Part shown: positions 1 to 64,000 of the stretch, piece by piece
Position numbering within the stretch: the first letter of the stretch is position 1
Layout: each line of letters begins with the position of its first letter
Assembly (NCBI RefSeq): GCF_900115095.1
Contig: NZ_FOVH01000007.1
Coordinates: 124,001-188,000, forward strand
From: Actinomadura madurae
GTDB lineage: Bacteria; Actinomycetota; Actinomycetes; Streptosporangiales; Streptosporangiaceae
Direction: 5' to 3'
DNA: 64,000 nt
Notes under the pieces: generated by a model
What the model was told of the DNA's origin: nothing
Seen by the model: the letters and a program-made list of their open reading frames with translations, nothing else
Databases searched by the model: none
Translations under genes and position numbers: made by a program

Positions 1-519
1 CACCCGCGCGGCCTCCTCGTAGGACGTGGGCGTCGCGTCGGTGAAGTCCTTCAGCAGGAAGATCGCCGCCGGGAGCAGCCCGCCGGTCAGCACCAGGACC
101 ACGCCCAGCCGCGAGTCGATCAGGTGCAGGTTGAAGGCCAGCAGGAAGACCGGCACCATCGCCGCGGTGCCGGTGATGATGGACGACAGCAGGAGCAGGA
201 CGTAGAGGAGCACGTCCCGCCCGGGCACCCGGACCCGGCTCAGCGCGTACGCGGCGAGCGCCGCGGACGTGACGACGAGCGCGGCCGTCCCGGCCGCCAG
301 CAGCACCGAGTTGCGCAGCGAGGCCAGCGCGTACGGGTTGTCCATCAGGACCTGGAAGTTGTGCAGGGTGAACTCGGGCACCGACGCCGCGATGCCCGGG
401 TTCGCGTCGAACGGCGCGAACGCCAGCCAGAGCAGCGGGAGCGCGAAGAACCCGAGGACGGCCGAGACGAACGTGGCCAGCCCGAGCCTGCGGAGCACCT
501 CCCGGACGGTCTCGTTCAC
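1..519 (-). CDS. Carbohydrate ABC transporter permease (MalG type), C-terminus beyond window
   Basis: Inner-membrane permease of a binding-protein-dependent sugar importer; second permease of the operon. It was read directly from the minus strand: 173 codons from a GTG at 519, which overlaps the TGA of the upstream permease as GTGA. There is a hydrophobic N-terminal segment (FVSAVLGFFALPLLWLAF), further membrane segments, and the EAA loop is just beginning at the window edge (SYEEAARV), which docks on the ATPase in this family. About 100 C-terminal residues are missing because the window starts inside the gene. No ATPase gene is visible here; actinomycete sugar importers often share one encoded elsewhere (known for MsiK-type systems). 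Confidence 0.85.
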   Translation of the reverse strand, partial: MNETVREVLRRLGLATFVSAVLGFFALPLLWLAFAPFDANPGIAASVPEFTLHNFQVLMDNPYALASLRNSVLLAAGTAALVVTSAALAAYALSRVRVPGRDVLLYVLLLLSSIITGTAAMVPVFLLAFNLHLIDSRLGVVLVLTGGLLPAAIFLLKDFTDATPTSYEEAARV

Positions 520-1460
520 GCGGCGGCCTCCTTCGTCCCGCGGGCGCGCAGGGCCCGCAGGTAGACCAGCGCGATCACCAGGTTGATCAGGATCATCAGC
601 AGCGAGACGGCGGCGCCGAAGCCGAGCCGGCCGTCGCCGAGCGCCGTCCGGTACACGTACACCGACATGATCTCCGAGCGCCCGTCCGGGCCGCCGGCGG
701 TGATCAGGAACGGGGTGAAGTCGTTGAACGTCCACAGGCTGATCAGCAGCAGGCTCGTCAGGACGTGCCCGCGGATGCGCGGGAGGACCGCGTCCCGCAG
801 CGTCTGCCAGGTGGAGGCGCCCGCGAGCCGCGCCGTCTCCAGATGGGACGGCGGGACGGTCCCGATCGCCGCGCCGTAGAGCATCATCGAGAACGCGGTA
901 CCGCGCCAGACGTTGAACACGATGACGCACGCCATCGGATGGTCGAGCAGCCACGCCGTGCCCGGCGTCCCGAACAGGGCGTTGAGGGTGCCGCCGTCGC
1001 GGTCGAGCAGCGCGATCCAGAGGAACGCGATGACCGAGGACGGCAGGATCCACGCGAGCAGGACCAGGCCCTCGACCAGCCGCCTGACCAGGCCTGACCG
1101 GTCGCGCATGACCCACGCGATCGCGAACCCGAGGACGGTCTGGCCGATCACCGCCGAGCCGAGCACGAACTGGAGCGTCAGCCAGAGCGACCGGTGGAAG
1201 TCCCCGTCGCCGAGTGCCTCCCGGTAGTTGGCGGTCCCGGTCACCTGCGGCTCGCTGGCCGCGATGCCGGTGAGCCGGTAGTCGGTCGCGCCCAGGTAGA
1301 GCGTCCAGAGCGCCGGGAAGACAAGGAACACCGCGATGAGCACCAGCGCGGGCGCGACGAACGCGGCGGCGCGTCCCCTGCCCAGCCCGGCCGCGTCGTC
1401 CCCGGCGGACGGCGCGGCCGGGACCGTGACGTCAGCGCGGGGCGACGTGGGCGGCGCCAC
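516..1460 (-). CDS. Carbohydrate ABC transporter permease (MalF type)
   Basis: First membrane subunit of the sugar importer, 314 aa, with about six membrane segments beginning at FVAPALVLIAVFLVFPALWTL and an EAA loop near HLETARLAGAS. The GTG start at 1460 lies inside the last codons of the binding-protein gene (29-base overlap), with GAAGGGATC just upstream. No later in-frame start was seen before the first membrane segment. The 3' end overlaps the next permease by GTGA. Substrate cannot be told from the sequence. Confidence 0.88.
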   Translation of the reverse strand: MAPPTSPRADVTVPAAPSAGDDAAGLGRGRAAAFVAPALVLIAVFLVFPALWTLYLGATDYRLTGIAASEPQVTGTANYREALGDGDFHRSLWLTLQFVLGSAVIGQTVLGFAIAWVMRDRSGLVRRLVEGLVLLAWILPSSVIAFLWIALLDRDGGTLNALFGTPGTAWLLDHPMACVIVFNVWRGTAFSMMLYGAAIGTVPPSHLETARLAGASTWQTLRDAVLPRIRGHVLTSLLLISLWTFNDFTPFLITAGGPDGRSEIMSVYVYRTALGDGRLGFGAAVSLLMILINLVIALVYLRALRARGTKEAAA

Positions 1461-2859
1461 CGACGATCCCTTCGAGCTTCCTGGCGTACTCGGCGGCGGC
1501 CTGGTCCGGGCTCTTGCCCGACACCACGGCGGCGGTGGCCTCCTGCAGAGCCGTCGACACCTGCGGATACACGGCGAGACCCGGGCGGTAGGACGTGACC
1601 GGGAGCACCTTCTCCGACACGAACCTCAGGAACGGGTCGCCCGCGAGAATCTCCGTGTTGACGTCCGTCCGGGACGTGATCTCGGGCGTGCCGGCCGTCC
1701 GCGCCTTCACCATCTCCGGCGAGTTCATGAACGCCAGCAGCTCGAACGCCTGCTGCGGGTACTCGGTGTTCGGGTTCAGGACGGTCACCGATCCGCCCGA
1801 CATGCTCACGAACGACTGCCCGCGCACGCCCTTGCCCGGCGAGACGGCGGGGATCAGCGCGTAGCCGACGTCCTGGTCGCGGGTCCTCATCTTCGCGACG
1901 CCGGTCTTCGGGTTGAGGACGTCCCGCCAGAAGTAGTCGCCCTCGAACAGGATTCCGATCTTGCCCGCGGCGAACTCCTCGAACGACTTGTCGCGTCCCT
2001 TGGCCTCCTGCTGGAGCTTGGGATCGCCGAGTCCCTCGGCGCCGTAGATCTGCGCGTACAGGCCGAGGACCTGCTTGACGGCCTGGCCGCCGCTCGTCCA
2101 CTTGCCGTCCGCGTAGATCTCGGCGCCGGCGCCGGCGAGCAGGGGCAGCGCGCCCTGCATGCTGGTCGCCTCGCCCATGGCGGTGCCCGCGTTCAGCTGG
2201 ACGGGGGTCACGCCGGGGACCTTCTTCAGCGCGCGGCCCGCCGCGAGGACGTCCTGCCAGGTCTTCGGCTGCCAGCCGGCCGGCAGCCCGGCCTGCGCGA
2301 ACAGCTTCTTGTTGAAGAAGATCAGGCGTCCGTCGGTCTGCGGCGGCACTCCGTAGCGCTTGCCATCGAACATCGCCAGCTTCTGGACCGATCCAGGGAT
2401 CTGCGTCCAGCCCTCCCAGGCGTCCGCCGGGGAGCCCACGACCTCCGGCAGCGGCGCGATGTAGCCGGCCTGGGCGAACTCGCCGACCCAGATGCCGTCG
2501 ATGTCCATGATGTCGGCGCCCGACCGGGACTTCAGGTCGAGGGCGAGCTTCGTCTTGTAGGCCTCGTCGTCCACGCCCTGGCCGCGGAAGGTCACCTTCG
2601 CGGTGATGCCCTTGGCCTTCTGCGCCGCGACGAACCCCGGGATCACCGTCCTGGTGATCCACTCGGCCTCTTCGGTGTTCTTGCCGCCCTCGATCGCGTT
2701 GCGGGTGATGGTCAGGGAGAAGCTCTTGGCGTCCTTGCCCCGGTCGGGATCCGTCGGGGATCCGCCGCCGCCGCACCCGGCGAGCACCGCGCCCGCCATG
2801 ACGAGCGCGGCCGCCGCGCCGATCCGCCTCCTGGAGAAGCCCCTACTGGAGAAGACCAT
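1432..2859 (-). CDS. Extracellular solute-binding lipoprotein (family 1, sugar)
   Basis: 475-aa binding protein that delivers a sugar or oligosaccharide to the two permeases downstream. The N-terminus is a lipoprotein signal: basic SRRR, a hydrophobic core and lipobox LAGC, so Cys29 would be lipidated. The start is fixed by a strong AGGAGG five bases upstream of the ATG. The gene heads the operon binding protein-permease-permease on the minus strand. A gap of about 80 bases separates it from pabC upstream; no operator palindrome was recognised there. Motifs such as NAGTAMGEATSMQGAL do not identify the sugar. Confidence 0.88.
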   Translation of the reverse strand: MVFSSRGFSRRRIGAAAALVMAGAVLAGCGGGGSPTDPDRGKDAKSFSLTITRNAIEGGKNTEEAEWITRTVIPGFVAAQKAKGITAKVTFRGQGVDDEAYKTKLALDLKSRSGADIMDIDGIWVGEFAQAGYIAPLPEVVGSPADAWEGWTQIPGSVQKLAMFDGKRYGVPPQTDGRLIFFNKKLFAQAGLPAGWQPKTWQDVLAAGRALKKVPGVTPVQLNAGTAMGEATSMQGALPLLAGAGAEIYADGKWTSGGQAVKQVLGLYAQIYGAEGLGDPKLQQEAKGRDKSFEEFAAGKIGILFEGDYFWRDVLNPKTGVAKMRTRDQDVGYALIPAVSPGKGVRGQSFVSMSGGSVTVLNPNTEYPQQAFELLAFMNSPEMVKARTAGTPEITSRTDVNTEILAGDPFLRFVSEKVLPVTSYRPGLAVYPQVSTALQEATAAVVSGKSPDQAAAEYARKLEGIVGGAAHVAPR

Positions 2860-2941
2860 GGGTGACCTCCTACAAGCGTCACCCTCGAACGTGAACGAAG
2901 AAATCGATCACGTAAAGGCCCTGGAGATCATTTTCTCCGGC

Positions 2942-3778
2942 TCAGGGGTCCATCAGCTCCGCGGAGCGGGCGGCGAACGCCTCCACGGCCTTGGCGGTGA
3001 TCGGGCCGGGGGCCGCCGGGAGGACCGTCCCGTCCACGGCCCGGATCGGCTGGACGTCCCGGGTCGTGGACGTCAGGAACGCCTCCTCCGCCCGGTACAG
3101 GTCGTCCAGCGCGAGGTCCTCCTCCTCGCCGCCGCACCACTCCAGCGTCAGCGCCCGCGTCACCCCGGCCAGGCAGCCGGACGACAGCGGCGGCGTGAGC
3201 AGCCGGCCGCCGAGGACGACGAAGATGTTGCTGCCCGTCCCCTCGCACAGGTTCCCGGCGAGGTTGCCGAAGATCGCCTCGCCCCCGCCGCGCTCGCCGG
3301 CGTAGGCGAGGGCCAGGGCGTTCTCCGCGTAGGACGTGGTCTTCAGGCCGCACAGCGCGCCGCGCTCGTTGCGCGGCCACGGCACGACGGTCACGTCCGC
3401 CGTCGCCGGGAACGGCGCCTGCGGCCCGGCGATGATCGACACGGTCGGCCCCTCGTCGCCCCGGTTCGAGCCGAGCGGGCCGGGCCCGCTGGTGTAGGTG
3501 ATGCGGATGCGGGCCAGCGGCCACTTCGGCGCGGCGGCGAGGACCTCCAGGGTGCCCTGGGCGAGGGCGTCCTGGTCGGGGTCGGGCAGGCCCAGCCCGG
3601 CCGCCGAGCGGGCCAGCCGCGCCAGATGCCGGGTCAGCGCGAACGGCACCCCGTTCGTCGCCTTCACCGTCTCGAAGACCCCGTCCCCGACGAGCATCCC
3701 GTGGTCGAAGACCGACACCGTCGCCCGTTCAGGGTCGACCAGTTCCCCGTTCAGCCAGATCCTGGCCTGCGCCGTCAC
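2942..3778 (-). CDS. pabC: 4-amino-4-deoxychorismate lyase (class IV aminotransferase fold)
   Basis: PLP enzyme that splits aminodeoxychorismate into p-aminobenzoate and pyruvate in folate synthesis. The 278-aa protein opens with the family N-terminus IWLNGELV, has FDHGMLVGDGVFET near residue 25, the PLP lysine in GLKTTSYAENALA, and the EGTGSNIF segment. GTG start at 3778; it overlaps the 3' end of the pabB-like gene by 50 bases, so the two are translated together. The neighbouring chorismate-binding enzyme argues for PabC rather than a branched-chain or D-amino acid aminotransferase of the same fold. Confidence 0.88.
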   Translation of the reverse strand: MTAQARIWLNGELVDPERATVSVFDHGMLVGDGVFETVKATNGVPFALTRHLARLARSAAGLGLPDPDQDALAQGTLEVLAAAPKWPLARIRITYTSGPGPLGSNRGDEGPTVSIIAGPQAPFPATADVTVVPWPRNERGALCGLKTTSYAENALALAYAGERGGGEAIFGNLAGNLCEGTGSNIFVVLGGRLLTPPLSSGCLAGVTRALTLEWCGGEEEDLALDDLYRAEEAFLTSTTRDVQPIRAVDGTVLPAAPGPITAKAVEAFAARSAELMDP

Positions 3779-4745
3779 CGGAAGCCACCTCCAATAGCCG
3801 AGCCGCCTTCAGCTCGGTCTCGCGCCATTCGCGGAGCGGGTCGGACCCCCACGTGATGCCCGCGCCCGTGCCGAACCGCAGCAGGCCGCCGTCCGCCCAG
3901 AAAGTCCGGATGCCCACCGCGAGGGCACCGCGCCGGGAGTCCGCGTCCACCCAGCCGATGGCCCCACAGTACGGCCCCCGCGGGACGGGTTCGAGCTCTT
4001 CGAGCAGGGTCAGCGCGCTCGACTTCGGGGCACCCGTCACCGAACCGGGAGGAAACGTCGCGGCGAGCAGCTCGGGCCAGCCGCCTCCGGCGAGCCGCGC
4101 CCGGACCGTCGACACCAGGTGGACGAGCCCCGGGTGCTCCTCCAGCTCGCACAGCCCCGGCACGGTCACCGAGCCGGTCTCGGCGACCCTGCCCAGATCG
4201 TTCCGGACGAGGTCGACGATCATCACGTTCTCGGCGCGGTCCTTGGGCAGCAGGTCGTCCGCCGTCCGTCCGGTCCCCTTGATCGGACGGGACTCGACCA
4301 CGTCCCCGTCCCGGCTCAGATACAGCTCGGGCGAGGCGGAGGCGACCTCGAGGCCGGGCAGTTTCAGCGTCATGGCGTAGGGCGCCGGATGCCCGGCCGC
4401 GAGCCGCGCTCCCAACCCGGTGATGTCGGCCCTTCGCGGCAGCTCCGCCGACATCACCCGGCACAGGTTCGCCTGGTAGACGATCCCGTCCGCGATGGCC
4501 TCGCGGATGCGTTCGACCCCGGCGGCGTAGGCGGCCTGGTCAAGGGAAGTGCTCCACTCCCCCGTTCCCGCCCACACACCCCCAGGGTGCGGCGCGGGCC
4601 GCACCGTCTCGAACCGGGCGCACGTGGCCTTCCCCTCGTAGGTCACCACCACCGCCCACCAGCCCGCCGAGTCCAGTGCCGCCGGATCGGTGGTGACGTC
4701 GGCGAGACCGGTGGCCAGCAGACCTCCGGCGTACGCGAAGCTCAC
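3729..4745 (-). CDS. pabB: Aminodeoxychorismate synthase component I (chorismate-binding domain only)
   Basis: Makes aminodeoxychorismate from chorismate with ammonia or a glutaminase partner. The PIKGTGRT motif carries the lysine typical of PabB rather than the PIAGT of anthranilate synthase; DLVRNDLGR and SVTGAPKSSAL are the other chorismate-binding motifs. The GTG at 4745 overlaps the ArsR-like stop as GTGA; longer reading frames upstream are only the shadow of that gene. At 338 aa it is short for the family and lacks most of the N-terminal domain. No pabA glutaminase gene is in the window. Confidence 0.85.
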   Translation of the reverse strand: MSFAYAGGLLATGLADVTTDPAALDSAGWWAVVVTYEGKATCARFETVRPAPHPGGVWAGTGEWSTSLDQAAYAAGVERIREAIADGIVYQANLCRVMSAELPRRADITGLGARLAAGHPAPYAMTLKLPGLEVASASPELYLSRDGDVVESRPIKGTGRTADDLLPKDRAENVMIVDLVRNDLGRVAETGSVTVPGLCELEEHPGLVHLVSTVRARLAGGGWPELLAATFPPGSVTGAPKSSALTLLEELEPVPRGPYCGAIGWVDADSRRGALAVGIRTFWADGGLLRFGTGAGITWGSDPLREWRETELKAARLLEVASGDGAGQDLAERGTGRP

Positions 4746-5446
4746 CCCAGCACGCACCCGAACGAATCCGCGAGGCCCGCCAGGCCCGCCTCCGTCACGG
4801 CCAGCGCCCGCCGCGTCGGCCCCCGCTCGAACCAGCCCAGCTCGATCATCCGCTCGGTCAGCGCCGCCCCCAACGCCCCGTTCAGATGCGGCCGCCGCTC
4901 CGTCCAGTCCAGGCAGTGCCAGGCGAACCTGCGCCGCCCCCGCCGCAGCGCCGCCAGGTCCAGGCCCAGCACCGCCAGCCGGTCCTCGCCCTTCTCGGTC
5001 ACCTCGTAGGCGTCGCCGCCGGCCGGCTCGATCAGGCCGCCGTCGACCAGCGCCGCGAACAGCGTCACCCCCGCGACGCCCGCCAGGTGGTCGTAGCACG
5101 TCCGCGCCTCGTGCAGCCGCCGCGCGTCCCGCGACTGCCGCAGGCTCCGCACCCGCACCGGCGGGCTGATCCGCGACAGCGCCTCGATCACCTGCGCCAC
5201 CTCGCTGCCCCGCAACCGGTAGTACCGGTGCCGCCCCTGCTTGACGACCGTGACGAACCCGCCGTCCAGCAGCCGGGCCAGATGCGCGCTCGCCGTCTGC
5301 GCGCTCACCCCCGCCGTCCGCGCCAGCTCCCCCGCCGCGAGCGGCCGCCCGTCGAGCAGCGCGGTCAGCATCGCGGCCCGCGCCCGATCCGCGAGCAGCG
5401 CCGCCACCGGCGCGAAATCGACACTCACGACCTGTTCGGAGCCCAT
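4742..5446 (-). CDS. ArsR-family winged-helix regulator
   Basis: 234-aa DNA-binding protein. The N-terminal third is an ArsR winged helix (LLADRARAAMLTALLDG, then ELARTAGVSAQTASAHLARLLDGGFV and the wing KQGRHRYYRL). The C-terminal part is unassigned, with Cys and His residues (ARTCYDHLAG, WHCLDW). Such long ArsR proteins are common in actinomycetes and no ligand can be inferred. The ATG at 5446 is chosen because the homologous region begins soon after it; a GTG at 5428 is an alternative. It overlaps pabB by GTGA, so the three genes form one unit, though a folate-related role is not implied. Confidence 0.8.
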   Translation of the reverse strand: MGSEQVVSVDFAPVAALLADRARAAMLTALLDGRPLAAGELARTAGVSAQTASAHLARLLDGGFVTVVKQGRHRYYRLRGSEVAQVIEALSRISPPVRVRSLRQSRDARRLHEARTCYDHLAGVAGVTLFAALVDGGLIEPAGGDAYEVTEKGEDRLAVLGLDLAALRRGRRRFAWHCLDWTERRPHLNGALGAALTERMIELGWFERGPTRRALAVTEAGLAGLADSFGCVLG

Positions 5447-5572
5447 GCCACCGACCCTAAGCGACCCGTCCTTCGACCCGCGCCGAAGCATCCGCGACGC
5501 GGCCCGCCGGGAAACCGGTTTGGGGAACGGCCCCGGACGCGCTAATGTTTCCTCCGTCGCCGCAGGGCGCAC

Positions 5573-5644
5573 GCGGAAGTGGCTCAGGGGTAGAGCATCA
5601 CCTTGCCAAGGTGAGGGTCGCGGGTTCAAATCCCGTCTTCCGCT
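5573..5644 (+). tRNA. tRNA-Gly (GCC)
   Basis: Acceptor GCGGAAG pairs with CTTCCGC, with discriminator T; the D arm is GCTCAGGGGTAGAGC and the T arm has GGGTTCAAATCCC. The anticodon loop TTGCCAA has GCC at 5605-5607. No CCA is encoded. First of a Gly-Cys-Val tRNA cluster. Confidence 0.95.
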
Positions 5645-5684
5645 CTGAGGGGCCTTTCCGGCTATGACCCAGAGGTCTCCTTCT

Positions 5685-5755
5685 GGTGGAGTGGCCGAGA
5701 GGCGAGGCAACGGCCTGCAAAGCCGTGTACACGGGTTCAAATCCCGTCTCCACCT
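5685..5755 (+). tRNA. tRNA-Cys (GCA)
   Basis: Acceptor GGTGGAG pairs with CTCCACC, discriminator T. The anticodon loop CTGCAAA gives GCA at 5717-5719, and the T arm is GGGTTCAAATCCC. It lies 40 bases downstream of tRNA-Gly. Confidence 0.95.
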
Positions 5756-5786
5756 CAACCCGTACCTCCCCCGGAGGCCGCGGAAC

Positions 5787-5861
5787 GGGCGATTAGCTCA
5801 GTGGGAGAGCGCTACCTTGACACGGTAGAGGCCACTGGTTCAATCCCAGTATCGCCCACCA
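5787..5861 (+). tRNA. tRNA-Val (GAC), integration site of the island
   Basis: Acceptor GGGCGAT pairs with ATCGCCC, discriminator A, with CCA encoded (5859-5861). The anticodon stem CTACC/GGTAG encloses TTGACAC, giving GAC at 5819-5821. From base 5812 (anticodon stem) to 5862 the sequence is repeated exactly at 40191-40241, so the tRNA is kept intact after integration of the element that starts here. Confidence 0.95.
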
Positions 5862-5862
5862 C
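5812..5862 (+). repeat. attL: 51-bp att direct repeat (tRNA-Val 3' half)
   Basis: Identical over 51 bases to 40191-40241; the flanking bases differ on both sides (G versus A before, G versus C after). It contains the anticodon stem-loop, T arm, acceptor 3' strand and CCA, the usual core for tRNA-targeting tyrosine integrases. Confidence 0.95.
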
Positions 5863-5911
5863 GCGTCAGCGCAGGTCAGAGGCCCTGCTTGTGTTGTTGA
5901 CGAGCGAGGCC

Positions 5912-6290
5912 TCAGGCCTGGTTGGGCGATATCTGGGCGATGATGTTCTCGCCCGTCGCCTCGGCCTGGTGCCTCGTCCGCAGTTTACCGATGAGTCTGT
6001 CCGTCTGTGGCAGGGCCGCGATGAGCCGGTCCCGCTCGTCGGATCGCAGGGCCAGCAGTGAGGTCTCCCACCGCCGCTGCAGCGCCCGCAGGACCTGTTC
6101 CCTCATCGGCGGCGTCACATGTTCGTAGACGTCGGTCATCCCGGGCAGCATGGGCCACATCGGGAATGCCATCTTCAGCGAGCCAGGTTCGCTGGGTGTG
6201 CCGCCCCTCGTGGAAGGTGAAGCCCCGCAGGATCGGTGGACGGCGCGTGCCCGGGTCAGGGTGTTCGGGATCGCCATCCCAGGCCGGCCG
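5912..6290 (-). pseudogene. Tyrosine recombinase (phage integrase) C-terminal remnant, frameshifted
   Basis: Only the last part of a site-specific integrase survives, directly beside attL where such genes normally lie. One frame reads FTFHEGRHTQRTWLAEDGIP, which has the HxxR catalytic pair; then the frame shifts, and the other frame continues MTDVYEHVTPPM with the catalytic Tyr, ending at 5912. The expected GH segment between them is missing, so a small deletion near 6165 removed it. Upstream of about 6290 the sequence turns directly into a serine recombinase remnant. The product cannot be functional. It was probably the integrase that put the element in tRNA-Val. Confidence 0.8.
5923..5940. 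repeat. 18-bp subterminal repeat, left copy
   Basis: TGGGCGATATCTGGGCGA, identical to 40071-40088 near the other end of the element. It holds two TGGGCGA units 11 bases apart and is an inverted relative of the att segment TATCGCCCA. It lies in the last codons of the integrase remnant. Possible integrase arm site; function inferred only from position. Confidence 0.55.
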
Positions 6291-6847
6291 CTTGACGCGG
6301 CGGGTGAGGATCGCGGTGGCGCGTTTGCCGGTCAGGGTGATGGGCTCGTCGGCAGCGAACAGCGGAATGCCGGCTTGTTCCAGCTCGTGTTCGATCTTGG
6401 TGCCGTAAAGGTGCGGCGAGAGATCCGGTCGATCGATTCGCACACCACCGCGTCGAAGCGCCGGTCGGGTCGGGTGGCTTCGGCGAGCAGGTCCTGGATG
6501 CCGCCGTCGCGGGGTATGGGGATGTGGAAGCGGGTGTGGGCGGTGCCGCGCCCGCGGTCTTCGAGGTTCTTGCGGCCCGATTCGATGCCGTAGAAGTGGG
6601 CGACCATGAGTGCCCCGGCTGGCAGTGCCTGGCGGCTGTTATCCAACTGCCGGGGCAGCGACAGGGTGGGATCCCGCATGTCGTCGGTGGAGGTACGCCC
6701 GCACCAGGCCACCCGCAGCCCATCGAATGGATCGACCAGGCTGGCCGCCTGTGTGGTGCCCCGTCCTGGACGAGAAGTGATCGTGATGGGTTCTTCGGAA
6801 AAGCGCGCTCCGCCCGGGTAGGGCGTCCCGTCGATGTGTGCACTCAT
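6291..6847 (-). pseudogene. Serine recombinase (resolvase family) N-terminal remnant, frameshifted
   Basis: The ATG at 6847 begins a resolvase-type catalytic domain: VAWCGRTSTDDMRDPTLSLPRQ (nucleophile Ser in RTSTDD) and later VVCESIDRISRRT. Near 6405-6413 one base is lost and the frame changes; the second frame goes on YGTKIEHELEQAGIPLFAADEP and GKRATAILTRRVK. At about 6290 homology stops and the tyrosine integrase tail begins in the same frame, so a deletion joined two unrelated recombinases. All zinc-ribbon and recombinase-domain sequence is gone. Confidence 0.78.
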
Positions 6848-6919
6848 TGCACGACTCCTGAGTGCGGTACGACGGCGCCCCGCGCATGCTGCCGCCTGAC
6901 CGCAGGGCTACTGGGGTAT

Positions 6920-7129
6920 TCAGGTGGTGTCGGTGTTTTCGTCGGCCGCCCACTGCAGGAGATCGCGGATGATCAGGACCTGCGCCCTTCGGAGGGCAGC
7001 GCCTTCCTGGCCACCGACGCTGAGGATCTCCACATGCACCTCCAGCGGTTCGCCACGATCAGAACTGCCCTCGCCGCTCTGGGCAGGGCGGGAAGAGCGC
7101 GGGCCGGAGCAGCCAAGGCGGCCGGTCAT
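6920..7129 (-). CDS. Small hypothetical protein upstream of the recombinase remnant
   Basis: A 69-codon frame starting MTGRLGCSG and ending RDLLQWAADENTDTT, 72 bases before the serine recombinase start and on the same strand. The C-terminal half looks protein-like (EVHVEILSVGGQEGAALRRAQ). I do not recognise the family. It may be a small partner gene of the recombinase or chance. Confidence 0.35.
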   Translation of the reverse strand: MTGRLGCSGPRSSRPAQSGEGSSDRGEPLEVHVEILSVGGQEGAALRRAQVLIIRDLLQWAADENTDTT

Positions 7130-7344
7130 GACTGACTTCCCGCGGCTGAGCACGCCACGGTCAGGCCCCAGGACGGCGCCCGAAGGGAACCCCTCTCGCC
7201 AGCGCCGCCCGGGGGGCGATCAACGCTCGCCTGGTCCACCGTGGTCAAGGCAACATGCTGGGCATGGGGTCGGATCAAGGCCGACGACACCGCAGTACGC
7301 AGCAGACGCGCCACCCCCGCAACCCCCGTCAACCCCGCGCTCGC

Positions 7345-7602
7345 CGAAACAACTCGCTCGCCTATCTGACCTCCCGGCGCGTCACCGCCGGACCACCATC
7401 CCGCTGGGAAGTCGGAGCCATCGGCCACGGCCCCCGCGGCACCGAACTCGCCGAACGCACCACCCAGCACATCCGCGCCTGGAACGCTGCCCCAGACGCC
7501 CAGCCGCACATAACCATCCATCCCGCCGACACACCCGACGAGCACCTTCCCGCCGGACTGCACATCATCAAACACGACAGCCGCATGGTGTTCACCTGGT
7601 AG
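7345..7602 (+). pseudogene. C-terminal remnant of a protein-L-isoaspartate-type methyltransferase (FxLD-system type)
   Basis: The reading frame SLAYLTSRRV...GAIGHGPRGTELAER...ADTPDEHLPAGLHIIKHDSRMVFTW matches, from memory, the tail of methyltransferases of the actinomycete FxLD RiPP-like system, which end in a similar xxxVISW motif. No SAM-binding domain precedes it: the upstream 200 bases read as low-complexity Pro/Arg sequence in all frames. It is therefore a fragment. Its presence hints that the ancestral element or site once carried a peptide-modification gene. Confidence 0.5.
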
Positions 7603-7835
7603 ACCAGGCCCGCCGGCCTTGCAGCGGGAACAAGCCAAGACGATCGGGTGGTTTCGGCGACATCTATCAGCAACGTTTCTCGATGAGTGCCGCCTACGCC
7701 CGTCCCCGCAGCCGTTCCTTGTCGATGAGATCGAGCCGCAATCGCGAAATTTACCGCAGAGAGCAGGCGCGGTGCAGCGAGCGCGAGCAGATGAGTCCCG
7801 AAGGCAGCCCATCTCGGAATTAGCCGGAGCTGGAG

Positions 7836-8164
7836 CTAGTGCGCAGCCTCGTACTGCTCAATCAAGTTAACCGGAATGCGGCCACGATCGCTGACCTTGA
7901 TGCCGTGGTTCTTCGCCCACTCGCGGATCTCAGCGGAGCGTTCACGGCTACTAGCGCCCTTGTGGGATGAAGCCTTTCCGCGCCGAGTTCCTTGAGCCGG
8001 CGACCACTCTCCATGTAAGCGTGCAAGCTGCTCCGCAGTTTGCTCACGTTCTTCTCGTTCAAGTCGATTTCGTACTCTCTGCCGTCCACGGCGAACGACA
8101 CGGTCTCGCTCGCCTCACTGCCGTCGAGGTCACCCGTCATGGTGACTCGCACCTGCTGGGCCAT
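7836..8164 (-). pseudogene. lsr2: Lsr2 nucleoid-associated protein, single frameshift
   Basis: Lsr2 is an H-NS-like xenogeneic silencer that bridges AT-rich DNA. The N-terminal dimerisation domain is complete (MAQQVRVTMTGDLDGSEAS..., AVDGREYEIDLNEKN). The C-terminal AT-hook-like domain is also complete (REWAKNHGIKVSDRGRIP) but lies in another frame; the change falls in the linker near 7970-8000. The total of 329 bases is one short of a multiple of three. As read, the first frame gives a 100-aa protein without the DNA-binding half. A sequencing error in the linker is possible. It would be an element-borne second Lsr2. Confidence 0.85.
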
Positions 8165-8379
8165 TTACTTCTCCCTCATTTCAACTTACGAGCACCTTAA
8201 CGATAGCTGACTCAGACACATGGGTTGGCCAGGAGAAACCAAACAAGATTCCGCATCCTACGCAGAAAAGCAGAATTCACTCGACGGACCGTCGACGCCA
8301 GTGGTGGTCCTACCACTGGACGCCACGCTCTGCGGGATTGCCCGTTGCCGGACACCTAAACCGGAATGAGGACTCCGCA

Positions 8380-8512
8380 TATACGGTGAAGGCATCATGG
8401 GCCAGGACGTTGATCCGCCGCACCGACAACGGCAACTGGGCGCTCCCAGGAGGCACGATCGACCTCGGCGAGTCCGTCACCCAGGCCGCCGTCCGAGAGA
8501 CCCGCGAAGTAT
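8380..8512 (+). pseudogene. Nudix hydrolase fragment
   Basis: One frame reads TLIRRTDNGNWALPGGTIDLGESVTQAAVRETREV, the strand and start of a Nudix box (GGxxxxGE...AAxRE) but not the closing EExG. Neither the N-terminal strand nor the C-terminal half follows in any frame. Downstream to about 8650 another frame reads VNAVELQENSFATAILVRGENLAIFEDG, which I do not recognise. It is treated as gene debris. Confidence 0.5.
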
Positions 8513-8727
8513 CACAGCGTCCCGGTAAACGCCGTCGAACTCCAGGAAAACTCGTTTGCCACGGCGATCCTCGTGCGCGGAGAAAATCTTGCGATATTCG
8601 AAGACGGCTCCCGGGAAGTAGGCGACGGCGCTGCCACTTCACGGGAAGCTCAGCGAAAAATTGACCTTCGACCTGACCTGCCGGCCATCGTTGAACAAAC
8701 TACGGATCACTCGGATTCCTCACAGAG

Positions 8728-8768
8728 CGAACTGCCAACGGCGGCGCGCCGTCGCCGTTGGCAGTTCG
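8728..8768 (-). terminator. Hairpin downstream of gntR
   Basis: A 16-bp perfect stem (8728-8743 with 8753-8768) around a 9-base loop lies 31 bases past the gntR stop codon. No long T-run, as is usual in high-GC genomes. Confidence 0.65.
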
Positions 8769-8798
8769 TTGCGAAGCAACGATCCACGCTGCAAACGA

Positions 8799-9485
8799 TC
8801 AGCGGTTGTTGTCGCCGTCGTTCGACCGCAGTTGGTCGAAGTCGGCCGCCACCCACTCCGGTCGAATGTGCTCGGCGAACCCGCGGCGTATCGCGCGTCG
8901 GTCTCCGGACTCCAGGGTGGTGAGCAGGAGCCGGTGCCCCATGGCGATCTCTCTCAGATCTCCGAGTCTGCGGTGCTCCAGCGTCATGAACAGCCTCATC
9001 TGGTTCTGCCACGACGACCAGATCCCGATCAGAACCTGGTTGTCCGATGCCTCGTAGATGGCGCGGTGCACCGCCAGGTGCGCTTCCACGCCACCTTTGT
9101 AGTCATGCTCCGCAGCGGCACGCTCGAGCGACTCGACCGCCGCGACCAGGTTGTCGTGAACAGGCCCCTCGCGCAAGCGGCGCAGCCCCGCGAACGCGGC
9201 GAACGGCTCCAGGACGGTGCGCAACTCTTCGATCTCCGTGATCGTATCGACGCTGACTTCCGCCACGAACGATCCGCGATACGCCTCGCGCTGGACAAGG
9301 CCCTCCTCCTCCAGACGGAGCAACGCCTCGCGAAGAGGCCCACGTCCGATGGCCAGGCCATCTGCCAACTGAATCTCACGCAAGGGCGTGCCCTGCTTCA
9401 GAACACCCGAGAGGATCGCCTCTCTAAGAATCACGACAGCCTCGTCCGCCTGTGTTGTCTGCGGAATCTGCGGAAGACTCACCAT
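8799..9485 (-). CDS. GntR-family transcriptional regulator with FCD domain
   Basis: Likely local regulator of the island. The N-terminal winged helix (ILREAILSGVLKQGTPLREIQLADGLAIGRGPLREALLRLEEEGLV) is followed by an all-helical FCD ligand domain with metal-ligand-type positions (HLAVHRAIYEASDN, FAEHIRPEW). FCD regulators usually bind a TTGTnnACAA-type palindrome and are released by a small carboxylate. Seven such sites stand upstream of island operons. I prefer the ATG at 9485, which has GAGGG ten bases upstream; an in-frame ATG at 9515 has no Shine-Dalgarno and overlaps a degenerate operator. It is the only complete regulator gene in the island cargo. Confidence 0.88.
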   Translation of the reverse strand: MVSLPQIPQTTQADEAVVILREAILSGVLKQGTPLREIQLADGLAIGRGPLREALLRLEEEGLVQREAYRGSFVAEVSVDTITEIEELRTVLEPFAAFAGLRRLREGPVHDNLVAAVESLERAAAEHDYKGGVEAHLAVHRAIYEASDNQVLIGIWSSWQNQMRLFMTLEHRRLGDLREIAMGHRLLLTTLESGDRRAIRRGFAEHIRPEWVAADFDQLRSNDGDNNR

Positions 9486-9504
9486 TGTTTTTGTTCCCTC
9501 ATCG

Positions 9505-9516
9505 ACTGTCGACATT
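9505..9516. promoter_or_regulatory. Degenerate GntR operator in the gntR leader
   Basis: ACTGTCGACATT matches ATTGTCGACAAT at 10 of 12 positions and sits 20 bases before the preferred gntR start. It suggests autoregulation; weak by itself. Confidence 0.45.
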
Positions 9517-9587
9517 TAACCATAGGCAGGTGGGTGATCCCTTCGACGGCGTCCCTCGCCTCGCACGCACATTCTTCGCTTCGGGCC

Positions 9588-11372
9588 TTAGGGCTTGAAC
9601 ACGTGGTCGGCGGTCTGCTCGGACAGGCTGGGCGCCGCCGCGAGAAGACGCTTGGTGTAGTCGCTCTTGGGCTGGTCGAGAACCCCTCTGACCGGCCCCG
9701 ACTCGCAGATCAGTCCTTGCTCCAGGACCAGGACCTGGTCGGCGATCGTGGAGACCACGGCCAAGTCATGGGTGATGAAGAGCAGGGACAGGTCAACCGA
9801 CCGACGCAAGTCGTCGAGGACATCAAGCACCACCGCCTGAACCGAGACGTCCAGGGCGGAGGTGATCTCGTCGCAGACGATCAGTCCGGGATCGGCCGCC
9901 AGCGCGCGGGCGATCGAGACCCGTTGCCGCTGCCCACCGGAGAGCTCCCCGGGGTACCGCTCGGCGTATCGGGCAGGAAGGCGGACTGCTTCCAGCAGCC
10001 GCTCGACCTCCGCACCCGCCTCAGTCCGGCTCAGTCCCCTGAGTACCATCGCCGATCGTGAAATCGCGGCACCCACCGAATGGCGGGGATTCAGGGTGTC
10101 CGCCGGATTCTGGAAGACCATCTGGACACGTTGAAGTTGCTTGCGCGCCCGATCCTTCGTGGCGTGCGCGACCTCCTCGCCATCAAGGCGGATCGCGCCG
10201 GACCAGTGCCGGTGCAGGCCGACGACCGAGCGCGCGATGGTGGTCTTGCCACTGCCGGACTCGCCGACCAGTGCCACGCACTGACCCGGCTGAACGGAGA
10301 ACGAGATGCCGCGCGCCGCAACTATGGATTCCGACCTCGTCGCATGACGTGCTTCCAGGTGCGCGACCTCGAGCACTGGCGCCGCGTCGGCCTTCACACG
10401 GGAGGCCGCCGGCGTGGCCAGGGTCAAGTCGAGAGCCGGCGTGCGGAGCGACTCCGTGCAGCGAACGAGGTGGGCGTCCCCGATCTGCGACAGCGCCGGC
10501 AGGTGGAGCTCGCACGACTCGACCTTCTGCCCGCAGCGCGGCGCGAACGCGCAACCGGCAGTCCGGTTCCGGAGGTCGACCGGGCCGCCCGGGAGGGCTT
10601 CGAGCTCTCGCGAGATCCGATGATCCGGAGTCGCGGCCATCAGCGCACGCGTGTACGGGTGCCTGGGGCGCCTCAGGACCTCGGAGGCGCTCCCCTGTTC
10701 GACCACATATCCGCCGTACATGACGACGATCCGATCCGCGATCTTGGCCGCTACGGCGAGATCATGCGTGATGTAGAGCATCGCGACGGACTCCTCGTCG
10801 CGCAGCTGTACCAGGCCTTCGAGGATCTTGGCCTGCGTGACGACATCGAGTCCCGTCGTGGGCTCGTCGAGCACGATCACCTTCGACTGCGACGCCAGGG
10901 CGGCGGCGATGCAGACCCGCTGCTGCTGACCGCCGGACAGCTGGTGCGGGAACCGGCGTCCGAACTGGCGCTCTGGGGTCAGGCCGACCGCGGCCAAGCT
11001 GCCCAGCAGCACGTCCTCGCCGCCCGGTGCTCGAGGCGCACTGCGAACCATGTCGTTCAAAGTGTCCAGCACCCGGTGCGCCGGGTTCAGCGCAGTGCCA
11101 GGGCTCTGGGGTACGTACGAGATCAGGTCTCCGCGCACGGACCGAGCCCGGGAGCGGGCGGTGACGTCCGAGTCCGCGATCGAGACCCGGCCCTCGATGC
11201 GAAGACCGGGTGCGCACCAGCCGAACGCCGCAAGCGCCGCAGTGGTTTTACCCGATCCCGACTCTCCGACGAGACACACGATCTCGCCTTCCTCGAGCGA
11301 GAGATCGACGTCGTCGACGATGAAGTCGTCGCCCACCGACACGCGTAGCCCTTCCAGCGCCAGCAAACTCAT
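9588..11372 (-). CDS. Dipeptide/oligopeptide-type ABC transporter ATPase, two ATPase domains fused
   Basis: 594-aa cytoplasmic energy subunit, equal to DppD plus DppF in one chain. Each half has a Walker A (GESGSGKTT), a signature (LSGGQQQR; LSGGQRQR) and a Walker B (VIVLDEPT; LIVCDEIT). After the first half there is the oligopeptide-ATPase tail with Cys residues (CAFAPRCGQKVESCELH). The start ATG at 11372 overlaps the permease stop as ATGA. It closes the operon binding protein-permease-permease-ATPase. The second Walker B has DEIT instead of DEPT, a tolerated variant. Confidence 0.9.
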   Translation of the reverse strand: MSLLALEGLRVSVGDDFIVDDVDLSLEEGEIVCLVGESGSGKTTAALAAFGWCAPGLRIEGRVSIADSDVTARSRARSVRGDLISYVPQSPGTALNPAHRVLDTLNDMVRSAPRAPGGEDVLLGSLAAVGLTPERQFGRRFPHQLSGGQQQRVCIAAALASQSKVIVLDEPTTGLDVVTQAKILEGLVQLRDEESVAMLYITHDLAVAAKIADRIVVMYGGYVVEQGSASEVLRRPRHPYTRALMAATPDHRISRELEALPGGPVDLRNRTAGCAFAPRCGQKVESCELHLPALSQIGDAHLVRCTESLRTPALDLTLATPAASRVKADAAPVLEVAHLEARHATRSESIVAARGISFSVQPGQCVALVGESGSGKTTIARSVVGLHRHWSGAIRLDGEEVAHATKDRARKQLQRVQMVFQNPADTLNPRHSVGAAISRSAMVLRGLSRTEAGAEVERLLEAVRLPARYAERYPGELSGGQRQRVSIARALAADPGLIVCDEITSALDVSVQAVVLDVLDDLRRSVDLSLLFITHDLAVVSTIADQVLVLEQGLICESGPVRGVLDQPKSDYTKRLLAAAPSLSEQTADHVFKP

Positions 11373-12253
11373 GAAGACTCCTCTGAACGGTCGGAGTTGC
11401 GGACGTAGGAGTCGCCGATGAGGTTGAGTCCGATGACCAAGAGGCCGAGGACCGCGGCCGGACCGGCGACGGACCACGGGTTCGATCCGATGATGACGCG
11501 GTTCTCGGAGACCATCAGGCCCCAGTCGGCGGACGGTGGCTCCAGGCCGATCCCCAGGAAGTTCACACTCGCGATCACGATGATCGCCCAGCTGAACCGC
11601 AGGCCGACATCGGCGATGAGGGTGCCCCGGATGTTCGGCAGCACCTCGCGGACGAGAAGCGAGGCCTTCGGCTCGCCCCGTGCCATCGCGGCCTCGACAT
11701 AACCCGTCGTCGACACCCCGAGTGCCGCGGAACGGGTGATGCGCGCAACCCCTGGGATGAGGACGAGCGCCGTAGCGCTCATCAGGACCGCCGAGTTGTT
11801 CCCAAGCCCGGTACGCAGCAGCAGGACCACCAGCAACGCCGGCATGGACAAAAGGACATCCATCCCGCGCATCAAGAACGCGTCGAGGAACGACCGGGAG
11901 ATTCCCGCCACCAGCCCGACGACCACACCCCCTGCGTACGTGAGAATCGTTGCGCCGACTGCCATGAGGAGCGTCGAGCGTCCGCCGTTGAGCAGCCGGC
12001 TCAACACGTCACGACCGATCGAATCGAGACCCAGCGCGTAGTCCGGGCTCGGCGGCGCACCCGGGACGCCCAGGGTCTCGGTGGGGTCGTGCGGAGCGAC
12101 GAGCGGGCCGAGGAAGGCCATGAGGACGACCACACCCAGCAGCACGAGGCCGATGCGGCCACCCCACGAGCGAAGCACGCTTCGCAATGCGCGCGGTGAT
12201 CGTGGACGCCTGATCGTCTGGGCCCGGATCAGGACTGCTTTCGGCGCGGTCAC
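11369..12253 (-). CDS. ABC transporter permease, DppC type
   Basis: 294-aa second membrane subunit of the peptide/nickel-family importer. It has an N-terminal membrane segment (GLVLLGVVVLMAFLGPLVAP), the family loop DSIGRDVLSRLLNGGR, and the EAA-type sequence YVEAAMARGEPKASLLVREVLP. The GTG at 12253 overlaps the stop of the upstream permease (GTGA). A longer frame upstream is the shadow of that gene. Confidence 0.9.
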   Translation of the reverse strand: MTAPKAVLIRAQTIRRPRSPRALRSVLRSWGGRIGLVLLGVVVLMAFLGPLVAPHDPTETLGVPGAPPSPDYALGLDSIGRDVLSRLLNGGRSTLLMAVGATILTYAGGVVVGLVAGISRSFLDAFLMRGMDVLLSMPALLVVLLLRTGLGNNSAVLMSATALVLIPGVARITRSAALGVSTTGYVEAAMARGEPKASLLVREVLPNIRGTLIADVGLRFSWAIIVIASVNFLGIGLEPPSADWGLMVSENRVIIGSNPWSVAGPAAVLGLLVIGLNLIGDSYVRNSDRSEESS

Positions 12254-13302
12254 AGCATCTCCGTCCTGAGCTTGGGCACCAGGAACACCACAACGACATC
12301 GGCGACGATGTTGATGACCGTGTACAGAGCGGCGAGAATCATCGAGGCCGCGAGAACCTCGTTGGTGTCCCGGGTGTTCACCGCATTGAGCAGGTAGTTG
12401 CCGATGCCCGGGTAGGTGAAGAGCGCCTCGACGATGATGATCCCGCCGGCCAGATACTGGAGGTTCTGAGCGATGGTCTGCACGCTCGTCGCCAGCGCGT
12501 TGCGCAGGGCGTACCGGCGAAGCACCCGGCGCTCGGGCACTCCGTTGAGCCGGGCGTAGAGCACGTAGTCCGTCGTCAGGGCCTGGATGACCCCGGCCCG
12601 GACCTGGCGGGTGCCGGATCCGACCGTGACGATCAGCAAGGTGAGGATCGGAAGCACGAGAGCGTCGGGTTGCCCGAAGGGCGACGCGCCCGGGGAGACC
12701 AGAGAGACCGGCGGCAACCACTGCAGCCAGGTGAAGAAGACGGCGATCAGCAGGCTTCCCGTGACGAATTCGGGAAGACCGCCGAGCACCAGCGACGGAC
12801 CGGAGATGAGGTGGTCGGTGAGCTTGCCGGCGCGCACACCGGAGATGGCGCCGAGGACCATCGTCAGGGGCACCAGCAGTGCCGCGGTGAGCCCGCCCAG
12901 CACCAGGCTGTTGACGAGCGGGTCGCCCAGCGTGGCCGAGATCGATGCGTTGCCCTGGTACTGGGCCAGAGCGACGGCAGACTCCCCGAAGTCACCCGTC
13001 AACAGGCCGCGCAGCCAATGGAAGTACTGCAACACAAGTGGATCGTTGCTCCCGAGCCGTTCACGCATCGCTTCCAGGGCTCGTGGTGAGGCGTTGCGCC
13101 CCAGAACCAGTTCGGCCGTGTCGCCCGGCAGGAGTTTCGTGCAGACGAATGCCAGTACCGAGACGACGAACACCGTCAGCAGTCCAGCCGCCGAGCGTCG
13201 GCCCAGGAACCCGACCACGGGCGGCCCCGGCCATCGAAGCCGCCGCGCCCGCGGGCCGGATGACCCCGGTGCGGCATGAGGTGCAGCAACATCGGTCGTC
13301 AT
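12250..13302 (-). CDS. ABC transporter permease, DppB type
   Basis: 350-aa first membrane subunit. A 30-residue basic, proline-rich head is followed by SAAGLLTVFVVSVLAFVCTKLLPGD, the usual first helix and loop of DppB proteins. The EAA region reads YVLYARLNGVPERRVLRRYALRNAL. It starts 48 bases after the binding-protein stop and overlaps the next permease. Confidence 0.9.
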   Translation of the reverse strand: MTTDVAAPHAAPGSSGPRARRLRWPGPPVVGFLGRRSAAGLLTVFVVSVLAFVCTKLLPGDTAELVLGRNASPRALEAMRERLGSNDPLVLQYFHWLRGLLTGDFGESAVALAQYQGNASISATLGDPLVNSLVLGGLTAALLVPLTMVLGAISGVRAGKLTDHLISGPSLVLGGLPEFVTGSLLIAVFFTWLQWLPPVSLVSPGASPFGQPDALVLPILTLLIVTVGSGTRQVRAGVIQALTTDYVLYARLNGVPERRVLRRYALRNALATSVQTIAQNLQYLAGGIIIVEALFTYPGIGNYLLNAVNTRDTNEVLAASMILAALYTVINIVADVVVVFLVPKLRTEML

Positions 13303-13350
13303 GCCATGGTCCTCACTGATCGTTCCGGTCCCACATCACCGATCCGCGCC

Positions 13351-15015
13351 CTACTTGGCGAACCAGCCGTCGCTGAACCGCGAGACGTTCAGGTTGATGC
13401 CCCCCGTCTGCTTCAACCCGCGAAGCCTGGGACTGACGATGTCAAGCCAGGGCTGGTTGCTCCAGCAGAGATAGCCGCCCTCGTCGAACTGCTGTTGCTG
13501 GACTTCGCGCCAGAGGCTTGCGGCCTTGGTCTCGTCCAAAGTGGCCATCGCTTGCAGGATGAGATCGTTCGCCTGCCGCCCACCCGGCGACTGCTTACCC
13601 CACCACGTGTCACGGAACGGAGCGTCCTGCAGTACATGAGCTGAGTAGACGCCGGCCAGCGACGCGAACGCGAAGATGTAGTCCACGGCGAAGGGCCGAA
13701 CGTACACTTGCTCGGCCGGGGTCCAGTACGTCGCCGGAGACGTCGTCTTGACCTGGACGTTTACGCCCGCGGCCTTCGCCTGCTGGGCCAGGACGGTTGC
13801 CGCTTTGTCCAGACCGATGAGCGGCGGACTCGGCAGCACGAACGTCTCGCCGAGGACACCGGCCGCCTTGAACAGACCTCGGGCCTTGTCGGGGTCGAAC
13901 TCCCGCTTGAGATCCGTTGCGTAGTACTGGTTGCCGGGCCCGACGAGGTCGTAGGCGACGTTCCCGAAGCCCGCCGCCGCGCTGTCGATGAGCTGCTGGC
14001 GGTTCACGAGGTACTTGAACGCCTGCCGAACCCGGACGTCGGCGAAGGGCCCCTGGTCGACCCGCATCGCGAAGACGGGTTGCGCGTACGCGCTCTTCGA
14101 CTCCAGAAGGACCACCTTCGGGTTGGACCTCTGCTGTGCCGCCACCGCATAGTCGGGCGAGGACGCGATGTCGATGGAGCCGGCGAGCAGCGCGTTCACC
14201 ATCGCCGTGCTGTCGCTGAACGACGACTCGACCACGACGGATTCGAAGTACGGCTTCGGCGCATCCCAGAAATTCGGATTGCGGACGAGAACGCTCTGCT
14301 TGCCGGCCGTGAAGGACTGGAACTTGAACGCCCCGGTTCCGATCGGGTTCCGGGCGATCTCGGCCGGGGTCTTGCCCTCGGGCGTGATCCAGAGGTTGTA
14401 GTGGGTGAAGAGCGTCGGGAACTGGGCGTAGGGACGCTTCAGGGGAACCCGCACCGTCAGCTTGTCGACCGCCTTGACGTTCGCGAAGTCGACCAGCCCC
14501 AGGAGGAAGCCGGCCCCGTAGTTCGTCGCCGGATCGGACATCCAGGTCCGCAGGTCGTAGACGACGTCGTGGGCGCCGAAGGACTTCCCGTCGTGCCAGG
14601 TCACGCCGTCACGGAGGCGGAAGGTCCACGAGGTCGCATCGGCGTTCGGCTCCGCACTGAGTGCCAGGCCCGGCTCCAGCGGGAACAGCTTGTCACCTGA
14701 CCCCGCGTAGAACAGCGGGGTGAAGAGCTGGGCGACACGAATGAAATCGGGACCGACCGCAGCCGTTCCCGGGAAGAGGTTCTCACTCGGCCCGCCACTG
14801 GCCACACCCACTCGCAGCGTTCCGCCGGGTACCGGAGTCCCCCCGGGGAGCGCGCTCGGCACTGCGGCCGGGCTCCTCGACGACGAGCTCGAGCTGCTGC
14901 ATCCCGCCAACAGCAGCCCCGCACCGATGCCCAGCCCGCCGGCGAGCACGCTCCGGCGAGACAGGCCCGGGAGGTCGGCGGTCGAGTCTCCCACGGGCCG
15001 GTCGAGAGCGCCCAT
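13351..15015 (-). CDS. ABC substrate-binding lipoprotein, family 5 (peptide/opine-type), Tat signal
   Basis: 554-aa periplasmic-type receptor of the importer. The leader has twin arginines (LSRRSVLAGG, Arg20-Arg21) and lipobox LAGC with Cys39, then a poly-Ser linker, so it is a Tat-exported lipoprotein. Family-5 features include FRLRDGVTWHDGKSFGAHDVVYD. This family carries di- and oligopeptides but also opines, amino-acid derivatives and sugars. ATG at 15015 is preferred (GAGAGG eight bases upstream) over a GTG at 15024. The shared operator at 15060-15071 lies 45 bases upstream and faces the enolase-like gene too. Confidence 0.9.
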   Translation of the reverse strand: MGALDRPVGDSTADLPGLSRRSVLAGGLGIGAGLLLAGCSSSSSSSRSPAAVPSALPGGTPVPGGTLRVGVASGGPSENLFPGTAAVGPDFIRVAQLFTPLFYAGSGDKLFPLEPGLALSAEPNADATSWTFRLRDGVTWHDGKSFGAHDVVYDLRTWMSDPATNYGAGFLLGLVDFANVKAVDKLTVRVPLKRPYAQFPTLFTHYNLWITPEGKTPAEIARNPIGTGAFKFQSFTAGKQSVLVRNPNFWDAPKPYFESVVVESSFSDSTAMVNALLAGSIDIASSPDYAVAAQQRSNPKVVLLESKSAYAQPVFAMRVDQGPFADVRVRQAFKYLVNRQQLIDSAAAGFGNVAYDLVGPGNQYYATDLKREFDPDKARGLFKAAGVLGETFVLPSPPLIGLDKAATVLAQQAKAAGVNVQVKTTSPATYWTPAEQVYVRPFAVDYIFAFASLAGVYSAHVLQDAPFRDTWWGKQSPGGRQANDLILQAMATLDETKAASLWREVQQQQFDEGGYLCWSNQPWLDIVSPRLRGLKQTGGINLNVSRFSDGWFAK

Positions 15016-15059
15016 GATTCTCACCTCTCACCACAAGAGCAACCATCCATAGATGGATG

Positions 15060-15071
15060 ATTGTTTACAAT
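15060..15071. promoter_or_regulatory. GntR-type operator, importer/enolase divergent region
   Basis: ATTGTTTACAAT, between the minus-strand importer operon and the plus-strand enolase operon. It overlaps the farthest-upstream in-frame ATG (15057), which rules that codon out as a sensible start. Confidence 0.75.
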
Positions 15072-15142
15072 GAGCAGAAAGCTATATCGTTGAACGCGCT
15101 TTCGGCAAGGCATCGGTGGAAGTTCGTTCGGCTCGAGACAGC

Positions 15143-15148
15143 GAGGAG
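15143..15148 (+). promoter_or_regulatory. Shine-Dalgarno GAGGAG before an apparent ATC start
   Basis: GAGGAG is followed by seven bases and then ATC at 15156, exactly where the homologous N-terminus (xKIKEIACYRADLP) begins. No ATG, GTG or TTG is in frame at that place; the nearest is a TTG at 15090 with no good ribosome site. Confidence 0.55.
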
Positions 15149-15155
15149 CCAAGCC

Positions 15156-16286
15156 ATCAAGATCAAAGAGATCGCGTGCTACCGGGCGGATCTGCCCGTG
15201 TTCGACGGCGAGTACGTCATGTCGCACAACCGGGTGGTCCGTTCCCTGGCGAGCACCGTCGTACGCGTGACGGCCGAGGACGGCACCGTCGGCTACGCAG
15301 AGGCATGCACCCTCGGCGGCAACTACATGGACGGCTTTCCCGGAAGCCTGCATGCCACCGTCGCCGAGCTCGCGCCTGTCGTGCTCGAGGCGAACGTCTT
15401 CGAGGCCGACACCCTGGTGACACGGATGGACGCGGCTCTGATCGGCCACCTGCCGGGCAAGGCCGTGATCGACAATGCGATGTGGGACCTGCGCGGCAAG
15501 CTGCTCGGTCAGCCGGTGGCCCGGCTTCTCGGGGGCGTCCAGCAGTCGACGTTCGGAACCTTCACCGCGGTCGGGCTCGGGCACCCGGCTGAGATGGCCG
15601 AGAAGGTCGGCCGCTACGCCGAGCACGGCTTCCGTCACTGGCAGCTCAAACTGGGCAACGACCCTCTCCAGGACGCCGATCGGGTGCACGCCGTCGTGGA
15701 CGTCCTCCCGGAGAACTCCTCCTTTCTGACCAGCGACGCGAACGCCGGCTGGACGGTCGCCCAGACCCTGCGGTTCCTTGGCGCCGTGGAAGGCGTCGAG
15801 ACCTACATCGAACAGCCGTGCCGGACGGTCGCCGAACTCGAGCGCGTGCGCCGGCACACAGACCGGCCGATGCTGGTCGACGAGAGCGTGAAGGAGCCCG
15901 CGGACATGTTGTCCGTGGTCGGGCTCGGCCTCGCCGACGCTCTCAACCTCAAGCCGACCCGGGTCGGCGGACTGACGAAGGCTGCCAAGATCCGCGACAT
16001 CTGTGTCGCCGCAGGCGTCATGATCCTGGTCGACGAGCCGATGGGGGCCGACCTCGCCAGCGGCGCGACGGTGCAACTGGCGGCGACGATCCCGGCGGGG
16101 AACTTCCTGTCCGCTTCGTTCTTCAGCCACGAGGGCATGCCCGCGTCGTACCGGCCCGCCGGCGGCAACGCAACGGGGCCGACCGTGATCGACGGGGACA
16201 TTCACTGGAACGACGCGCCCGGCCTCGGCGTCGAGGTCGACGAATCCGTGTTCGGCGCTCCTACGGCTGTCTATTCGCTGCAGTAG
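15156..16286 (+). CDS. Enolase-superfamily enzyme (mandelate racemase/muconate lactonising group; cis-3-hydroxyproline dehydratase or hydroxyproline-betaine epimerase-like)
   Basis: 376 aa from the apparent ATC start. The capping domain is followed by the barrel with Lys165 (HWQLKLG), metal ligands Asp194, Glu219 (IEQP) and Asp242 (VDES), and Lys266 (NLKPTRVGG), i.e. lysines on both faces of the active site as in racemases/epimerases and in hydroxyproline-type members. The N-terminus resembles hydroxyproline-betaine epimerase (HpbD) and cis-3-hydroxyproline dehydratase. With the racemase-superfamily genes on the same island this points to an imino-acid substrate, but a sugar-acid or dipeptide substrate is not excluded. 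First gene of a plus-strand operon with an operator 85 bases upstream. Confidence 0.85.
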   Translation: MKIKEIACYRADLPVFDGEYVMSHNRVVRSLASTVVRVTAEDGTVGYAEACTLGGNYMDGFPGSLHATVAELAPVVLEANVFEADTLVTRMDAALIGHLPGKAVIDNAMWDLRGKLLGQPVARLLGGVQQSTFGTFTAVGLGHPAEMAEKVGRYAEHGFRHWQLKLGNDPLQDADRVHAVVDVLPENSSFLTSDANAGWTVAQTLRFLGAVEGVETYIEQPCRTVAELERVRRHTDRPMLVDESVKEPADMLSVVGLGLADALNLKPTRVGGLTKAAKIRDICVAAGVMILVDEPMGADLASGATVQLAATIPAGNFLSASFFSHEGMPASYRPAGGNATGPTVIDGDIHWNDAPGLGVEVDESVFGAPTAVYSLQ

Positions 16287-16343
16287 ATGGAAATGGGGGC
16301 GCGATCACCGTGCCCGACCACACCGACGTCCGGAGGCATTCCC

Positions 16344-17307
16344 ATGACTACCGTCGAAAGTGTTCGCGGACCGATGGACGTCGGCAGCCTCGGCGCCACG
16401 CTGGTGCACGAACACGTCTTCATCCTCGATCACGAGATCGAGCACAACTACCCCGAGCTGTGGGACGAGGACGCACGGATCGCGGATTGCGGTAGCCCGG
16501 CTCGGCGCCCTCAAAACGGCCGGCGTCGACACGATCCTCGACCCGACCGTCCTCGGCCTCGGCCGCGATATCCAACGCGTCATCGACGTGAACGAACGAG
16601 TCGACCTGAACATCATTCCGGCGACCGGTATCTACACCTTCGACAGCGTCCCGTTCTTCTTCTCCTTTCACGGTCCCGGCACTCCGCTCGGCGGCGACGA
16701 ACCCATGGTCGGCATGTTCCTCAAAGACCTGACCGAGGGAATCGGCGGTACGTCGGTAAAGGCCGGATTCCTCAAGTGCGCCATCGACTCGACGCTCACC
16801 GACGGGGTCGAGAGGGTCTTCGCTGCGGTGGCAGAGGCCAGCCGCGAGACCGGTGCCCCGATCACCGTCCACACCAGCGCTCCGCACGGCACCGGACTGC
16901 TCGCGCAGGAGTACTTCACGAAGGCCGGCGTGGACCCCGGCAAACTGGTGATCGGCCACTGCGGCGACAGCGCCGACCTGGACTACCTGCACCGGATCAT
17001 CGACGGTGGCTCCTATCTGGGCATGGACCGTTTCGGGCTCGACAACCTGCTGCCCACCGAGCAGCGTGTTGCCACGGTCGTGCAACTCGTCTCGGAGGGC
17101 TACGCCGACCGGATGCTGCTGGCACATGACGCTGCGTGCCACAACGACTGGTTCCAGCCGGGATTCCCGGAGCAGGTCGTGCCCGACTGGCACTTCACCT
17201 TCATCCCCAACGAGGTGCTGCCGAAGCTCCGGCAGGCAGGCCTGAGCGAGGAACAGATCACCACGATGCTGGTCGACAACCCGCGTCGCTACCTGTCGCG
17301 GAACTGA
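16344..17307 (+). pseudogene. Phosphotriesterase-family hydrolase (lactonase-like), one-base frameshift
   Basis: Amidohydrolase-fold enzyme of the PTE group, whose bacterial members are often lactonases. ATG at 16344 has GGAGG eight bases upstream. The first frame gives LVHEHVFILDHEI (metal His-x-His), then at about 16487 one extra T (GCGGATTGCGG) shifts the frame. The rest continues in another frame with the metal Lys (KAGFLKCA), ITVHTSA, LVIGHCGDS and LLAHDAAC, all expected ligands present, to a normal end RYLSRN. The 964-base length is one more than a multiple of three. Either a recent inactivation or a sequencing error. Confidence 0.85.
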
Positions 17308-17348
17308 GGCCGCTCGTGACGACATCGTCGGCACCACGGAGTTCCGTC

Positions 17349-18224
17349 ATGCCCGAGAGGTTTCCGCAGACCGGTCCGCGACGCGCCGCGCTCCTTACCG
17401 GAGCGGCGGGAGGAATCGGCACCGAACTCGCCCGCAGGCTGTCCGCACAGGGTTACCGCATCATCGGAGTCGATCGACGAGTTGAGGCGGTCAAGGCCCT
17501 GGCTGGGCTTCCCGCTGTCGAAGCCGTCGGCTGCGATCTGGGCGACGCCGCCGCCGTCGCCGCCCTGACCTGTCGCATCGAGGACGAGTGGGCGGACGAC
17601 CTCGAACTGCTGGTGTGCAACGCGGGCATCAATCTTCCGGGCGCTGCGATCGACGTTCCACTCAACCTGGTGGACCAGCAGCTCATGGTCATGCTGACCG
17701 GTCCGATCCATCTGCTCGCGACCGCCGCGCGCATCTTCGCAGAGCGCGGCCGCGGACATCTCCTCGCCACGGTCTCGCTCGGTGGCATCGCCGCTTTGCC
17801 CGGCTCGGCGGCGTACTCCGCCGCCAAGGCCGGCTTGCGCGCCTACCTCTGCGCTCTCAGCAACGAACTCCGCGGCTCCGGAGTGGCGGTGTCGGGCGTC
17901 TATCCCGGCTCGACCGACACCCCGATGCTGATGTACGAAGCTCTCCACGGAGCCGGCCCGTTGAACTTCGTCGGCAAGTTCGCGACCGCCGGGCAAGTGG
18001 CCGATGGCTTCGAACGGGCCCTCCGCACCAGGCGCCTCGAGATCTACGTGCCTTACCAGGACAGCATCCTGAGCAGAACCGTCGAGGCCTTCCCATGGCT
18101 GATCCCGCCCCTGCTTCCTGTGCTGAACCACCTGGGGCGCAAGGGCCGTGATCGCTACCTCCGCCAACGAGGCGTCACCACCCCCGGCGCCGTCGATCAC
18201 GAACCACGCAGCAACGATTTCTGA
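17349..18224 (+). CDS. Short-chain dehydrogenase/reductase (SDR)
   Basis: 291-aa Rossmann NAD(P) enzyme. TGAAGGIG near residue 17 binds the cofactor; NAGI follows, then the catalytic Ser in SLGGI and the Tyr-x3-Lys in YSAAKAG. A C-terminal extension (PFWLIPPLLPVL-like, hydrophobic, then basic) resembles SDRs that sit on membranes. ATG at 17349 has CGGAG eight bases upstream; an upstream GTG at 17316 is less likely. Third gene of the enolase operon; substrate unknown. Confidence 0.85.
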   Translation: MPERFPQTGPRRAALLTGAAGGIGTELARRLSAQGYRIIGVDRRVEAVKALAGLPAVEAVGCDLGDAAAVAALTCRIEDEWADDLELLVCNAGINLPGAAIDVPLNLVDQQLMVMLTGPIHLLATAARIFAERGRGHLLATVSLGGIAALPGSAAYSAAKAGLRAYLCALSNELRGSGVAVSGVYPGSTDTPMLMYEALHGAGPLNFVGKFATAGQVADGFERALRTRRLEIYVPYQDSILSRTVEAFPWLIPPLLPVLNHLGRKGRDRYLRQRGVTTPGAVDHEPRSNDF

Positions 18225-18235
18225 GGAGGAACCCG

Positions 18236-19225
18236 ATGCGTTGCCTCGTCACCGGTGCCACCGGCTTCTTCGGCGGGAACCTCGTACGGACGCTCATCGC
18301 CGCAGGGCACGAGGTTGTCGCGACAGGGGCACCTGGTTCGTCGACACGATTCCTCGACGATCTCTCACTCCGGGTCCGGCTCGCCGACCTCGGCGATCCC
18401 GACCGGCTACCCGAGCTCGTCGACGGCCAGGACTGGGTCTTCAACGTCGCCGGCGACACCTCTACCTGGAGCGGTCTCGCCGCGCGCCGACGGCGGGTCA
18501 ACGTCGAGGGTGCCGGCCTGCTCGCCGACGCCGCGCTCCGCGCCGGCGTCAAGCGATTCATCCATACCAGCACGCTCGATGTCCACGGCTACAACGCCGA
18601 CGGCTCACCCTTGCCGGAACGCCACGGCGAGCATCCATTCACTGGCATCGGCTACGACTATGCCGACACCAAAATGGCCGGGGAGGCAGCTGTGCGCCGG
18701 CGCCTCGACGAGGGTCTCGATGTCGTGGTCGTCTATCCCGGGTTCATGGTCGGCCCCTACGACCACACCTTCCAGTTCGGACGCATCATCCGCGATCTGC
18801 GCGCCGGCAAGACGGTCTACGCACCGCCTGGAACGGGGTCGTTCTGTGACGTCCGGGCTGTATCAGAGGGCGCGCTGGCAGCTGCGGTGAGGGGTGGCAC
18901 CGGAGAGGGCTACAACCTCACGGGCCACAACCTGTCCTACGCCGACGTCTTCGCTCGCGCCGGCGAACTCGTCGGGGCGCGGCGGCGTCCAGTGACGCTG
19001 TCGGCCGGAATGTTCCGTACGTACGGTGCGTTCGCCGCGTTCCTGGCTCGCTTCACTGGCAAGGAACCGGATATGGATCCCGGAATGGCCAAGTACCTCT
19101 GCTCACCCCAGGCGTCGGACTGGAGCAAAGCGAGCCGCGAACTCGACTACCACCCCGGCGACCTCGACCAGGCGATCACCGACGCCGCAGCATGGTACGA
19201 CACCCATCTGCCAGACGGAAAATGA
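18236..19225 (+). CDS. NAD-dependent epimerase/dehydratase family protein (extended SDR)
   Basis: 329 aa. The glycine motif TGATGFFGGNL starts at residue 7; the catalytic Thr/Ser is in IHTSTLDVHG and Tyr-x3-Lys in YDYADTK. The C-terminal region is of the dihydroflavonol-reductase/3-beta-HSD type rather than a nucleotide-sugar epimerase. Strong site AGGAGGAACCCG before the ATG, 11 bases after the SDR stop. Last gene of the plus-strand operon. Its 3' end runs 50 bases into the antisense of a truncated minus-strand gene, a sign of a rearrangement joint. Confidence 0.85.
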   Translation: MRCLVTGATGFFGGNLVRTLIAAGHEVVATGAPGSSTRFLDDLSLRVRLADLGDPDRLPELVDGQDWVFNVAGDTSTWSGLAARRRRVNVEGAGLLADAALRAGVKRFIHTSTLDVHGYNADGSPLPERHGEHPFTGIGYDYADTKMAGEAAVRRRLDEGLDVVVVYPGFMVGPYDHTFQFGRIIRDLRAGKTVYAPPGTGSFCDVRAVSEGALAAAVRGGTGEGYNLTGHNLSYADVFARAGELVGARRRPVTLSAGMFRTYGAFAAFLARFTGKEPDMDPGMAKYLCSPQASDWSKASRELDYHPGDLDQAITDAAAWYDTHLPDGK

Positions 19226-19304
19226 TCCACAGCGTTCTTGCGTCCGCGGCCGAGTGGCATCGGAAGTCGTCGACCTTCTGCCGCAGTTCGTCGAGCGTAG
19301 TCAT
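19176..19304 (-). pseudogene. Truncated 5' end of an unknown gene (42 codons)
   Basis: An ATG at 19304 overlaps the acyl-CoA dehydrogenase stop as ATGA, the usual coupling in this operon, and begins [14 protein letters not shown]. After about 20 codons the sequence becomes the antisense of the convergent epimerase gene and stops at 19176. A complete downstream gene has apparently been cut off. Too short to assign; the start resembles N-termini of acyl-CoA dehydrogenase subunits. Confidence 0.5.
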
Positions 19305-20527
19305 CGTTCCGCCCTGGCCCGTCGACTCAGCTCGCTCTTCGCAAGCGCGTTCTTGTGCACTTCGTCCGGTCCGTCGGCGAGCCTCAGCGTCCGGATGAAC
19401 GCGAACATGTTGGCCAGCGGAAAGTCCTGCGACAGTCCCCCGGCTCCGTGCGCCTGGATCGCCTTGTCGACGATCCACTGGACGGTCGTCGGCGTTGCGA
19501 TCTTGATCGCCTGGATCTCGGTGTGGGCACCCTTGCTGCCGACCGTGTCCATCAGCCAAGCCGCCTTGAGCACGAGCAGACGCAGTTGCTCCAAGCGCAC
19601 TCGCGACTCGGCGATCCAATCCCGGACAACGCCCTGCTCCGAGAGCGGCTTGCCGAAGGCGACGCGGTTCGCGACACGATCGCACATGAGCTCGACGGCA
19701 CGCTCGGCGAGGCCGATGCTGCGCATGCAGTGATGGATCCGGCCGGGCCCGAGCCTTGCCTGCGCGATGGCGAATCCGCCGCCCTCGGCGCCGATCAGGT
19801 TGCTCGCCGGGACGCGCACATCCGTGAACGAGAGCTCCGCATGTCCCCCATGCTCGTGGTCGGGGTACCCCAGGACGTGCATGCCGCGGTGGATCTCGAC
19901 GCCGGGAGTGTCGCGTTCCACGAGGATCATCGACTGCTGGCGATGCCGGTCTGCGGACGGATCGGTCTTGCCCATCACGACGAAGACCTTCGCGTTCGGG
20001 TTCATCGCACCGCTGATCCACCACTTGCGGCCGTTGAGGACGTACTCGTCACCGTCGCGCTCGATCCGGGTCGAGATGTTGGTGGCGTCGGAGGACGCGA
20101 CCGCGGGCTCGGTCATCGCGAACGCCGACCGGATTCCGCCTTCCAGCAGCGGATCGAGCCAGCGTTCCCGCTGCTCGGGAGAGCCGAACAGCGAGAGCAC
20201 CTCCATGTTGCCCGTGTCGGGGGCCGCGCAGTTCAGCGCGGGCGGCGCCACGTGAAGGCTGCGCCCGGTGATCTCGGCCAGCGGCGCGTACTGCACGTTT
20301 GTCAGACCGGCGCCGTCCTGTCCGGGCAGGAAGAGGTTCCAGAGCCCGCGCTCGCGCGCCTCGGCCCGCAGCTCAGCGAGGATCGGTGCCGAGTCCCAGG
20401 CCCACGGGTCATCGAGCTGCGCGAGCTGGTCCTGATACGTCTGTTCCGCCGGGTACACATGGCTGTCCATGAACTCGAGCAGCGATGCCCGGAGCTCGGC
20501 GGTCCTCGTGTCGTACTCGAAATCCAT
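19301..20527 (-). CDS. Acyl-CoA dehydrogenase (ACAD10/11-like)
   Basis: 408-aa FAD enzyme acting on acyl-CoA thioesters. Motifs: [16 protein letters not shown] (flavin/substrate loop), [26 protein letters not shown] and the C-terminal [15 protein letters not shown]. This subgroup usually pairs with an APH-fold kinase, as here: the ATG overlaps the kinase stop (TGATG). In such pairs (LvaA/LvaC in Pseudomonas, ACAD10/11 in mammals) a 4-hydroxyacyl-CoA is phosphorylated and the phosphate then eliminated. That role is inferred from the pairing. Confidence 0.88.
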
Positions 20528-21552
20528 CAGTGGTACTCCTTCATCGCGGTGAGACCACCCTCGAGCAGCGGGTGGATCGCGTCGCCGATCGTGTCGAAGC
20601 CCTCTCCGACCGTCTGGCCGTGGAGGTGGCGGAAGTGGATGCCCTCGAGGATTGCGGCGAGCTTGAACGTCGCGAGTCCGAGGTAGAAGCCGAAGCGGGA
20701 CAGGTCGCGGTCGCTGCCGTCGGCATACCGCATGATGATCTCGTCCTCTGTGAGGAAACCGGGAGCCGAAGCGGCGTCGCTGAAGCCGTCGCCGGAGAGG
20801 ACCTCGCCTAGCCGGTGGTACACCAGCATCAACGCCAGGTCGGTCAGCGGGTCACCGAGCGTGGCCATCTCCCAGTCCAGCACCGCGGTCGCCCGGTCGT
20901 CCGAGGAGACGAGCACGTTGTCCAGGCGGTAGTCGCCGTGCACGACAGCGGTTCCGGAGTCCGGTGGTACGTCCGCGGCCAGACGCGCATACAGCTCGTC
21001 GACAGCGGGCAGATCGCGATGGTGAGACGCGTCGAGCTGCTTCTTCCAGCGGTGGACCTGCCGGGTCAGGAAGCCGGCCGGCTTCCCGAAGTCATCCAGC
21101 CCGACCTCACCCGGCTCCACCTGATGCAAGGCCGCCAGAATGTCGACGAGCTGCGTGGCGATGGTCCGCGTGCGTTCTCGCCCGTGCTCGGCGAGCTCGA
21201 CCGCCCGACGGTACGGCGTCCCGGCACATCGCTCCATTACATAGAACGGCGCACCGATGACGGAGTCGTCCTGACAGAGCGCATATGTGCGCGGTACCGG
21301 CACGGGCGTGTCCTTCAGCGCCGACATCACCCGGTATTCCCGTGCCATGTCGTGTGCCGTCGGCAGCACATGTCCCATCGGGGGCCGGCGCACGATCCAC
21401 TCACGGTCGCCGTCCGCCACGACGTACGTCAGGTTGGACTTGCCTCCGGCGATCAGCGTTGCAGTCAGTCCACCGTCGGCGCTCGGAAGGGTGTCGGACA
21501 GCCAGCGCGCGAGGCGTTCGAGGTCGAGTCCTGGCGGTGCTTCGGACGTCAC
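20527..21552 (-). CDS. APH-fold phosphotransferase (LvaA/ACAD10-type kinase)
   Basis: Kinase-fold protein with the nucleotide-binding strand [12 protein letters not shown], catalytic loop [12 protein letters not shown] and metal site [12 protein letters not shown]. It is distinct from aminoglycoside resistance enzymes in its [10 protein letters not shown] and LDDFGKP segments, and is translationally linked to the acyl-CoA dehydrogenase. GTG at 21552 is chosen because the family N-terminus ([11 protein letters not shown]) follows; ATG at 21588 is possible. Probable role: phosphorylating a hydroxyacyl-CoA before dehydration. Confidence 0.85.
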
Positions 21553-21672
21553 AGGCAGATCACCGTGCCCATGTCGACAGCCGACCATGCCGAGGGCCTG
21601 GGCGCCGACGATGTCGGGCTCGGCCTGAGATCACGATGGGTCGGACAGCTTGAGCCGGGGGCAACTGCCCCA

Positions 21673-22455
21673 TCACGTGCTGACGCCTTTCTGCTCCAGG
21701 CCCTGCTGCAGCTTGTTCATGCCGCGCAGCCACCGCTCCGGGTCGCCGGCCCGTCCGACGTAGTAGTCGGCAACCTCCGGGTACGGGAGGATATAGAACC
21801 TGTCGTCCTGCATCGCCCGCCACACCGTCTCGGCGAGTTCGTCCGGCGACAGGACGTCGCTGTGGTTCAGCAGCTCCTGGAACGCGCCCGACGCCTCGTA
21901 CATCCGGGTCCGCACGCCCAGCGGACAGATCGTCTGCACGACGACTCCCCGGTGACGGTAGGTCGCCGAGAGCCACTCGGCGAAGGCCACCGCACCGTGC
22001 TTGGTGACGGAGTACACCGGACTGCCCAGCATGGTGAGGAGTCCGGCGGCCGACGCGGTGACCACGAAGCGACCTTGTCCGCGGTCGACCCAGCCCGGAA
22101 CGAGCCTGCGCGCGGCGCGCACGTGCCCGAGCAGGTTCACGTCGAGCGCCCCCGCCCACTCCGCCTCGGGAGCGTCCAGCCCGACGCCCCCCTCGGTCCC
22201 GGCGTTCGCGAACCAGACGTCGATGTTCCCGAGGTGCTCTTGTGCTCGTTCGACAAGATCCGCCACACCGGTTTCACTGCCCGCGTCGCCGGCGACGGCG
22301 TAGCCGCCGATGTCCTCCGCGACCGCCGCGGTCGCAGCCACGCCCAGGTCGTTGACGACGACCCGCGCCCCTTCGGTCGCCAGCCGGGCTGCGATCGCCC
22401 TGCCTATGCCGTGCCCGGCGCCGGTCACGACGACACCCTTTCCCTGAATGCTCAT
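21673..22455 (-). CDS. Short-chain dehydrogenase/reductase
   Basis: 260 aa. TGAGHGIGRAI near residue 11, NAG segment, catalytic Ser in TASAAGL and YSVTKHG for the Tyr-x3-Lys. The C-terminus (RWLRGMNKLQQGLEQ) follows the type often found beside acyl-CoA genes in actinomycetes. The start overlaps the stop of the neighbouring SDR (ATGA). Substrate unknown; a hydroxyacyl-CoA or alcohol is plausible from the neighbours. Confidence 0.87.
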   Translation of the reverse strand: MSIQGKGVVVTGAGHGIGRAIAARLATEGARVVVNDLGVAATAAVAEDIGGYAVAGDAGSETGVADLVERAQEHLGNIDVWFANAGTEGGVGLDAPEAEWAGALDVNLLGHVRAARRLVPGWVDRGQGRFVVTASAAGLLTMLGSPVYSVTKHGAVAFAEWLSATYRHRGVVVQTICPLGVRTRMYEASGAFQELLNHSDVLSPDELAETVWRAMQDDRFYILPYPEVADYYVGRAGDPERWLRGMNKLQQGLEQKGVST

Positions 22456-23213
22456 CCGGCCATTCCAATCGACATCACGCCTCCGTCGACGACCAGTTGC
22501 TGACCGGTCATCCAGGCGGCGTCCTCGGACAGCAGAAACGCAACGACGCCGCCGATGTCCTCCGGCATGCCGAGACGCTTGAGCGGATACCTCTCCGCGA
22601 GTTCAGCCTCGCGGCCCTCGTAAAGAGGCGCCGCAAACTTCGTCTTCACCATGGCCGGCGCAATCGAGTTGACACGAATGTCCGGGGCGAGCTCGACGGC
22701 GAGCTGCTCGGTCATGTGGGTCAGCATCGCCTTGGTCGCGCCGTAGAGGCCGATGTCCGGGGCGGCGCGAAGCGACGCCACGGACGAGACGTTGACGATG
22801 GCACCACCGTGCTCCTTCATCCAGGCGCGATGTGCCTGCTGTACCCAGGCCAGTGCGGCGAGGCAGTTCACCTCGACGATCTTGCGCACGGCATCCGGTG
22901 CGAGTTCGACCATCGGGCAGCCGTAGCCCATGCTGATCGCCGCATTGTTGACCAGCATGTCGAGGCTGCCGAACCTTTCGACCGCATGCCCCACTGCGTC
23001 GGCCTGATGCCCGGGGTCGTCGGCGCTGCCCGCGACGGCGAGCGCGTGCTCCGGTCCGCCGAGCACGTCCACCGCCTCGTCCAGAGCGTCCTTGTTCCGA
23101 GCGGTGATGACCACCTTCGCACCGTCGGCCACGAGCCGCTCGGCAATGGCCAGGCCGATGCCTCTGCTGGCACCGGTCACGATCGCGGTACGACCGGCGA
23201 ACCTGTCGTTCAT
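22452..23213 (-). CDS. Short-chain dehydrogenase/reductase (FabG-like)
   Basis: 253-aa classical SDR: TGASRGIGLAI, NNAAI, NVSSVASL, YGATKAM, and the family ending DGGVMS. It starts 23 bases after the aldehyde dehydrogenase stop and is coupled to the next SDR. By sequence it is a 3-oxoacyl or alcohol reductase; nothing fixes the substrate. Confidence 0.88.
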   Translation of the reverse strand: MNDRFAGRTAIVTGASRGIGLAIAERLVADGAKVVITARNKDALDEAVDVLGGPEHALAVAGSADDPGHQADAVGHAVERFGSLDMLVNNAAISMGYGCPMVELAPDAVRKIVEVNCLAALAWVQQAHRAWMKEHGGAIVNVSSVASLRAAPDIGLYGATKAMLTHMTEQLAVELAPDIRVNSIAPAMVKTKFAAPLYEGREAELAERYPLKRLGMPEDIGGVVAFLLSEDAAWMTGQQLVVDGGVMSIGMAG

Positions 23214-23236
23214 CGGACTTCTTCTCCTTCGGGCCG

Positions 23237-24724
23237 TCAGGCGTCGTCGCCGAGCGCCATCCAGATCGTCTTGGTCTCGGTGTACTGCTCAAGCGCCTCG
23301 GTGCCGTTGTCGTGACCGCCGAAGCCCGACATCTTGTAGCCGCCGAACGGGGTGGCGAGGCTGCCCTCGCTGTACTCGTTGACCGCGATGACGCCCGCAC
23401 GGACCCGCCGCGACACCTTGACGGCACGGTCGAGGTCATGGGTGTACAAGGTCGCGTGCAAGCCATACGACGAATCGTTGGCCAAGGCGACCGCTTCGTC
23501 ATCCGTCTCGAATGGAGTCACCCCGACGACCGGCCCGAACACTTCCTCGCGCCAGATTCTCTGGCCGGGTCGGACGTTGTCGATGACGGTCGGTTGGACG
23601 AACCAGCCGCCAGTCTCCTCGTAGAGGCGCTTTCCACCGAACGCGACCTGCGCACCGGAGGCCGCCGCCTCGTCGATGTGGCCGAGAATCCTGTCCAGGG
23701 CCGACGCTTCGATGATCGGTCCGATCTGGGACTCCGAATCGCGCGGCGAACCCACTTTCCACTGTGAAGCGATAGCCGAAAGTGTCTCGACGAAGTCCTT
23801 GTGGAGTGACTTGTGCACCAGGATCCGTGATCCGCAGGTGCAGTTCTGGCCGGCATTCCAGAAGCCGGCGATCGATGTTTGGAGCGCGACCGCCTCCAGG
23901 TTGCGGCCGGCGTCACTCAGCACGATCCCCGCGCTCTTGCCGCCGCACTCGAGCACGACCCTCTTCATGTTGCTTTCCGAGGAGTAGCGCAGGAACGCCT
24001 GCCCCACCGCGGTGGAACCGGTGAAGGTGATCGCGTCGACGTCCATGTGCAGGCCGAGCGCCCGGCCCGCGATCTCGCCACGTCCGGGCAGCACATTGAT
24101 GACACCGTCGGGAATGCCGGCCTCGGCGGCAAGCTGAGCGAGGTAGATGGTGCTCAGCGACGCCTGCTCCGGCGGCTTGACGACCACGGAGTTCCCCGCG
24201 GCCAGGGCGGGGCCGAGCTTCTGGCTCGCGATGGCGATCGGAAAATTCCACGGAAGCACCGCGCCGACGACACCGACCGGCTCCTTCACGACCAGTGCGA
24301 GGTTCTTCTCACTGGTGGGTGCCACCTTGCCGTAGACCTTGTCGATCATCTCGGCGTAGTGACGGATAGTGCTGACGACGTGGGGGACGTCGATGGTCTC
24401 GAGATCGTGGACCGGCTTGCCCGCATCGATCGACTCGATGTCGATGAACTGCTGAGACCTCGACTCGATGAGGTCGGCGAAACCGAGCATCGCGGCCTTG
24501 CGCTTCTCGGGCGCCAGGCGCGACCACCGACCGTCGTCGAATGCCTTCCGTGCGGCTGCGACGGCAGCGTCCACATCGGCCTCGCCGCAGTCGGCGATCT
24601 GGGCGAAGATCTCGCCCGTCGCCGGTGCGAACGAGTCCAGGGTTCCGCGCGAGGCCGGGTCGACGAACGCTCCGTCGATGAAAGCCTGGGTCGGTACGGA
24701 CTTCACAAATTCGAGCGCATCCAT
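23237..24724 (-). CDS. Aldehyde dehydrogenase (NAD(P)-dependent)
   Basis: 495 aa. NAD-binding PWNFPIAIAS, FTGSTAVGQ, general base Glu259 (VVLECGGKS) and nucleophile Cys295 (NAGQNCTCGSR). Heads the minus-strand operon ALDH-SDR-SDR-kinase-ACAD. The ATG at 24724 opens the family N-terminus; reading frame upstream of it holds no conserved sequence and contains the operator at 24766-24777. Broad aldehyde range is typical. It is one of two island ALDHs that could oxidise 2-oxoglutarate semialdehyde. Confidence 0.9.
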   Translation of the reverse strand: MDALEFVKSVPTQAFIDGAFVDPASRGTLDSFAPATGEIFAQIADCGEADVDAAVAAARKAFDDGRWSRLAPEKRKAAMLGFADLIESRSQQFIDIESIDAGKPVHDLETIDVPHVVSTIRHYAEMIDKVYGKVAPTSEKNLALVVKEPVGVVGAVLPWNFPIAIASQKLGPALAAGNSVVVKPPEQASLSTIYLAQLAAEAGIPDGVINVLPGRGEIAGRALGLHMDVDAITFTGSTAVGQAFLRYSSESNMKRVVLECGGKSAGIVLSDAGRNLEAVALQTSIAGFWNAGQNCTCGSRILVHKSLHKDFVETLSAIASQWKVGSPRDSESQIGPIIEASALDRILGHIDEAAASGAQVAFGGKRLYEETGGWFVQPTVIDNVRPGQRIWREEVFGPVVGVTPFETDDEAVALANDSSYGLHATLYTHDLDRAVKVSRRVRAGVIAVNEYSEGSLATPFGGYKMSGFGGHDNGTEALEQYTETKTIWMALGDDA

Positions 24725-24765
24725 CCTTGGTCCTTCGTCGAAGTCATCACTGACAGCAATTGTTG

Positions 24766-24777
24766 ATTGTCGACAAT
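24766..24777. promoter_or_regulatory. GntR-type operator before the ALDH-SDR-ACAD operon
   Basis: ATTGTCGACAAT; with its flanks, GATTGTCGACAATC is a perfect 14-bp palindrome. It lies 42 bases upstream of the ALDH start. Confidence 0.75.
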
Positions 24778-24858
24778 CGTCACGATTATCTTCGGTCACG
24801 TCTGTCGACAAGGGCTTGGTTTCACTCGACACGGCGGCCCGGCATGATGCCGGGGAGT

Positions 24859-25908
24859 TCATTCGACACGCTTGAGCTTCGGGACTTCCTTCCAGTAGTC
24901 CGCGAGCGCGAAGCCCTCCGGGAATGGATCGGTCGGGTCGAGCCCGATCTGCTTGACCGCCGTGATCCACGACTGGCCTGCCACCCGGGGGCGCACGGCG
25001 GGCAGATCACCGACGGTGGTGATCTCGTCGATCGACGCGGTGAAGGTGGTGTCCAGGACGCTCTCGTGGATGAAGGTCTGACCGACCTCGATGTCACCGC
25101 GGGCGTGGAGAAGCGCGAGGCGCGCGGAGGTGCCGGTGCCGCACGGGCACCGATCCAGCCCGCCCGGGCTCACCACGACGGTGTTGCGTGATCGCAGGAC
25201 GCCGCCTTCCTCACGAAGCGGTCCCGCGATCAAGGTCTGGGTGATTCCGTTGAAGCGCGGTTCGAGCGGGTGCACGGCCTCCAGTTGCTCGTGGGCGGCC
25301 TTCTTGACCCGCTGCCCGACCTCCACGAGCCGTGCGGCCTCATCGCGGGTGATCTTGAAGCCCAGAGTCTCGGCGTCGACGATCGCGTAGGTCATGCCAC
25401 CCCACGCGACGTCGACGGGAACGGTGCCGATGCCGGGGACGTCAATGGGCGCCCGTTGGTGGTAGACGAAGGCCGGCTGGTTGAGGAACGACGTGCTGAG
25501 CACCTTGCCGTCCCGGCATTCGGCACGAATCCGGATCGGCCCGGCCGGCGCCTCCAGGGTCAACTCGGTGACCGGCTCGACCATCGGAACCATGCCGGTC
25601 TCGAGCAGGACCGTGGCGACGCACATCGTGTTGCTGCCGGACATCGCGACGTACTCGGTCGGCAACGCGATGATGTAGCCGAAGTCCGCATCAGGGTGGT
25701 TCGATGGCACCACGAAGTTCACGGACACGCCCCAGGTCAGTGGCTCCAGGACGAGCATCTTGCGGATGCGGTCAAGATTGTTCTGGAAGTAGAGCATCTT
25801 GTCGCGGACGGTCTCGCCCGGCACCGGCGGCAGCCCACCGACGACGACGTCGGCTCGCATGCCCTCATTGTGGGCGCTGACCAGGTGGATCATCTGTCTC
25901 ATTCGCAC
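24859..25908 (-). CDS. Proline racemase superfamily enzyme 1 (hydroxyproline 2-epimerase-like, Ser/Cys pair)
   Basis: 349 aa. The two active-site positions are Ser90 (AMSGSNT, where proline racemase has Cys) and Cys256 (DRCPCGTGTS). Ser/Cys members are among those reported as 4-hydroxyproline 2-epimerases in the superfamily, while Cys/Thr marks trans-3-hydroxyproline dehydratases; this is from family knowledge, not tested here. Its ATG overlaps the end of a close paralogue by 10 bases. Last gene of a minus-strand run FAD dehydrogenase-racemase-racemase. It would convert an L-imino acid to the D-form used by the neighbouring dehydrogenase. Confidence 0.87.
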   Translation of the reverse strand: MRMRQMIHLVSAHNEGMRADVVVGGLPPVPGETVRDKMLYFQNNLDRIRKMLVLEPLTWGVSVNFVVPSNHPDADFGYIIALPTEYVAMSGSNTMCVATVLLETGMVPMVEPVTELTLEAPAGPIRIRAECRDGKVLSTSFLNQPAFVYHQRAPIDVPGIGTVPVDVAWGGMTYAIVDAETLGFKITRDEAARLVEVGQRVKKAAHEQLEAVHPLEPRFNGITQTLIAGPLREEGGVLRSRNTVVVSPGGLDRCPCGTGTSARLALLHARGDIEVGQTFIHESVLDTTFTASIDEITTVGDLPAVRPRVAGQSWITAVKQIGLDPTDPFPEGFALADYWKEVPKLKRVE

Positions 25909-27002
25909 GGGCCGTCCTCCTTTCCCATGGTCGTGGGCACCGGTGGCGGGCTCGGGGGGATGAGGCTCAGGCTGTCGATGTCGTCGACGAACTTGTCGCC
26001 GAGCATGTAGCCCTCAGGGAAGGGGTCCGTGGGATCGACACCCACCTGCATCGTCGAGTTGATCCATGCCTGACCGCCCACCCGGGGCGACACGGCCGGG
26101 TACGCACCGACCGTCGTGGTGCTCTCGACCTCGGCGGTGAATCTGGTGCCCAGGATCGACTCGTGCACGAACGGCTGCCCGATCTCGAGTTCGCCTTGTG
26201 CGTGCAGGAGGGCCAGCCGTGCCGAGGTGCCGGTCCCGCACGGACTCCGGTCGACCACGCCTGGCGATATCACGACCGCGTTGCGCGAAGTCAGTACACT
26301 GTCGACCATCCGCAGCGGGCCGGCGAACTCGGTCTGCGTGATGCCGTGGTGCCGCGGTTCCAGCGGGTGGACCACCGGGAGTTGCTCGGCGGCGGCAGCC
26401 TTGATCCGCTGCCCGAGCGCGACCAGATCGCGCGCCTCATCCTCGGTGAGCCGGAAGCCGAGAGCTTCGGCGTCGACGATGGCGTAAGTCATTCCTCCCC
26501 AGGCGACATCGACCGGGATCGTCCCGGACCCGGCAACCTCGACCGGTGCCTGGTGGTGGTAGACGAACGAGGGCTGGTTCAGGAAGGAGACGTTCGTGAC
26601 CTTGCCGTCCCTGCATTCGCAGCGCAGGCGGATGAGGCCGGCGGGTGCTTCCAAGGTCAGCTCGGTGACCGGCTCGACCATCGGAACCATCCCCGTCTCG
26701 AGCAGCACGGTGGCAACGCACAGCGTGTTGCTCCCCGACATCGCGACGTACTCGATCGGCTCGGCGATGATGTAGCCGTACGCCGCCTCCGGGTCGCCGG
26801 CCGGCACGACGAAATTGAGACCCGACACGGTGCGCGGCTCGTACATCAGCGTGCGGCGGATGTGATCGAGGTTCCGCTGGAAGTACTGCATCTTCTCGAA
26901 GACGGTCTCCCCCGGCACCGAAGGCACGCCGCCGACCACCACGTCACCGACCATGCCCGCCGCATGGCATCCGACGACGTTGTAAACCTTGTCCCACCGC
27001 AT
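25899..27002 (-). CDS. Proline racemase superfamily enzyme 2 (paralogue, Ser/Cys pair)
   Basis: 367 aa, clearly a tandem duplicate of the following gene (long identical stretches such as CVATVLLETGMVPMVEPV). Active-site residues are Ser89 and Cys255. It differs in the substrate-lid region (CHAAGMVGD versus AHNEGMRAD) and in a Pro-rich C-terminal tail of about 20 residues. Starts 6 bases after the FAD dehydrogenase stop. The two copies may have split stereoisomers or form a heterodimer; both are inference. Confidence 0.87.
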   Translation of the reverse strand: MRWDKVYNVVGCHAAGMVGDVVVGGVPSVPGETVFEKMQYFQRNLDHIRRTLMYEPRTVSGLNFVVPAGDPEAAYGYIIAEPIEYVAMSGSNTLCVATVLLETGMVPMVEPVTELTLEAPAGLIRLRCECRDGKVTNVSFLNQPSFVYHHQAPVEVAGSGTIPVDVAWGGMTYAIVDAEALGFRLTEDEARDLVALGQRIKAAAAEQLPVVHPLEPRHHGITQTEFAGPLRMVDSVLTSRNAVVISPGVVDRSPCGTGTSARLALLHAQGELEIGQPFVHESILGTRFTAEVESTTTVGAYPAVSPRVGGQAWINSTMQVGVDPTDPFPEGYMLGDKFVDDIDSLSLIPPSPPPVPTTMGKEDGPCE

Positions 27003-27008
27003 GTACGC

Positions 27009-28202
27009 CTACTCCTCGTCCTCGTGGGGTTCCGACTCCGCGCCCGGGACATTCCCGCGGCCGGCGCGCGCCGAGGCCAGTTCGGGCCGATGCGGCGACA
27101 GCTTCTCGGCGGTGACGCCGTACCCGGCAACATCGTCCGGCAGTCCGCGGCCGGCGAGCAGTGCCGCACCGACGCGGGACAGCGCGGGCGCCGTCTGGAT
27201 GCCGTATCCCCCCTGCCCGGCGTACCAAAAGAAGCCGTCGACGGATGAGTCGAACCCGACGACCGGGTGCCGGTCGGCGACGAAGCTGCGAAGTCCACCC
27301 CACTCCGATCGCACACTCCGCGCGCCGATGACCGTCGCCTCACCGAGCGCGTCCAGTGCCCTCGCGATCTCCAGCGGGTCGGCCTTGGCGTCGGCCGGCT
27401 CGTGCGGAGTCTCGTCGACCGGCGAGCAGATGAATCCGTCGCCCTCGGGCTTGAAGTAGAACCTGCTCTCGACTTCGTTGGTCAGGGGGATCCGTGAGAC
27501 TTCGCAGCCCTCCGGCGCACGGACCCCGAACATGCTGCGGCGCAGCGGAGTGATCCCCACCGGGGCCACCCGGAAGATCCGCGCGACCTCGTCGGCCCAC
27601 GCGCCCGCGGCGTTGACCACCGTCTCGGCTTCCACCACGCTGCCGTCGCGCAAGACCACCCTCCAGACGTTCCCGGCGCGCGTGGCGGCCACGACCGGTG
27701 CCGCGGGATGCACCTTTCCGGCGCGGCGGCGCAGGCCGCGGAGGTAGGCGGAGTGAATCGTGTGGACGTCCATCTCCATCGCCCGAGGCTCGTAGGCACC
27801 GATGCGGTAGTACCCCGAGCGCAGCACCGGGTTGAGTTCGAGCACCTCGGTGGCGTCCACGATCGCGAGGTCCGGAACCTGCGCACTCACCTCTGCGTGC
27901 CAGGCACGGAGTTTCTCTTCGTCTCCCGGCGTCGCCACGATCAGGGACGGCAGCGGTTTCATCGCCGGCGAGTCGAACCAGTCTTCTCCGTCGGAGAGGT
28001 GCTCCCGGCTCGCGAGGGTGAGACCCCTGACGAGGGCCGATCCCAGCACCTCGACGAACACCGCCGCCGACCGGCCGGTGGTGTGGTAGGCCAGCGTGGA
28101 CTCCATGTCGAGCAGACCGACGCTGTGGTCCGCCGCGATCTCGTAGCCGATGGACGCTCCGGCCATGCCGCCGCCGATGACGAGGACGTCATAACCGCTC
28201 AT
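27009..28202 (-). CDS. FAD-dependent D-amino/imino-acid dehydrogenase (DadA/DauA-like)
   Basis: 397-aa DAO-fold flavoprotein. VIGGGMAGASIGYEIA at residues 8-23 binds FAD; AYHTTGRSAAVF is characteristic of DauA-type D-arginine/D-amino-acid dehydrogenases; C-terminal WYAGQGGYGIQTAPALS holds the isoalloxazine. ATG at 28202. In hydroxyproline breakdown a D-amino-acid dehydrogenase of this fold oxidises cis-4-hydroxy-D-proline to the pyrroline carboxylate, which fits the two racemase genes directly downstream. A general D-amino-acid role is the alternative. Confidence 0.87.
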   Translation of the reverse strand: MSGYDVLVIGGGMAGASIGYEIAADHSVGLLDMESTLAYHTTGRSAAVFVEVLGSALVRGLTLASREHLSDGEDWFDSPAMKPLPSLIVATPGDEEKLRAWHAEVSAQVPDLAIVDATEVLELNPVLRSGYYRIGAYEPRAMEMDVHTIHSAYLRGLRRRAGKVHPAAPVVAATRAGNVWRVVLRDGSVVEAETVVNAAGAWADEVARIFRVAPVGITPLRRSMFGVRAPEGCEVSRIPLTNEVESRFYFKPEGDGFICSPVDETPHEPADAKADPLEIARALDALGEATVIGARSVRSEWGGLRSFVADRHPVVGFDSSVDGFFWYAGQGGYGIQTAPALSRVGAALLAGRGLPDDVAGYGVTAEKLSPHRPELASARAGRGNVPGAESEPHEDEE

Positions 28203-28207
28203 CGCGC

Positions 28208-31200
28208 TCACCCTCCCGCCGGCGACGCGATGCGGCCGGACGAGTCCAGCCCGGCGAGCTTGCGCGCGACCTCGGCGCGGTAGAGCTCGACATTCCGCAT
28301 CTTGACTTCCTCGTAGCCGCGCACCATGTCGGGCAGCGCCGCAACCTCCGCAACGGCGTCGACGTTGTTTTCGTCGAGTCGTTCCAGCAGCTGCTCGACC
28401 AGGGCCGTGTACTCGCCGACGAGCGCCCGCTCGGTGCGACGGACCTTCGCGTAGCCGAACACGTCGAAGCGGGTACCGCGGACCCGTCTCATTCGGTAGA
28501 GCGCCCGGAAAACAATGCGGAACCACGGCCCCAGGCTGATCTTCTTCTTCATGCCCAGGGCCCGCAGGACCGGCGGATGCAGCCGGTAGCGGTAGCTCGC
28601 CCCGGGGCCGAACTGCTCCTCGAGCTCGGTGACGAGCCCGGGACGGACGCTGAGCCGGGCGACCTCGTACTCGTCCTTGTACGCCATCAGCTTGAACAGG
28701 TGCCGGGCGACTTCGACCGTCAGGGTGGTGGCCTGAGCGCCCGCCACGCGCTCCTCCGCGGCCCGGACTCGTTCGACGACCGAGGCATACCGGTCCGCGT
28801 ACGCCGCGTTGTGGTACGCGGTGAGCTCAGCGATCCGAAGGCGGACGATATCCTCGAGACCGGCCTCGGGAGCCTCGGCGGTATCGTTCGCGTCGACGGT
28901 TCCGCCGTTCCGCAGGGCGGCGCAGAACGAGTCGGGGTCCGCGATCAGCTGCCGGCCACGCCGAAACGCCTGCGTGTTGCGCTCGACGGCGACACCGTTG
29001 AGCGCGATCGTCGCCTCGATCTGGTCGGCGGGCACGGGTAGAGCGCCGAGCTGAAGCGCGACGCCGACGAGGAACATGTTCGCGTACTGATCGTCACCGA
29101 ACAGGTCGAGGGTCGCCTCACGCGCATCGACGAAGCGGCCGGCGTCCTTGCGCGTCCGGTCGCCGATACGGCCGAGCGTGTCCCGCGCCGCGGGGAAGTG
29201 CACGGTGGTGTCGGCGACCATCGCCCCCGTGGGCACCTCGGCGGTGGACACGACCGCGACTGTCCGCTCCGGTGAGGCGGTGCCGAGGTTGTCCTCCGAG
29301 GCGGCGACCAGAACGTCGCAGCCCAGGTACAGGTCGCATTCACCGGCGCCGACCTTCGCCGCCAGCTCGATGGGCTCGCGGGTGACCTTGAGATCGGAGA
29401 CGACCGCGCCGCCCTTCTGGGACAGCCCGGTCTGGTCCAGAGCACGGACCTCAAACCCGGAGCGAGCCGCGGCGGTGGCCACCACCTGCGCCATCGTCAC
29501 CACGCCCGTGCCGCCCACCCCGGTGATGCGCACGCTGAACCGGTTGGGATCAACCACCTGCGCCGGCTCCGGCAACGCCGCCGCATCGATCGGTGGGGCG
29601 TCTCGGCGGCCTCGCGCGACCTTCTCCCCCGGGACCACGGTGAGGAAGGACGGACAGTCCCCGTCGAGGCAGGAGAAGTCCTTGTTGCAGGACGGCTGAT
29701 GGATCTGTGTCTTCCGGCCGAACTCGGTCTCTACGGGCTGGACCGACAGGCAGTTCGACTTCTGGCCGCAGTCGCCGCAGCCCTCGCAAACGCGTCCGTT
29801 GATGAACGCGCGCTGCGCAGGCTCCACGGCCTTGCCGCGCTTGCGCTTGCGCCTCAGCTCGGCAGCGCATTCCTGATCGTGGATGAGCACCGTGACACCC
29901 GGGGTGTCCGCCAGTTCCCGCTGCACCTCCACCAGATCGCCTCGGTCGTGGACCGCCACCCCGCGCGGCAGCCTGGCCCTGCGGTACCGCCTCACGTCGT
30001 CCGTGGTGATCACCACCTTGGCGACCCCTTCGGCCAAGAGAGCCTGGCTCACCTTGGCCACGCTCATCCCGCCCACGGCGTCCTGTCCGCCGGTCATCGC
30101 GACGGCGGAGTTGTAGAGCAGCTTGTAGGTGATGTTGACGCCGGATGCGACCGCGGCCCGCACCGCCAGGCTCCCGGAATGGTGGAATGTGCCATCGCCA
30201 ATGTTCTGGAACATATGTGGCGTCTCCACGAACGGCGAGAGACCGATCCAGCTCGCTCCCTCGCCGCCCATCTGGGTCAGCCCCATGACGTCACCGACCT
30301 GGCCGGAGGCCACCAGGCCGACCATGCCGTGACAACCGATGCCTGCCGATACGAGTGAGCCGTCCGGCACCTGAGTGGACCTGTTGTGCGGGCAACCAGA
30401 GCAGAAGTACGGCGTGCGTGGGAGCAGTGCGAGCGGCCGGCCGAGCAGGCTCCTGCCCGGCGTCGCCACCGGCTCCGGAAGATCGTAATGCGATGCGAGC
30501 CGCCGACGCAGTCCGGTGGCGATCCGGTCGGCGCCGAGGTCGTTGTCCGCGCGGAAGAGCTCGGATCCGTTGATGTCGGTCTTGCCGACGACGACCGGGG
30601 CTCCGTTGCGCCCGTAGAGGATGTTCCGGATGCCGGCCTCAATGAAGGGACGCTTCTCCTCGACGACAATGATCTCGTCGAGGCCCTCGCTGAACGCGGC
30701 GATCTCCTCGGGGTCCAGCGGCCAGACCATGCCGAGACGCAGGATGCGGAGTCCGGCGGCCTCCGCCTCCGCCGGTGCGAGACCCAGCGAGTCGAGGGCT
30801 TGGCGTAGGTCGAGGTAGGTGCTTCCCGCGGCCACGATCCCGACCCTGGCGGCGGATGCGTCGTACACCCGGTTGAGGCGGTTGGCACGGGCGTAGCGCC
30901 CCGCCAACTCGAGGCGCTGGTGCACCATGCTCCGCTCCAACGCCGCGAGGTAGGGTTGGCCGAGCATCAAGCTCGGCTCGTGAACGTAGGGTTTCCCGTC
31001 GACGATGTTGCCGGGAACGACGACCCGCGGCGTGTCCAGACCGACGGCGGCGGTGGAGTGACCGTCCGCCACGTTCGTGGCGATCTTGAGGCTTACCCAC
31101 AGCCCGCTGAATCGCGACATCGCCATTCCGTGGATGCCGAAGTCGAGCACGTCCTGCGCGTCCGACGGCACCAGGACCGGCATGCCGAGCTCGGCGAGAG

Positions 31201-31693
31201 CCATCTCGGAAGCACTGGGCACGGTGGAGGACTTGGCCACCGAGTCGTCGCCGACGAGCGCCAACGCTCCCCCTTCGGGGCTGGTACCCGCGAGGTTGGC
31301 GTGCCTCAATGCGTCAGCGGCCCGGTCGAGTCCGGGCGCCTTCCCGAACCAGTAGCCTGCGACGCCGTCCACGGTTCGACCCGCGACGTTGCCCACCATC
31401 TGGCTGCCGACGACCGCGGTCGCTGCCAGTTCCTCGTTGAGGCCGGGGGTGAAGACGATTCCCAGCTCGTCGAGCCGACTTCCCCGACGCTGCAACTCGA
31501 GGTCGTATCCGGCGAGCGGCGACCCCTCGTAGCCGGAGATGAACGCCGAAGTATTGCGGCCGTTCCTCTCGTCGCGCCGGCGCTGGTCCATCGGCAGACG
31601 AACGAGGGCTTGGAGCCCGGAGAGGTAGATCTGACCGTCCTCGACCGCGTACTTGTCCTCGAGCCGCTGCGCGACGGCGGTCTTGTCACTCAT
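28208..31693 (-). CDS. Fused indolepyruvate:ferredoxin oxidoreductase-family 2-oxoacid oxidoreductase
   Basis: 1161-aa single-chain 2-oxoacid:acceptor oxidoreductase. It has an N-terminal pyruvate-ferredoxin-like region (SGYEGSPLAGYDLEL), a TPP domain (CSGCPHN; GIGCHGMVGLV; IGDGTFHHSG), an Fe-S segment (CEGCGDCGQKSNC), the gamma domain (ITGVGGTGVVTMAQV; GLSQKGGAVVSDL) and a helical C-terminal extension. Length is normal for the fused form. It oxidatively decarboxylates aryl or branched 2-oxoacids to acyl-CoA. ATG at 31693; 5 bases separate its stop from the FAD gene. It would take 2-oxoacids produced by deamination into the acyl-CoA branch of the island. Confidence 0.9.
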   Translation of the reverse strand: MSDKTAVAQRLEDKYAVEDGQIYLSGLQALVRLPMDQRRRDERNGRNTSAFISGYEGSPLAGYDLELQRRGSRLDELGIVFTPGLNEELAATAVVGSQMVGNVAGRTVDGVAGYWFGKAPGLDRAADALRHANLAGTSPEGGALALVGDDSVAKSSTVPSASEMALAELGMPVLVPSDAQDVLDFGIHGMAMSRFSGLWVSLKIATNVADGHSTAAVGLDTPRVVVPGNIVDGKPYVHEPSLMLGQPYLAALERSMVHQRLELAGRYARANRLNRVYDASAARVGIVAAGSTYLDLRQALDSLGLAPAEAEAAGLRILRLGMVWPLDPEEIAAFSEGLDEIIVVEEKRPFIEAGIRNILYGRNGAPVVVGKTDINGSELFRADNDLGADRIATGLRRRLASHYDLPEPVATPGRSLLGRPLALLPRTPYFCSGCPHNRSTQVPDGSLVSAGIGCHGMVGLVASGQVGDVMGLTQMGGEGASWIGLSPFVETPHMFQNIGDGTFHHSGSLAVRAAVASGVNITYKLLYNSAVAMTGGQDAVGGMSVAKVSQALLAEGVAKVVITTDDVRRYRRARLPRGVAVHDRGDLVEVQRELADTPGVTVLIHDQECAAELRRKRKRGKAVEPAQRAFINGRVCEGCGDCGQKSNCLSVQPVETEFGRKTQIHQPSCNKDFSCLDGDCPSFLTVVPGEKVARGRRDAPPIDAAALPEPAQVVDPNRFSVRITGVGGTGVVTMAQVVATAAARSGFEVRALDQTGLSQKGGAVVSDLKVTREPIELAAKVGAGECDLYLGCDVLVAASEDNLGTASPERTVAVVSTAEVPTGAMVADTTVHFPAARDTLGRIGDRTRKDAGRFVDAREATLDLFGDDQYANMFLVGVALQLGALPVPADQIEATIALNGVAVERNTQAFRRGRQLIADPDSFCAALRNGGTVDANDTAEAPEAGLEDIVRLRIAELTAYHNAAYADRYASVVERVRAAEERVAGAQATTLTVEVARHLFKLMAYKDEYEVARLSVRPGLVTELEEQFGPGASYRYRLHPPVLRALGMKKKISLGPWFRIVFRALYRMRRVRGTRFDVFGYAKVRRTERALVGEYTALVEQLLERLDENNVDAVAEVAALPDMVRGYEEVKMRNVELYRAEVARKLAGLDSSGRIASPAGG

Positions 31694-31938
31694 CAATGGC
31701 ACCTGTTCACGTGGAGAGCCGGTGGAGGCTCGACCGAGCCTGTCCGGGCAGTTGCAGTTCGGAACTCGCCGGGAAGACGTCCCCGGCGCCTCATGTCGGC
31801 CACGCAGGCCCGTCGTGGTGTGCGGCCGTGGCGAGCTGGAAGGTCTGTCCCAGCACGCCACGGCGCGGGTCCCCGGTCCGGGGAGGTGTCACCTGGAACG
31901 GAGAGCATCTGGTGCGGCTCGTCGATACGTGCGGAGGA

Positions 31939-32823
31939 TCAGGCGGAGGCGATCCGCTTGAGGGCCGCCTCAAGCGGGCTCCGGGCCTCCGCGGGCAGCG
32001 CGCCGAGGGGCTCGCGCGGGTCGCCGAACGACTTCCCGAGGATGTCGAGCCCGGCCTTGACACCCGCGTTGTACGGGACGGTGGTGAGGAATCGCATGAC
32101 CGGGTACGCGAGATTCCAGGCCTTGCGGGCGTCCGCGAGGTTATTGGCCTGAATCGCGTCCCAGACCGCGACCAACTCGGGAGCGATCAAGTTGGCCGCC
32201 CCGTTGATGGCGCCCGCACCACCGACCGCGAGCGAGGTGAAGTAGAGGGTGTCCAGTCCGACGAAGGTCTTGAAGGCGTCCCCGTACTCGTGGATCAGGA
32301 TCCCGGCCTGGTGCATGTCGCAACTGGTGTCCTTCACGTACTTGATCTGCTCGACCTCGCGAGCGAGCGAGGCCATGGTGTCCGGATCGATATTGACGCC
32401 GGTCGCCAGCGGGGCGTTGTAGACCATGATCGGAACCGACACCGCCCCGGCGACCTTGCGGTAGAAGCCGAGCACGTCCTCCATCGGCAGCGCCTCGTAG
32501 AACGGCGCGACCACCATCAGGGCGTCGGCGCCCTTCTCCTCGGCGTGCCGGCCCAGCGCAATCGCGTCCCTAGCGGTGAGCGCCCCGACGTGGGGCACGA
32601 CCGGGACACGGCCGGCGGCCTGGTCGATGACGATCTCGGTCACCAGGCGGCGCTCGTCCACCGTCAGGGTCGTGAACTCGCCGGTCGATCCGCACGGGAT
32701 CAGCGCGTGGACACCGCCCTGGATCTGGCTGTCCACGTGGCTGCGCAGGGCGGCCTCGTCGAGGCTTGCGCCCCCGGCCGTGAACGGCGTCGCCAGGGCG
32801 GACATGAGTCCGTGAAGCTCCAT
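31939..32823 (-). CDS. DHDPS/NAL-family aldolase or deaminase (pyrroline-4-hydroxy-2-carboxylate deaminase candidate)
   Basis: 294-aa class I Schiff-base TIM barrel. GSTGEF at 45-50, Tyr135 (MVYNAP) and Schiff-base Lys164 (KYVKDTS) are present. In hydroxyproline catabolism a member of this family converts pyrroline-4-hydroxy-2-carboxylate to 2-oxoglutarate semialdehyde; others are 2-keto-3-deoxy sugar-acid aldolases. The neighbours favour the first. The operator lies only 20 bases upstream of the start codon. The 245 bases after its stop, before the 2-oxoacid oxidoreductase, hold no recognised gene. Confidence 0.87.
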   Translation of the reverse strand: MELHGLMSALATPFTAGGASLDEAALRSHVDSQIQGGVHALIPCGSTGEFTTLTVDERRLVTEIVIDQAAGRVPVVPHVGALTARDAIALGRHAEEKGADALMVVAPFYEALPMEDVLGFYRKVAGAVSVPIMVYNAPLATGVNIDPDTMASLAREVEQIKYVKDTSCDMHQAGILIHEYGDAFKTFVGLDTLYFTSLAVGGAGAINGAANLIAPELVAVWDAIQANNLADARKAWNLAYPVMRFLTTVPYNAGVKAGLDILGKSFGDPREPLGALPAEARSPLEAALKRIASA

Positions 32824-32842
32824 GACTCTCCTTGAATGATTT

Positions 32843-32854
32843 ATTGTTTACAAT
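32843..32854. promoter_or_regulatory. GntR-type operator before the DHDPS-family gene
   Basis: ATTGTTTACAAT, identical to the copies at 15060 and 38047, 20 bases upstream of the start. Confidence 0.75.
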
Positions 32855-32885
32855 CGCTGCCCGAACGCGCCCCTGGTTCAGGACG

Positions 32886-33263
32886 TCACCCGACGACCAC
32901 GTCCGCCTCGATGCGCGCGCCGATCGGGAGCGCGGCGACCGCGATCGCCGTGCGCGCGGGGTAAGGCTTGGTGAAGTACTGGGCGTACACGTCGTTGACC
33001 GCGGCGAACTCGGACATGTCGGTCAGGTACAACGTCACCTTCAGGACGTCTGCCTCGCTCTTGCCGGCCCCGGCCAGAACCGCATCGAGATTGGCCAGGA
33101 CCTGGACGAGCTGGTCGGCAGCCGTCTCCCCCGCCAGGTCCGGCGTGCCCGGGCGGTTGCCCACGATGCCGCTGAGCCACAGCCGCGCCGCCCCGGAGAC
33201 CGCGGTCGAGTACGGAAGCACGGGCGCGGGAAGTCGCTCGGTGACGAGGGGGGTACGGGCCAT
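32886..33263 (-). CDS. RidA/YjgF-family enamine/imine deaminase
   Basis: 125 aa. Hydrolyses reactive 2-imino acids released by PLP enzymes and flavin oxidases. The key Arg104 (PARTAIAV) and Glu119 (RIEADVVV) of active RidA proteins are present. It starts 3 bases after the stop of the broken threonine-dehydratase-like gene (TAGATCATG), a natural pair since that enzyme makes an imine. It may also serve the D-amino-acid dehydrogenase. Confidence 0.88.
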   Translation of the reverse strand: MARTPLVTERLPAPVLPYSTAVSGAARLWLSGIVGNRPGTPDLAGETAADQLVQVLANLDAVLAGAGKSEADVLKVTLYLTDMSEFAAVNDVYAQYFTKPYPARTAIAVAALPIGARIEADVVVG

Positions 33264-33266
33264 GAT

Positions 33267-34082
33267 CTACCTGGCTTTCGTGTCGTGATCGGGTTGTGCG
33301 GGCTTGTCGGCAGCCCGGCTCTGCCACTCCGCCGCCGCCGCTCATCACATGAGCCAGGAGCCGTGGATCGAAGTTGCCACCGGTGGCCACCGCGACCTCG
33401 GTGCCTCCGGGCCACCGATGCGCGAGAAGCGCGGCCAATGAGGCAGCCGCCGAGGGCTCGACGGCCACCCGCAAGGCGCGATACGCCAACGCCATCGCCT
33501 CCAGGATTGCGTCGTCGTCGACCAGCACGATGTCGTCGACGTGGTCGCGGACGATCGGGTACGGCAGCTCACCGGGCCATGGGCTGACCAGCCCGTCGGC
33601 GATCGAGTGCCCGGCCCGCTCCAGGCCGACCGGCCGGCCGGCGTCGACGGATCGTCGCATCGCCGCGCTGCCGGCGGGCTCGACCCCGACGACGCGGACG
33701 CGGGGAGCCAGCGTCTTGACCACGAGCGCCATCGAGGCCGGCAGCCCCCCGCCTCCGGTCGGAACGACGACGTCCCCGCCTCCGGCGCGTCCTCGAGGAT
33801 CTCGATCGGGAGTGAACCGTGGCCGGCTATGACATCCGCGTGGTCGAACGGGTGCGGCTTGGCCAGTCCGTGCTTGTCGGCCGGCTCATCGCAAGTCCCG
33901 AAGACCTGCTCCGGGGTGGTGCCCGCCCGCACGACGGTCGCGCCGAGTGCCGCGGCGGGCCGGCCCATCGCCTCGTCCAGGCGGGGGTCGTCGATCAGCG
34001 GCGTACGACGCTCCCGGCCGTCCTGCTCACGACGCGCGACCAGGACGTCCTGGAGATCCGGTCGGCGGCTTGGCGATGACAC
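33267..34082 (-). pseudogene. Threonine dehydratase-like PLP enzyme, internally deleted and frameshifted
   Basis: Fold-type II PLP enzyme remnant. From a GTG at 34082 it reads SSPSRRPDLQDVLVARR and RRTPLIDDPRLDEAMGR, then jumps to ALGATVVRAGTTPEQVF: the segment that should carry the PLP lysine (SFKxRGA) is deleted. Near 33775 the frame shifts (…EDAPEAG then DVVVPTGGGGLPAS in another frame), and a further shift near the 3' end is needed to reach the TAG at 33267-33269; without it the frame runs on across ridA. Not functional as read. Confidence 0.8.
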
Positions 34083-34143
34083 GTGCACGCGGTCTTCCCA
34101 ACATTCGATCTTGCGGGACCTGTTGGACATTGTTCGATTGATG

Positions 34144-34155
34144 ATTGTTAACAAT
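34144..34155. promoter_or_regulatory. GntR-type operator before the dehydratase pseudogene/ridA unit
   Basis: ATTGTTAACAAT, a perfect 12-bp palindrome, 62 bases upstream of the pseudogene start and 37 bases from the 3' end of the oxidoreductase small-subunit gene. Confidence 0.75.
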
Positions 34156-34191
34156 GCATGGCAGATTTGCCTGGTATGCAACCGGGATTTC

Positions 34192-34677
34192 TCAGGCGGG
34201 TGCGGGACGCCCGACCGGGCCGCGCTCGAGCACCGGGTCCAGGAGACCGCCGGCCAGTTCCTCGGTCCCCGCGTCGAATGGAAAGCCCACCGCACGCTGC
34301 CCGGGATAGCCGATGCGCTCGCGGGTCGCCGGATTGATCAGCCAGGCGCCGACGATCACCGCCGACAGGGCCTGGAAGTCATCTCGACGTTCCTCGTCCA
34401 TGGCGCGCAGCTGATCCCACAGGACCCCGGGATCGGAGGTGTCGATCTCCGCCAGGGCCGCCGTGACGGTCTCGAACGCGTCTCGGCGCGCCGCGAGCGC
34501 CCGGGCCAGGTAGCCGTCGTACTCGGGATCCTCTGTCGCGGCCGGATGGACCCCGGCGCGTGGCACGAGCACGTCCGCGATCGCACGGGCCGCGGCGAGT
34601 TCGGCATCGGTGAGCGCGCGAGGCGTGATTCTCGCCGGCGCGGACAGGCGGAGAACGTTGCCACCCGGGGACGTCAT
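34192..34677 (-). CDS. Gluconate 2-dehydrogenase subunit 3-family protein
   Basis: 161 aa. Small partner of a GMC oxidoreductase; ALTDAELAAARAIADVLVP and the GYPGQRAVGFPF segment are family features. No Tat signal is visible at its N-terminus, unlike membrane-bound gluconate dehydrogenase small subunits, so the complex may be cytoplasmic. The start overlaps the GMC stop (ATGA). No cytochrome c subunit is present; the electron acceptor is unknown. Confidence 0.8.
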   Translation of the reverse strand: MTSPGGNVLRLSAPARITPRALTDAELAAARAIADVLVPRAGVHPAATEDPEYDGYLARALAARRDAFETVTAALAEIDTSDPGVLWDQLRAMDEERRDDFQALSAVIVGAWLINPATRERIGYPGQRAVGFPFDAGTEELAGGLLDPVLERGPVGRPAPA

Positions 34678-36305
34678 GCGGGCACCTCCTTTTTCTTGGC
34701 GTACGCCGCGACGCCCTCGGCGACGCGCAGGGCCAGTGCGTGGATGGTTCCCGTCGGATTCACCGATCCCGTGGTCACGAAGATGCTCCCGTCTGCGATG
34801 AACAGGTTGTCGACGTCGTGCGCCTGGCCGAAGGAGTTGACCACGGACGTCGCCGGGTCATGGCCCATCCGAGCGGTACCGAGCAGGTGGCCGGGCTGGT
34901 CGGGGAGCAGAGGGAAGGAGATGACCTCGGTGGCACCTGAGGCTTCGTGCAGCTCGCGCATGCGGTCCACCGTGAACGCGAGGATCCGCCGCGTGTTCTC
35001 GCTGACGCGGTAGCTCACCTTCGGCGCCGGAATGCCGTCGCCGTCGACCAGGTGATCGGAGAGCGTCACCTGGTTGCGCTCGTCGGGAAGATCCTCGGTG
35101 TTCGCAGCCCAGAAGATGCCCCGTCCGTGGGTCGCCGCCGCCTCGTGGATCGGCTCGCCCCAGAGGTCGTCGAACGACCGCCCCCACCGGCGGACCTCGA
35201 TGGCCGTGAGCGGGCCGGGTGCGGCGATCGCGTGCAGTTTGGCGCCGCGGACGAAGTCGTGCTCCGGCCGGGTGTCGTAGAACTCGAGCGAGTGGATGGC
35301 CTGGCCGGTCGGACCGAGCCAGCTCTCAAGATCCTCCTCGTAGCTGCCGTACACCGCGGAGTTCGGGTGCAGCTGCAGGTTCTTGCCCACCAGGCCCGAG
35401 GAGTTGGCCAGGCCGTCCGGATGGGCCGGCGAGTCGGACAGCAGCAGCAGCCGGGGCGTCCCGATGCCGTTGCCGCACATCACCACGGCTTTGCCCGGTT
35501 GGAAGTGCTCCCTCCCGGCACGGTCGATCCAGGTGACTCCGGTGGCGCGCCCACCCGGTCCGGTCTCGATCCGGCGGGCGCGCGCACCCGTGATGAGCGC
35601 CGCGCCGGACCGTAGCGCGTGCGGCCACCATGCCACGTCCGCGGAGGCCTTGGCCGACTGTGGGCAGCCCCACTCGCAGACTCCGTAGCGCGCGCACTTG
35701 CTGAGGTTCCTGAAGTCGGCGCTCGGGATCGCGTTGATGCCCGGCCACCAATGCCAGCCCAGCTTGTTCGCGCCTTGGGCGGCGCGGAGCCCGACCTTCC
35801 CGAACGGCAGCGGAGGCAGTGGGTAATCATCCTCGTGATCAGGGTAGGCGGGGTCGCCGCTCACACCGGAGACCCCGGTCAACGCCTCCGCCTTCGCGTA
35901 GTAGGGCGCCAGGTCCGAGTAGGTGATCGGCCAGTCGTCCGCGACGCCGTCGAGTGTGCGCACGTGGAAATCGCACGGCAGCAGCCGGTGCCAGTGCGCG
36001 CCGTAGTAGATCGACGATCCGCCCACGGCGTTGAACATGACCGGCGCGAGGTCGGAGTCCGATACGTCCACTGGGTAGTCGGCGGGCAGCCGGCGGTGGT
36101 TCGGGTCATGCGCCCACTGCTGCTGCACCAGCAGCTCCCATTCCGGATGGTTGCCGGCGAAATCGGTGGGATTCATCCAGTCGCCCTGTTCGAGGCACAC
36201 GACCTTCAAGCCCAGCGGAGCGAGCGTTCCGCTGATGACGGCACCGGACGGGCCCGCTCCGACGACCACGACGTCGGCCTGGTCCAAAGGGAGGGGTGGC
36301 GTCAT
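34674..36305 (-). CDS. GMC-family FAD oxidoreductase (large subunit)
   Basis: 543 aa. DVVVVGAGPSGAVISGTLA at the N-terminus binds FAD; NAVGGSSIYYGAHWHR is the GMC signature region; a Cys-rich patch CARYGVCEWGCPQSAKAS follows; the C-terminal HLLGTARMGHDPATSVVN and GSVNPTGTIHALALR hold the catalytic His/Asn area. This is the two-subunit gluconate/choline-dehydrogenase-like type. It oxidises an alcohol group, perhaps that of a hydroxy-imino acid or a betaine precursor (inference from context). Operator 21 bases upstream of the start. Confidence 0.87.
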   Translation of the reverse strand: MTPPLPLDQADVVVVGAGPSGAVISGTLAPLGLKVVCLEQGDWMNPTDFAGNHPEWELLVQQQWAHDPNHRRLPADYPVDVSDSDLAPVMFNAVGGSSIYYGAHWHRLLPCDFHVRTLDGVADDWPITYSDLAPYYAKAEALTGVSGVSGDPAYPDHEDDYPLPPLPFGKVGLRAAQGANKLGWHWWPGINAIPSADFRNLSKCARYGVCEWGCPQSAKASADVAWWPHALRSGAALITGARARRIETGPGGRATGVTWIDRAGREHFQPGKAVVMCGNGIGTPRLLLLSDSPAHPDGLANSSGLVGKNLQLHPNSAVYGSYEEDLESWLGPTGQAIHSLEFYDTRPEHDFVRGAKLHAIAAPGPLTAIEVRRWGRSFDDLWGEPIHEAAATHGRGIFWAANTEDLPDERNQVTLSDHLVDGDGIPAPKVSYRVSENTRRILAFTVDRMRELHEASGATEVISFPLLPDQPGHLLGTARMGHDPATSVVNSFGQAHDVDNLFIADGSIFVTTGSVNPTGTIHALALRVAEGVAAYAKKKEVPA

Positions 36306-36325
36306 CCAATCAGCCCTTCCTGGCT

Positions 36326-36337
36326 TTTGTAAACAAT
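36326..36337. promoter_or_regulatory. GntR-type operator before the GMC oxidoreductase operon
   Basis: TTTGTAAACAAT; on the other strand ATTGTTTACAAA, one end base off the 12-bp consensus. Confidence 0.7.
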
Positions 36338-36418
36338 TTGCAGTCTAGATTTCGTGTGGACCGACCACAAGCAGGTGTGCCGCCGTGCCATCGGTCCCGA
36401 CCTGGCCCTTGCTTCCGA

Positions 36419-37876
36419 TCAATGCAAGTTGACGGTGATCTGCTTCGTGCGGCTGAACTCGTCGAGGCCCGCCAGGCCGCCTTCCTTTCCATAGCCCGAG
36501 CCCCGAAAGCCGCCGACGGGCATCTCGGGCCCGTGCGCCATGTGCGTGTTGATCCAGACGCTCCCGAACTCGATCGCATTGGCGACGCGCATGGCCCGGC
36601 CGACATCACGTGTCCAGACAGATCCGGCAAGGCCCTGCTCGACGTCGTTGGCCAACGCGATCGCCTGCGCCTCGTCGGCAAAGCTCTGCACGGTCGCGAC
36701 CGGCCCGAAGATCTCGGTCTGCACGATCTCGTCCGACTGCTCGAGACCGGTGACCAAGGTGGGCGGGTAGAAGTATCCCGCTCCGTCGGCCGGCCGCCCT
36801 CCCAAGACGACCTTCGCCCGTCCGGGAACCCCGTCGACGAGAGCCTGGACACGGTCGCGCTGTGCCGCCGAGATGAGCGGCCCCAGATTCGTGGCCGGAT
36901 CGAGCGGGTCGCCCATCACCGTGAGGCTCTCCATGGCTCCGGCCACAGCCTCGACGAACCGGTCGTGGAGGCCCTCCTGGACGATCACGCGCGTGGCGGC
37001 CATGCATTCCTGGCCGGCGTTGAAGAGCGCCGTGCCGGCGACGTGATACGCCGTCCTCTCCAGATCGACATCGTCGAAGACGATCACCGGGGCATTGCCG
37101 CCGAGCTCCAGCACCAAACGCTTGGGGCCCGCTGCCGCCACCGCGGCGATCACGCGACCGGCCCGGGTCGATCCGGTGAACGACACGACGCCCACCTCGG
37201 GGTGGGCCACCAGCGCCTGTCCCGTGGTGTCGCCACGCCCGTGGACGAGATTGAGCACGCCGGGCGGCAGGATTTCGCCCGCGAGCTCGACGAAGCGGAG
37301 TGTGGACAGCGGAGTGTCCTCGGCCGGTTTGACGACCACCGTGTTTCCGACCGCGAGCGCCGGAGCGATCTTCCAGATCGCCTGCCAGAGTGGATAGTTC
37401 CACGGGGTGATCGCCGCCGCGACGCCGATGGGCTCGCGCCGGAGGAATGACGTGTGTCCCTCGTGGTACTCGCCGGCCGGCTGCGCACTGCCGATTCCCG
37501 GTAGGCCGGCGAAAAGCCGCAGCGCGTCCAGCAGACCCGGCAGCTCGATCCCACGGCTGGCCGACCAGGGTTTACCGGCGTCGACGACCTCCAGCTTGGC
37601 CAGCTCGTCGAGGTGCGCCTCCATCGCGTCCGCGATCCGGCGGAGCAGGTTCGCACGATCACGCGGGGTGCGGGCCGCCCAGGAGGGGAAGGCCGCGGAT
37701 GCCGCGCGAACGGCCTTGTCGACGTCGACAGCCGTCGACTCGCGGAACCAGGCGAGCGTCGCCCCGTCGGCGGGGTTGAGCACCTCGACCGTGCCCTGCC
37801 CCGACGCCTCGACCGTGGAGCCGCCGACGTAGTTGCGGATCTCTCCGCCGGTGCTCGGTGCGGGCTGCCCATTCAT
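36419..37876 (-). CDS. Aldehyde dehydrogenase (betaine/aminobutyraldehyde DH-like)
   Basis: 485 aa. PWNYPLWQAIWK for NAD, FTGSTRAGR, Glu257 (LVLELGGNAPV) and Cys291 (NAGQECMAATR). The sequence around the nucleophile and PWNYP resembles betaine-aldehyde and 4-aminobutyraldehyde dehydrogenases. ATG at 37876 has GGAGG six bases upstream; a frame start further up would run through the operator. A stand-alone unit controlled by its own site. Candidate for 2-oxoglutarate semialdehyde or a betaine aldehyde. Confidence 0.9.
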   Translation of the reverse strand: MNGQPAPSTGGEIRNYVGGSTVEASGQGTVEVLNPADGATLAWFRESTAVDVDKAVRAASAAFPSWAARTPRDRANLLRRIADAMEAHLDELAKLEVVDAGKPWSASRGIELPGLLDALRLFAGLPGIGSAQPAGEYHEGHTSFLRREPIGVAAAITPWNYPLWQAIWKIAPALAVGNTVVVKPAEDTPLSTLRFVELAGEILPPGVLNLVHGRGDTTGQALVAHPEVGVVSFTGSTRAGRVIAAVAAAGPKRLVLELGGNAPVIVFDDVDLERTAYHVAGTALFNAGQECMAATRVIVQEGLHDRFVEAVAGAMESLTVMGDPLDPATNLGPLISAAQRDRVQALVDGVPGRAKVVLGGRPADGAGYFYPPTLVTGLEQSDEIVQTEIFGPVATVQSFADEAQAIALANDVEQGLAGSVWTRDVGRAMRVANAIEFGSVWINTHMAHGPEMPVGGFRGSGYGKEGGLAGLDEFSRTKQITVNLH

Positions 37877-37889
37877 CCACAACCTCCAG

Positions 37890-37901
37890 ATTGTTAACAA
37901 T
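37890..37901. promoter_or_regulatory. GntR-type operator before the betaine-aldehyde DH-like gene
   Basis: ATTGTTAACAAT, a perfect palindrome, 14 bases upstream of the start and abutting the ribosome site. Confidence 0.75.
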
Positions 37902-38046
37902 CAGCACCTTACGACACGCTTTCTTCAATGACAAGACCGGGTGCCGAGCGATCAGGGTTGGCCGGCCGAATCGCCACTCCACCTGCCTGTCTAAGCCACC
38001 CACGCTGCATGCTTCGAGACAGGTCCCCCACGGTAACCAATCGTCG

Positions 38047-38058
38047 ATTGTTTACAAT
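38047..38058. promoter_or_regulatory. GntR-type operator before the DUF1254 pseudogene
   Basis: ATTGTTTACAAT, 103 bases before the pseudogene ATG. About 145 bases separate it from the site at 37890, so the two lie in one divergent intergenic region. Confidence 0.7.
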
Positions 38059-38160
38059 GCACTAGAGTTCGTCCTGCGGCCGACACCGTCGCCCACACCT
38101 GACCGGCGCATCGGGCAACCTCCGCGACGACAACCCGCTGGGCAGAGGACGGAGTAGCTC

Positions 38161-38740
38161 ATGACCATCACCACGGACCTCGGCGGCATCTCCGGGAGCT
38201 CGATCGACGACATCGTGACCAGAGCAGGTTCCACGGTTTCAGCAGCGATAAAGGCTTACCTGTAGGGCTATCCGCTGGTGCTTGGGCCTACGTCAGCAGC
38301 CGGACCACCGGGCACGAACCCGGCCGGTTCACGATCACCTGCCCGTCCAGACGCCTGGACGGCGATGAGTCCACACTCGATTCCCCGACCGATACCGTGT
38401 GGCTGATCGGGCGCACCCTCGTCGACGGCCCGGACGATCTCGCCGCGGTCTCCGAACCGGTCTCGCGGTACCGATCGACACCGTCCGCCGACGAACGCGC
38501 ACGGTCGGCCGTCATCGAGGGGCCGGTCGAGTCACCGCACACGATAGGTGCCGCCGGGATCGGCTTCTTCGACGAGTTGTGCCGGGCGCTCGAAACGGTT
38601 CGTGCCGTAATCACCCAGGTCAAGGCTATAGCGCCAGCCGCGGCAGCGGTCCCGTTGGACCGCCAGGAGGTCGTCTCCGAGTTGCGGGGCGGCAGCCATG
38701 GCCGACCGGATGACGGGGTCGGTCACCTCAGCGGACGGGC
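38161..38740 (+). pseudogene. DUF1254-family protein, nonsense mutation and internal deletion
   Basis: Begins MTITTDLGGISGSSIDD and reaches AIKAYL, then TAG (38263-38265), then GYPLVLG: the family signature AYxYGYPLV with Tyr changed to stop. Right after it the sequence jumps to YVSSRTTGHEPGRFTI and DTVWLIGRTLVDGPDDLAAV, which lie well downstream in intact DUF1254 proteins, so a few hundred bases are missing. GFFDELCRAL follows; the rest fades by about 38740. The function of DUF1254 proteins is not settled. A regulon operator still stands upstream. Confidence 0.75.
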
Positions 38741-40051
38741 GCCGGCCTTCGCTGATGCCCACCTCGGCGAAGCCGTCCAGAAGCAACTTCTCGCTTGCGG
38801 AAGGCGGGTCATCACGGCCAGGGCGACGATACGCACTCGCCGAGAGCGCAGCCTCCGTCCCAGGCGGCTGGGGGATAGCGTGGCGGCTGACTCGGTCGGC
38901 TGTTCCACACGCGGCGGATCCAGCGGAGAGGTCGGCGGCAGGGGTGGCGGCGGGTCCGGCTGAGCGGGCGGCGGCCCGGCCGATGTCACGCGGGGCGGAG
39001 TGATGGCCGACGACCTGCCCAGGGGCTCGGGGTTATGGCGGTCACGTTCGGGTCGGTGGCGGCTGCACCTCCACGACCAGCCCCCCGCGTGATTGTCCTG
39101 GCCGCAGTGCCGTAGATGCTGTGTGTGCCCCGCCCGGGGTTCACACCTGCGCAGGAGCTTCTGGTCGAATCTGCCGTCCGGGCCGGCCTGTTTGACCAGT
39201 CGCCCCCAACGTTCGCAGCGCTCGAAGCGCTCGAAGCGCTCGAAGCGCTCGAAGCGCTCGAAGCGCTCGAAGCGCTCGGCGATCACCTTGCCCGAAGGAA
39301 GATCCCCCGCCAACGTACGGTTGCTCACCGCCCACTGCCAGGCCTGACGTTGCAGTATGCCCACCGATCTGCCGCGTCCCGGATCAGCCTGCCCCGCTCC
39401 TCGCACGGCGGCGGCCTCGTCCCCTGCGTCTCCTATGAAGACCTCAGTGCCGTGCATCTGGGCGCCGTATGAGCCGTCTGACAAGGCGTCCCCGGTCATA
39501 GGGGCTGCATATGACCCAGGGTCATCCCTGGCCAGGCCCTTATGAGGAGCCGTAAGCACCTCGTCTGAGCCATCCGTCTTGACTGCCGTTCGGGGTGCTG
39601 ACTCGTGAGGCGCGGCCGGAGTATTCCGTCGCGCACCGTTTCTGACCTGGCGCATCAGCAGCTCATATGACCCGATCAGCGCGCAGCTTGGCCACGCCGC
39701 GATCAACCGGCCCACCATCGACGGCTCGGCCACCGCCACATTGGCCGCCAGACTCGCCGCACTCCCCACCAACAGCAACGTCCACGGCAGCAGACCGCCC
39801 CGCCAGCCAGCGCGCGAATCGGCCAGCAACGTCATGGAAGACGCCACGATCATCCCGTCCACCGACACCGGCAACAGCGCCGCCGTCCACGACGCCTCCC
39901 CGTACCGCACGACCAACTCGAACATATGCGTGTACGACAGCACCGCCGCGATACCCGCCAGCACCACCACACTGACGGTGGTGCAGCACCGGATCAGCCG
40001 ATCACCACCCCGTCCCCCGATGGCAGAAGCCCCGAGATCCACAGAAACCAT
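38723..40051 (-). CDS. DUF2637 membrane protein (integrative-element spread/transfer type), with an expanded repeat
   Basis: From the ATG at 40051: four membrane segments (TTVSVVVLAGIAAVLSY, TAALLPVSVDGMIVAS, LPWTLLLVGSAASLAANVAVA, LIAAWPSCALIGSYELLM) make the DUF2637 domain common in actinomycete AICEs and plasmids. A hydrophilic C-terminal region has a DNA-binding-like WGRLVKQAG element preceded by six ERF tripeptides encoded by a 9-bp tandem repeat. Homologous-looking sequence ends near 39140; the remaining 400 bases are low complexity and overlap the DUF1254 pseudogene on the other strand, so the original stop was probably lost. Confidence 0.7.
   Translation of the reverse strand: MVSVDLGASAIGGRGGDRLIRCCTTVSVVVLAGIAAVLSYTHMFELVVRYGEASWTAALLPVSVDGMIVASSMTLLADSRAGWRGGLLPWTLLLVGSAASLAANVAVAEPSMVGRLIAAWPSCALIGSYELLMRQVRNGARRNTPAAPHESAPRTAVKTDGSDEVLTAPHKGLARDDPGSYAAPMTGDALSDGSYGAQMHGTEVFIGDAGDEAAAVRGAGQADPGRGRSVGILQRQAWQWAVSNRTLAGDLPSGKVIAERFERFERFERFERFERFERCERWGRLVKQAGPDGRFDQKLLRRCEPRAGHTQHLRHCGQDNHAGGWSWRCSRHRPERDRHNPEPLGRSSAITPPRVTSAGPPPAQPDPPPPLPPTSPLDPPRVEQPTESAATLSPSRLGRRLRSRRVRIVALAVMTRLPQARSCFWTASPRWASAKAGARPLR
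39218..39278. repeat. 9-bp tandem repeat (GCGCTCGAA, six full copies plus seven bases)
   Basis: Six exact units of GCGCTCGAA followed by a partial one. On the minus strand it codes for repeated ERF in the DUF2637 protein and keeps the frame. Confidence 0.9.
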
Positions 40052-40070
40052 GATCCGCTTCCGACCGGGC

Positions 40071-40088
40071 TGGGCGATATCTGGGCGA
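40071..40088. repeat. 18-bp subterminal repeat, right copy
   Basis: TGGGCGATATCTGGGCGA, identical and in the same orientation as 5923-5940. Lies in the leader of the DUF2637 gene, 102 bases inside attR. Confidence 0.55.
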
Positions 40089-40190
40089 CGGCACCTTTCC
40101 TCAACGTCGCCGGACATCGCTCAACTGCGCCCTATCGAGGCCCCTGACCTGCGCATTCGCGCAGCGCTGCAGGTCACGCATGAGCGCGGA

Positions 40191-40241
40191 CTACCTTGAC
40201 ACGGTAGAGGCCACTGGTTCAATCCCAGTATCGCCCACCAC
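40191..40241 (+). repeat. attR: 51-bp att direct repeat
   Basis: Second copy of the tRNA-Val 3' half, identical to 5812-5862. The bases before it do not complete a tRNA, so this copy is not a gene. It is followed directly by a hairpin that fits the original tRNA terminator. Confidence 0.95.
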
Positions 40242-40243
40242 CC

Positions 40244-40279
40244 AAGCCCAGGTCAGGCCGCAAGCGCCGACCTGGGCTT
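40244..40279 (+). terminator. Hairpin terminator, probably of the original tRNA-Val transcript
   Basis: AAGCCCAGGTC (40244-40254) pairs with GACCTGGGCTT (40269-40279), followed by TCTC. It lies two bases past attR. Insertion of the island has moved it 34 kb from the tRNA cluster it should end. Confidence 0.7.
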
Positions 40280-40363
40280 TCTCGTCCCTGTGCCTCATCC
40301 GCTCGTGTTCGATGACCTCGGGCACATCCGGTTCGTCCAGCGCGGTCTGGTACGGGCATCGGC

Positions 40364-40377
40364 TTACAACGTTTTAA
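40364..40377. promoter_or_regulatory. LacI-type operator-like site, distal
   Basis: TTACAACGTTTTAA, one base different from the perfect palindrome TTAAAACGTTTTAA at 40639. No gene was recognised in 40280-40638, so this may be an auxiliary operator of the rhamnosidase gene. Confidence 0.45.
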
Positions 40378-40638
40378 CCGTCGGTCTCCGTCCTGGTCAG
40401 CGTCCGACCGAGTCAGCGGTCCGTAGGGCGACGCGTGCCCGGCGATCGGCCTGGCTCTGCGGGCGTGGTCCTGCCGACGGCATGTCCTGACCGCTGGCCT
40501 GTAAAGCCCTTGAGCAGCGATGATGCGCGTCTTTCAGGTGCGCTTGCCGACTGAGGGCCCCTCTCGCGGACGCATGGCCGCATCTGGACAGCTTCTTGTG
40601 AGCTCTGTTGCAGCAGTGTAACGATGTTATGCCAGAGA

Positions 40639-40652
40639 TTAAAACGTTTTAA
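40639..40652. promoter_or_regulatory. LacI-type operator before the rhamnosidase gene
   Basis: TTAAAACGTTTTAA, a perfect 14-bp palindrome with the central CG usual for LacI-family sites, 35 bases upstream of the GH78 start. No LacI gene adjoins it. Confidence 0.65.
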
Positions 40653-40687
40653 AATGACGCCGTCGGGGCCGATGCAGAGGGAGCGCA

Positions 40688-43600
40688 ATGATCCATCGCG
40701 TGACGACAGTGGTGCTGGCCTTGTCGGCCCTGGGGGCGGCACCCGCCCAGGCCGCCGGCGCCACCCGGGCGGCCGGCGACGTTCAGGTCGGCGGTCTGAC
40801 GGTCGAGCATCAGGTCGACCCGCTCGGGGTCGACGACGCGAAGCCGCGGCTCGGCTGGACTCTGAGCGCACACGCGCGCGGCGCAGGGCAGTCGGCGTAC
40901 GAGGTGGAGGTGTCGACCACGCGCGACGGACCGGCGGACGTGTGGGACAGCGGCAAGGTGCGCTCGTCACGCTCCTTTGACATCGAGTACGCGGGACCCG
41001 CCCTGCGTTCGCGCACGCGCTACTTCTGGCGGGTGCGGGTCTGGGACGCCGCTCACCGGGCTTCGCGGTGGAGCCGGCCGGCGCGGTTCGAGACGGCGTT
41101 CCTCACTCCGGGCGAGTTCCGGGGGACATGGATCGGTTCGCCGTCGAAACCGGCCGACATACCGCTCACGGGTGCCGACTGGATCTGGTATCCCGAGGGC
41201 GAGCCGGCCGACTCGGCGCCGGTCGCGACCCGCTACTTCCGGCGTGCGTTCGACCTTCCCGCCGGCGACCGGGTCACTTCGGCCCAGTTCAAGCTGAGCG
41301 CCGATGACAGGTTCACCCTGTACGTGAACGGCAAGGAGACAGCCCGCTCGCCGGACGTGGCCGACTCCTGGAACACGGCGACCGTCGTCGACATCTCGGA
41401 CGACCTGCGCTCCGGCCGCAACGTGATCGCGATCGAGGCGGCCAACGCCGCCGCCGGCCCGGCCGGGCTGATCGGCAGGCTGCACGTTCAGGGCTCGACC
41501 GGTGACCCGCTCGACCTCGTCACCGACGACGCCTGGAAATCGGCCGACACGGCGGCGACCGGCTGGCAGCAACCGGACTTCGACGACTCGGCCTGGCCCG
41601 CGGCCATGGAGGCCGCACACTACGGCGACGCCCCCTGGTACAGCTCGGTCAGCGCGCCGAGCCCGCCTGAGCCGCTGCTGCGCAGGGAGTTCACCGCCCG
41701 CAAGCGGATCGCGTCCGCCCGCGCGTACATCGCGGGGCTCGGCTACTACAAGCTCTACCTCAACGGGAAGCGGGTCGGTGATCACGAACTCGACCCGGCG
41801 TTCACGGTCTACGACAAGACCGTCCTGTACTCGACGTACGACGTGACCAAAGCGCTGCGAGCCGGCGGCAACGCGCTCGGGGTGAGCCTGGGACGCGGGT
41901 ACTACGCCATGACCAAACCCGGCGAGTGGAATGACTCGCCCTGGCACAGCGACCCGAAGCTGAAGCTCGAACTCGACATCACCTACGAAGACGGCAGCAC
42001 CCAGCAGGTGACCAGCGACGGCGGCTGGAAGGCGGCCGACGGCCCGACGCGCACCGAGTCCGTCCTGTACGGCGAGACGTACGACGCGCGGCTGGAGCAG
42101 CCCGGCTGGAACCGGCCCGGGTTCGACGACGCCGCCTGGAAGCCCGCGCTCGCCGTCACCGCGCCCAAGGGGACCCTCCGCGCGGCGGCGTTCCCGCCGA
42201 TCAAGGTGACCGGCAGGCTGCCGGTGAAGCGCGTCACCGCACCCCGCGACGGCGTACGGGTCCACGACTTCGGCACCCCCACGGCCGGGTGGGCGCGCGT
42301 CGCGATGCGGGGGCCGGCCGGCGCCGTGGTGTCGATCACCTACGGGGAGAAACTGCGCTCGGACGGCACGGTCGACAACGCCGGGTTGCAGTCGTACTCG
42401 TACACGCTCAAGGGCGGCGGCCTGGAAAGCTACCGGCCCAGCTACAGCTACAACGGCTTCCGCTACGTCCAGGTCGATGCGCCGGCCGGGGTCACCGTGG
42501 CGTCGGTCCAGGGCGAGCGCGTACACACGGCGGTGACCGCCACCGGCGGCTTCACCAGCTCCAGTCGGTTGCTCAACCGCTATCACGACGCCCAGGCGAA
42601 CACGACTCTGAACAATCTGCACTCGATCCCGACCGACACTCCGATGTACGAGAAGCGTCCCTACGCCGCGGACGCGCACCTCACCGCCGACTCCGCGATC
42701 GCCAGCTTCGACATGGTGAACTTCTACGAGAACTGGATGCGCACCCACCGCGACGACCAGAATCCGGACGGGACGATCGGCCACACCGTGCCCGCCACCG
42801 TGGGGGCCAAGGGTGTGACGGATCCGGTCTGGTCGGCGAGCTTCGTGCTGATCAACTGGGATCTGTACTGGTACTACGGTGACATCCGTCCTCTCGCCGA
42901 CAACTACGGCGCGATGAAGAAGTGGCTCGACCACTACGAGCAGACGATCGCGAAGACGGGCCACATCTACACGGGCTTCAGCTACGGCGACTGGCTCGCG
43001 CCCGGCGCCGCGTTCCCGCCGGAGGGCACCCGGCTCGTCGGAACCGCCTACATCTACAAGACGGCGACGACCATGGCCCAGATCGCGCGCGCCCTCGGCC
43101 ACGGCGGCGACGCCGCGCACTTCGACGCCCTGGCGGCCAAGACGGCGAGCGCCTTCAACGCGACGTTCTTCGACACGTCGGCCAAGGCCTACCACGACGA
43201 CAGATCAGCGGGCTATCGCCAGACCTCGAACCTCCTGCCGCTGAGCTTCGGCTTGGTCTCCAAGGCCGACCGGCCGGCCGTGCTCGCCAACCTCGTCAAC
43301 GACATCAGGACCCGCGGAGACCACCTCAACACCGGCGCGCTGGGTACGAAGATCATCCTTCCGGTGCTGACCGACTCCGGCAACGGAGACCTCGCCTACA
43401 AGGTCGCCACCAACCCCACGTACCCCGGCTGGGGCTACTGGTTCCAGGCCCTCGGCGCCACGACGATGTGGGAGGAGTGGCAGAACACCTCGCGCTCGCA
43501 CGACCACGCCTTCATGGGCACGGTCGACGACTGGCTCTACCAGCGCGTCGCGGGGATCGAGCCGGCGGCGCCCGGCTACACGAAGATCAAGATCCAGCCC

Positions 43601-43861
43601 CATCCGATCGGCGGTCTGAAGAACGCCTCGGGCCACGTCCAGTCCCCGCTCGGCCGGGTGAGTTCGGCCTGGACCCTCGATCACGGTCGCTTCACGCTTC
43701 GCGTCGGCGTGCCCGTGGGCGCGACGGCCGAGATCCTCGTCCCCGCGCGCGACCGCGACGCGGTCAAGGCGGCTCCCGACGCGGCGTTCCGCGGCATGCG
43801 CGACGGGTACGCCGTCTTCCAGGTCGGCTCCGGCGACTACTCGTTCCACTCCGCCAAGTGA
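40688..43861 (+). CDS. Secreted alpha-L-rhamnosidase (GH78)
   Basis: 1057 aa with a Sec signal (MIHRVTTVVLALSALGAAPAQA). It splits terminal alpha-L-rhamnose from glycosides or polysaccharides. Domain order by eye: N-terminal beta domain (PLGVDDAKPRLGW), carbohydrate-binding beta domains with repeated YLNGKRVGDHELDPAFTVYDKTVLY-type segments, an (alpha/alpha)6 barrel beginning at TPMYEKRPYAADAHL and containing DPVWSASFVL and GYWFQALGATTMWEEW, and a C-terminal beta domain. GAGGGAG precedes the ATG. The 40280-40638 region before it has no gene I can support. Confidence 0.9.
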   Translation: MIHRVTTVVLALSALGAAPAQAAGATRAAGDVQVGGLTVEHQVDPLGVDDAKPRLGWTLSAHARGAGQSAYEVEVSTTRDGPADVWDSGKVRSSRSFDIEYAGPALRSRTRYFWRVRVWDAAHRASRWSRPARFETAFLTPGEFRGTWIGSPSKPADIPLTGADWIWYPEGEPADSAPVATRYFRRAFDLPAGDRVTSAQFKLSADDRFTLYVNGKETARSPDVADSWNTATVVDISDDLRSGRNVIAIEAANAAAGPAGLIGRLHVQGSTGDPLDLVTDDAWKSADTAATGWQQPDFDDSAWPAAMEAAHYGDAPWYSSVSAPSPPEPLLRREFTARKRIASARAYIAGLGYYKLYLNGKRVGDHELDPAFTVYDKTVLYSTYDVTKALRAGGNALGVSLGRGYYAMTKPGEWNDSPWHSDPKLKLELDITYEDGSTQQVTSDGGWKAADGPTRTESVLYGETYDARLEQPGWNRPGFDDAAWKPALAVTAPKGTLRAAAFPPIKVTGRLPVKRVTAPRDGVRVHDFGTPTAGWARVAMRGPAGAVVSITYGEKLRSDGTVDNAGLQSYSYTLKGGGLESYRPSYSYNGFRYVQVDAPAGVTVASVQGERVHTAVTATGGFTSSSRLLNRYHDAQANTTLNNLHSIPTDTPMYEKRPYAADAHLTADSAIASFDMVNFYENWMRTHRDDQNPDGTIGHTVPATVGAKGVTDPVWSASFVLINWDLYWYYGDIRPLADNYGAMKKWLDHYEQTIAKTGHIYTGFSYGDWLAPGAAFPPEGTRLVGTAYIYKTATTMAQIARALGHGGDAAHFDALAAKTASAFNATFFDTSAKAYHDDRSAGYRQTSNLLPLSFGLVSKADRPAVLANLVNDIRTRGDHLNTGALGTKIILPVLTDSGNGDLAYKVATNPTYPGWGYWFQALGATTMWEEWQNTSRSHDHAFMGTVDDWLYQRVAGIEPAAPGYTKIKIQPHPIGGLKNASGHVQSPLGRVSSAWTLDHGRFTLRVGVPVGATAEILVPARDRDAVKAAPDAAFRGMRDGYAVFQVGSGDYSFHSAK

Positions 43862-43883
43862 CCGAGCACGGTTGAAACCACGT

Positions 43884-43919
43884 GGCCGCCGCCGGCCCCC
43901 GGTGGGGTCGGCGGCGGCC
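43884..43919. terminator. Bidirectional hairpin between convergent GH78 and GH16 genes
   Basis: A 16-bp GC-rich stem (43884-43899 with 43904-43919, one G-T pair) lies between the stop codons of the two genes. Confidence 0.75.
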
Positions 43920-43930
43920 GGTGGTGACCC

Positions 43931-45322
43931 TCAGCTGGAGAACGTGAACCAGTTGAGGTTGACGAAGTCGGCCGGCTGGCCGCTGCTGAAGGTGATGTAG
44001 ACGGTGTGCCTGCCGGTCACGCCCGAGATGTTGGCGGGAACCGTCCGCCAGCTCTGCCAGCCCCCGGTGTTGGCCACGGCGAAGCTGCCGAGCACCTGGC
44101 CCGTCGGGCTGCCCAGCCGGACCTGCACCAGGCCGCTGACCCCGGCCGGCGCGCCCGAGGCGACCCGCGCCTTGAACTGCGTCGCCGGCGTGCCGCCGAA
44201 GTCGACGTTGTCGTAGCGGAGCCAGTCGCCGTTGCTGAGGAAGCCGACGTTCTGGCCGCCCCCGGAGTCGGTCGTGGTCTCATTCTGCGTGCCCGACTCG
44301 GCCTGGCGGCTCTCCGCCTGGATGGTCGACCGGGCGTCGACGTGGTCGCCCGGCGGGGGCGTGCTGCCGCCGCCGCTCTGCCAGACCGCGACGTAGTCGA
44401 CGAGCATGGGGCGTCCCGAGACGGTGTCGCCCGTCGGGGTGGCGTGCCCGGCGACGCCGTCCGGGAACCCGCCGCCCATGGCCACGTTGAGCAGCAGGAA
44501 GTAGCCGGCGTGCCCGGTCATGTTCGCCCACGTCGTGGCGTCGAGCTGGCTCTGGCTGATGCTGTGGAACTGCTGGCCGTCCACGTACCAGCGCAGCTGG
44601 TTGGGGCTGACGCTGCGGTCCCATTCGAAGCGGTAGGTGTGCATCGCCGACTGGCAGGACGACCCCGGGCAGGCGCGGTTGGCGCCGATCCCGTTGGTCT
44701 CGTTGCACGCCCCGCCCGGGTTGGTGCCGCAGTGCAGGACGCCCCAGACCGAGTTGAGCCCGTTGACGTTCTCCATGATGTCGAACTCGCCGATCGCCGG
44801 CCAGTTCTGGTAGTTCCCCCGGTACGGGGACCCCAGGGCCCAGAACGCCGGCCAGTAGCCGAGGGCCTGGTTGCCGGTGACGTTGGGCATCTGGATGCGT
44901 CCCTCGATGCGCAGGACGCGGCCGTCGGCGGGCTTGAAGTTGGTGCGCTGGGTCTCGATCCGGGCCGACGTCCACTCCCCCGAGGAGGACTTGACCGGGG
45001 TGATCCGCAGGTTGCCGCCGCCGTCCAGGCCGAGGTTGGCGGGGTCGGCGGTGTACCGCTGGATCTCGCCGGTGCCCCAGTTGCCGGGGCCGCCCGGGTA
45101 GCCGTGGCCGGTATCGATGATCCAGTTCGCGGACGAGGGGGGCGCGCCGGCCGGACCGTCGAAGTCGTCGCTCCAGACCAGGCTCCAGCCGTCCGGCGGA
45201 GGTGGGACGGACGCGCCGGCCGACGGTGACAGCGCGGCCGTCGCGACCGCCGCGGGAAGCGCGACGGCGGCCACGGCGAGTGCGCATCTGCGCCAGAGGC
45301 GGGGACGTCTCAGTGGGGTCAT
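43931..45322 (-). CDS. Secreted GH16 beta-glucanase with C-terminal CBM6-like domain
   Basis: 463 aa. Signal peptide RRCALAVAAVALPAAVATAA; GH16 jelly roll with catalytic Glu179, Asp181 and Glu184 in GEFDIMEN, the pattern of laminarinase-type endo-beta-1,3-glucanases; a Pro/Gly linker (GGGSTPPPGD); then a CBM6-type domain (IQAESRQAESG...NGDWLRYDNVDFG...VYITFSSG). ATG at 45322 follows GGAGG at ten bases; the TTG at 45355 is unlikely. An operator at 45420 of the same type as that of the divergent ABC operon ties it to that regulon. Confidence 0.9.
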   Translation of the reverse strand: MTPLRRPRLWRRCALAVAAVALPAAVATAALSPSAGASVPPPPDGWSLVWSDDFDGPAGAPPSSANWIIDTGHGYPGGPGNWGTGEIQRYTADPANLGLDGGGNLRITPVKSSSGEWTSARIETQRTNFKPADGRVLRIEGRIQMPNVTGNQALGYWPAFWALGSPYRGNYQNWPAIGEFDIMENVNGLNSVWGVLHCGTNPGGACNETNGIGANRACPGSSCQSAMHTYRFEWDRSVSPNQLRWYVDGQQFHSISQSQLDATTWANMTGHAGYFLLLNVAMGGGFPDGVAGHATPTGDTVSGRPMLVDYVAVWQSGGGSTPPPGDHVDARSTIQAESRQAESGTQNETTTDSGGGQNVGFLSNGDWLRYDNVDFGGTPATQFKARVASGAPAGVSGLVQVRLGSPTGQVLGSFAVANTGGWQSWRTVPANISGVTGRHTVYITFSSGQPADFVNLNWFTFSS

Positions 45323-45419
45323 AGCGGGGGGACCTCCAGAGATGGGGTGGAGCAAGCGCGGGGGTGCCTGCCCTCTGGTGGGGCCAATGTCGTCCGTCCG
45401 CGCGAACCCGTCAAGAGTG

Positions 45420-45433
45420 AGAGAGCGCTCTCT
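45420..45433. promoter_or_regulatory. CebR-like operator facing the GH16 gene
   Basis: AGAGAGCGCTCTCT, a perfect 14-bp palindrome about 100 bases upstream of the GH16 start. Its core GAGCGCTC is that of the Streptomyces CebR site (TGGGAGCGCTCCCA). Confidence 0.75.
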
Positions 45434-45551
45434 TCAAGATTCTAAGGCGAGCACCATGTCTGAGCAGGTGCTATGTCCATTGCGAATTTCCCCTGGTCCA
45501 TGCGAGATGGCCGCTCTCTTGACAGTCGTGCCTGGTGAAGCCATTCTCTGC

Positions 45552-45563
45552 GAGAGCGCTCTC
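45552..45563. promoter_or_regulatory. CebR-like operator facing the ABC operon
   Basis: GAGAGCGCTCTC, 44 bases upstream of the binding-protein start. Same core as the site at 45420. Confidence 0.75.
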
Positions 45564-45607
45564 TCGACCGACCCCGGTCGACCCCCAAACCACCCCCGAG
45601 GACAGCC

Positions 45608-46909
45608 ATGCGCAGATCCCACCGCCGCCTCGCGTCCGGCCTCGTCTCCGTCGCCGTCCTGGCGCTCGGCCTCTCCGCCTGCGGAGACGCGGACTCCGGA
45701 ACCGGCTCGGACGGCTCGGTCACGCTGACCGTCGACACCTTCAGCACCTTCGGCTACGAGGAGCTGTTCAAGCAGTACGAGGCCGCCCACCCCGGCGTCA
45801 CGATCAAGCACCGCAACGTGGTGCAGCTCGACGAGTACCTGCCCCGCCTGGAGCAGTGGATCGCCGCGGGCAGCGGCGCCGGCGACGTCGTCGCCATCGA
45901 GGAGGGGATCCTCACCAAGTTCATGGCGAACCCCGACAAGTTCGTGAACCTGCTCGACCACGGGGCGGGCTCGCTCAAGGGCGGCTTCCTCGACTGGAAG
46001 TGGAAGCAGGCGCTCAGCTCCGACGGCAAGTACCTGGTCGGCCTCGGCACCGACATCGGCGGCCTGGCCATGTGCTACCGCACCGACCTGTTCAAGAAGG
46101 CGGGCCTGCCGACCGGCCGCGAGGAGGTCGGCAAGCTCTGGCCGACCTGGGACGCCTACATCGCCACCGGCCAGAAGTACGCCGCCAAGGCGAAGGACTC
46201 CAAGTTCGTCGACGGCTCGGTGAACCTCTACAACACGATCCTCGCCCAGACCGCGAGCCAGAGCGTCGGCCACACGTTCTTCGACCCCTCCGGCAAGCTC
46301 GTGGCCGGGAGCAACCCCGCGGTCCGGAGCGCGTGGGACACGACCCTGAAGATCCAGCAGGCCGGGCTGTCGGCCGGGCTGAAGTCGTTCGAGCCGAGCT
46401 GGGGCTCCGGCTTCAAGCAGGCCAAGTTCGCGACCATCGCGTGCCCGTCCTGGATGCTCGGCGTCATCAAGGAGAACGCCGGCGCGGAGGCGTCCGGCAA
46501 GTGGGACGTCGCGGCGATCCCGGGCGGCTCGGGCAGCCGCGGCGGCTCCTTCCTCGCCGTGCCCAAGCAGAGCAAGCACGTCAAGGAGGCGGCCGAGCTG
46601 GCCAAGTACCTCACCAGCGTGAAGAGCCAGATCGCCGCGTTCAAGGCGCGCAACAACCTGCCCTCGTCCCCGCAGGCGCTGGACGACCCCGCGGTGACGT
46701 CCTTCAAGAACGAGTACTTCAACGACGCCCCGGTCGGGCGGATCTACGCCCGCGGCGCGAAGTCGATCAAGCCGCTCTACCTGGGCGCCGACTCCAACCC
46801 GGTGCAGCAGCGCTTCGAGGACGCGCTGCTCGCGCTGGAGCAGGGCCGGCTCTCCCCCGACGCGGCGTGGAAGAAGGCCCTCGACGACGCCGAACGCGAG
46901 GCTCGATGA
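45608..46909 (+). CDS. Sugar ABC transporter binding lipoprotein (CebE-like)
   Basis: 433 aa with lipobox LSAC (Cys25). Binds an oligosaccharide outside the cell, probably a beta-gluco-oligosaccharide given the GH1, GH16 and CebR-type operators. First gene of binding protein-permease-permease-GH1-LacI, all overlapped or nearly so. Sequence features: TVDTFSTFGYEELFKQYEAAHPG and DIGGLAMCYRTDLFKKAGLP. Confidence 0.9.
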   Translation: MRRSHRRLASGLVSVAVLALGLSACGDADSGTGSDGSVTLTVDTFSTFGYEELFKQYEAAHPGVTIKHRNVVQLDEYLPRLEQWIAAGSGAGDVVAIEEGILTKFMANPDKFVNLLDHGAGSLKGGFLDWKWKQALSSDGKYLVGLGTDIGGLAMCYRTDLFKKAGLPTGREEVGKLWPTWDAYIATGQKYAAKAKDSKFVDGSVNLYNTILAQTASQSVGHTFFDPSGKLVAGSNPAVRSAWDTTLKIQQAGLSAGLKSFEPSWGSGFKQAKFATIACPSWMLGVIKENAGAEASGKWDVAAIPGGSGSRGGSFLAVPKQSKHVKEAAELAKYLTSVKSQIAAFKARNNLPSSPQALDDPAVTSFKNEYFNDAPVGRIYARGAKSIKPLYLGADSNPVQQRFEDALLALEQGRLSPDAAWKKALDDAEREAR

Positions 46910-47877
46910 CGGTCTCCATCGGTTCCCGCGCGGAGTCCCGGGCGGCGCCGCCGCCCGGGGCCCCGCCCCGGCGCCGCGGGGTGCGCACCGTGCTCGCCAG
47001 GTGGGACGTGAAGTTCTCGCCCTACCTGTTCATCTCCCCGTACTTCCTGCTCTTCTTCCTCTTCGGGCTCTTCCCGATGGGCTACACGGTCTGGGTGGCC
47101 CTGCACGACTGGGAACTGCTCGGCACCCACGAGTTCGTGGGCCTGGAGAACTTCCGGCTCGTCCTGACCGACCCGCAGTTCTGGAACGCGGTCCGCAACA
47201 CCCTCGGCATGTTCGTCATCGCCACCGTCCCGCAGCTGCTGCTCGCGCTGGTGCTGGCGAACGCGCTCAACCAGCGGATGCGGGCGCGGACGCTGGTGCG
47301 GATGGGCGTGCTCGTCCCGATGGTCACCTCGATCGCCGCGGTGGCCATCGTCTTCGGCCAGCTGTTCAGCCGGGACTTCGGCATGGTCAACTGGGTGCTC
47401 GGCTGGTTCGGGGCCGACCATCTCGACTGGGCCGCGCGGCGCTCGACGGCCTGGATCGCGGTCTCGGTGATGGTCGACTGGCGGTGGACGGGCTACAACG
47501 CGCTGATCTACCTGGCCGCGATGCAGTCGATCCCGCGCGACCTGTACGAGGCCGCGGCGATCGACGGGGCGTCCCGCGCCCGCCAGTTCTGGTCGATCAC
47601 GCTGCCGATGCTGCGGCCGACCATCATCTTCACCGCGATCGTCTCCACGATCGGCGGGTTCCAGCTGTTCACCGAGCCGCTGCTGTTCGGCAACGGCGAC
47701 ATGGCCGGGGGATCGCTGCGGCAGTTCCAGACGGTCACCATGTACATGTTCGAGAACGCGTTCCGGCGGTTCGACTACGGCTACGCGTCCGCCGTCTCCT
47801 GGATGCTCTTCATGCTCATCCTCCTGGGATCCCTCCTCAACTTCGTGTGGCTGCGCCGTGTCGGAGGAACGAAATGA
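46906..47877 (+). CDS. Sugar ABC transporter permease (CebF-like)
   Basis: 323 aa; about six membrane segments starting at YLFISPYFLLFFLFGLFPMGYTV; EAA loop DLYEAAAIDGASRARQFWSITLP. ATG overlaps the binding-protein stop (ATGA). Confidence 0.9.
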   Translation: MTVSIGSRAESRAAPPPGAPPRRRGVRTVLARWDVKFSPYLFISPYFLLFFLFGLFPMGYTVWVALHDWELLGTHEFVGLENFRLVLTDPQFWNAVRNTLGMFVIATVPQLLLALVLANALNQRMRARTLVRMGVLVPMVTSIAAVAIVFGQLFSRDFGMVNWVLGWFGADHLDWAARRSTAWIAVSVMVDWRWTGYNALIYLAAMQSIPRDLYEAAAIDGASRARQFWSITLPMLRPTIIFTAIVSTIGGFQLFTEPLLFGNGDMAGGSLRQFQTVTMYMFENAFRRFDYGYASAVSWMLFMLILLGSLLNFVWLRRVGGTK

Positions 47878-48755
47878 TGATCCAGAGGACGCCCGGCAGG
47901 CCCCGGGCGAGGCGCGGCGGCGCCGTCGCGGCGCTCTGGGACGCCGGCCCGCTCACCCGGATCACGCTGCTGGCGACGATCGTGCTGTCGGTGTTCCCCA
48001 TCTACTGGATGCTCGTCGTCGCGACCCGCACCAACGACGTCGTCGGGTCGACGCCGCCGCCGCTCCTCCCGGGCGGCGAGCTGGGCCGCAACCTGTCCCG
48101 GCTGTTCGGCAACGAGCAGGCGCACTTCACCCTCGGGCTGGTCAACTCCGCCATCGCGGCCACGGCGGTGACCGTCTCCACGCTCCTGTTCGCCTCGCTC
48201 GCCGGCTTCGCCTTCGCCAAGCTGCGCTTCCGCGGCCGCGGCGCGCTGCTGCTGGTCATGCTGGCGACCATGATGGTGCCGGTGCAGATGGGCATCATCC
48301 CGCTGTACATGCTGATGGCCGAGATCGGCTGGACGGGGAAGCTCCAGGCCGTCATCGTGCCGTTCCTGGTCACCGGGTTCGGCGTGTTCATGATGCGGCA
48401 GTACACGATGCAGGCCGTCCCGGACGAGCTCATCGAGAGCGCCCGCATCGACGGCTGCTCGACCTTCCGCATCTACTGGAGCGTCGTGCTGCCGGTCCTG
48501 CGCCCCGCCATGGCCGTCCTCGGCCTGTTCACCTTCATGCAGACCTGGAACGAGTTCATCTGGCCGCTGGCGGTGCTCAACCCCGACAACCCCACCGTCC
48601 AGTACTCGCTCAACCTGCTGAACGGCGCCTACTACACCGACTACTCGCTGATGTTCACCGGCACCGCGGTGGCGACGCTGCCGCTGCTCGCCGTCTTCGT
48701 GCTGTTCGGGCGGCAGATCATCAGCGGGATCATGGACGGCGCCCTCAAGGCATGA
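47874..48755 (+). CDS. Sugar ABC transporter permease (CebG-like)
   Basis: 293 aa; membrane segments from TRITLLATIVLSVFPIYWMLVV; EAA loop ELIESARIDGCSTFRIYWSVVLP. Two adjacent ATG codons (47874 and 47877) follow GGAGGAACGA; the first overlaps the preceding stop. No ATPase gene is in the operon, as with other cebEFG loci that use a shared MsiK-type ATPase. Confidence 0.9.
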   Translation: MMIQRTPGRPRARRGGAVAALWDAGPLTRITLLATIVLSVFPIYWMLVVATRTNDVVGSTPPPLLPGGELGRNLSRLFGNEQAHFTLGLVNSAIAATAVTVSTLLFASLAGFAFAKLRFRGRGALLLVMLATMMVPVQMGIIPLYMLMAEIGWTGKLQAVIVPFLVTGFGVFMMRQYTMQAVPDELIESARIDGCSTFRIYWSVVLPVLRPAMAVLGLFTFMQTWNEFIWPLAVLNPDNPTVQYSLNLLNGAYYTDYSLMFTGTAVATLPLLAVFVLFGRQIISGIMDGALKA

Positions 48756-48793
48756 CGATCCACCCCTCACCAGCGGAGAGAACAGCCAGGACG

Positions 48794-50194
48794 ATGACGG
48801 CCACCACGCTCCAGACCGACCACCGGCCCCTCACCTTCCCGCCCGGCTTCGTCTGGGGGGCCGCCACCGCGGCGTACCAGATCGAGGGCGCGGCGCGGGA
48901 CGACGGCCGCGGCCCCTCGATCTGGGACACCTTCAGCCAAGTCCCCGGCAAGGTCGCGGGCGGGCACACCGGCGACGTCGCGTGCGACCACTACCACCGG
49001 TTCCGCGACGACGTCGGCCTGATGGCCGGCCTCGGGCTGAGCGTCTACCGCTTCTCGGTGGCCTGGCCGCGGGTGCAGCCCGACGGCTCCGGCCCGGTCA
49101 ACCCCCGCGGCATCGGCTTCTACGACCGGCTGGTCGACGAGCTGCTCCAGGCCGGGATCACGCCGTACGCCACCCTCTACCACTGGGACCTGCCGCAGAC
49201 GCTGGAGGACCGCGGCGGGTGGACGGCCCGCGACACCGCCCTGCGGTTCGCGGACTACGCCGGCCTCGTCCACGACCGCCTCGCCGACCGCGTCGACACC
49301 TGGACGACGATCAACGAGCCGTGGGTGGCCGCGTACCTCGGCTACGCCGCGGGCGTGCACGCCCCCGGCCGGACCAGCGCCGCCGACGCCTTCCGCGCCG
49401 CGCACCACCTGCTCGTGGCGCACGGACTGGCCGCCCGGCGGCTGCGCGCCGGCGGGGCCGAGCGGATCTCGCTGACCCTGAACCTCGCCCCGATCGTCGC
49501 CGCCGGCGGCTCCGAACCGGACGCGGCCGCCGCCGACCTGGTCGACGCGCTGCTCAACCGGCAGTTCCTCGACCCGGTGCTGCGCGGCGCGTACTCCGAG
49601 CCGGTGCTGGCGGTGGCCTCCCGCGACGGCGGGCTCGACCACGTCCGCGGCGACGACCTGGCCGTGATCGCCGAGCCGATCGACTCGCTCGGCATCAACT
49701 ACTACAACCCGACCTATGTGGCGGCCTCCCCCGGCACCCCGCCGAACCCCGTCTACCCCGGGTCCGAGGGCATCGCGTTCCCGCAGGCCGGGCCGCCGCA
49801 CACGGCGATGGGCTGGCCCATCGTGCCGGACGGCCTGGGCGACCTGCTGATCCGCCTCAGCCGGGACTACCCGGGCGTGCCCCTCGTCGTCACCGAGAAC
49901 GGCGCCGCGTTCGAGGACGTCCCCGACGAGGAGGGGCGGGTGCGCGACGACGCCCGCATCCGCTACCTCGACGGGCATCTGCGCGCCGCGCACGCCGCGC
50001 TCACCGCCGGTGCGGACCTGCGGGGGTATCTCGTATGGTCGCTTCTGGACAATTTCGAATGGGCCGAAGGCTACGGGAAGCGATTCGGGATCGTCTACGT
50101 CGACTACGCCGACCAGCGCCGCCTGGCCAAGGACAGCGCGCGGTGGTTCCGCGACGTCATCGCCCGCAACGGACTCGGGGGAAAGCCTGCATGA
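48794..50194 (+). CDS. GH1 beta-glucosidase (BglC-like)
   Basis: 466-aa cytoplasmic retaining beta-glucosidase that would hydrolyse the imported oligosaccharide. Acid/base Glu175 (TTINEPW) and nucleophile Glu368 (VVTENGA) are in place; the N-terminal signature FPPGFVWGAATAAYQIEG starts at residue 15. ATG at 48794 is chosen because it is close to the conserved start; an ATG at 48752 that overlaps the permease stop would add 14 residues. No signal peptide. Confidence 0.92.
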   Translation: MTATTLQTDHRPLTFPPGFVWGAATAAYQIEGAARDDGRGPSIWDTFSQVPGKVAGGHTGDVACDHYHRFRDDVGLMAGLGLSVYRFSVAWPRVQPDGSGPVNPRGIGFYDRLVDELLQAGITPYATLYHWDLPQTLEDRGGWTARDTALRFADYAGLVHDRLADRVDTWTTINEPWVAAYLGYAAGVHAPGRTSAADAFRAAHHLLVAHGLAARRLRAGGAERISLTLNLAPIVAAGGSEPDAAAADLVDALLNRQFLDPVLRGAYSEPVLAVASRDGGLDHVRGDDLAVIAEPIDSLGINYYNPTYVAASPGTPPNPVYPGSEGIAFPQAGPPHTAMGWPIVPDGLGDLLIRLSRDYPGVPLVVTENGAAFEDVPDEEGRVRDDARIRYLDGHLRAAHAALTAGADLRGYLVWSLLDNFEWAEGYGKRFGIVYVDYADQRRLAKDSARWFRDVIARNGLGGKPA

Positions 50195-51183
50195 AACGTC
50201 CCACGCTGGAGGCCGTGGCGGCCAGGGCCGGGGTCTCCCGCGCCACGGTGTCGCGCGTGGTCAACGGGGCGGACACCGTGAACCCCGACATCCGCACGGC
50301 CGTACTGCGGGCGGTGGAGGAACTCGGCTACGTCCCGAACTCGGCGGCCCGCAGCCTGGTCACCCAGCGCACGGGGTCGATCGGGCTGGTGGTCTCCGAG
50401 CCGCCCGCCCGCGTCTTCTCCGACGACCCCTTCTTCTCCCAGGTCATCCGGACGGTGAGCCAGGAGCTGGAGGCCGCGGACCGGCAGGTCGTGCTCATGA
50501 TGCCGTCCTCGCCGGGCGGGCAGGCCAGGGTCGAGCGGTACGTCGCGGGCGGCCACGTGGACGGCGTCATCCTGCTGTCCCTGCACGGCGCGGACCCCCT
50601 GCCCGCGGCGCTCCTGCGGACCGGCGTGCCGGTGGTGTCGCACGGCCGCCCGGTGTCCACGGCGAGGCCCCCCTACTGCGACGCCGACAACGTCGGGGGC
50701 GCGCGGGCCGCCGTGCAGCACCTGCTGTCCCGGGGGCGGCGGCGCATCGCCACCATCAGCGGCCCGCCCGACATGTCCGCGGGGCTGGACCGGATGGCCG
50801 GCTACCGCGAACTCCTGTCCGGCACCGGCCGCCGGTCGCTGGCCGCCATCGGCGACTTCACCCGCGAGTCGGGGGCGGCCGCGATGACCCAGCTCCTGGA
50901 GGACGATCCCGATCTCGACGCGGTGTTCGCCGCGAGCGACCTGATGGCGACCGGCGCCCTGCACGCGCTGCGGAGGGCGGGCCGCCGCGTCCCCGACGAC
51001 GTCGCCGTCGTCGGCTTCGACGACATCGACGCCGCCCGCTTCACCGATCCGCCGCTGACCACCGTCCGCCAGCCGATCGCCGAGGTCGCCCGGACCATCG
51101 TCCAGATGCTGCTGGACGGGGTGGACCCCAAGGCCGACCCGGTGATCTTCCCCGTCGAGCTCATCGTCCGCGACTCCACCTGA
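50191..51183 (+). CDS. LacI-family regulator (CebR-like)
   Basis: 330 aa. HTH at the N-terminus (LEAVAARAGVSRATVSRVVNG) with hinge helix NSAARSLVTQRTGSIGLV, then the periplasmic-binding-like sensor. ATG overlaps the GH1 stop. It is the natural owner of the two GAGAGCGCTCTC sites at the head of the operon and in front of GH16: repression released by a short glucan is the expected mode. Confidence 0.9.
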   Translation: MKRPTLEAVAARAGVSRATVSRVVNGADTVNPDIRTAVLRAVEELGYVPNSAARSLVTQRTGSIGLVVSEPPARVFSDDPFFSQVIRTVSQELEAADRQVVLMMPSSPGGQARVERYVAGGHVDGVILLSLHGADPLPAALLRTGVPVVSHGRPVSTARPPYCDADNVGGARAAVQHLLSRGRRRIATISGPPDMSAGLDRMAGYRELLSGTGRRSLAAIGDFTRESGAAAMTQLLEDDPDLDAVFAASDLMATGALHALRRAGRRVPDDVAVVGFDDIDAARFTDPPLTTVRQPIAEVARTIVQMLLDGVDPKADPVIFPVELIVRDST

Positions 51184-51194
51184 CCGGCACGGCT

Positions 51195-52211
51195 CTAGCC
51201 CGGCGGGGGGATCTCTCCCGAGCCCCGCTCCACCAGGCGGGTGGGGTTCAGGACGTGCTCGGGAGGGCCCGCGTGCCCGCCGATGCGGCGCTCCAGCAGC
51301 TCGGCGGCGCGGCGCCCCATCGCGGCGGGGTCGTGCGCGACGACCGTGACCGAGAGCAGGTCGGCCAGCTCGAAGTCGTCGAACCCCACCAGCGCGACCG
51401 GCCCGGCCGCGGCCCGGATCGCCCGCAGCGCGCCGGCCGTCAGCAGGTTGTTGCCGGTGAGGACGGCGGTCGGCGGATCGGGCAGGCCGAGCAGCTCGGC
51501 CATCGTCCGCTCGGCGCCCACCGCGTCCTGGATCATCATGCGGGCGATGGCCGGGTCCTCCGCGATCCCCCGCTCGGCCAGGGCGGCGAGGTAGCCGCGG
51601 TGGCGCTCGCGGGCGGTGAAGACCTCCGTCCGGTCGAGCAGGCAAGCGATCCGGCGGTGGCCGCGCGCCAGCAGGTGCCGGACGGCGGCGCGCGCCCCGC
51701 CGGCGTTGTCGGTGAGGACGGTGTCGACGTCGAGCGGACCGGGCTGGTCGATGTAGACCACCGGCGTGCCGTACTCGGCGAGCCGGCGGTCGGCGGCGCC
51801 CGACGAGACGATCAGCAGGCCGTCCACCCGGCGCTCGCAGAGGGACGCGGTGAGCTCGCGCTCCCGCCGGTACACGTGCTCGCGCAGGTGCCCGTCGCCG
51901 GAGCTGCCGAGGATCATCAGCCGTCCGGCCTCGCGGGCGACGTCCTCCACCCCGCGCGCCACCAGCGAGTAGAAGGGGTTGGCCACGTCCTGGATGACCA
52001 GGCCGATGGTGCCGGTCGGGCCGCCGCGCAGGGTGCGCGCCAGGTCGTTGCGGTGGAAGCCGAGGAGCGCGATGGCGTCGCGGACCGCCGCCTCGGTCTC
52101 GGGCCGGACGCCGGACTCGTTGTTCACCACGCGCGACACCGTCTTGAGGCTGACCCCCGCCGCCGCGGCCACATCGCGCATGGTCGGCCGCGGCGCCCCC
52201 CTGTTCATCAT
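51195..52211 (-). CDS. LacI-family regulator, divergent to GH92
   Basis: 338 aa. HTH MRDVAAAAGVSLKTVSRVVNNESGV and hinge RNDLARTLRGGPTGTIGLV, then a sensor domain. Its start (ATGATG) touches the operator TGACAACGATGTCA, suggesting autoregulation, and a perfect copy lies before the GH92 gene 85 bases away. Convergent with the CebR-like gene, 11 bases between stops. Confidence 0.9.
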   Translation of the reverse strand: MMNRGAPRPTMRDVAAAAGVSLKTVSRVVNNESGVRPETEAAVRDAIALLGFHRNDLARTLRGGPTGTIGLVIQDVANPFYSLVARGVEDVAREAGRLMILGSSGDGHLREHVYRRERELTASLCERRVDGLLIVSSGAADRRLAEYGTPVVYIDQPGPLDVDTVLTDNAGGARAAVRHLLARGHRRIACLLDRTEVFTARERHRGYLAALAERGIAEDPAIARMMIQDAVGAERTMAELLGLPDPPTAVLTGNNLLTAGALRAIRAAAGPVALVGFDDFELADLLSVTVVAHDPAAMGRRAAELLERRIGGHAGPPEHVLNPTRLVERGSGEIPPPG

Positions 52212-52224
52212 GACAACGATGTCA
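52211..52224. promoter_or_regulatory. LacI-type operator at the lacI start
   Basis: TGACAACGATGTCA; one base off the perfect palindrome of 52296. Overlaps the first base of the start codon. Confidence 0.7.
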
Positions 52225-52295
52225 CCATGACCGGGGGAAGTTTCGCCATGGCCGGATTCGGTCGTTGACGCGCCGGTGTCGGGAGATCACCATCC

Positions 52296-52309
52296 TGACA
52301 ACGTTGTCA
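52296..52309. promoter_or_regulatory. LacI-type operator before GH92
   Basis: TGACAACGTTGTCA, a perfect 14-bp palindrome with central CG, 31 bases upstream of the GH92 ATG. Confidence 0.75.
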
Positions 52310-52340
52310 TACGTCCGTGCGTCCCACTGAGGAGACACTC

Positions 52341-55300
52341 ATGCTCAGACGCCGGCTTGCGGGCGGCCTCGCCGTCCTCCTGCTCCCCTTGGCCTCCGCC
52401 GCGGTCCCCGCCGCCACGGCGGCGCATGCGGCCCCGGACCTCACCTCGTACGTCAACCCGTTCGTCGGCACCAAGGACGGAGGTCCCGACTTCGGCCACG
52501 GCGGCGGGGCCGGGATGAACTTCCCCGGCGCCGCGGCCCCGTTCGGGATGATGCAGTGGAGTCCCGACACCGTCCGCACGTCCGGAGGCGGCTACAAGTA
52601 CGAGGACGACCGGCTGCGCGGGTTCTCGATGAGCCACATCTCGGGCCCCGGCTGCACCGGCGCGCAGGACTTCCCCGTCATCCCGATCTCCGGGACGATC
52701 GGCGCCTCCCCCGCCACCCACGGCTCGGACTACGTCCAGACCTTCAAGCACGAGAACGAGCAGGCGAACCCCGGCTACTACGCCGTCACCGCCGACTCTG
52801 GCGTCAAGACCGAACTGACGGCCTCGACGCGCGCGGGCGTCGGCCGCTTCACCTTCCCGGCCGGCAAGCCGGGCACCCTGCTGCTGAACGTCACCGGCTC
52901 CATCAACGGCGTCGACGACGCCGAGGCGACGATCAGCGGCAACACGGTCTCGGGCTGGGCCAGGACGGGCGGGTTCTGCGGGACGTCCACCAAGTACTAC
53001 GTCTACTTCCACGCCACCTTCGACCGCCCGATCACCGCGTCCGGGACCTGGAAGGACGACTCGGTCAAGCCCGGCAACGAGCGCGTCCGGGGCAAGTCGC
53101 CCGCCGATGTCCCGCAGTCGCCGCGCAAGACGAGCGGCCGGGTCAACAACGGCCGGGACGGGCGTCCCGTAGCCCCGTCCCAGCGCACCTTCGCCGGGGA
53201 CGTGACCGTCAAGGGCCCCGGCTCCGGCGTGTACCTCCAGTTCGACGGCGGCGCGCCCGTCCAGATGCGCACGGGCCTGTCGTACGTGAGCATCGACGGC
53301 GCGAAGAAGAACCTCCGGGCCGAGATCGGCCGCAAGCCGTTCGATGCGGTGCGCACCGCCACGCGTGACGCCTGGCAGCGCCGCCTCGGGCAGATCAGGG
53401 TCGAGGGCGGCACGCCCGACACCCTCCGGACGTTCTACACCGCGCTCTACCACTCGTTCCTCCAGCCGTACGTGTTCGACGACGTGGACGGCACCTACAC
53501 AGGGTTCGACTACCGCACCCACAAGGCCCCCAGGGGCCGCCACCACTACGCGACGTTCTCCGGCTGGGACATCTACCGCAGCGAGATCCAGCTCCTCGCC
53601 TTCCTGGCGCCGGACGTGGCGAGCGACATCGCGCGGTCGCTGCATGAGAACGCCCGCGCCATCGGCGACGTCTGGGACCGCTGGTCCCACCAGAACACCA
53701 TCACCGGCGTGATGAACGGCGACCCGTACCACTCGATGATCGCGAGCGCCTACGCGTTCGGGGCGCGCGACTTCGACGCCAAGGGCGCCCTCGCCTCAAT
53801 GGTGGCCGGGGCGGAGCGCATCGGGGCCAAGTCCGGGTACACCGAGCGGCCCGGGAACGCCTCCTATCTCAAGATCGGCTACGTGCCGGGCGACCCCGCC
53901 ACGACCATGGAGTACAACCTGGCCGACTTCGGCATCGCCCAGGTGGCCGAGCGGCTCGGCGACAAGGCCACGGCGGAGAAGTTCATGGCGCGCTCGCACG
54001 GCTGGCAGAACCTCTACAACCCGCTCAACGGCTGGATCCAGCCGCGGTTCGCCGACGGCTCGTTCCTCAGCCCGTTCGACCCCGCGGACTCCAACTGGTA
54101 CGTGGAGGGCAACGGCGCCCAGTACCACTGGATGACCTACGCGGACGTGAAGAGCCTGTTCAACGCGATGGGCGGGCGCGACGCCGCCGCCAAGCGGCTC
54201 GACGCGTTCTTCGCCGAGCTCAACGCGGGCCCGCACAAGCCGCTCGCCTACCTCGGCAACGAGCCCTCGCTCCAGTCGCCGTGGCTGTACGCGTGGGCGG
54301 GCCGCCCGTACCGCACGCAGGACGTCGTGCACCGGGCGCGCGCCGAGCTGTTCAAGCCGACCCCCGACGGCCTGGTCGGCAACGACGACCTCGGGACGAT
54401 GTCCGCCTGGTACGTGTGGGCGTCGATGGGCGTGTACCCGGCGATCCCGGGCCGTGCCGAGCTGATGGTGAACGGGCCCGCCTTCTCCAAGATCGAGGTG
54501 CGGCGCTCCTCCGGCCAGAAGGTCACGATCAAGGCGCCGGGCGCGGAGACGTCCCGCTACATCCAGGCGCTCAAGGTGAACGGGAAGGCCACCTCGAAGG
54601 CCTGGCTGCCCGAGTCGTTCGCGCGGTCGGGCGGGACGCTCGACTTCACCCTCGGCACGTCGCCGAACACCGGGTTCGGGTCGGCCGAGTCGGACGCGCC
54701 GCCGTCGTTCACCGAGGGCGGTAAGAGCTACCTCACGGCGGTCGACCCGGGCCTCGTCCCGGTGGAGCCCGGCGGCAGCACCACCACGACGCTGCGCGTC
54801 CAGGCGCTGGCGTCGGGAGGCGAGGTCGAGTGGAAGGCCGCGCCGCCTCCGGGCGTCACGCTGACGCCGTCGTCCGGCACGCTCCGGGTCCCGGCGTCCG
54901 GCCACGCCGACCAGAAGATCACGGTCTCGGTGGCCGCCGACGCGAAGATCGACTTCCACACCGTGCCGATCTCGATACCCGGCGCCGGCGACGCGGGCCT
55001 CACCCTCAACGTGGCCCGCAAGGGGACGATCGAGTGGTACCAGAACAACGCCGGCATCTCCGAGGACGGCGCCTCCGGCATGGCCAACTTCGACGGCGGC
55101 GGCTGGTCGTACTCGGCCCAGGCGCTCGCCGCGGCCGGGCTGTCCCCGGGTGAGCAGGTGTCCTGGAACGGATTCACGTTCGACTGGCCGGCGCGCAGGC
55201 CCGGCCAGATGGACAACGTGCACGCGCAGGGGCAGACCGTCGAGCTGCCGGACGGGCTTAAGGCGGCCAAGCTCGCGTTCCTCGGCTCCGCGGGCAACGG

Positions 55301-55595
55301 AGACGCCCCGTCCACGGTGACGATCACGTACGCCGACGGGTCGACCCAGCGCAGCGAGCTGGCGTTCAGCGACTGGGCGCTCGGCGCCGACGCGTATCCC
55401 CCGCGCTTCGGCAACGAGATCGTGGCCACGACCCCCTACCGCAACAACGACGACGGGACGAGGGACGAGATCAACGTCTACGTCTTCGGTGCGACCCCGA
55501 TCGACCTCGACCCGGCCAAGCAGGTGAAGAGCATGACGCTGAACGCTCCCGAGAGTGGAGGGTCCCTCCACGTGTTCGCGTGGGCGTTCGCATGA
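52341..55595 (+). CDS. Secreted GH92 alpha-mannosidase with C-terminal NPCBM-like domain
   Basis: 1084 aa. Signal peptide (RRLAGGLAVLLLPLASAAVPAATAAHA); GH92 catalytic region from YVNPFVGTKDGG, with GAAAPFGMMQWSPDT, GFSMSHISGPGC, GWDIYRSEIQLLAFL and GNDDLGTMSAWYVWASMG, typical of calcium-dependent exo-alpha-mannosidases. Residues about 770-870 form a beta-sandwich linker, and about 890-1084 an NPCBM-like domain (GTIEWYQNNAGISEDGA...MTLNAPESGGSLHVFAWAFA). ATG follows GAGGAG. Target is probably mannan or N-glycans. Confidence 0.9.
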   Translation: MLRRRLAGGLAVLLLPLASAAVPAATAAHAAPDLTSYVNPFVGTKDGGPDFGHGGGAGMNFPGAAAPFGMMQWSPDTVRTSGGGYKYEDDRLRGFSMSHISGPGCTGAQDFPVIPISGTIGASPATHGSDYVQTFKHENEQANPGYYAVTADSGVKTELTASTRAGVGRFTFPAGKPGTLLLNVTGSINGVDDAEATISGNTVSGWARTGGFCGTSTKYYVYFHATFDRPITASGTWKDDSVKPGNERVRGKSPADVPQSPRKTSGRVNNGRDGRPVAPSQRTFAGDVTVKGPGSGVYLQFDGGAPVQMRTGLSYVSIDGAKKNLRAEIGRKPFDAVRTATRDAWQRRLGQIRVEGGTPDTLRTFYTALYHSFLQPYVFDDVDGTYTGFDYRTHKAPRGRHHYATFSGWDIYRSEIQLLAFLAPDVASDIARSLHENARAIGDVWDRWSHQNTITGVMNGDPYHSMIASAYAFGARDFDAKGALASMVAGAERIGAKSGYTERPGNASYLKIGYVPGDPATTMEYNLADFGIAQVAERLGDKATAEKFMARSHGWQNLYNPLNGWIQPRFADGSFLSPFDPADSNWYVEGNGAQYHWMTYADVKSLFNAMGGRDAAAKRLDAFFAELNAGPHKPLAYLGNEPSLQSPWLYAWAGRPYRTQDVVHRARAELFKPTPDGLVGNDDLGTMSAWYVWASMGVYPAIPGRAELMVNGPAFSKIEVRRSSGQKVTIKAPGAETSRYIQALKVNGKATSKAWLPESFARSGGTLDFTLGTSPNTGFGSAESDAPPSFTEGGKSYLTAVDPGLVPVEPGGSTTTTLRVQALASGGEVEWKAAPPPGVTLTPSSGTLRVPASGHADQKITVSVAADAKIDFHTVPISIPGAGDAGLTLNVARKGTIEWYQNNAGISEDGASGMANFDGGGWSYSAQALAAAGLSPGEQVSWNGFTFDWPARRPGQMDNVHAQGQTVELPDGLKAAKLAFLGSAGNGDAPSTVTITYADGSTQRSELAFSDWALGADAYPPRFGNEIVATTPYRNNDDGTRDEINVYVFGATPIDLDPAKQVKSMTLNAPESGGSLHVFAWAFA

Positions 55596-55612
55596 CCTGG
55601 TGACCCCTGAGA

Positions 55613-55651
55613 GCGACGGGCCGTGCCACCGGGGGTGGCACGGCCCGTCGC
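55613..55651. terminator. Bidirectional hairpin between convergent GH92 and ROK kinase genes
   Basis: An 18-bp perfect stem (55613-55630 with 55634-55651) and GGG loop in the 83-base gap between the stops. Confidence 0.85.
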
Positions 55652-55678
55652 CGTCGGCGCGAGTCTGAGCGGCAGAAC

Positions 55679-56593
55679 CTAGGCGGCCGCGGGGTGGGAG
55701 GCCGGGAGCGCGCTGCGGGCGGCGCCGAGCAGGCCGGCGGTACGGCCGAGCTCGGACGGGACGACGGTCAGCCGCCGGACGTAGTCCAGCGTGAGGAAAC
55801 CGGCCAGGTGCGCGCGCAGCGGCGCGAACAGCACCTCGCCGGCCGCCGCGACACCGCCCCCGATCACGACGCGGTCCAGGTCGCACAGCGCGCTCGTGGC
55901 GGCGATGCCGCGGGCCAGCGCCCGGGTGCCCTGGTCGAACGCGGCGAGCGCGACGCCGTCGCCCTGGGAGGCGTCGGCGGACAGGGCGCGGGCGTCGGCG
56001 CCCTTCCATCCCCGGCCGCGGGCCCACCGGACCATGGACGGGCCGCTGGCGTAGGCCTCGACGCATCCGGTCGCCCCGCAGGTGCAGGGCGGGCCCGCGG
56101 GGTCGGCGACGACGTGGCCGATGTGCCCGGCGTTGCCGCTCGGGCCCGGGTAGGACGCGCCGGCGAGGACGAGACCGCCGCCGACGCCCGTGGAGACGAC
56201 GATCCCGAGCATCGACTCCACGCCGCGGCCCGCGCCGAGCCAGTGCTCGCCCAGCGCCGCCGCGATCCCGTCCCCGACCAGGACGGAGGGCACGCCGGGC
56301 ACGATGGCGCCGACCAGGTCGAGCAGCGGGAAGTCGCGCCACGCCGGGATGTTCACCGGGCTCACCCGGCCGCGCCGCGGGTCGACCGGCCCCGCGGAGG
56401 CGAGCCCGACCGCGCGCGGAGCCGCGCCCTCGGACACCGAGGAGAGCAATCCGCGCATGGCCTCGTCCAGGAGCGCTTCGGTGGCGGGGGTGGCGACTTC
56501 GGCCTGCCGGTGCACCCGCCCGTCCGCGCCGACCAGGCCGGCGCTGATCTTGGTGCCGCCGATGTCCACCGCGAGCACGACGTCATGGTCCAT
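55679..56593 (-). CDS. ROK-family sugar kinase (glucokinase-like)
   Basis: 304 aa. ATP phosphate loop LAVDIGGTKISAGLV; sugar-binding ...GDGIAAALGEHWLGAG; GNAGHIGHVV with the ROK His/Gly motif and zinc site CTCGATGCVEAYASG. No DNA-binding head, so an enzyme rather than a repressor. ATG at 56593 follows AAGGAAG. It lies 36 bases after the ROK repressor stop on the same strand, probably one transcript. Likely substrate: the sugar imported by the ChvE-type system or freed by GH92. Confidence 0.88.
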   Translation of the reverse strand: MDHDVVLAVDIGGTKISAGLVGADGRVHRQAEVATPATEALLDEAMRGLLSSVSEGAAPRAVGLASAGPVDPRRGRVSPVNIPAWRDFPLLDLVGAIVPGVPSVLVGDGIAAALGEHWLGAGRGVESMLGIVVSTGVGGGLVLAGASYPGPSGNAGHIGHVVADPAGPPCTCGATGCVEAYASGPSMVRWARGRGWKGADARALSADASQGDGVALAAFDQGTRALARGIAATSALCDLDRVVIGGGVAAAGEVLFAPLRAHLAGFLTLDYVRRLTVVPSELGRTAGLLGAARSALPASHPAAA

Positions 56594-56629
56594 GAACACT
56601 TCCTTGGTGGGAGCCCGGGATCGCTCTGG

Positions 56630-57922
56630 TCAGACCTCGAGGAGCGCCGAGAGCTGTGGCGAGTAGGTGGCGTGCAGGACGAGCGACGCCGCGCCGACCA
56701 CGGCGGCGTCGGGGCCGAGGGGCGAGACCGCCGCTTCGGCGACCCGGACGTGGCGGGACAGCGGCCTGGACGCGAGGGCCTCGGTGACGGCGTCGAGGTA
56801 GAGCTTCTCGACGCGCCTGATGCCGTGCCCGCCCAGCACGATCAGGTCCACGTCGGCGATGTTGACGACGTTGACGGCGACGGCGGCGACGAGGTCGGCG
56901 GCATCGCCGATGACCGCGGCCGCGAGCGGGTCGCCCTGTGCGGCGGCGGTGAGGACCGCCTCGTGGTCGACGGCGGCCGGGTCGCGCCGGAACGGCTCCG
57001 CGAGCACGCTTCCGGCGGGCTCCTCGCCCAGCCTGCGCCGCGTCTCGGCGGCGATGGCGGCGGGGCTGACCAGGCTCTCCAGGCACCCCCGGTTTCCGCA
57101 GTAGCAGCGCGGGCCGTCCAGCCGGACGGAGGTGTGCCCGAACTCCGCGGCATTGAGCGAGCCGCCCCGGTGGACCTGGTGGCCAAGGATCAGCCCGCCG
57201 CCGATGCCGGTGCCGAAGAAGAAGTAGGCGAAGTCGGCGACCCCCCGGCCGGCGCCCGACCAGCGTTCGCCGATCGCGGCGGCGGTGGCGTCGTTGTCCA
57301 GCGTGACCGGCAGGCCGGTGGCCTCGCTCAGCAGCTGCTTCATCGGCACCCGCGTCCAGTGGGCGAGCTTGGGCGGCGCGACGACCATCCCGCTGTCCTG
57401 GTCGATCGGGCCGGGGCTGGCGAGGCCGAGGCCGAGCACGCGCTCGCGCGGCACGTCGGCCTCGGCGAGGACGTCGCCGGCCAGGTCCGCCATGGCCGCG
57501 ACGACCTCGTCCGGCCGGGCGCCGGCGGGCGTCGGGCGGCGCTTCAGCACCAGCGGGTGCCCGACCAGGTCGACGACCACGCAGGCGAGCTCCACCGGGT
57601 CGAAGTGGAGCCCCACGGCGCTGCCGGCGTCGCTGTTGATCCGCAGGGTCGTGCGGGGCTTCCCGAGCCCCTCGACGCGGCTGGACCCGTCCTCGCGCAC
57701 GATCCCCTCGTCGAGCAGCTTGCGCGTGATCCCGGAGACGGTCTGCGGCGTGAGCCCGGTGCGCTCGGCGATCTCGGCCCGGCTGATGCCGTCGGCGAGC
57801 TGGATCTGGTCGAGCACCACCGCCCGGTTGTAGCGCCCCACCTTGGGAAGGTTCGTGCCTGCTCGCCGCAACGAAGGTCCTTTCTGCCCGGCGCCGGTCC
57901 CCCTGACCGGCGCCGACTCCAT
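56630..57922 (-). CDS. ROK-family transcriptional repressor (NagC/XylR type)
   Basis: 430 aa. Winged helix at residues about 30-85 ([44 protein letters not shown]) followed by a ROK sugar-sensing domain with [20 protein letters not shown] and zinc-type [11 protein letters not shown]. Divergent from the monosaccharide ABC operon and followed by a ROK kinase, so it is expected to control both. A TTGT-AAA-ACAA inverted repeat lies 20 bases upstream of its start. Confidence 0.88.
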
Positions 57923-57942
57923 TCTGGCCCGTGGCTTTGACT

Positions 57943-57953
57943 TTGTAAAACAA
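57943..57953. promoter_or_regulatory. Candidate ROK operator
   Basis: TTGTAAAACAA: TTGT and ACAA arms around AAA, in the divergent region between the ROK repressor and the ABC operon. AT-rich against a GC-rich background. Confidence 0.5.
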
Positions 57954-58142
57954 TTGGATTTAAGGTGCTCTGGACGTAACGCGCGTCACACGCCGGCGGC
58001 CGCCGGGTCACGCCGGACCCTCCCGACCCACGGCCGCCGGCGACGCGAGACCATCGGAGAAGCTGATGTCAGAGGCACGCCGCGTCCCCCCGGGACCGGA
58101 CACGCGCAGCCGTGGCGGGCTGCGGAGCGGGGGGCATCGGAC

Positions 58143-59726
58143 ATGAACCCCGCGAAGGACACGCGCCCCGGCGAGGACGCCGGTCCCGCCCCGTTCCTGC
58201 TGGAGATGCGTTCGATCACCAAGACGTTCCCGGGCGTGACCGCCCTGGCGGACGTCAACCTGGCGGTCCGCACCGGCGAGATCCACGCCATCTGCGGCGA
58301 GAACGGCGCCGGGAAGTCCACCCTCATGAAGGTGCTGAGCGGCGTGCACCCGCACGGCACCTACAGCGGGGAGATCGTCTACCGCGGCGAGGAGGTCAGG
58401 TTCGGCGACATCCGGGCGAGCGAGCACGCCGGCATCGTGATCATCCACCAGGAGCTCGCGCTGGTGCCGGGGATGTCGATCACCGAGAACGTCTTCCTCG
58501 GCAACGAGCCGCGGCGGGGCGGCGTGATCGACTGGAAGGGCGCGCGCCACCGCGTCCTCGAGCTGATGGAGCAGGTGGGCCTCAAGGAGGACCCCGACGC
58601 GTTCGTCAGCGACATCGGCGTCGGCAAGCAGCAGCTGGTCGAGATCGCCAAGGCGTTCGCCAAGGACGTGAAGCTGCTGATCCTGGACGAGCCGACCGCG
58701 GCCCTGAACGAGACCGACTCGCGGCACCTGCTGGACCTGCTGCGCGAGTTCAAGCGGCGGGGCATCACCTCGATCATGATCTCGCACAAGCTCAACGAGA
58801 TCGCGGCCGTCGCCGACTCGATCACCATCCTGCGCGACGGGCGGACCATCGAGACGCTCGACGTCCAGGCCGACGGGGTCGATGAGGACCGCATCGTGCG
58901 CGGCATGGTGGGCCGCGAGCTGAGCGGCCGGTTCCCCGAGCACACCCCCGCCATCGGCGAGGTGTTCTTCGAGGTCCGCGACTGGACCGTGCGCCACCCC
59001 GTCTCCGCCGAGCGGCTGGTGTGCCGCGACTCCGGCTTCACCGTCCGCCGCGGCGAGATCGTCGGCTTCGCCGGGCTCATGGGCGCCGGGCGCACCGAGC
59101 TCGCGATGAGCCTGTTCGGCCGGTCCTACGGGGTCTGGGAAGGCGGGCACGTCTACAAGGACGGCAGGGAGATCCAGCTCAAGACGGTCGCCGACGCCAT
59201 CAAGAACGGCCTGGCCTACGTGAGCGAGGACCGCAAGGCGATCGGGCTCAACCTCCTCGACGACATCAAGACCTCGGTCGTCGCCGCCAAGCTGTCGAAG
59301 ATCGCCCGGCGCGGCGTGATCGACCGGGTCCGGGAGCACAAGGTCGCCGACGAGTACCGCCGGAGCCTGCGGATCAAGACGCCGACGGTCGACGAGGGCG
59401 TCACCAAGCTCTCCGGCGGCAACCAGCAGAAGGTCGTCCTGGCGAAGTGGATGTTCACCGACCCCGATCTGCTGATCCTGGACGAGCCGACGCGCGGCAT
59501 CGACGTGGGCGCCAAGTACGAGATCTACGGGATCATCCAGCGGCTCGCCGAGCAGGGCAAGGGGGTCATCGTCATCTCCTCCGAGCTGCCCGAGCTGATC
59601 GGCCTGTGCGACCGGATCTACACGGTGTTCGAGGGGACCATCACCGGCGTGGTGCCGCGCGACGAGGCCGACCCCGAACTCCTCATGAAGCAGATGACCT
59701 CGACCAAGAAGACGGCGACGCCATGA
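58143..59726 (+). CDS. Monosaccharide ABC transporter ATPase, two domains (GguA/MmsA type)
   Basis: 527 aa, CUT2-type energy subunit. First domain: [10 protein letters not shown] Walker A, a [13 protein letters not shown] signature and [13 protein letters not shown]. Second domain: degenerate Walker A ([16 protein letters not shown]), [14 protein letters not shown] signature and [14 protein letters not shown]. This asymmetry is normal for CUT2 ATPases. First gene of the operon ATPase-permease-binding protein; overlaps the permease start by ATGA. Confidence 0.92.
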
Positions 59727-61045
59727 GCCGATACCAAGAGCTGAAGAAGAACCTCTTCGGGGGTACCACCTCCAACGCCCGCCAGTTCGGCATGATCTTC
59801 ACGCTGGTGGCGATCGTGCTGCTGTTCCAGGTCCTCACCGACGGCCTCACCCTGACCTCGGGCAACCTCATCGCGGTCGTCAGCCAGTACTCCTACATCC
59901 TGATCCTCGCCGTCGGCATGCTGATGGTGATCGTCGCCGGGCACATCGACCTGTCGGTCGGCTCGGTCGCCGCGTTCACCGGCATCGTGGTCGCCAAGGC
60001 GATGCAGGAGTACGACCTGCCATGGCCCGCGGCGATCGTGTTCGGCCTGCTCGTCGGCGCCCTCATCGGCGCCTGGCAGGGCTTCTGGGTCGCCTACGCC
60101 GGGGTGCCGGCGTTCATCGTCACGCTGGCGGGGATGCTGCTGTTCCGCGGCGCGAACCAGTACGTCGGCAACGCCGACACGGTGCCGGTCCCGGAGGGCT
60201 TCCGCAAGATCGGCGCGGGCTACCTGCCCGAGATCGGGCCCGACACCGGCTACAACAACCCGACCCTGCTGCTCGGCCTGGCCGCCTGCGCCGCGGTCGT
60301 CTGGCGGGAGTGGCGCGCCCGGCAGGTGCGGCAGCAGATGGACGCGGACCTCACCCCGCTGTGGGTCTCGGGGATCCGGCTCGCGGTGATGCTCGGCGTC
60401 ATCGTCTTCACCACGCTGCGCTTCGCCGGCGGCCGGGTCGGCACCAGCCTGCCGATCTCCGGCATCATCCTGGCCGCCCTGGTGATCGCCTACTCGTTCT
60501 ACACGCGCAACGCCGCCGGCGGCCGGCACATCTACGCGGTCGGCGGCAACGCCCGCGCCGCCGAGCTGTCGGGGGTGAAGCTCCGCCGGGTCAACTTCTT
60601 CGTGATGACGAACATGGGGATCCTCGCCGCGCTGGCCGGCATGATCTTCGTGGCCCGGTCCGCCGCCTCCGGACCGCAGGACGGCCTGAACTGGGAGCTG
60701 GACGCGATCGCGGCGGTGTTCATCGGCGGCGCCGCCGTCAGCGGCGGCCTCGGCACCATCAGCGGCTCGATCGTCGGCGGCCTGGTCATGGCCCTGCTCA
60801 ACAACGGCCTGCAGCTGGAGGGCGTCGGCTCGGACCGGGTGCAGATCATCAAGGGCCTGGTGCTCCTGCTCGCCGCCGCGCTGGACGTCTACAACAACCG
60901 GCAGGGCCGCTTCTCGGTCATCGGATCGATCATGCGTCCGTTCCGGCGGGACGGCGGACCGTCGTCGCCACCGGACGCGACGCCGCCGCCGTCTCACGAG
61001 GCCGGCACGGCCGACAGGGCGGACAAGGCCGCGGCCGCCGGCTGA
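59723..61045 (+). CDS. Monosaccharide ABC transporter permease (GguB/MmsB type)
   Basis: 440 aa with about ten membrane segments ([53 protein letters not shown] loop). Long for CUT2 permeases, as usual in the GguB subgroup with its middle loop. Ends in a hydrophilic Pro/Ala tail of about 35 residues. Confidence 0.92.
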
Positions 61046-61128
61046 CCCTCCCGCGGCCGACCGGCGGGCTCCACCGCCGCCGCCGCGGATCCACCCCCCG
61101 GCACGACACCGAGAAAGGTCATCCGACA

Positions 61129-62232
61129 ATGCGCTCACTCATCACCAAGGCCCTGGCGGTCGGCGCGGCGGCCACGCTCGCGCTCACCGCCGCGTCCTGC
61201 TCCAACGAACGGGAAGGCTCCGGCAGCGGCGGGGACGGCGACAAGGGCTTCGCCAAGGACTCCCTCATCGGTGTCGCGCTGCCCGCCAAGACGTCCGAGA
61301 ACTGGGTCCTGGCCGGCGACCTGTTCAACAGCGGCCTCAAGCAGGCCGGGTTCAAGGCGGACGTCCAGTACGCGGGCGCCTCGACCACGGTGGCCGACCA
61401 GCAGGCGCAGATCTCCTCGATGGTCACCAAGGGCGCGAAGGTCATCGTCATCGGCGCGACCGACGCCGCGCAGCTGTCCACCCAGGTGGCGCAGGCCAAG
61501 CAGTCCGGCGCGATCGTCATCGCCTACGACCGGCTCATCACCAACACCAAGGACGTCGACTACTACATCGCGTTCGACAACTTCAAGGTCGGCCAGTTGC
61601 AGGGGCAGGCCCTGCTGGACGGCATGAAGGCCAAGAAGGCGAAGGGCCCCTGGACCATCGAGCTGTTCTCCGGCTCGCCCGACGACAACAACTCCGCGGT
61701 CTTCTTCGACGGCGCGATGAGCGTCCTCAAGCCGCTCATCGACAAGGGCGAGGTCAAGGTCGGCTCCGGCCAGACGGACATCAAGCAGACCGCCATCCAG
61801 GGCTGGAAGGCCGAGAACGCGCAGCAGCGGATGGACTCGCTGTTGACCTCCACCTACAGCAAGAAGAACGTCGACGGCGTGCTGTCGCCGAACGACACCC
61901 TGGCCCGCGCCATCCTCACCTCGGTCAAGGGCGCCGGCAAGCCGCTCCCCGTCGTCACCGGGCAGGACTCCGAGGTCGAGTCCGTCAAGTCGATCATGGC
62001 CGGTGAGCAGTACTCCACCATCAACAAGGACACCCGCAAGCTCGTCGCGGAGACCGTGAACATGGTCAAGTCCCTGCAGGGCGGCGGAAAGCCCCAGATC
62101 AACGACACCAAGTCCTACAACAACGGCGTCAAGGTGGTCCCCGCGTTCCTGCTCCCGCCGGTCATCGTGACCAAGGAGAACGCCGGCCAGGCGTACGCCG
62201 ACGACCCCAAGCTCGCCCCGCTCACCAAGTAG
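61129..62232 (+). CDS. Monosaccharide-binding lipoprotein (ChvE/MmsA-receptor type)
   Basis: 367 aa; lipobox ASC with Cys24, Gly/Ser linker, then a ribose-binding-fold receptor. The YDRLITNTKDVDYYIAFDN segment is characteristic of ChvE-like receptors for glucose, galactose, arabinose or xylose. Third gene of the operon, 83 bases after the permease, followed by a very strong terminator. Confidence 0.92.
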   Translation: MRSLITKALAVGAAATLALTAASCSNEREGSGSGGDGDKGFAKDSLIGVALPAKTSENWVLAGDLFNSGLKQAGFKADVQYAGASTTVADQQAQISSMVTKGAKVIVIGATDAAQLSTQVAQAKQSGAIVIAYDRLITNTKDVDYYIAFDNFKVGQLQGQALLDGMKAKKAKGPWTIELFSGSPDDNNSAVFFDGAMSVLKPLIDKGEVKVGSGQTDIKQTAIQGWKAENAQQRMDSLLTSTYSKKNVDGVLSPNDTLARAILTSVKGAGKPLPVVTGQDSEVESVKSIMAGEQYSTINKDTRKLVAETVNMVKSLQGGGKPQINDTKSYNNGVKVVPAFLLPPVIVTKENAGQAYADDPKLAPLTK

Positions 62233-62237
62233 GCGGC

Positions 62238-62277
62238 CGGACGGTCCGGCGGGGCATCGGCCCCGCCGGACCGTCCG
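62238..62277 (+). terminator. Terminator of the monosaccharide ABC operon
   Basis: An 18-bp perfect stem (62238-62255 with 62260-62277) with loop ATCG, 5 bases after the stop codon. Confidence 0.9.
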
Positions 62278-62365
62278 CCCGGCGAATCCGGGCACCGGCC
62301 GTCCGATCTCGTCCGAATTCGTCCGGCCGGTTGTCGGGAGGGTGGAACGCGCGTTCGATGCCGCT

Positions 62366-63133
62366 ATGGTCGAGTTCGCGAGATCCAGCGAAGGTATGCG
62401 CGCCGCACAGGTCATCTCCGTCGGTCTGCTGGGCCCGTTCTTCGTGGCGGTGAACGGCCGCCCGACGGCGCCGACGGCCGGAAGGCTGCGCGTCCTGCTG
62501 GCCGTCATGGCCCTGTCGCCGGGCCAGGCGGTGACGGTCGACCGCCTCGCGGCGGCGGCGTGGGGAGAGGAAGACCGCCCGCACAACGTGCGGCGCAGCG
62601 TGCAGACGTACATCGCCCGGCTGAGAAGCCGGTTCGGCGCCGCGGCGATCGGTTCGACCGCCGGCGGCTATGTCCTGTGCACCGAGCCCGGGAACGTCGA
62701 CTCCCTCCGGTTCCTCAACATCCTGAGCAGAGCCGGTACGGCGGCCACCGCCGAGGCCGAGCGCGCGTTGCTCGCCGAGGCGCTCGACCTGTGGCGCGGA
62801 GAGCCCCTGGAGGGGGTGCCGTCCGCCCGGCTCCGGGAATCGGAGGCGCCCTGGCTGCTCGAACGCTACCTCACCGCTCTGGAACGGCGGATCGACCTGG
62901 ATCTCGCCGCCGGCCGGCACAGGGAGCTGATCTTGGAGCTGAGCGAACTGGCCGCGCGATATCCGCTGCGGGAACCCCTGTGGTCGCGCCTGCTCATCGC
63001 CCTCGGCCGGTCCGGACGCCGCGCCGACGCGCTGACGCGGTACGAGACGATCCGCACGCGGCTCTCCGGCGAACTGGGCGTGGACCCGGATCCGGACCTG
63101 CAGCGGACGTACATCGAGTTGCTGGCGCGGTAG
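62366..63133 (+). CDS. SARP/AfsR-type regulator (OmpR-like HTH plus BTAD)
   Basis: About 255 aa. An OmpR-like winged helix (VGLLGPFFVAVNGRPTAPTAGRLRVLLAVMAL, then VRRSVQTYIARLR and STAGGYVL) followed by a bacterial transcriptional activation domain (YLTALERRIDLDLAAGRH; DALTRYETIRTRLSGELGVDPDPDLQ). Such short SARPs often activate secondary-metabolite clusters; no such cluster is visible before the window ends. Start uncertain: ATG 62366, GTG 62342 and ATG 62396 are all in frame and none has a well-placed ribosome site. Confidence 0.85.
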   Translation: MVEFARSSEGMRAAQVISVGLLGPFFVAVNGRPTAPTAGRLRVLLAVMALSPGQAVTVDRLAAAAWGEEDRPHNVRRSVQTYIARLRSRFGAAAIGSTAGGYVLCTEPGNVDSLRFLNILSRAGTAATAEAERALLAEALDLWRGEPLEGVPSARLRESEAPWLLERYLTALERRIDLDLAAGRHRELILELSELAARYPLREPLWSRLLIALGRSGRRADALTRYETIRTRLSGELGVDPDPDLQRTYIELLAR

Positions 63134-63186
63134 CCGGTGGGCTCGGGAGCTTGGCAAGGTGTGCGGCCGCAGATAGCCTCTCCGCC

Positions 63187-63567
63187 ATGCATCGCAGCCG
63201 CGTGGTCGGGATCCTCATCGACACCCCCGCCACTGAGGTTGGCGCGGCGGTGGACTTCTGGTCCGCGGCGCTGGGCGTTCCCGCCCGGCCCGCGCCGGGC
63301 GAAGAGCAGTTCACCGTCCTCGACCGTGCCGTCCCCGGTCTGTTCACCGTCGTCCAGTCGGTCGACGACGTGCCGCGCTACCACATCGACATCGAGACCG
63401 ACGACCTGGCGGCGGAGGTCGCCCGCCTGACGGCGCTGGGCGCGGAACCGGAGTCCCGCTGGCAGGACGCCCACACACTGCGCGCGCCAGGCGGCCACCT
63501 GCTCTGCGTGGTACCCGTGCACAGCGATCCCGAGACGTTCGCCGGCTCGGCTCGCACCTGGCCGTAA
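63187..63567 (+). CDS. VOC-superfamily (glyoxalase/bleomycin-resistance-like) protein
   Basis: 126 aa. The pattern of a single glyoxalase-fold repeat pair: VGILIDTPATEVGAAVDFWSAALGV, then YHIDIETDDLAAEVARLTALGAE and LRAPGGHLLCVVPV. Metal-ligand residues are incomplete for glyoxalase I, so the function is unknown. Starts 53 bases after the SARP gene. Confidence 0.8.
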   Translation: MHRSRVVGILIDTPATEVGAAVDFWSAALGVPARPAPGEEQFTVLDRAVPGLFTVVQSVDDVPRYHIDIETDDLAAEVARLTALGAEPESRWQDAHTLRAPGGHLLCVVPVHSDPETFAGSARTWP

Positions 63568-63969
63568 GGCCGCTCCCGCCGAGGCCATCGTCCCGGGTGC
63601 CGGGCGAGCGGAAACCCCGCCATCCGGGTTCGGGTAGCCGTATGGGTATTTCTACCCTCCCCGTGCCCGCCGGTCCCGAGCATGCTGGTGGCAACGCAGG
63701 AACCGACCGCGACTCCAGCGCCGGGGAGAGCGAACCGGGTGCCGGTGTCAGCCGTCCCGCCATGTGCGCACGCACCCGATCACGCAAGCGCGCTCGCCGT
63801 CCGAGACCCTGGGCGGGTGCGGGCCCGGCCGGCACCGGGGTCGTGATCTCCGGCGGCTGCCGGAGCCGCCGTCCCGGAGGGGACACCGCCTACCGCGCGC
63901 CGGCCTGGTGTGCCCGCCGCGGCGGCGGTGCCCGGCGCCGTGTTCCCGACCCGTCCTTGGAGCGGCTTG
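63568..63969. other. Intergenic stretch without a supported gene
   Basis: 402 bases. All frames are short or Arg/Pro-rich. The only structure noticed is GGGTAG (63632-63637) and CTACCC (63652-63657), inverted with 14 bases between, plus a further GGGTA in between, in a locally AT-richer patch that could be a promoter for the gene starting at 63970. Confidence 0.5.
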
Positions 63970-64000
63970 ATGACCCACAGCACGGAGAACTTCCCTCTCT
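63970..64000 (+). CDS. Start of an unidentified gene, cut by the window end
   Basis: ATG with GGAG seven bases upstream, reading MTHSTENFPL to the edge. Ten codons only; no assignment possible. Confidence 0.45.
   Translation, partial: MTHSTENFPL

Follow-up and report, generated by a model that had tools for sequence, protein, structure and literature searches.

A 34.4-kb island in Actinomadura madurae (genome size 10.25 Mb) has both ends formed by a repeat derived from tRNA-Val and carries an importer and a set of enzyme genes behind one family of operators. We consider that it was acquired horizontally, integrated at tRNA-Val and is catabolic, serving the breakdown of some amino or imino acid, probably a hydroxylated one; to this explanation as a whole we assign a probability of about 40%. 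Coordinates refer to the window, the whole 64,000-nucleotide stretch of contig NZ_FOVH01000007.1 that was analysed.

A tRNA-Val island with shared operators

The left end, attL (5811-5861, plus strand), is the 3' 51 nt of tRNA-Val (gene 5787-5861) and is identical at 51 of 51 positions to attR (40191-40241, plus strand), a perfect direct repeat that backs the earlier note's view of the region as one element. GC content between the repeats differs from that of the surroundings. A Pfam scan of many island open reading frames (ORFs), which covered the short ones partly, found no intact integrase, just a sub-threshold resolvase match, and an unoccupied insertion site was not seen in relatives, whose flanking DNA is too diverged for comparison. 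Two genes are damaged, a phosphotriesterase/lactonase-like gene (16344-17307, plus strand) with a frameshift near 16480 and a pyridoxal-phosphate (PLP)-dependent, EutB-like Ser/Thr-dehydratase pseudogene (33330-34110, minus strand) with PALP matches in two frames, a frameshift and an internal deletion; the island may therefore be decaying.

The motif ATTGTNNACAAT occurs in the window in six exact copies and one copy with a single mismatch (7 sites at up to one mismatch against 0.10 expected, a count matched in 0 of 100 shuffles). Half of the 12 exact copies in the 10.25-Mb genome lie in this window, and the genes neighbouring the remaining copies have no evident connection with the island. The sites, given without strand, are ATTGTTTACAAT at 15060-15071 in the divergent promoter between importer and enolase, ATTGTCGACAAT at 24766-24777 upstream of aldehyde dehydrogenase (ALDH) b, ATTGTTTACAAT at 32843-32854 upstream of the DHDPS-superfamily gene, ATTGTTAACAAT at 34144-34155 upstream of the pseudogene-RidA unit, TTTGTAAACAAT, the copy with one mismatch, at 36326-36337 upstream of the GMC gene, and, upstream of ALDH a, ATTGTTAACAAT at 37890-37901 and ATTGTTTACAAT at 38047-38058. 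The oxidoreductase, flavoenzyme and racemase genes lie downstream of the DHDPS-superfamily gene on one strand; no copy of the operator was detected immediately upstream of the oxidoreductase gene or of the gene for a GntR/FCD protein (8799-9515, minus strand; Pfam GntR and FCD), a candidate local repressor. The common operators and the att repeat together bear out the earlier proposal of shared operators and of one regulon on one element.

Enzyme families of hydroxyproline breakdown

The earlier note had also recognized on the island the four enzyme families of the known route from trans-4-hydroxyproline to 2-oxoglutarate, and profile calls recovered all four: two tandem proline-racemase-superfamily proteins, each with a Ser/Cys dyad (24859-25908 and 25899-27002, minus strand; Pro_racemase; the second 66% to the first), an FAD-dependent D-amino-acid dehydrogenase (27009-28202, minus strand), a DHDPS-superfamily Schiff-base enzyme (31939-32823, minus strand) and two ALDHs, a (36419-37876, minus strand; aminobutyraldehyde-dehydrogenase-like, PRK13473 589 bits, cut-off 615) and b (23237-24724, minus strand; best profile PuuC-like). 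For most of them, identification with the steps of that route did not hold. The tree and approximately unbiased (AU) tests set the DHDPS-superfamily enzyme apart from HypD, with membership of the actinobacterial clade excluded at p 2e-61 and that of the R. etli/Paracoccus clade at p 2e-4; the flavoenzyme belongs to the DauA family rather than to the LhpBEF or HypO type of D-hydroxyproline dehydrogenase, and no LhpE or LhpF subunit was found in the window by tblastn; and the two ALDHs score 319 and 336 bits against the KGSA dehydrogenase model GucD (cut-off 770), with other ALDH profiles higher. Grouping of the racemases with either of the two tested 4HypE clades was likewise rejected (AU p 0.001 and 1.5e-5), although their Ser/Cys dyad, also present in a proven 4HypE (PMC4113996), is compatible with an epimerase. 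A HypR-type operator was no more frequent in the window than chance would give (one match, with 1 mismatch, against 1.36 expected).

Judged by sequence identity, the host keeps a normal, orthologous hydroxyproline operon outside the island: LhpB-LhpF-LhpE-HypD-LhpA, on another contig of the same genome, are 54/60/46/54/71% identical to the S. microflavus cluster, and the window's DHDPS-superfamily enzyme and flavoenzyme are only 28% and 27% identical to this HypD and LhpB. We thus rejected the canonical trans-4-hydroxyproline pathway as an account of the island on the trees, the AU tests and the separate operon, and regard it as very unlikely even though the four superfamilies are the same. 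The S. coelicolor SCO6289-6294/S. microflavus plasmid L-hydroxyproline cluster shares with the island a GntR-type regulator, an Opp-type ABC importer, tandem racemase-family genes, a DHDPS-superfamily enzyme, an FAD enzyme and an ALDH, but no window enzyme is orthologous to it, the operator differs, and the island adds the oxidoreductase, GMC, RidA, ACAD11-type pair and enolase.

Racemases and enolase

By their position in the tree, the tandem racemases alone among the island enzymes fall within the hydroxyproline branch of their superfamily, where they form a clade of their own beside the trans-3-hydroxyproline dehydratases (t3HypD). A sugar-acid role, the outcome against which the earlier note had set its family-tree check, is unsupported by this placement in the proline/hydroxyproline branch. 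Their closest relatives (55-59%) lie in R. etli, Paracoccus and Caballeronia plasmid hydroxyproline clusters, whose DHDPS-superfamily proteins are 27-31% identical to the island's and fall in other clades; the Paracoccus relative adjoins an Ldh-type gene, likely a Pyr2C reductase.

The enolase-superfamily enzyme (15057-16286, plus strand; Pfam, MLE subgroup; homology starts near 15156) had been called HpbD-like. Kinship to imino-acid enzymes stands, but the protein is nearer the cis-3-hydroxyproline dehydratase type than HpbD: its best curated family is the NCBIfam cis-3-hydroxy-L-Pro dehydratase (284 bits, cut-off 500), it is about 37% identical to annotated LhpJ-type enzymes, and among PDB matches 4mgg is best (245 bits), with HpbD (2pmq/4h2h) at 177-178 bits. 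A hydroxyproline-betaine-type substrate, suggested previously, was set aside, as the scanned island ORFs included no betaine demethylase and the enolase is closer to the LhpJ type. The adjacent Opp-type importer (9588-15015, minus strand; Pfam) comprises a fused two-ATPase protein (9588-11477), two permeases (11369-13302) and a family-5 solute-binding protein (13351-15015).

These affinities are those that a divergent island for 3-hydroxyproline (or 3,4-dihydroxyproline) would have, with LhpL-like racemases, an LhpJ-like enolase and the last steps carried out by the DHDPS-superfamily enzyme and ALDH; bifunctional epimerase/dehydratases are known for trans-3-hydroxyproline (LhpL) and cis-3-hydroxyproline (LhpJ) (PMC5144071). 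The A. deltaense pEL101-243 and Pantoea sp. At-9b pPAT9B04 loci also unite an MLE enolase, a racemase-family gene, a wider-clade DHDPS-superfamily gene and an ALDH (the A. deltaense ALDH is 55% identical to ALDH b), but their racemases are of other types and they lack the oxidoreductase, DauA and the ACAD11-type pair. We nevertheless consider this reading rather unlikely because the island racemases carry Ser/Cys in place of the Ser/Thr (or Cys/Thr) pair of t3HypD, the enolase score falls well below its cut-off, no OCD- or Ldh2-type Pyr2C reductase was found among the scanned island ORFs, and the 2-oxoacid oxidoreductase and ACAD11-type pair are left unexplained.

Proposed D-amino-acid oxidation and ferredoxin-dependent step

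The nearest solved relative of the flavoenzyme is DauA (3nyc; 245 bits, 38% identity); its match to the R. etli D-amino-acid dehydrogenase is 26% over 45%. It keeps the carboxylate-binding R222 and R305 as well as Y249, whereas the guanidinium-binding E87 and E246 and the gate Y53 are absent (E87S, E246S, Y53L) and two further positions have changed (H48V, T50V; residue roles of R222/R305/Y249 and E87/E246 in PMC11193025). Downstream of the DHDPS-superfamily gene lies a fused indolepyruvate-type 2-oxoacid:ferredoxin oxidoreductase (28208-31693, minus strand; NCBIfam PRK13030 1484 bits, cut-off 816), and a DauA-type flavoenzyme also adjoins a fused oxidoreductase in a second actinobacterial family (48.7% and 60.6%). 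The island ORFs scanned include no CoA ligase, which leaves the oxidoreductase as the likely source of a CoA thioester. RidA is encoded at 32886-33263 (minus strand; TIGR00004 116.7 bits, cut-off 106.25); Rid proteins are deaminases of various imines, but iminoarginine is not among the substrates of the RidA subfamily (PMC5619798).

The pairing of a D-amino-acid dehydrogenase with an imine deaminase recalls P. aeruginosa DauA and its Rid proteins, from which the island differs in its replaced side-chain pocket residues and in having a RidA-subfamily protein, not Rid2 or Rid3. A pathway for D-arginine or another basic D-amino acid, with DauA, a PuuC/KauB-like ALDH and an aminobutyraldehyde-type ALDH, would agree with the aminoaldehyde-type profiles that rank top for both ALDHs. 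We hold it to be highly improbable given the loss of the DauA substrate-binding residues, on which D-arginine was rejected as substrate, and the substrate range of RidA.

Acyl-CoA and GMC genes

The lva system is a bacterial levulinate 4-hydroxyacyl-CoA kinase/dehydrogenase system. On the island, an acyl-CoA dehydrogenase (19301-20527, minus strand; 478 bits to ACAD11, 8v3u, against 157 bits for the best match not of ACAD11 type) and an adjacent APH-fold kinase (20527-21588, minus strand; 183-187 bits to ACAD11) are both nearest to ACAD11-type proteins and correspond to the two halves of ACAD11, which phosphorylates 4-hydroxyacyl-CoA and then eliminates the phosphate (PMC11342911). SDR 2 (21673-22455) and SDR 1 (22452-23213) are also encoded on the minus strand (Pfam). 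Adjacent kinase and dehydrogenase with SDRs resemble ACAD10/ACAD11 and lva, but here the pair is encoded by two genes, and the amino-acid regulon that holds them has no CoA ligase among the scanned ORFs. Such a pair also occurs in a separate acyl-CoA cluster on a Tsukamurella plasmid, and the host has a 64% paralogue of the dehydrogenase; the island pair may thus serve something else.

The GMC oxidoreductase (34674-36305, minus strand) resembles FAD-glucose/fructose dehydrogenases. Beside it, a 161-aa partner (34192-34677, minus strand) belongs to no Pfam family and has a predicted structure with pLDDT 48, too low to use; its homologue adjoins GMC in Rhizobium plasmids, and small ORFs are placed similarly in S. 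meliloti and Agrobacterium. The 161-aa gene and the dehydratase remnant (about 34110-33330) were absent from the earlier note, which had rightly left the GMC, 2-oxoacid oxidoreductase and acyl-CoA genes outside the known hydroxyproline route.

In rhizobia, GMC and its small partner are accompanied by ETF, aminotransferase and hydantoinase genes and by no racemases. Together with the ACAD11-type pair in its separate cluster and the two damaged genes, this would suit an island of at least two unrelated catabolic modules (racemase/D-amino-acid; GMC/ALDH; 4-hydroxyacyl-CoA) gathered under a single regulator on one element and in part decaying. One rare operator tightly common to the operons, and their shared direction, argue against such a composite, which seems unlikely to us.

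Proposed route and its implications

For breakdown of a probably hydroxylated amino or imino acid, we infer that flow through the island enzymes would begin with uptake by the Opp-type importer and inversion of the alpha-carbon by the pair of Ser/Cys racemase-family proteins, perhaps together with the enolase. The D-form would be oxidized by the DauA-type flavoenzyme, the imine hydrolysed by RidA, and the 2-oxo acid converted to a one-carbon-shorter acyl-CoA by the fused oxidoreductase. A resulting 4-oxo- or 4-hydroxyacyl-CoA would enter beta-oxidation by way of the SDRs together with the separately encoded kinase and dehydrogenase of ACAD11 type, while GMC and the ALDHs might take an alcohol to the acid and, in a side branch, the DHDPS-type enzyme might cleave or deaminate the 2-oxo or imino acid. 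Beyond the possibility named above, the enolase, like SDR 3 and the NAD-epimerase, has no place in this scheme.

A 2-amino-5-hydroxy acid such as 5-hydroxypipecolate or 5-hydroxylysine fits this chemistry and is our guess at the substrate; it could presumably be connected to a 4-hydroxyacyl-CoA. That the island encodes an undescribed route for a 5-hydroxypipecolate-like imino acid or 5-hydroxylysine, running from racemase-type epimerization and DauA-type oxidation through ferredoxin-dependent decarboxylation to ACAD11 chemistry, is a doubtful proposition at present. The whole cluster was found in none of 59 genomes, mostly of the genus, nor in a sample of 395 genomes of the class (8 racemase matches, all 45-48% save the genome itself), nor in plasmids (DNA and protein), viral contigs and one scan of genome contigs. 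Since no relative with the whole set was found, joint action is argued from operators and gene order alone.

A racemase family coupled to 4-hydroxyacyl-CoA metabolism by a ferredoxin-dependent step is an arrangement that we did not find in the literature searched. If the proposed flow is true, the proline/hydroxyproline racemase family would be tied to 4-hydroxyacyl-CoA metabolism in this way. The island also illustrates that gene-family names by themselves can point to the wrong pathway, and its regulon lends itself to testing, as a single compound library would serve to assay each enzyme.

Gene content and regulation of the island

The window, positions 124001-188000 of contig C24, belongs to a 10.25-Mb host genome, and the 3' 51 nt of its tRNA-Val (5811-5861) are repeated perfectly, in direct orientation, at 40191-40241. 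The 34.4-kb stretch between these repeats has a GC content of about 0.63-0.70, against 0.70-0.75 in much of the flanks, and encloses every gene of the finding, so the earlier note was right to place them on one element; none of the ORFs scanned was recognised as an intact integrase. A DUF2637 gene (38723-40117) adjoins the right end.

The enzyme families named earlier were borne out by Pfam and NCBIfam, with gene-start calls for the aldehyde dehydrogenase ALDH b (23237-24724), the flavoenzyme (27009-28202) and the oxidoreductase (28208-31693), and the first ATG as the start of ALDH a (36419-37876). Three genes are additions to the earlier list: a GntR/FCD regulator (8799-9515), a gene for a 161-aa protein (34192-34677), which the end of the GMC gene overlaps, and a minus-strand pseudogene of an EutB-like PLP Ser/Thr dehydratase (33330-34110). 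The last lies upstream of RidA, preceded by an operator; its halves are in different frames through a frameshift and an internal stretch is deleted, a loss that may have altered the function of the island. A plus-strand phosphotriesterase/lactonase-like gene (16344-17307) carries one frameshift near 16480, reflecting either decay or sequencing error. Ahead of the enolase homology there is a single ATG, which overlaps an operator (the two together span 15057-15071); the homology begins at an ATC codon immediately preceded by GAGGAG.

Comparison of intergenic regions yielded a single recurrent palindrome, ATTGTNNACAAT. At one mismatch or fewer it occurs seven times in the window (0.10 expected), a count reached in 0 of 100 shuffles, and six of the 12 exact sites genome-wide fall in the window, which upholds the claim of shared operators. 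Sites lie upstream of the importer/enolase, ALDH b, DHDPS, the pseudogene-RidA unit, GMC and ALDH a, with the racemases, flavoenzyme and oxidoreductase following DHDPS on the same strand. The GntR/FCD protein may bind ATTGTNNACAAT. The palindrome differs from the HypR motif described in Streptomyces coelicolor (PMC6608401), which is not above chance in the window. Two further sites lie 3 kb apart on another contig (C18:568998 and C18:572040), one close to where a class III aminotransferase-like gene begins, the other shortly before a dehydrogenase-like gene.

Relation to the trans-4-hydroxyproline route

The trans-4-hydroxyproline operon of this genome sits outside the island, on contig C50, and shares 54% (LhpB), 60% (LhpF), 46% (LhpE), 54% (HypD) and 71% (LhpA) identity with the S. 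microflavus plasmid cluster; DHDPS-racemase pairs resembling it are present in many genomes of the genus. Identities of the island proteins to that cluster are 28% for DHDPS, 27% for the flavoenzyme and 40-42% for the racemases. In a 44-row tree the island DHDPS groups (97/96) with two Pseudonocardia, one Rhodococcus and one other actinobacterial protein, three of which adjoin a flavin oxidoreductase, two of these also with an ALDH close by. Placement in the actinobacterial HypD clade was rejected (AU, P = 2e-61), as was placement in the R. etli/Paracoccus clade (AU, P = 2e-4); the protein retains the Schiff-base Lys and catalytic Tyr, and its neighbouring motifs are unlike those of HypD. Neither ALDH a nor ALDH b scores as a KGSA dehydrogenase. 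What the earlier note observed holds for the most part, and its interpretation is partly supported: both the regulon and the island are real and in the right chemical neighbourhood, but they do not amount to the trans-4-hydroxyproline route, given the separate operon, the DHDPS tree and the ALDH scores.

Predicted chemistry

The two racemases are each other's closest relatives (100/99) and carry a Ser/Cys dyad (MSGSN ... DR[S/C]PCGTG), a pair through which one proven 4HypE performs two-base epimerisation (PMC4113996). Their clade (97/92), which includes R. etli PC0000647, a Paracoccus pPAN2 protein adjoining an Ldh-type gene, and Caballeronia and Mesorhizobium proteins, lies near the Ser/Thr t3HypD clade; PA1255 (LhpL) is a trans-3-hydroxyproline dehydratase/epimerase (PMC5144071). 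Placing them with the 4HypE clades, whether Ser/Cys or Cys/Cys, was rejected (P = 0.001 and 1.5e-5). Because of the Ser/Cys pair and this tree position, the racemases probably epimerise a proline-like amino acid.

Among solved structures, the flavoenzyme has one good match, the D-arginine dehydrogenase DauA (245 bits; next, 49). DauA binds the guanidinium group through E87 and E246, and the carboxylate through R222/R305 (PMC11193025); the flavoenzyme retains R222, R305 and Y249 and carries H48V, T50V, Y53L, E87S and E246S. Since the carboxylate residues are kept and the guanidinium residues changed, it is probably a D-amino-acid dehydrogenase with a substrate other than arginine. RidA scores above its curated cut-off, and iminoarginine is acted on by Rid2 and Rid3, not by RidA proteins (PMC5619798).

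The fused 2-oxoacid:ferredoxin oxidoreductase is above its family cut-off, and in one other actinobacterium (G398) a DauA-type enzyme (48.7%) is encoded near a homologue of the oxidoreductase (60.6%) without a racemase, an arrangement that supports a step from D-amino acid through 2-oxo acid to acyl-CoA. The acyl-CoA dehydrogenase of the island and its APH-fold kinase match the two halves of ACAD11 (at 478 and 183-187 bits, respectively), in which a 4-hydroxyacyl-CoA is phosphorylated and the phosphate then eliminated (PMC11342911). These matches, the G398 pairing and the absence of a CoA ligase among the island ORFs scanned suggest, as the core of the best explanation, that the oxidoreductase would produce a 4-hydroxy- or 4-oxoacyl-CoA, so that the 2-oxo acid fed to it would bear an oxygen at C5. 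The main rival is a 3-hydroxyproline-type substrate, because the enolase resembles the cis-3-hydroxyproline dehydratase type (245 bits to 4mgg, the Labrenzia enzyme) more closely than HpbD (177-178 bits to 2pmq/4h2h); on the NCBIfam cis-3-hydroxyproline dehydratase profile it scores 284 bits against a cut-off of 500.

Loci on A. deltaense pEL101-243 and Pantoea At-9b pPAT9B04 share with the island an MLE enolase, a racemase-family gene, DHDPS and ALDH, and their DHDPS belongs to the island's wider clade (99/97); they show that this clade is repeatedly found with racemase-family genes outside known hydroxyproline clusters. The tandem racemases of A. deltaense (L053, 16444-18530) have a Cys/Gly pair in place of Cys/Cys. 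Cys/Gly also replaces Cys/Cys in a Pseudonocardia protein (L049, 15331-16332); these genes adjoin or lie near DHDPS genes, and their products possibly differ in activity. In Rhizobium plasmids a homologue of the 161-aa protein is likewise encoded next to GMC genes, and S. meliloti and Agrobacterium have small ORFs in similar positions; a GMC complex with an unnamed subunit is possible. In rhizobial loci, GMC and its small partner adjoin ETF, ETF-QO, aspartate dehydrogenase and ALDH genes (L112, L113) or aminotransferase and hydantoinase genes (L114, L115). The A. madurae island holds known kinds of enzyme in a new combination.
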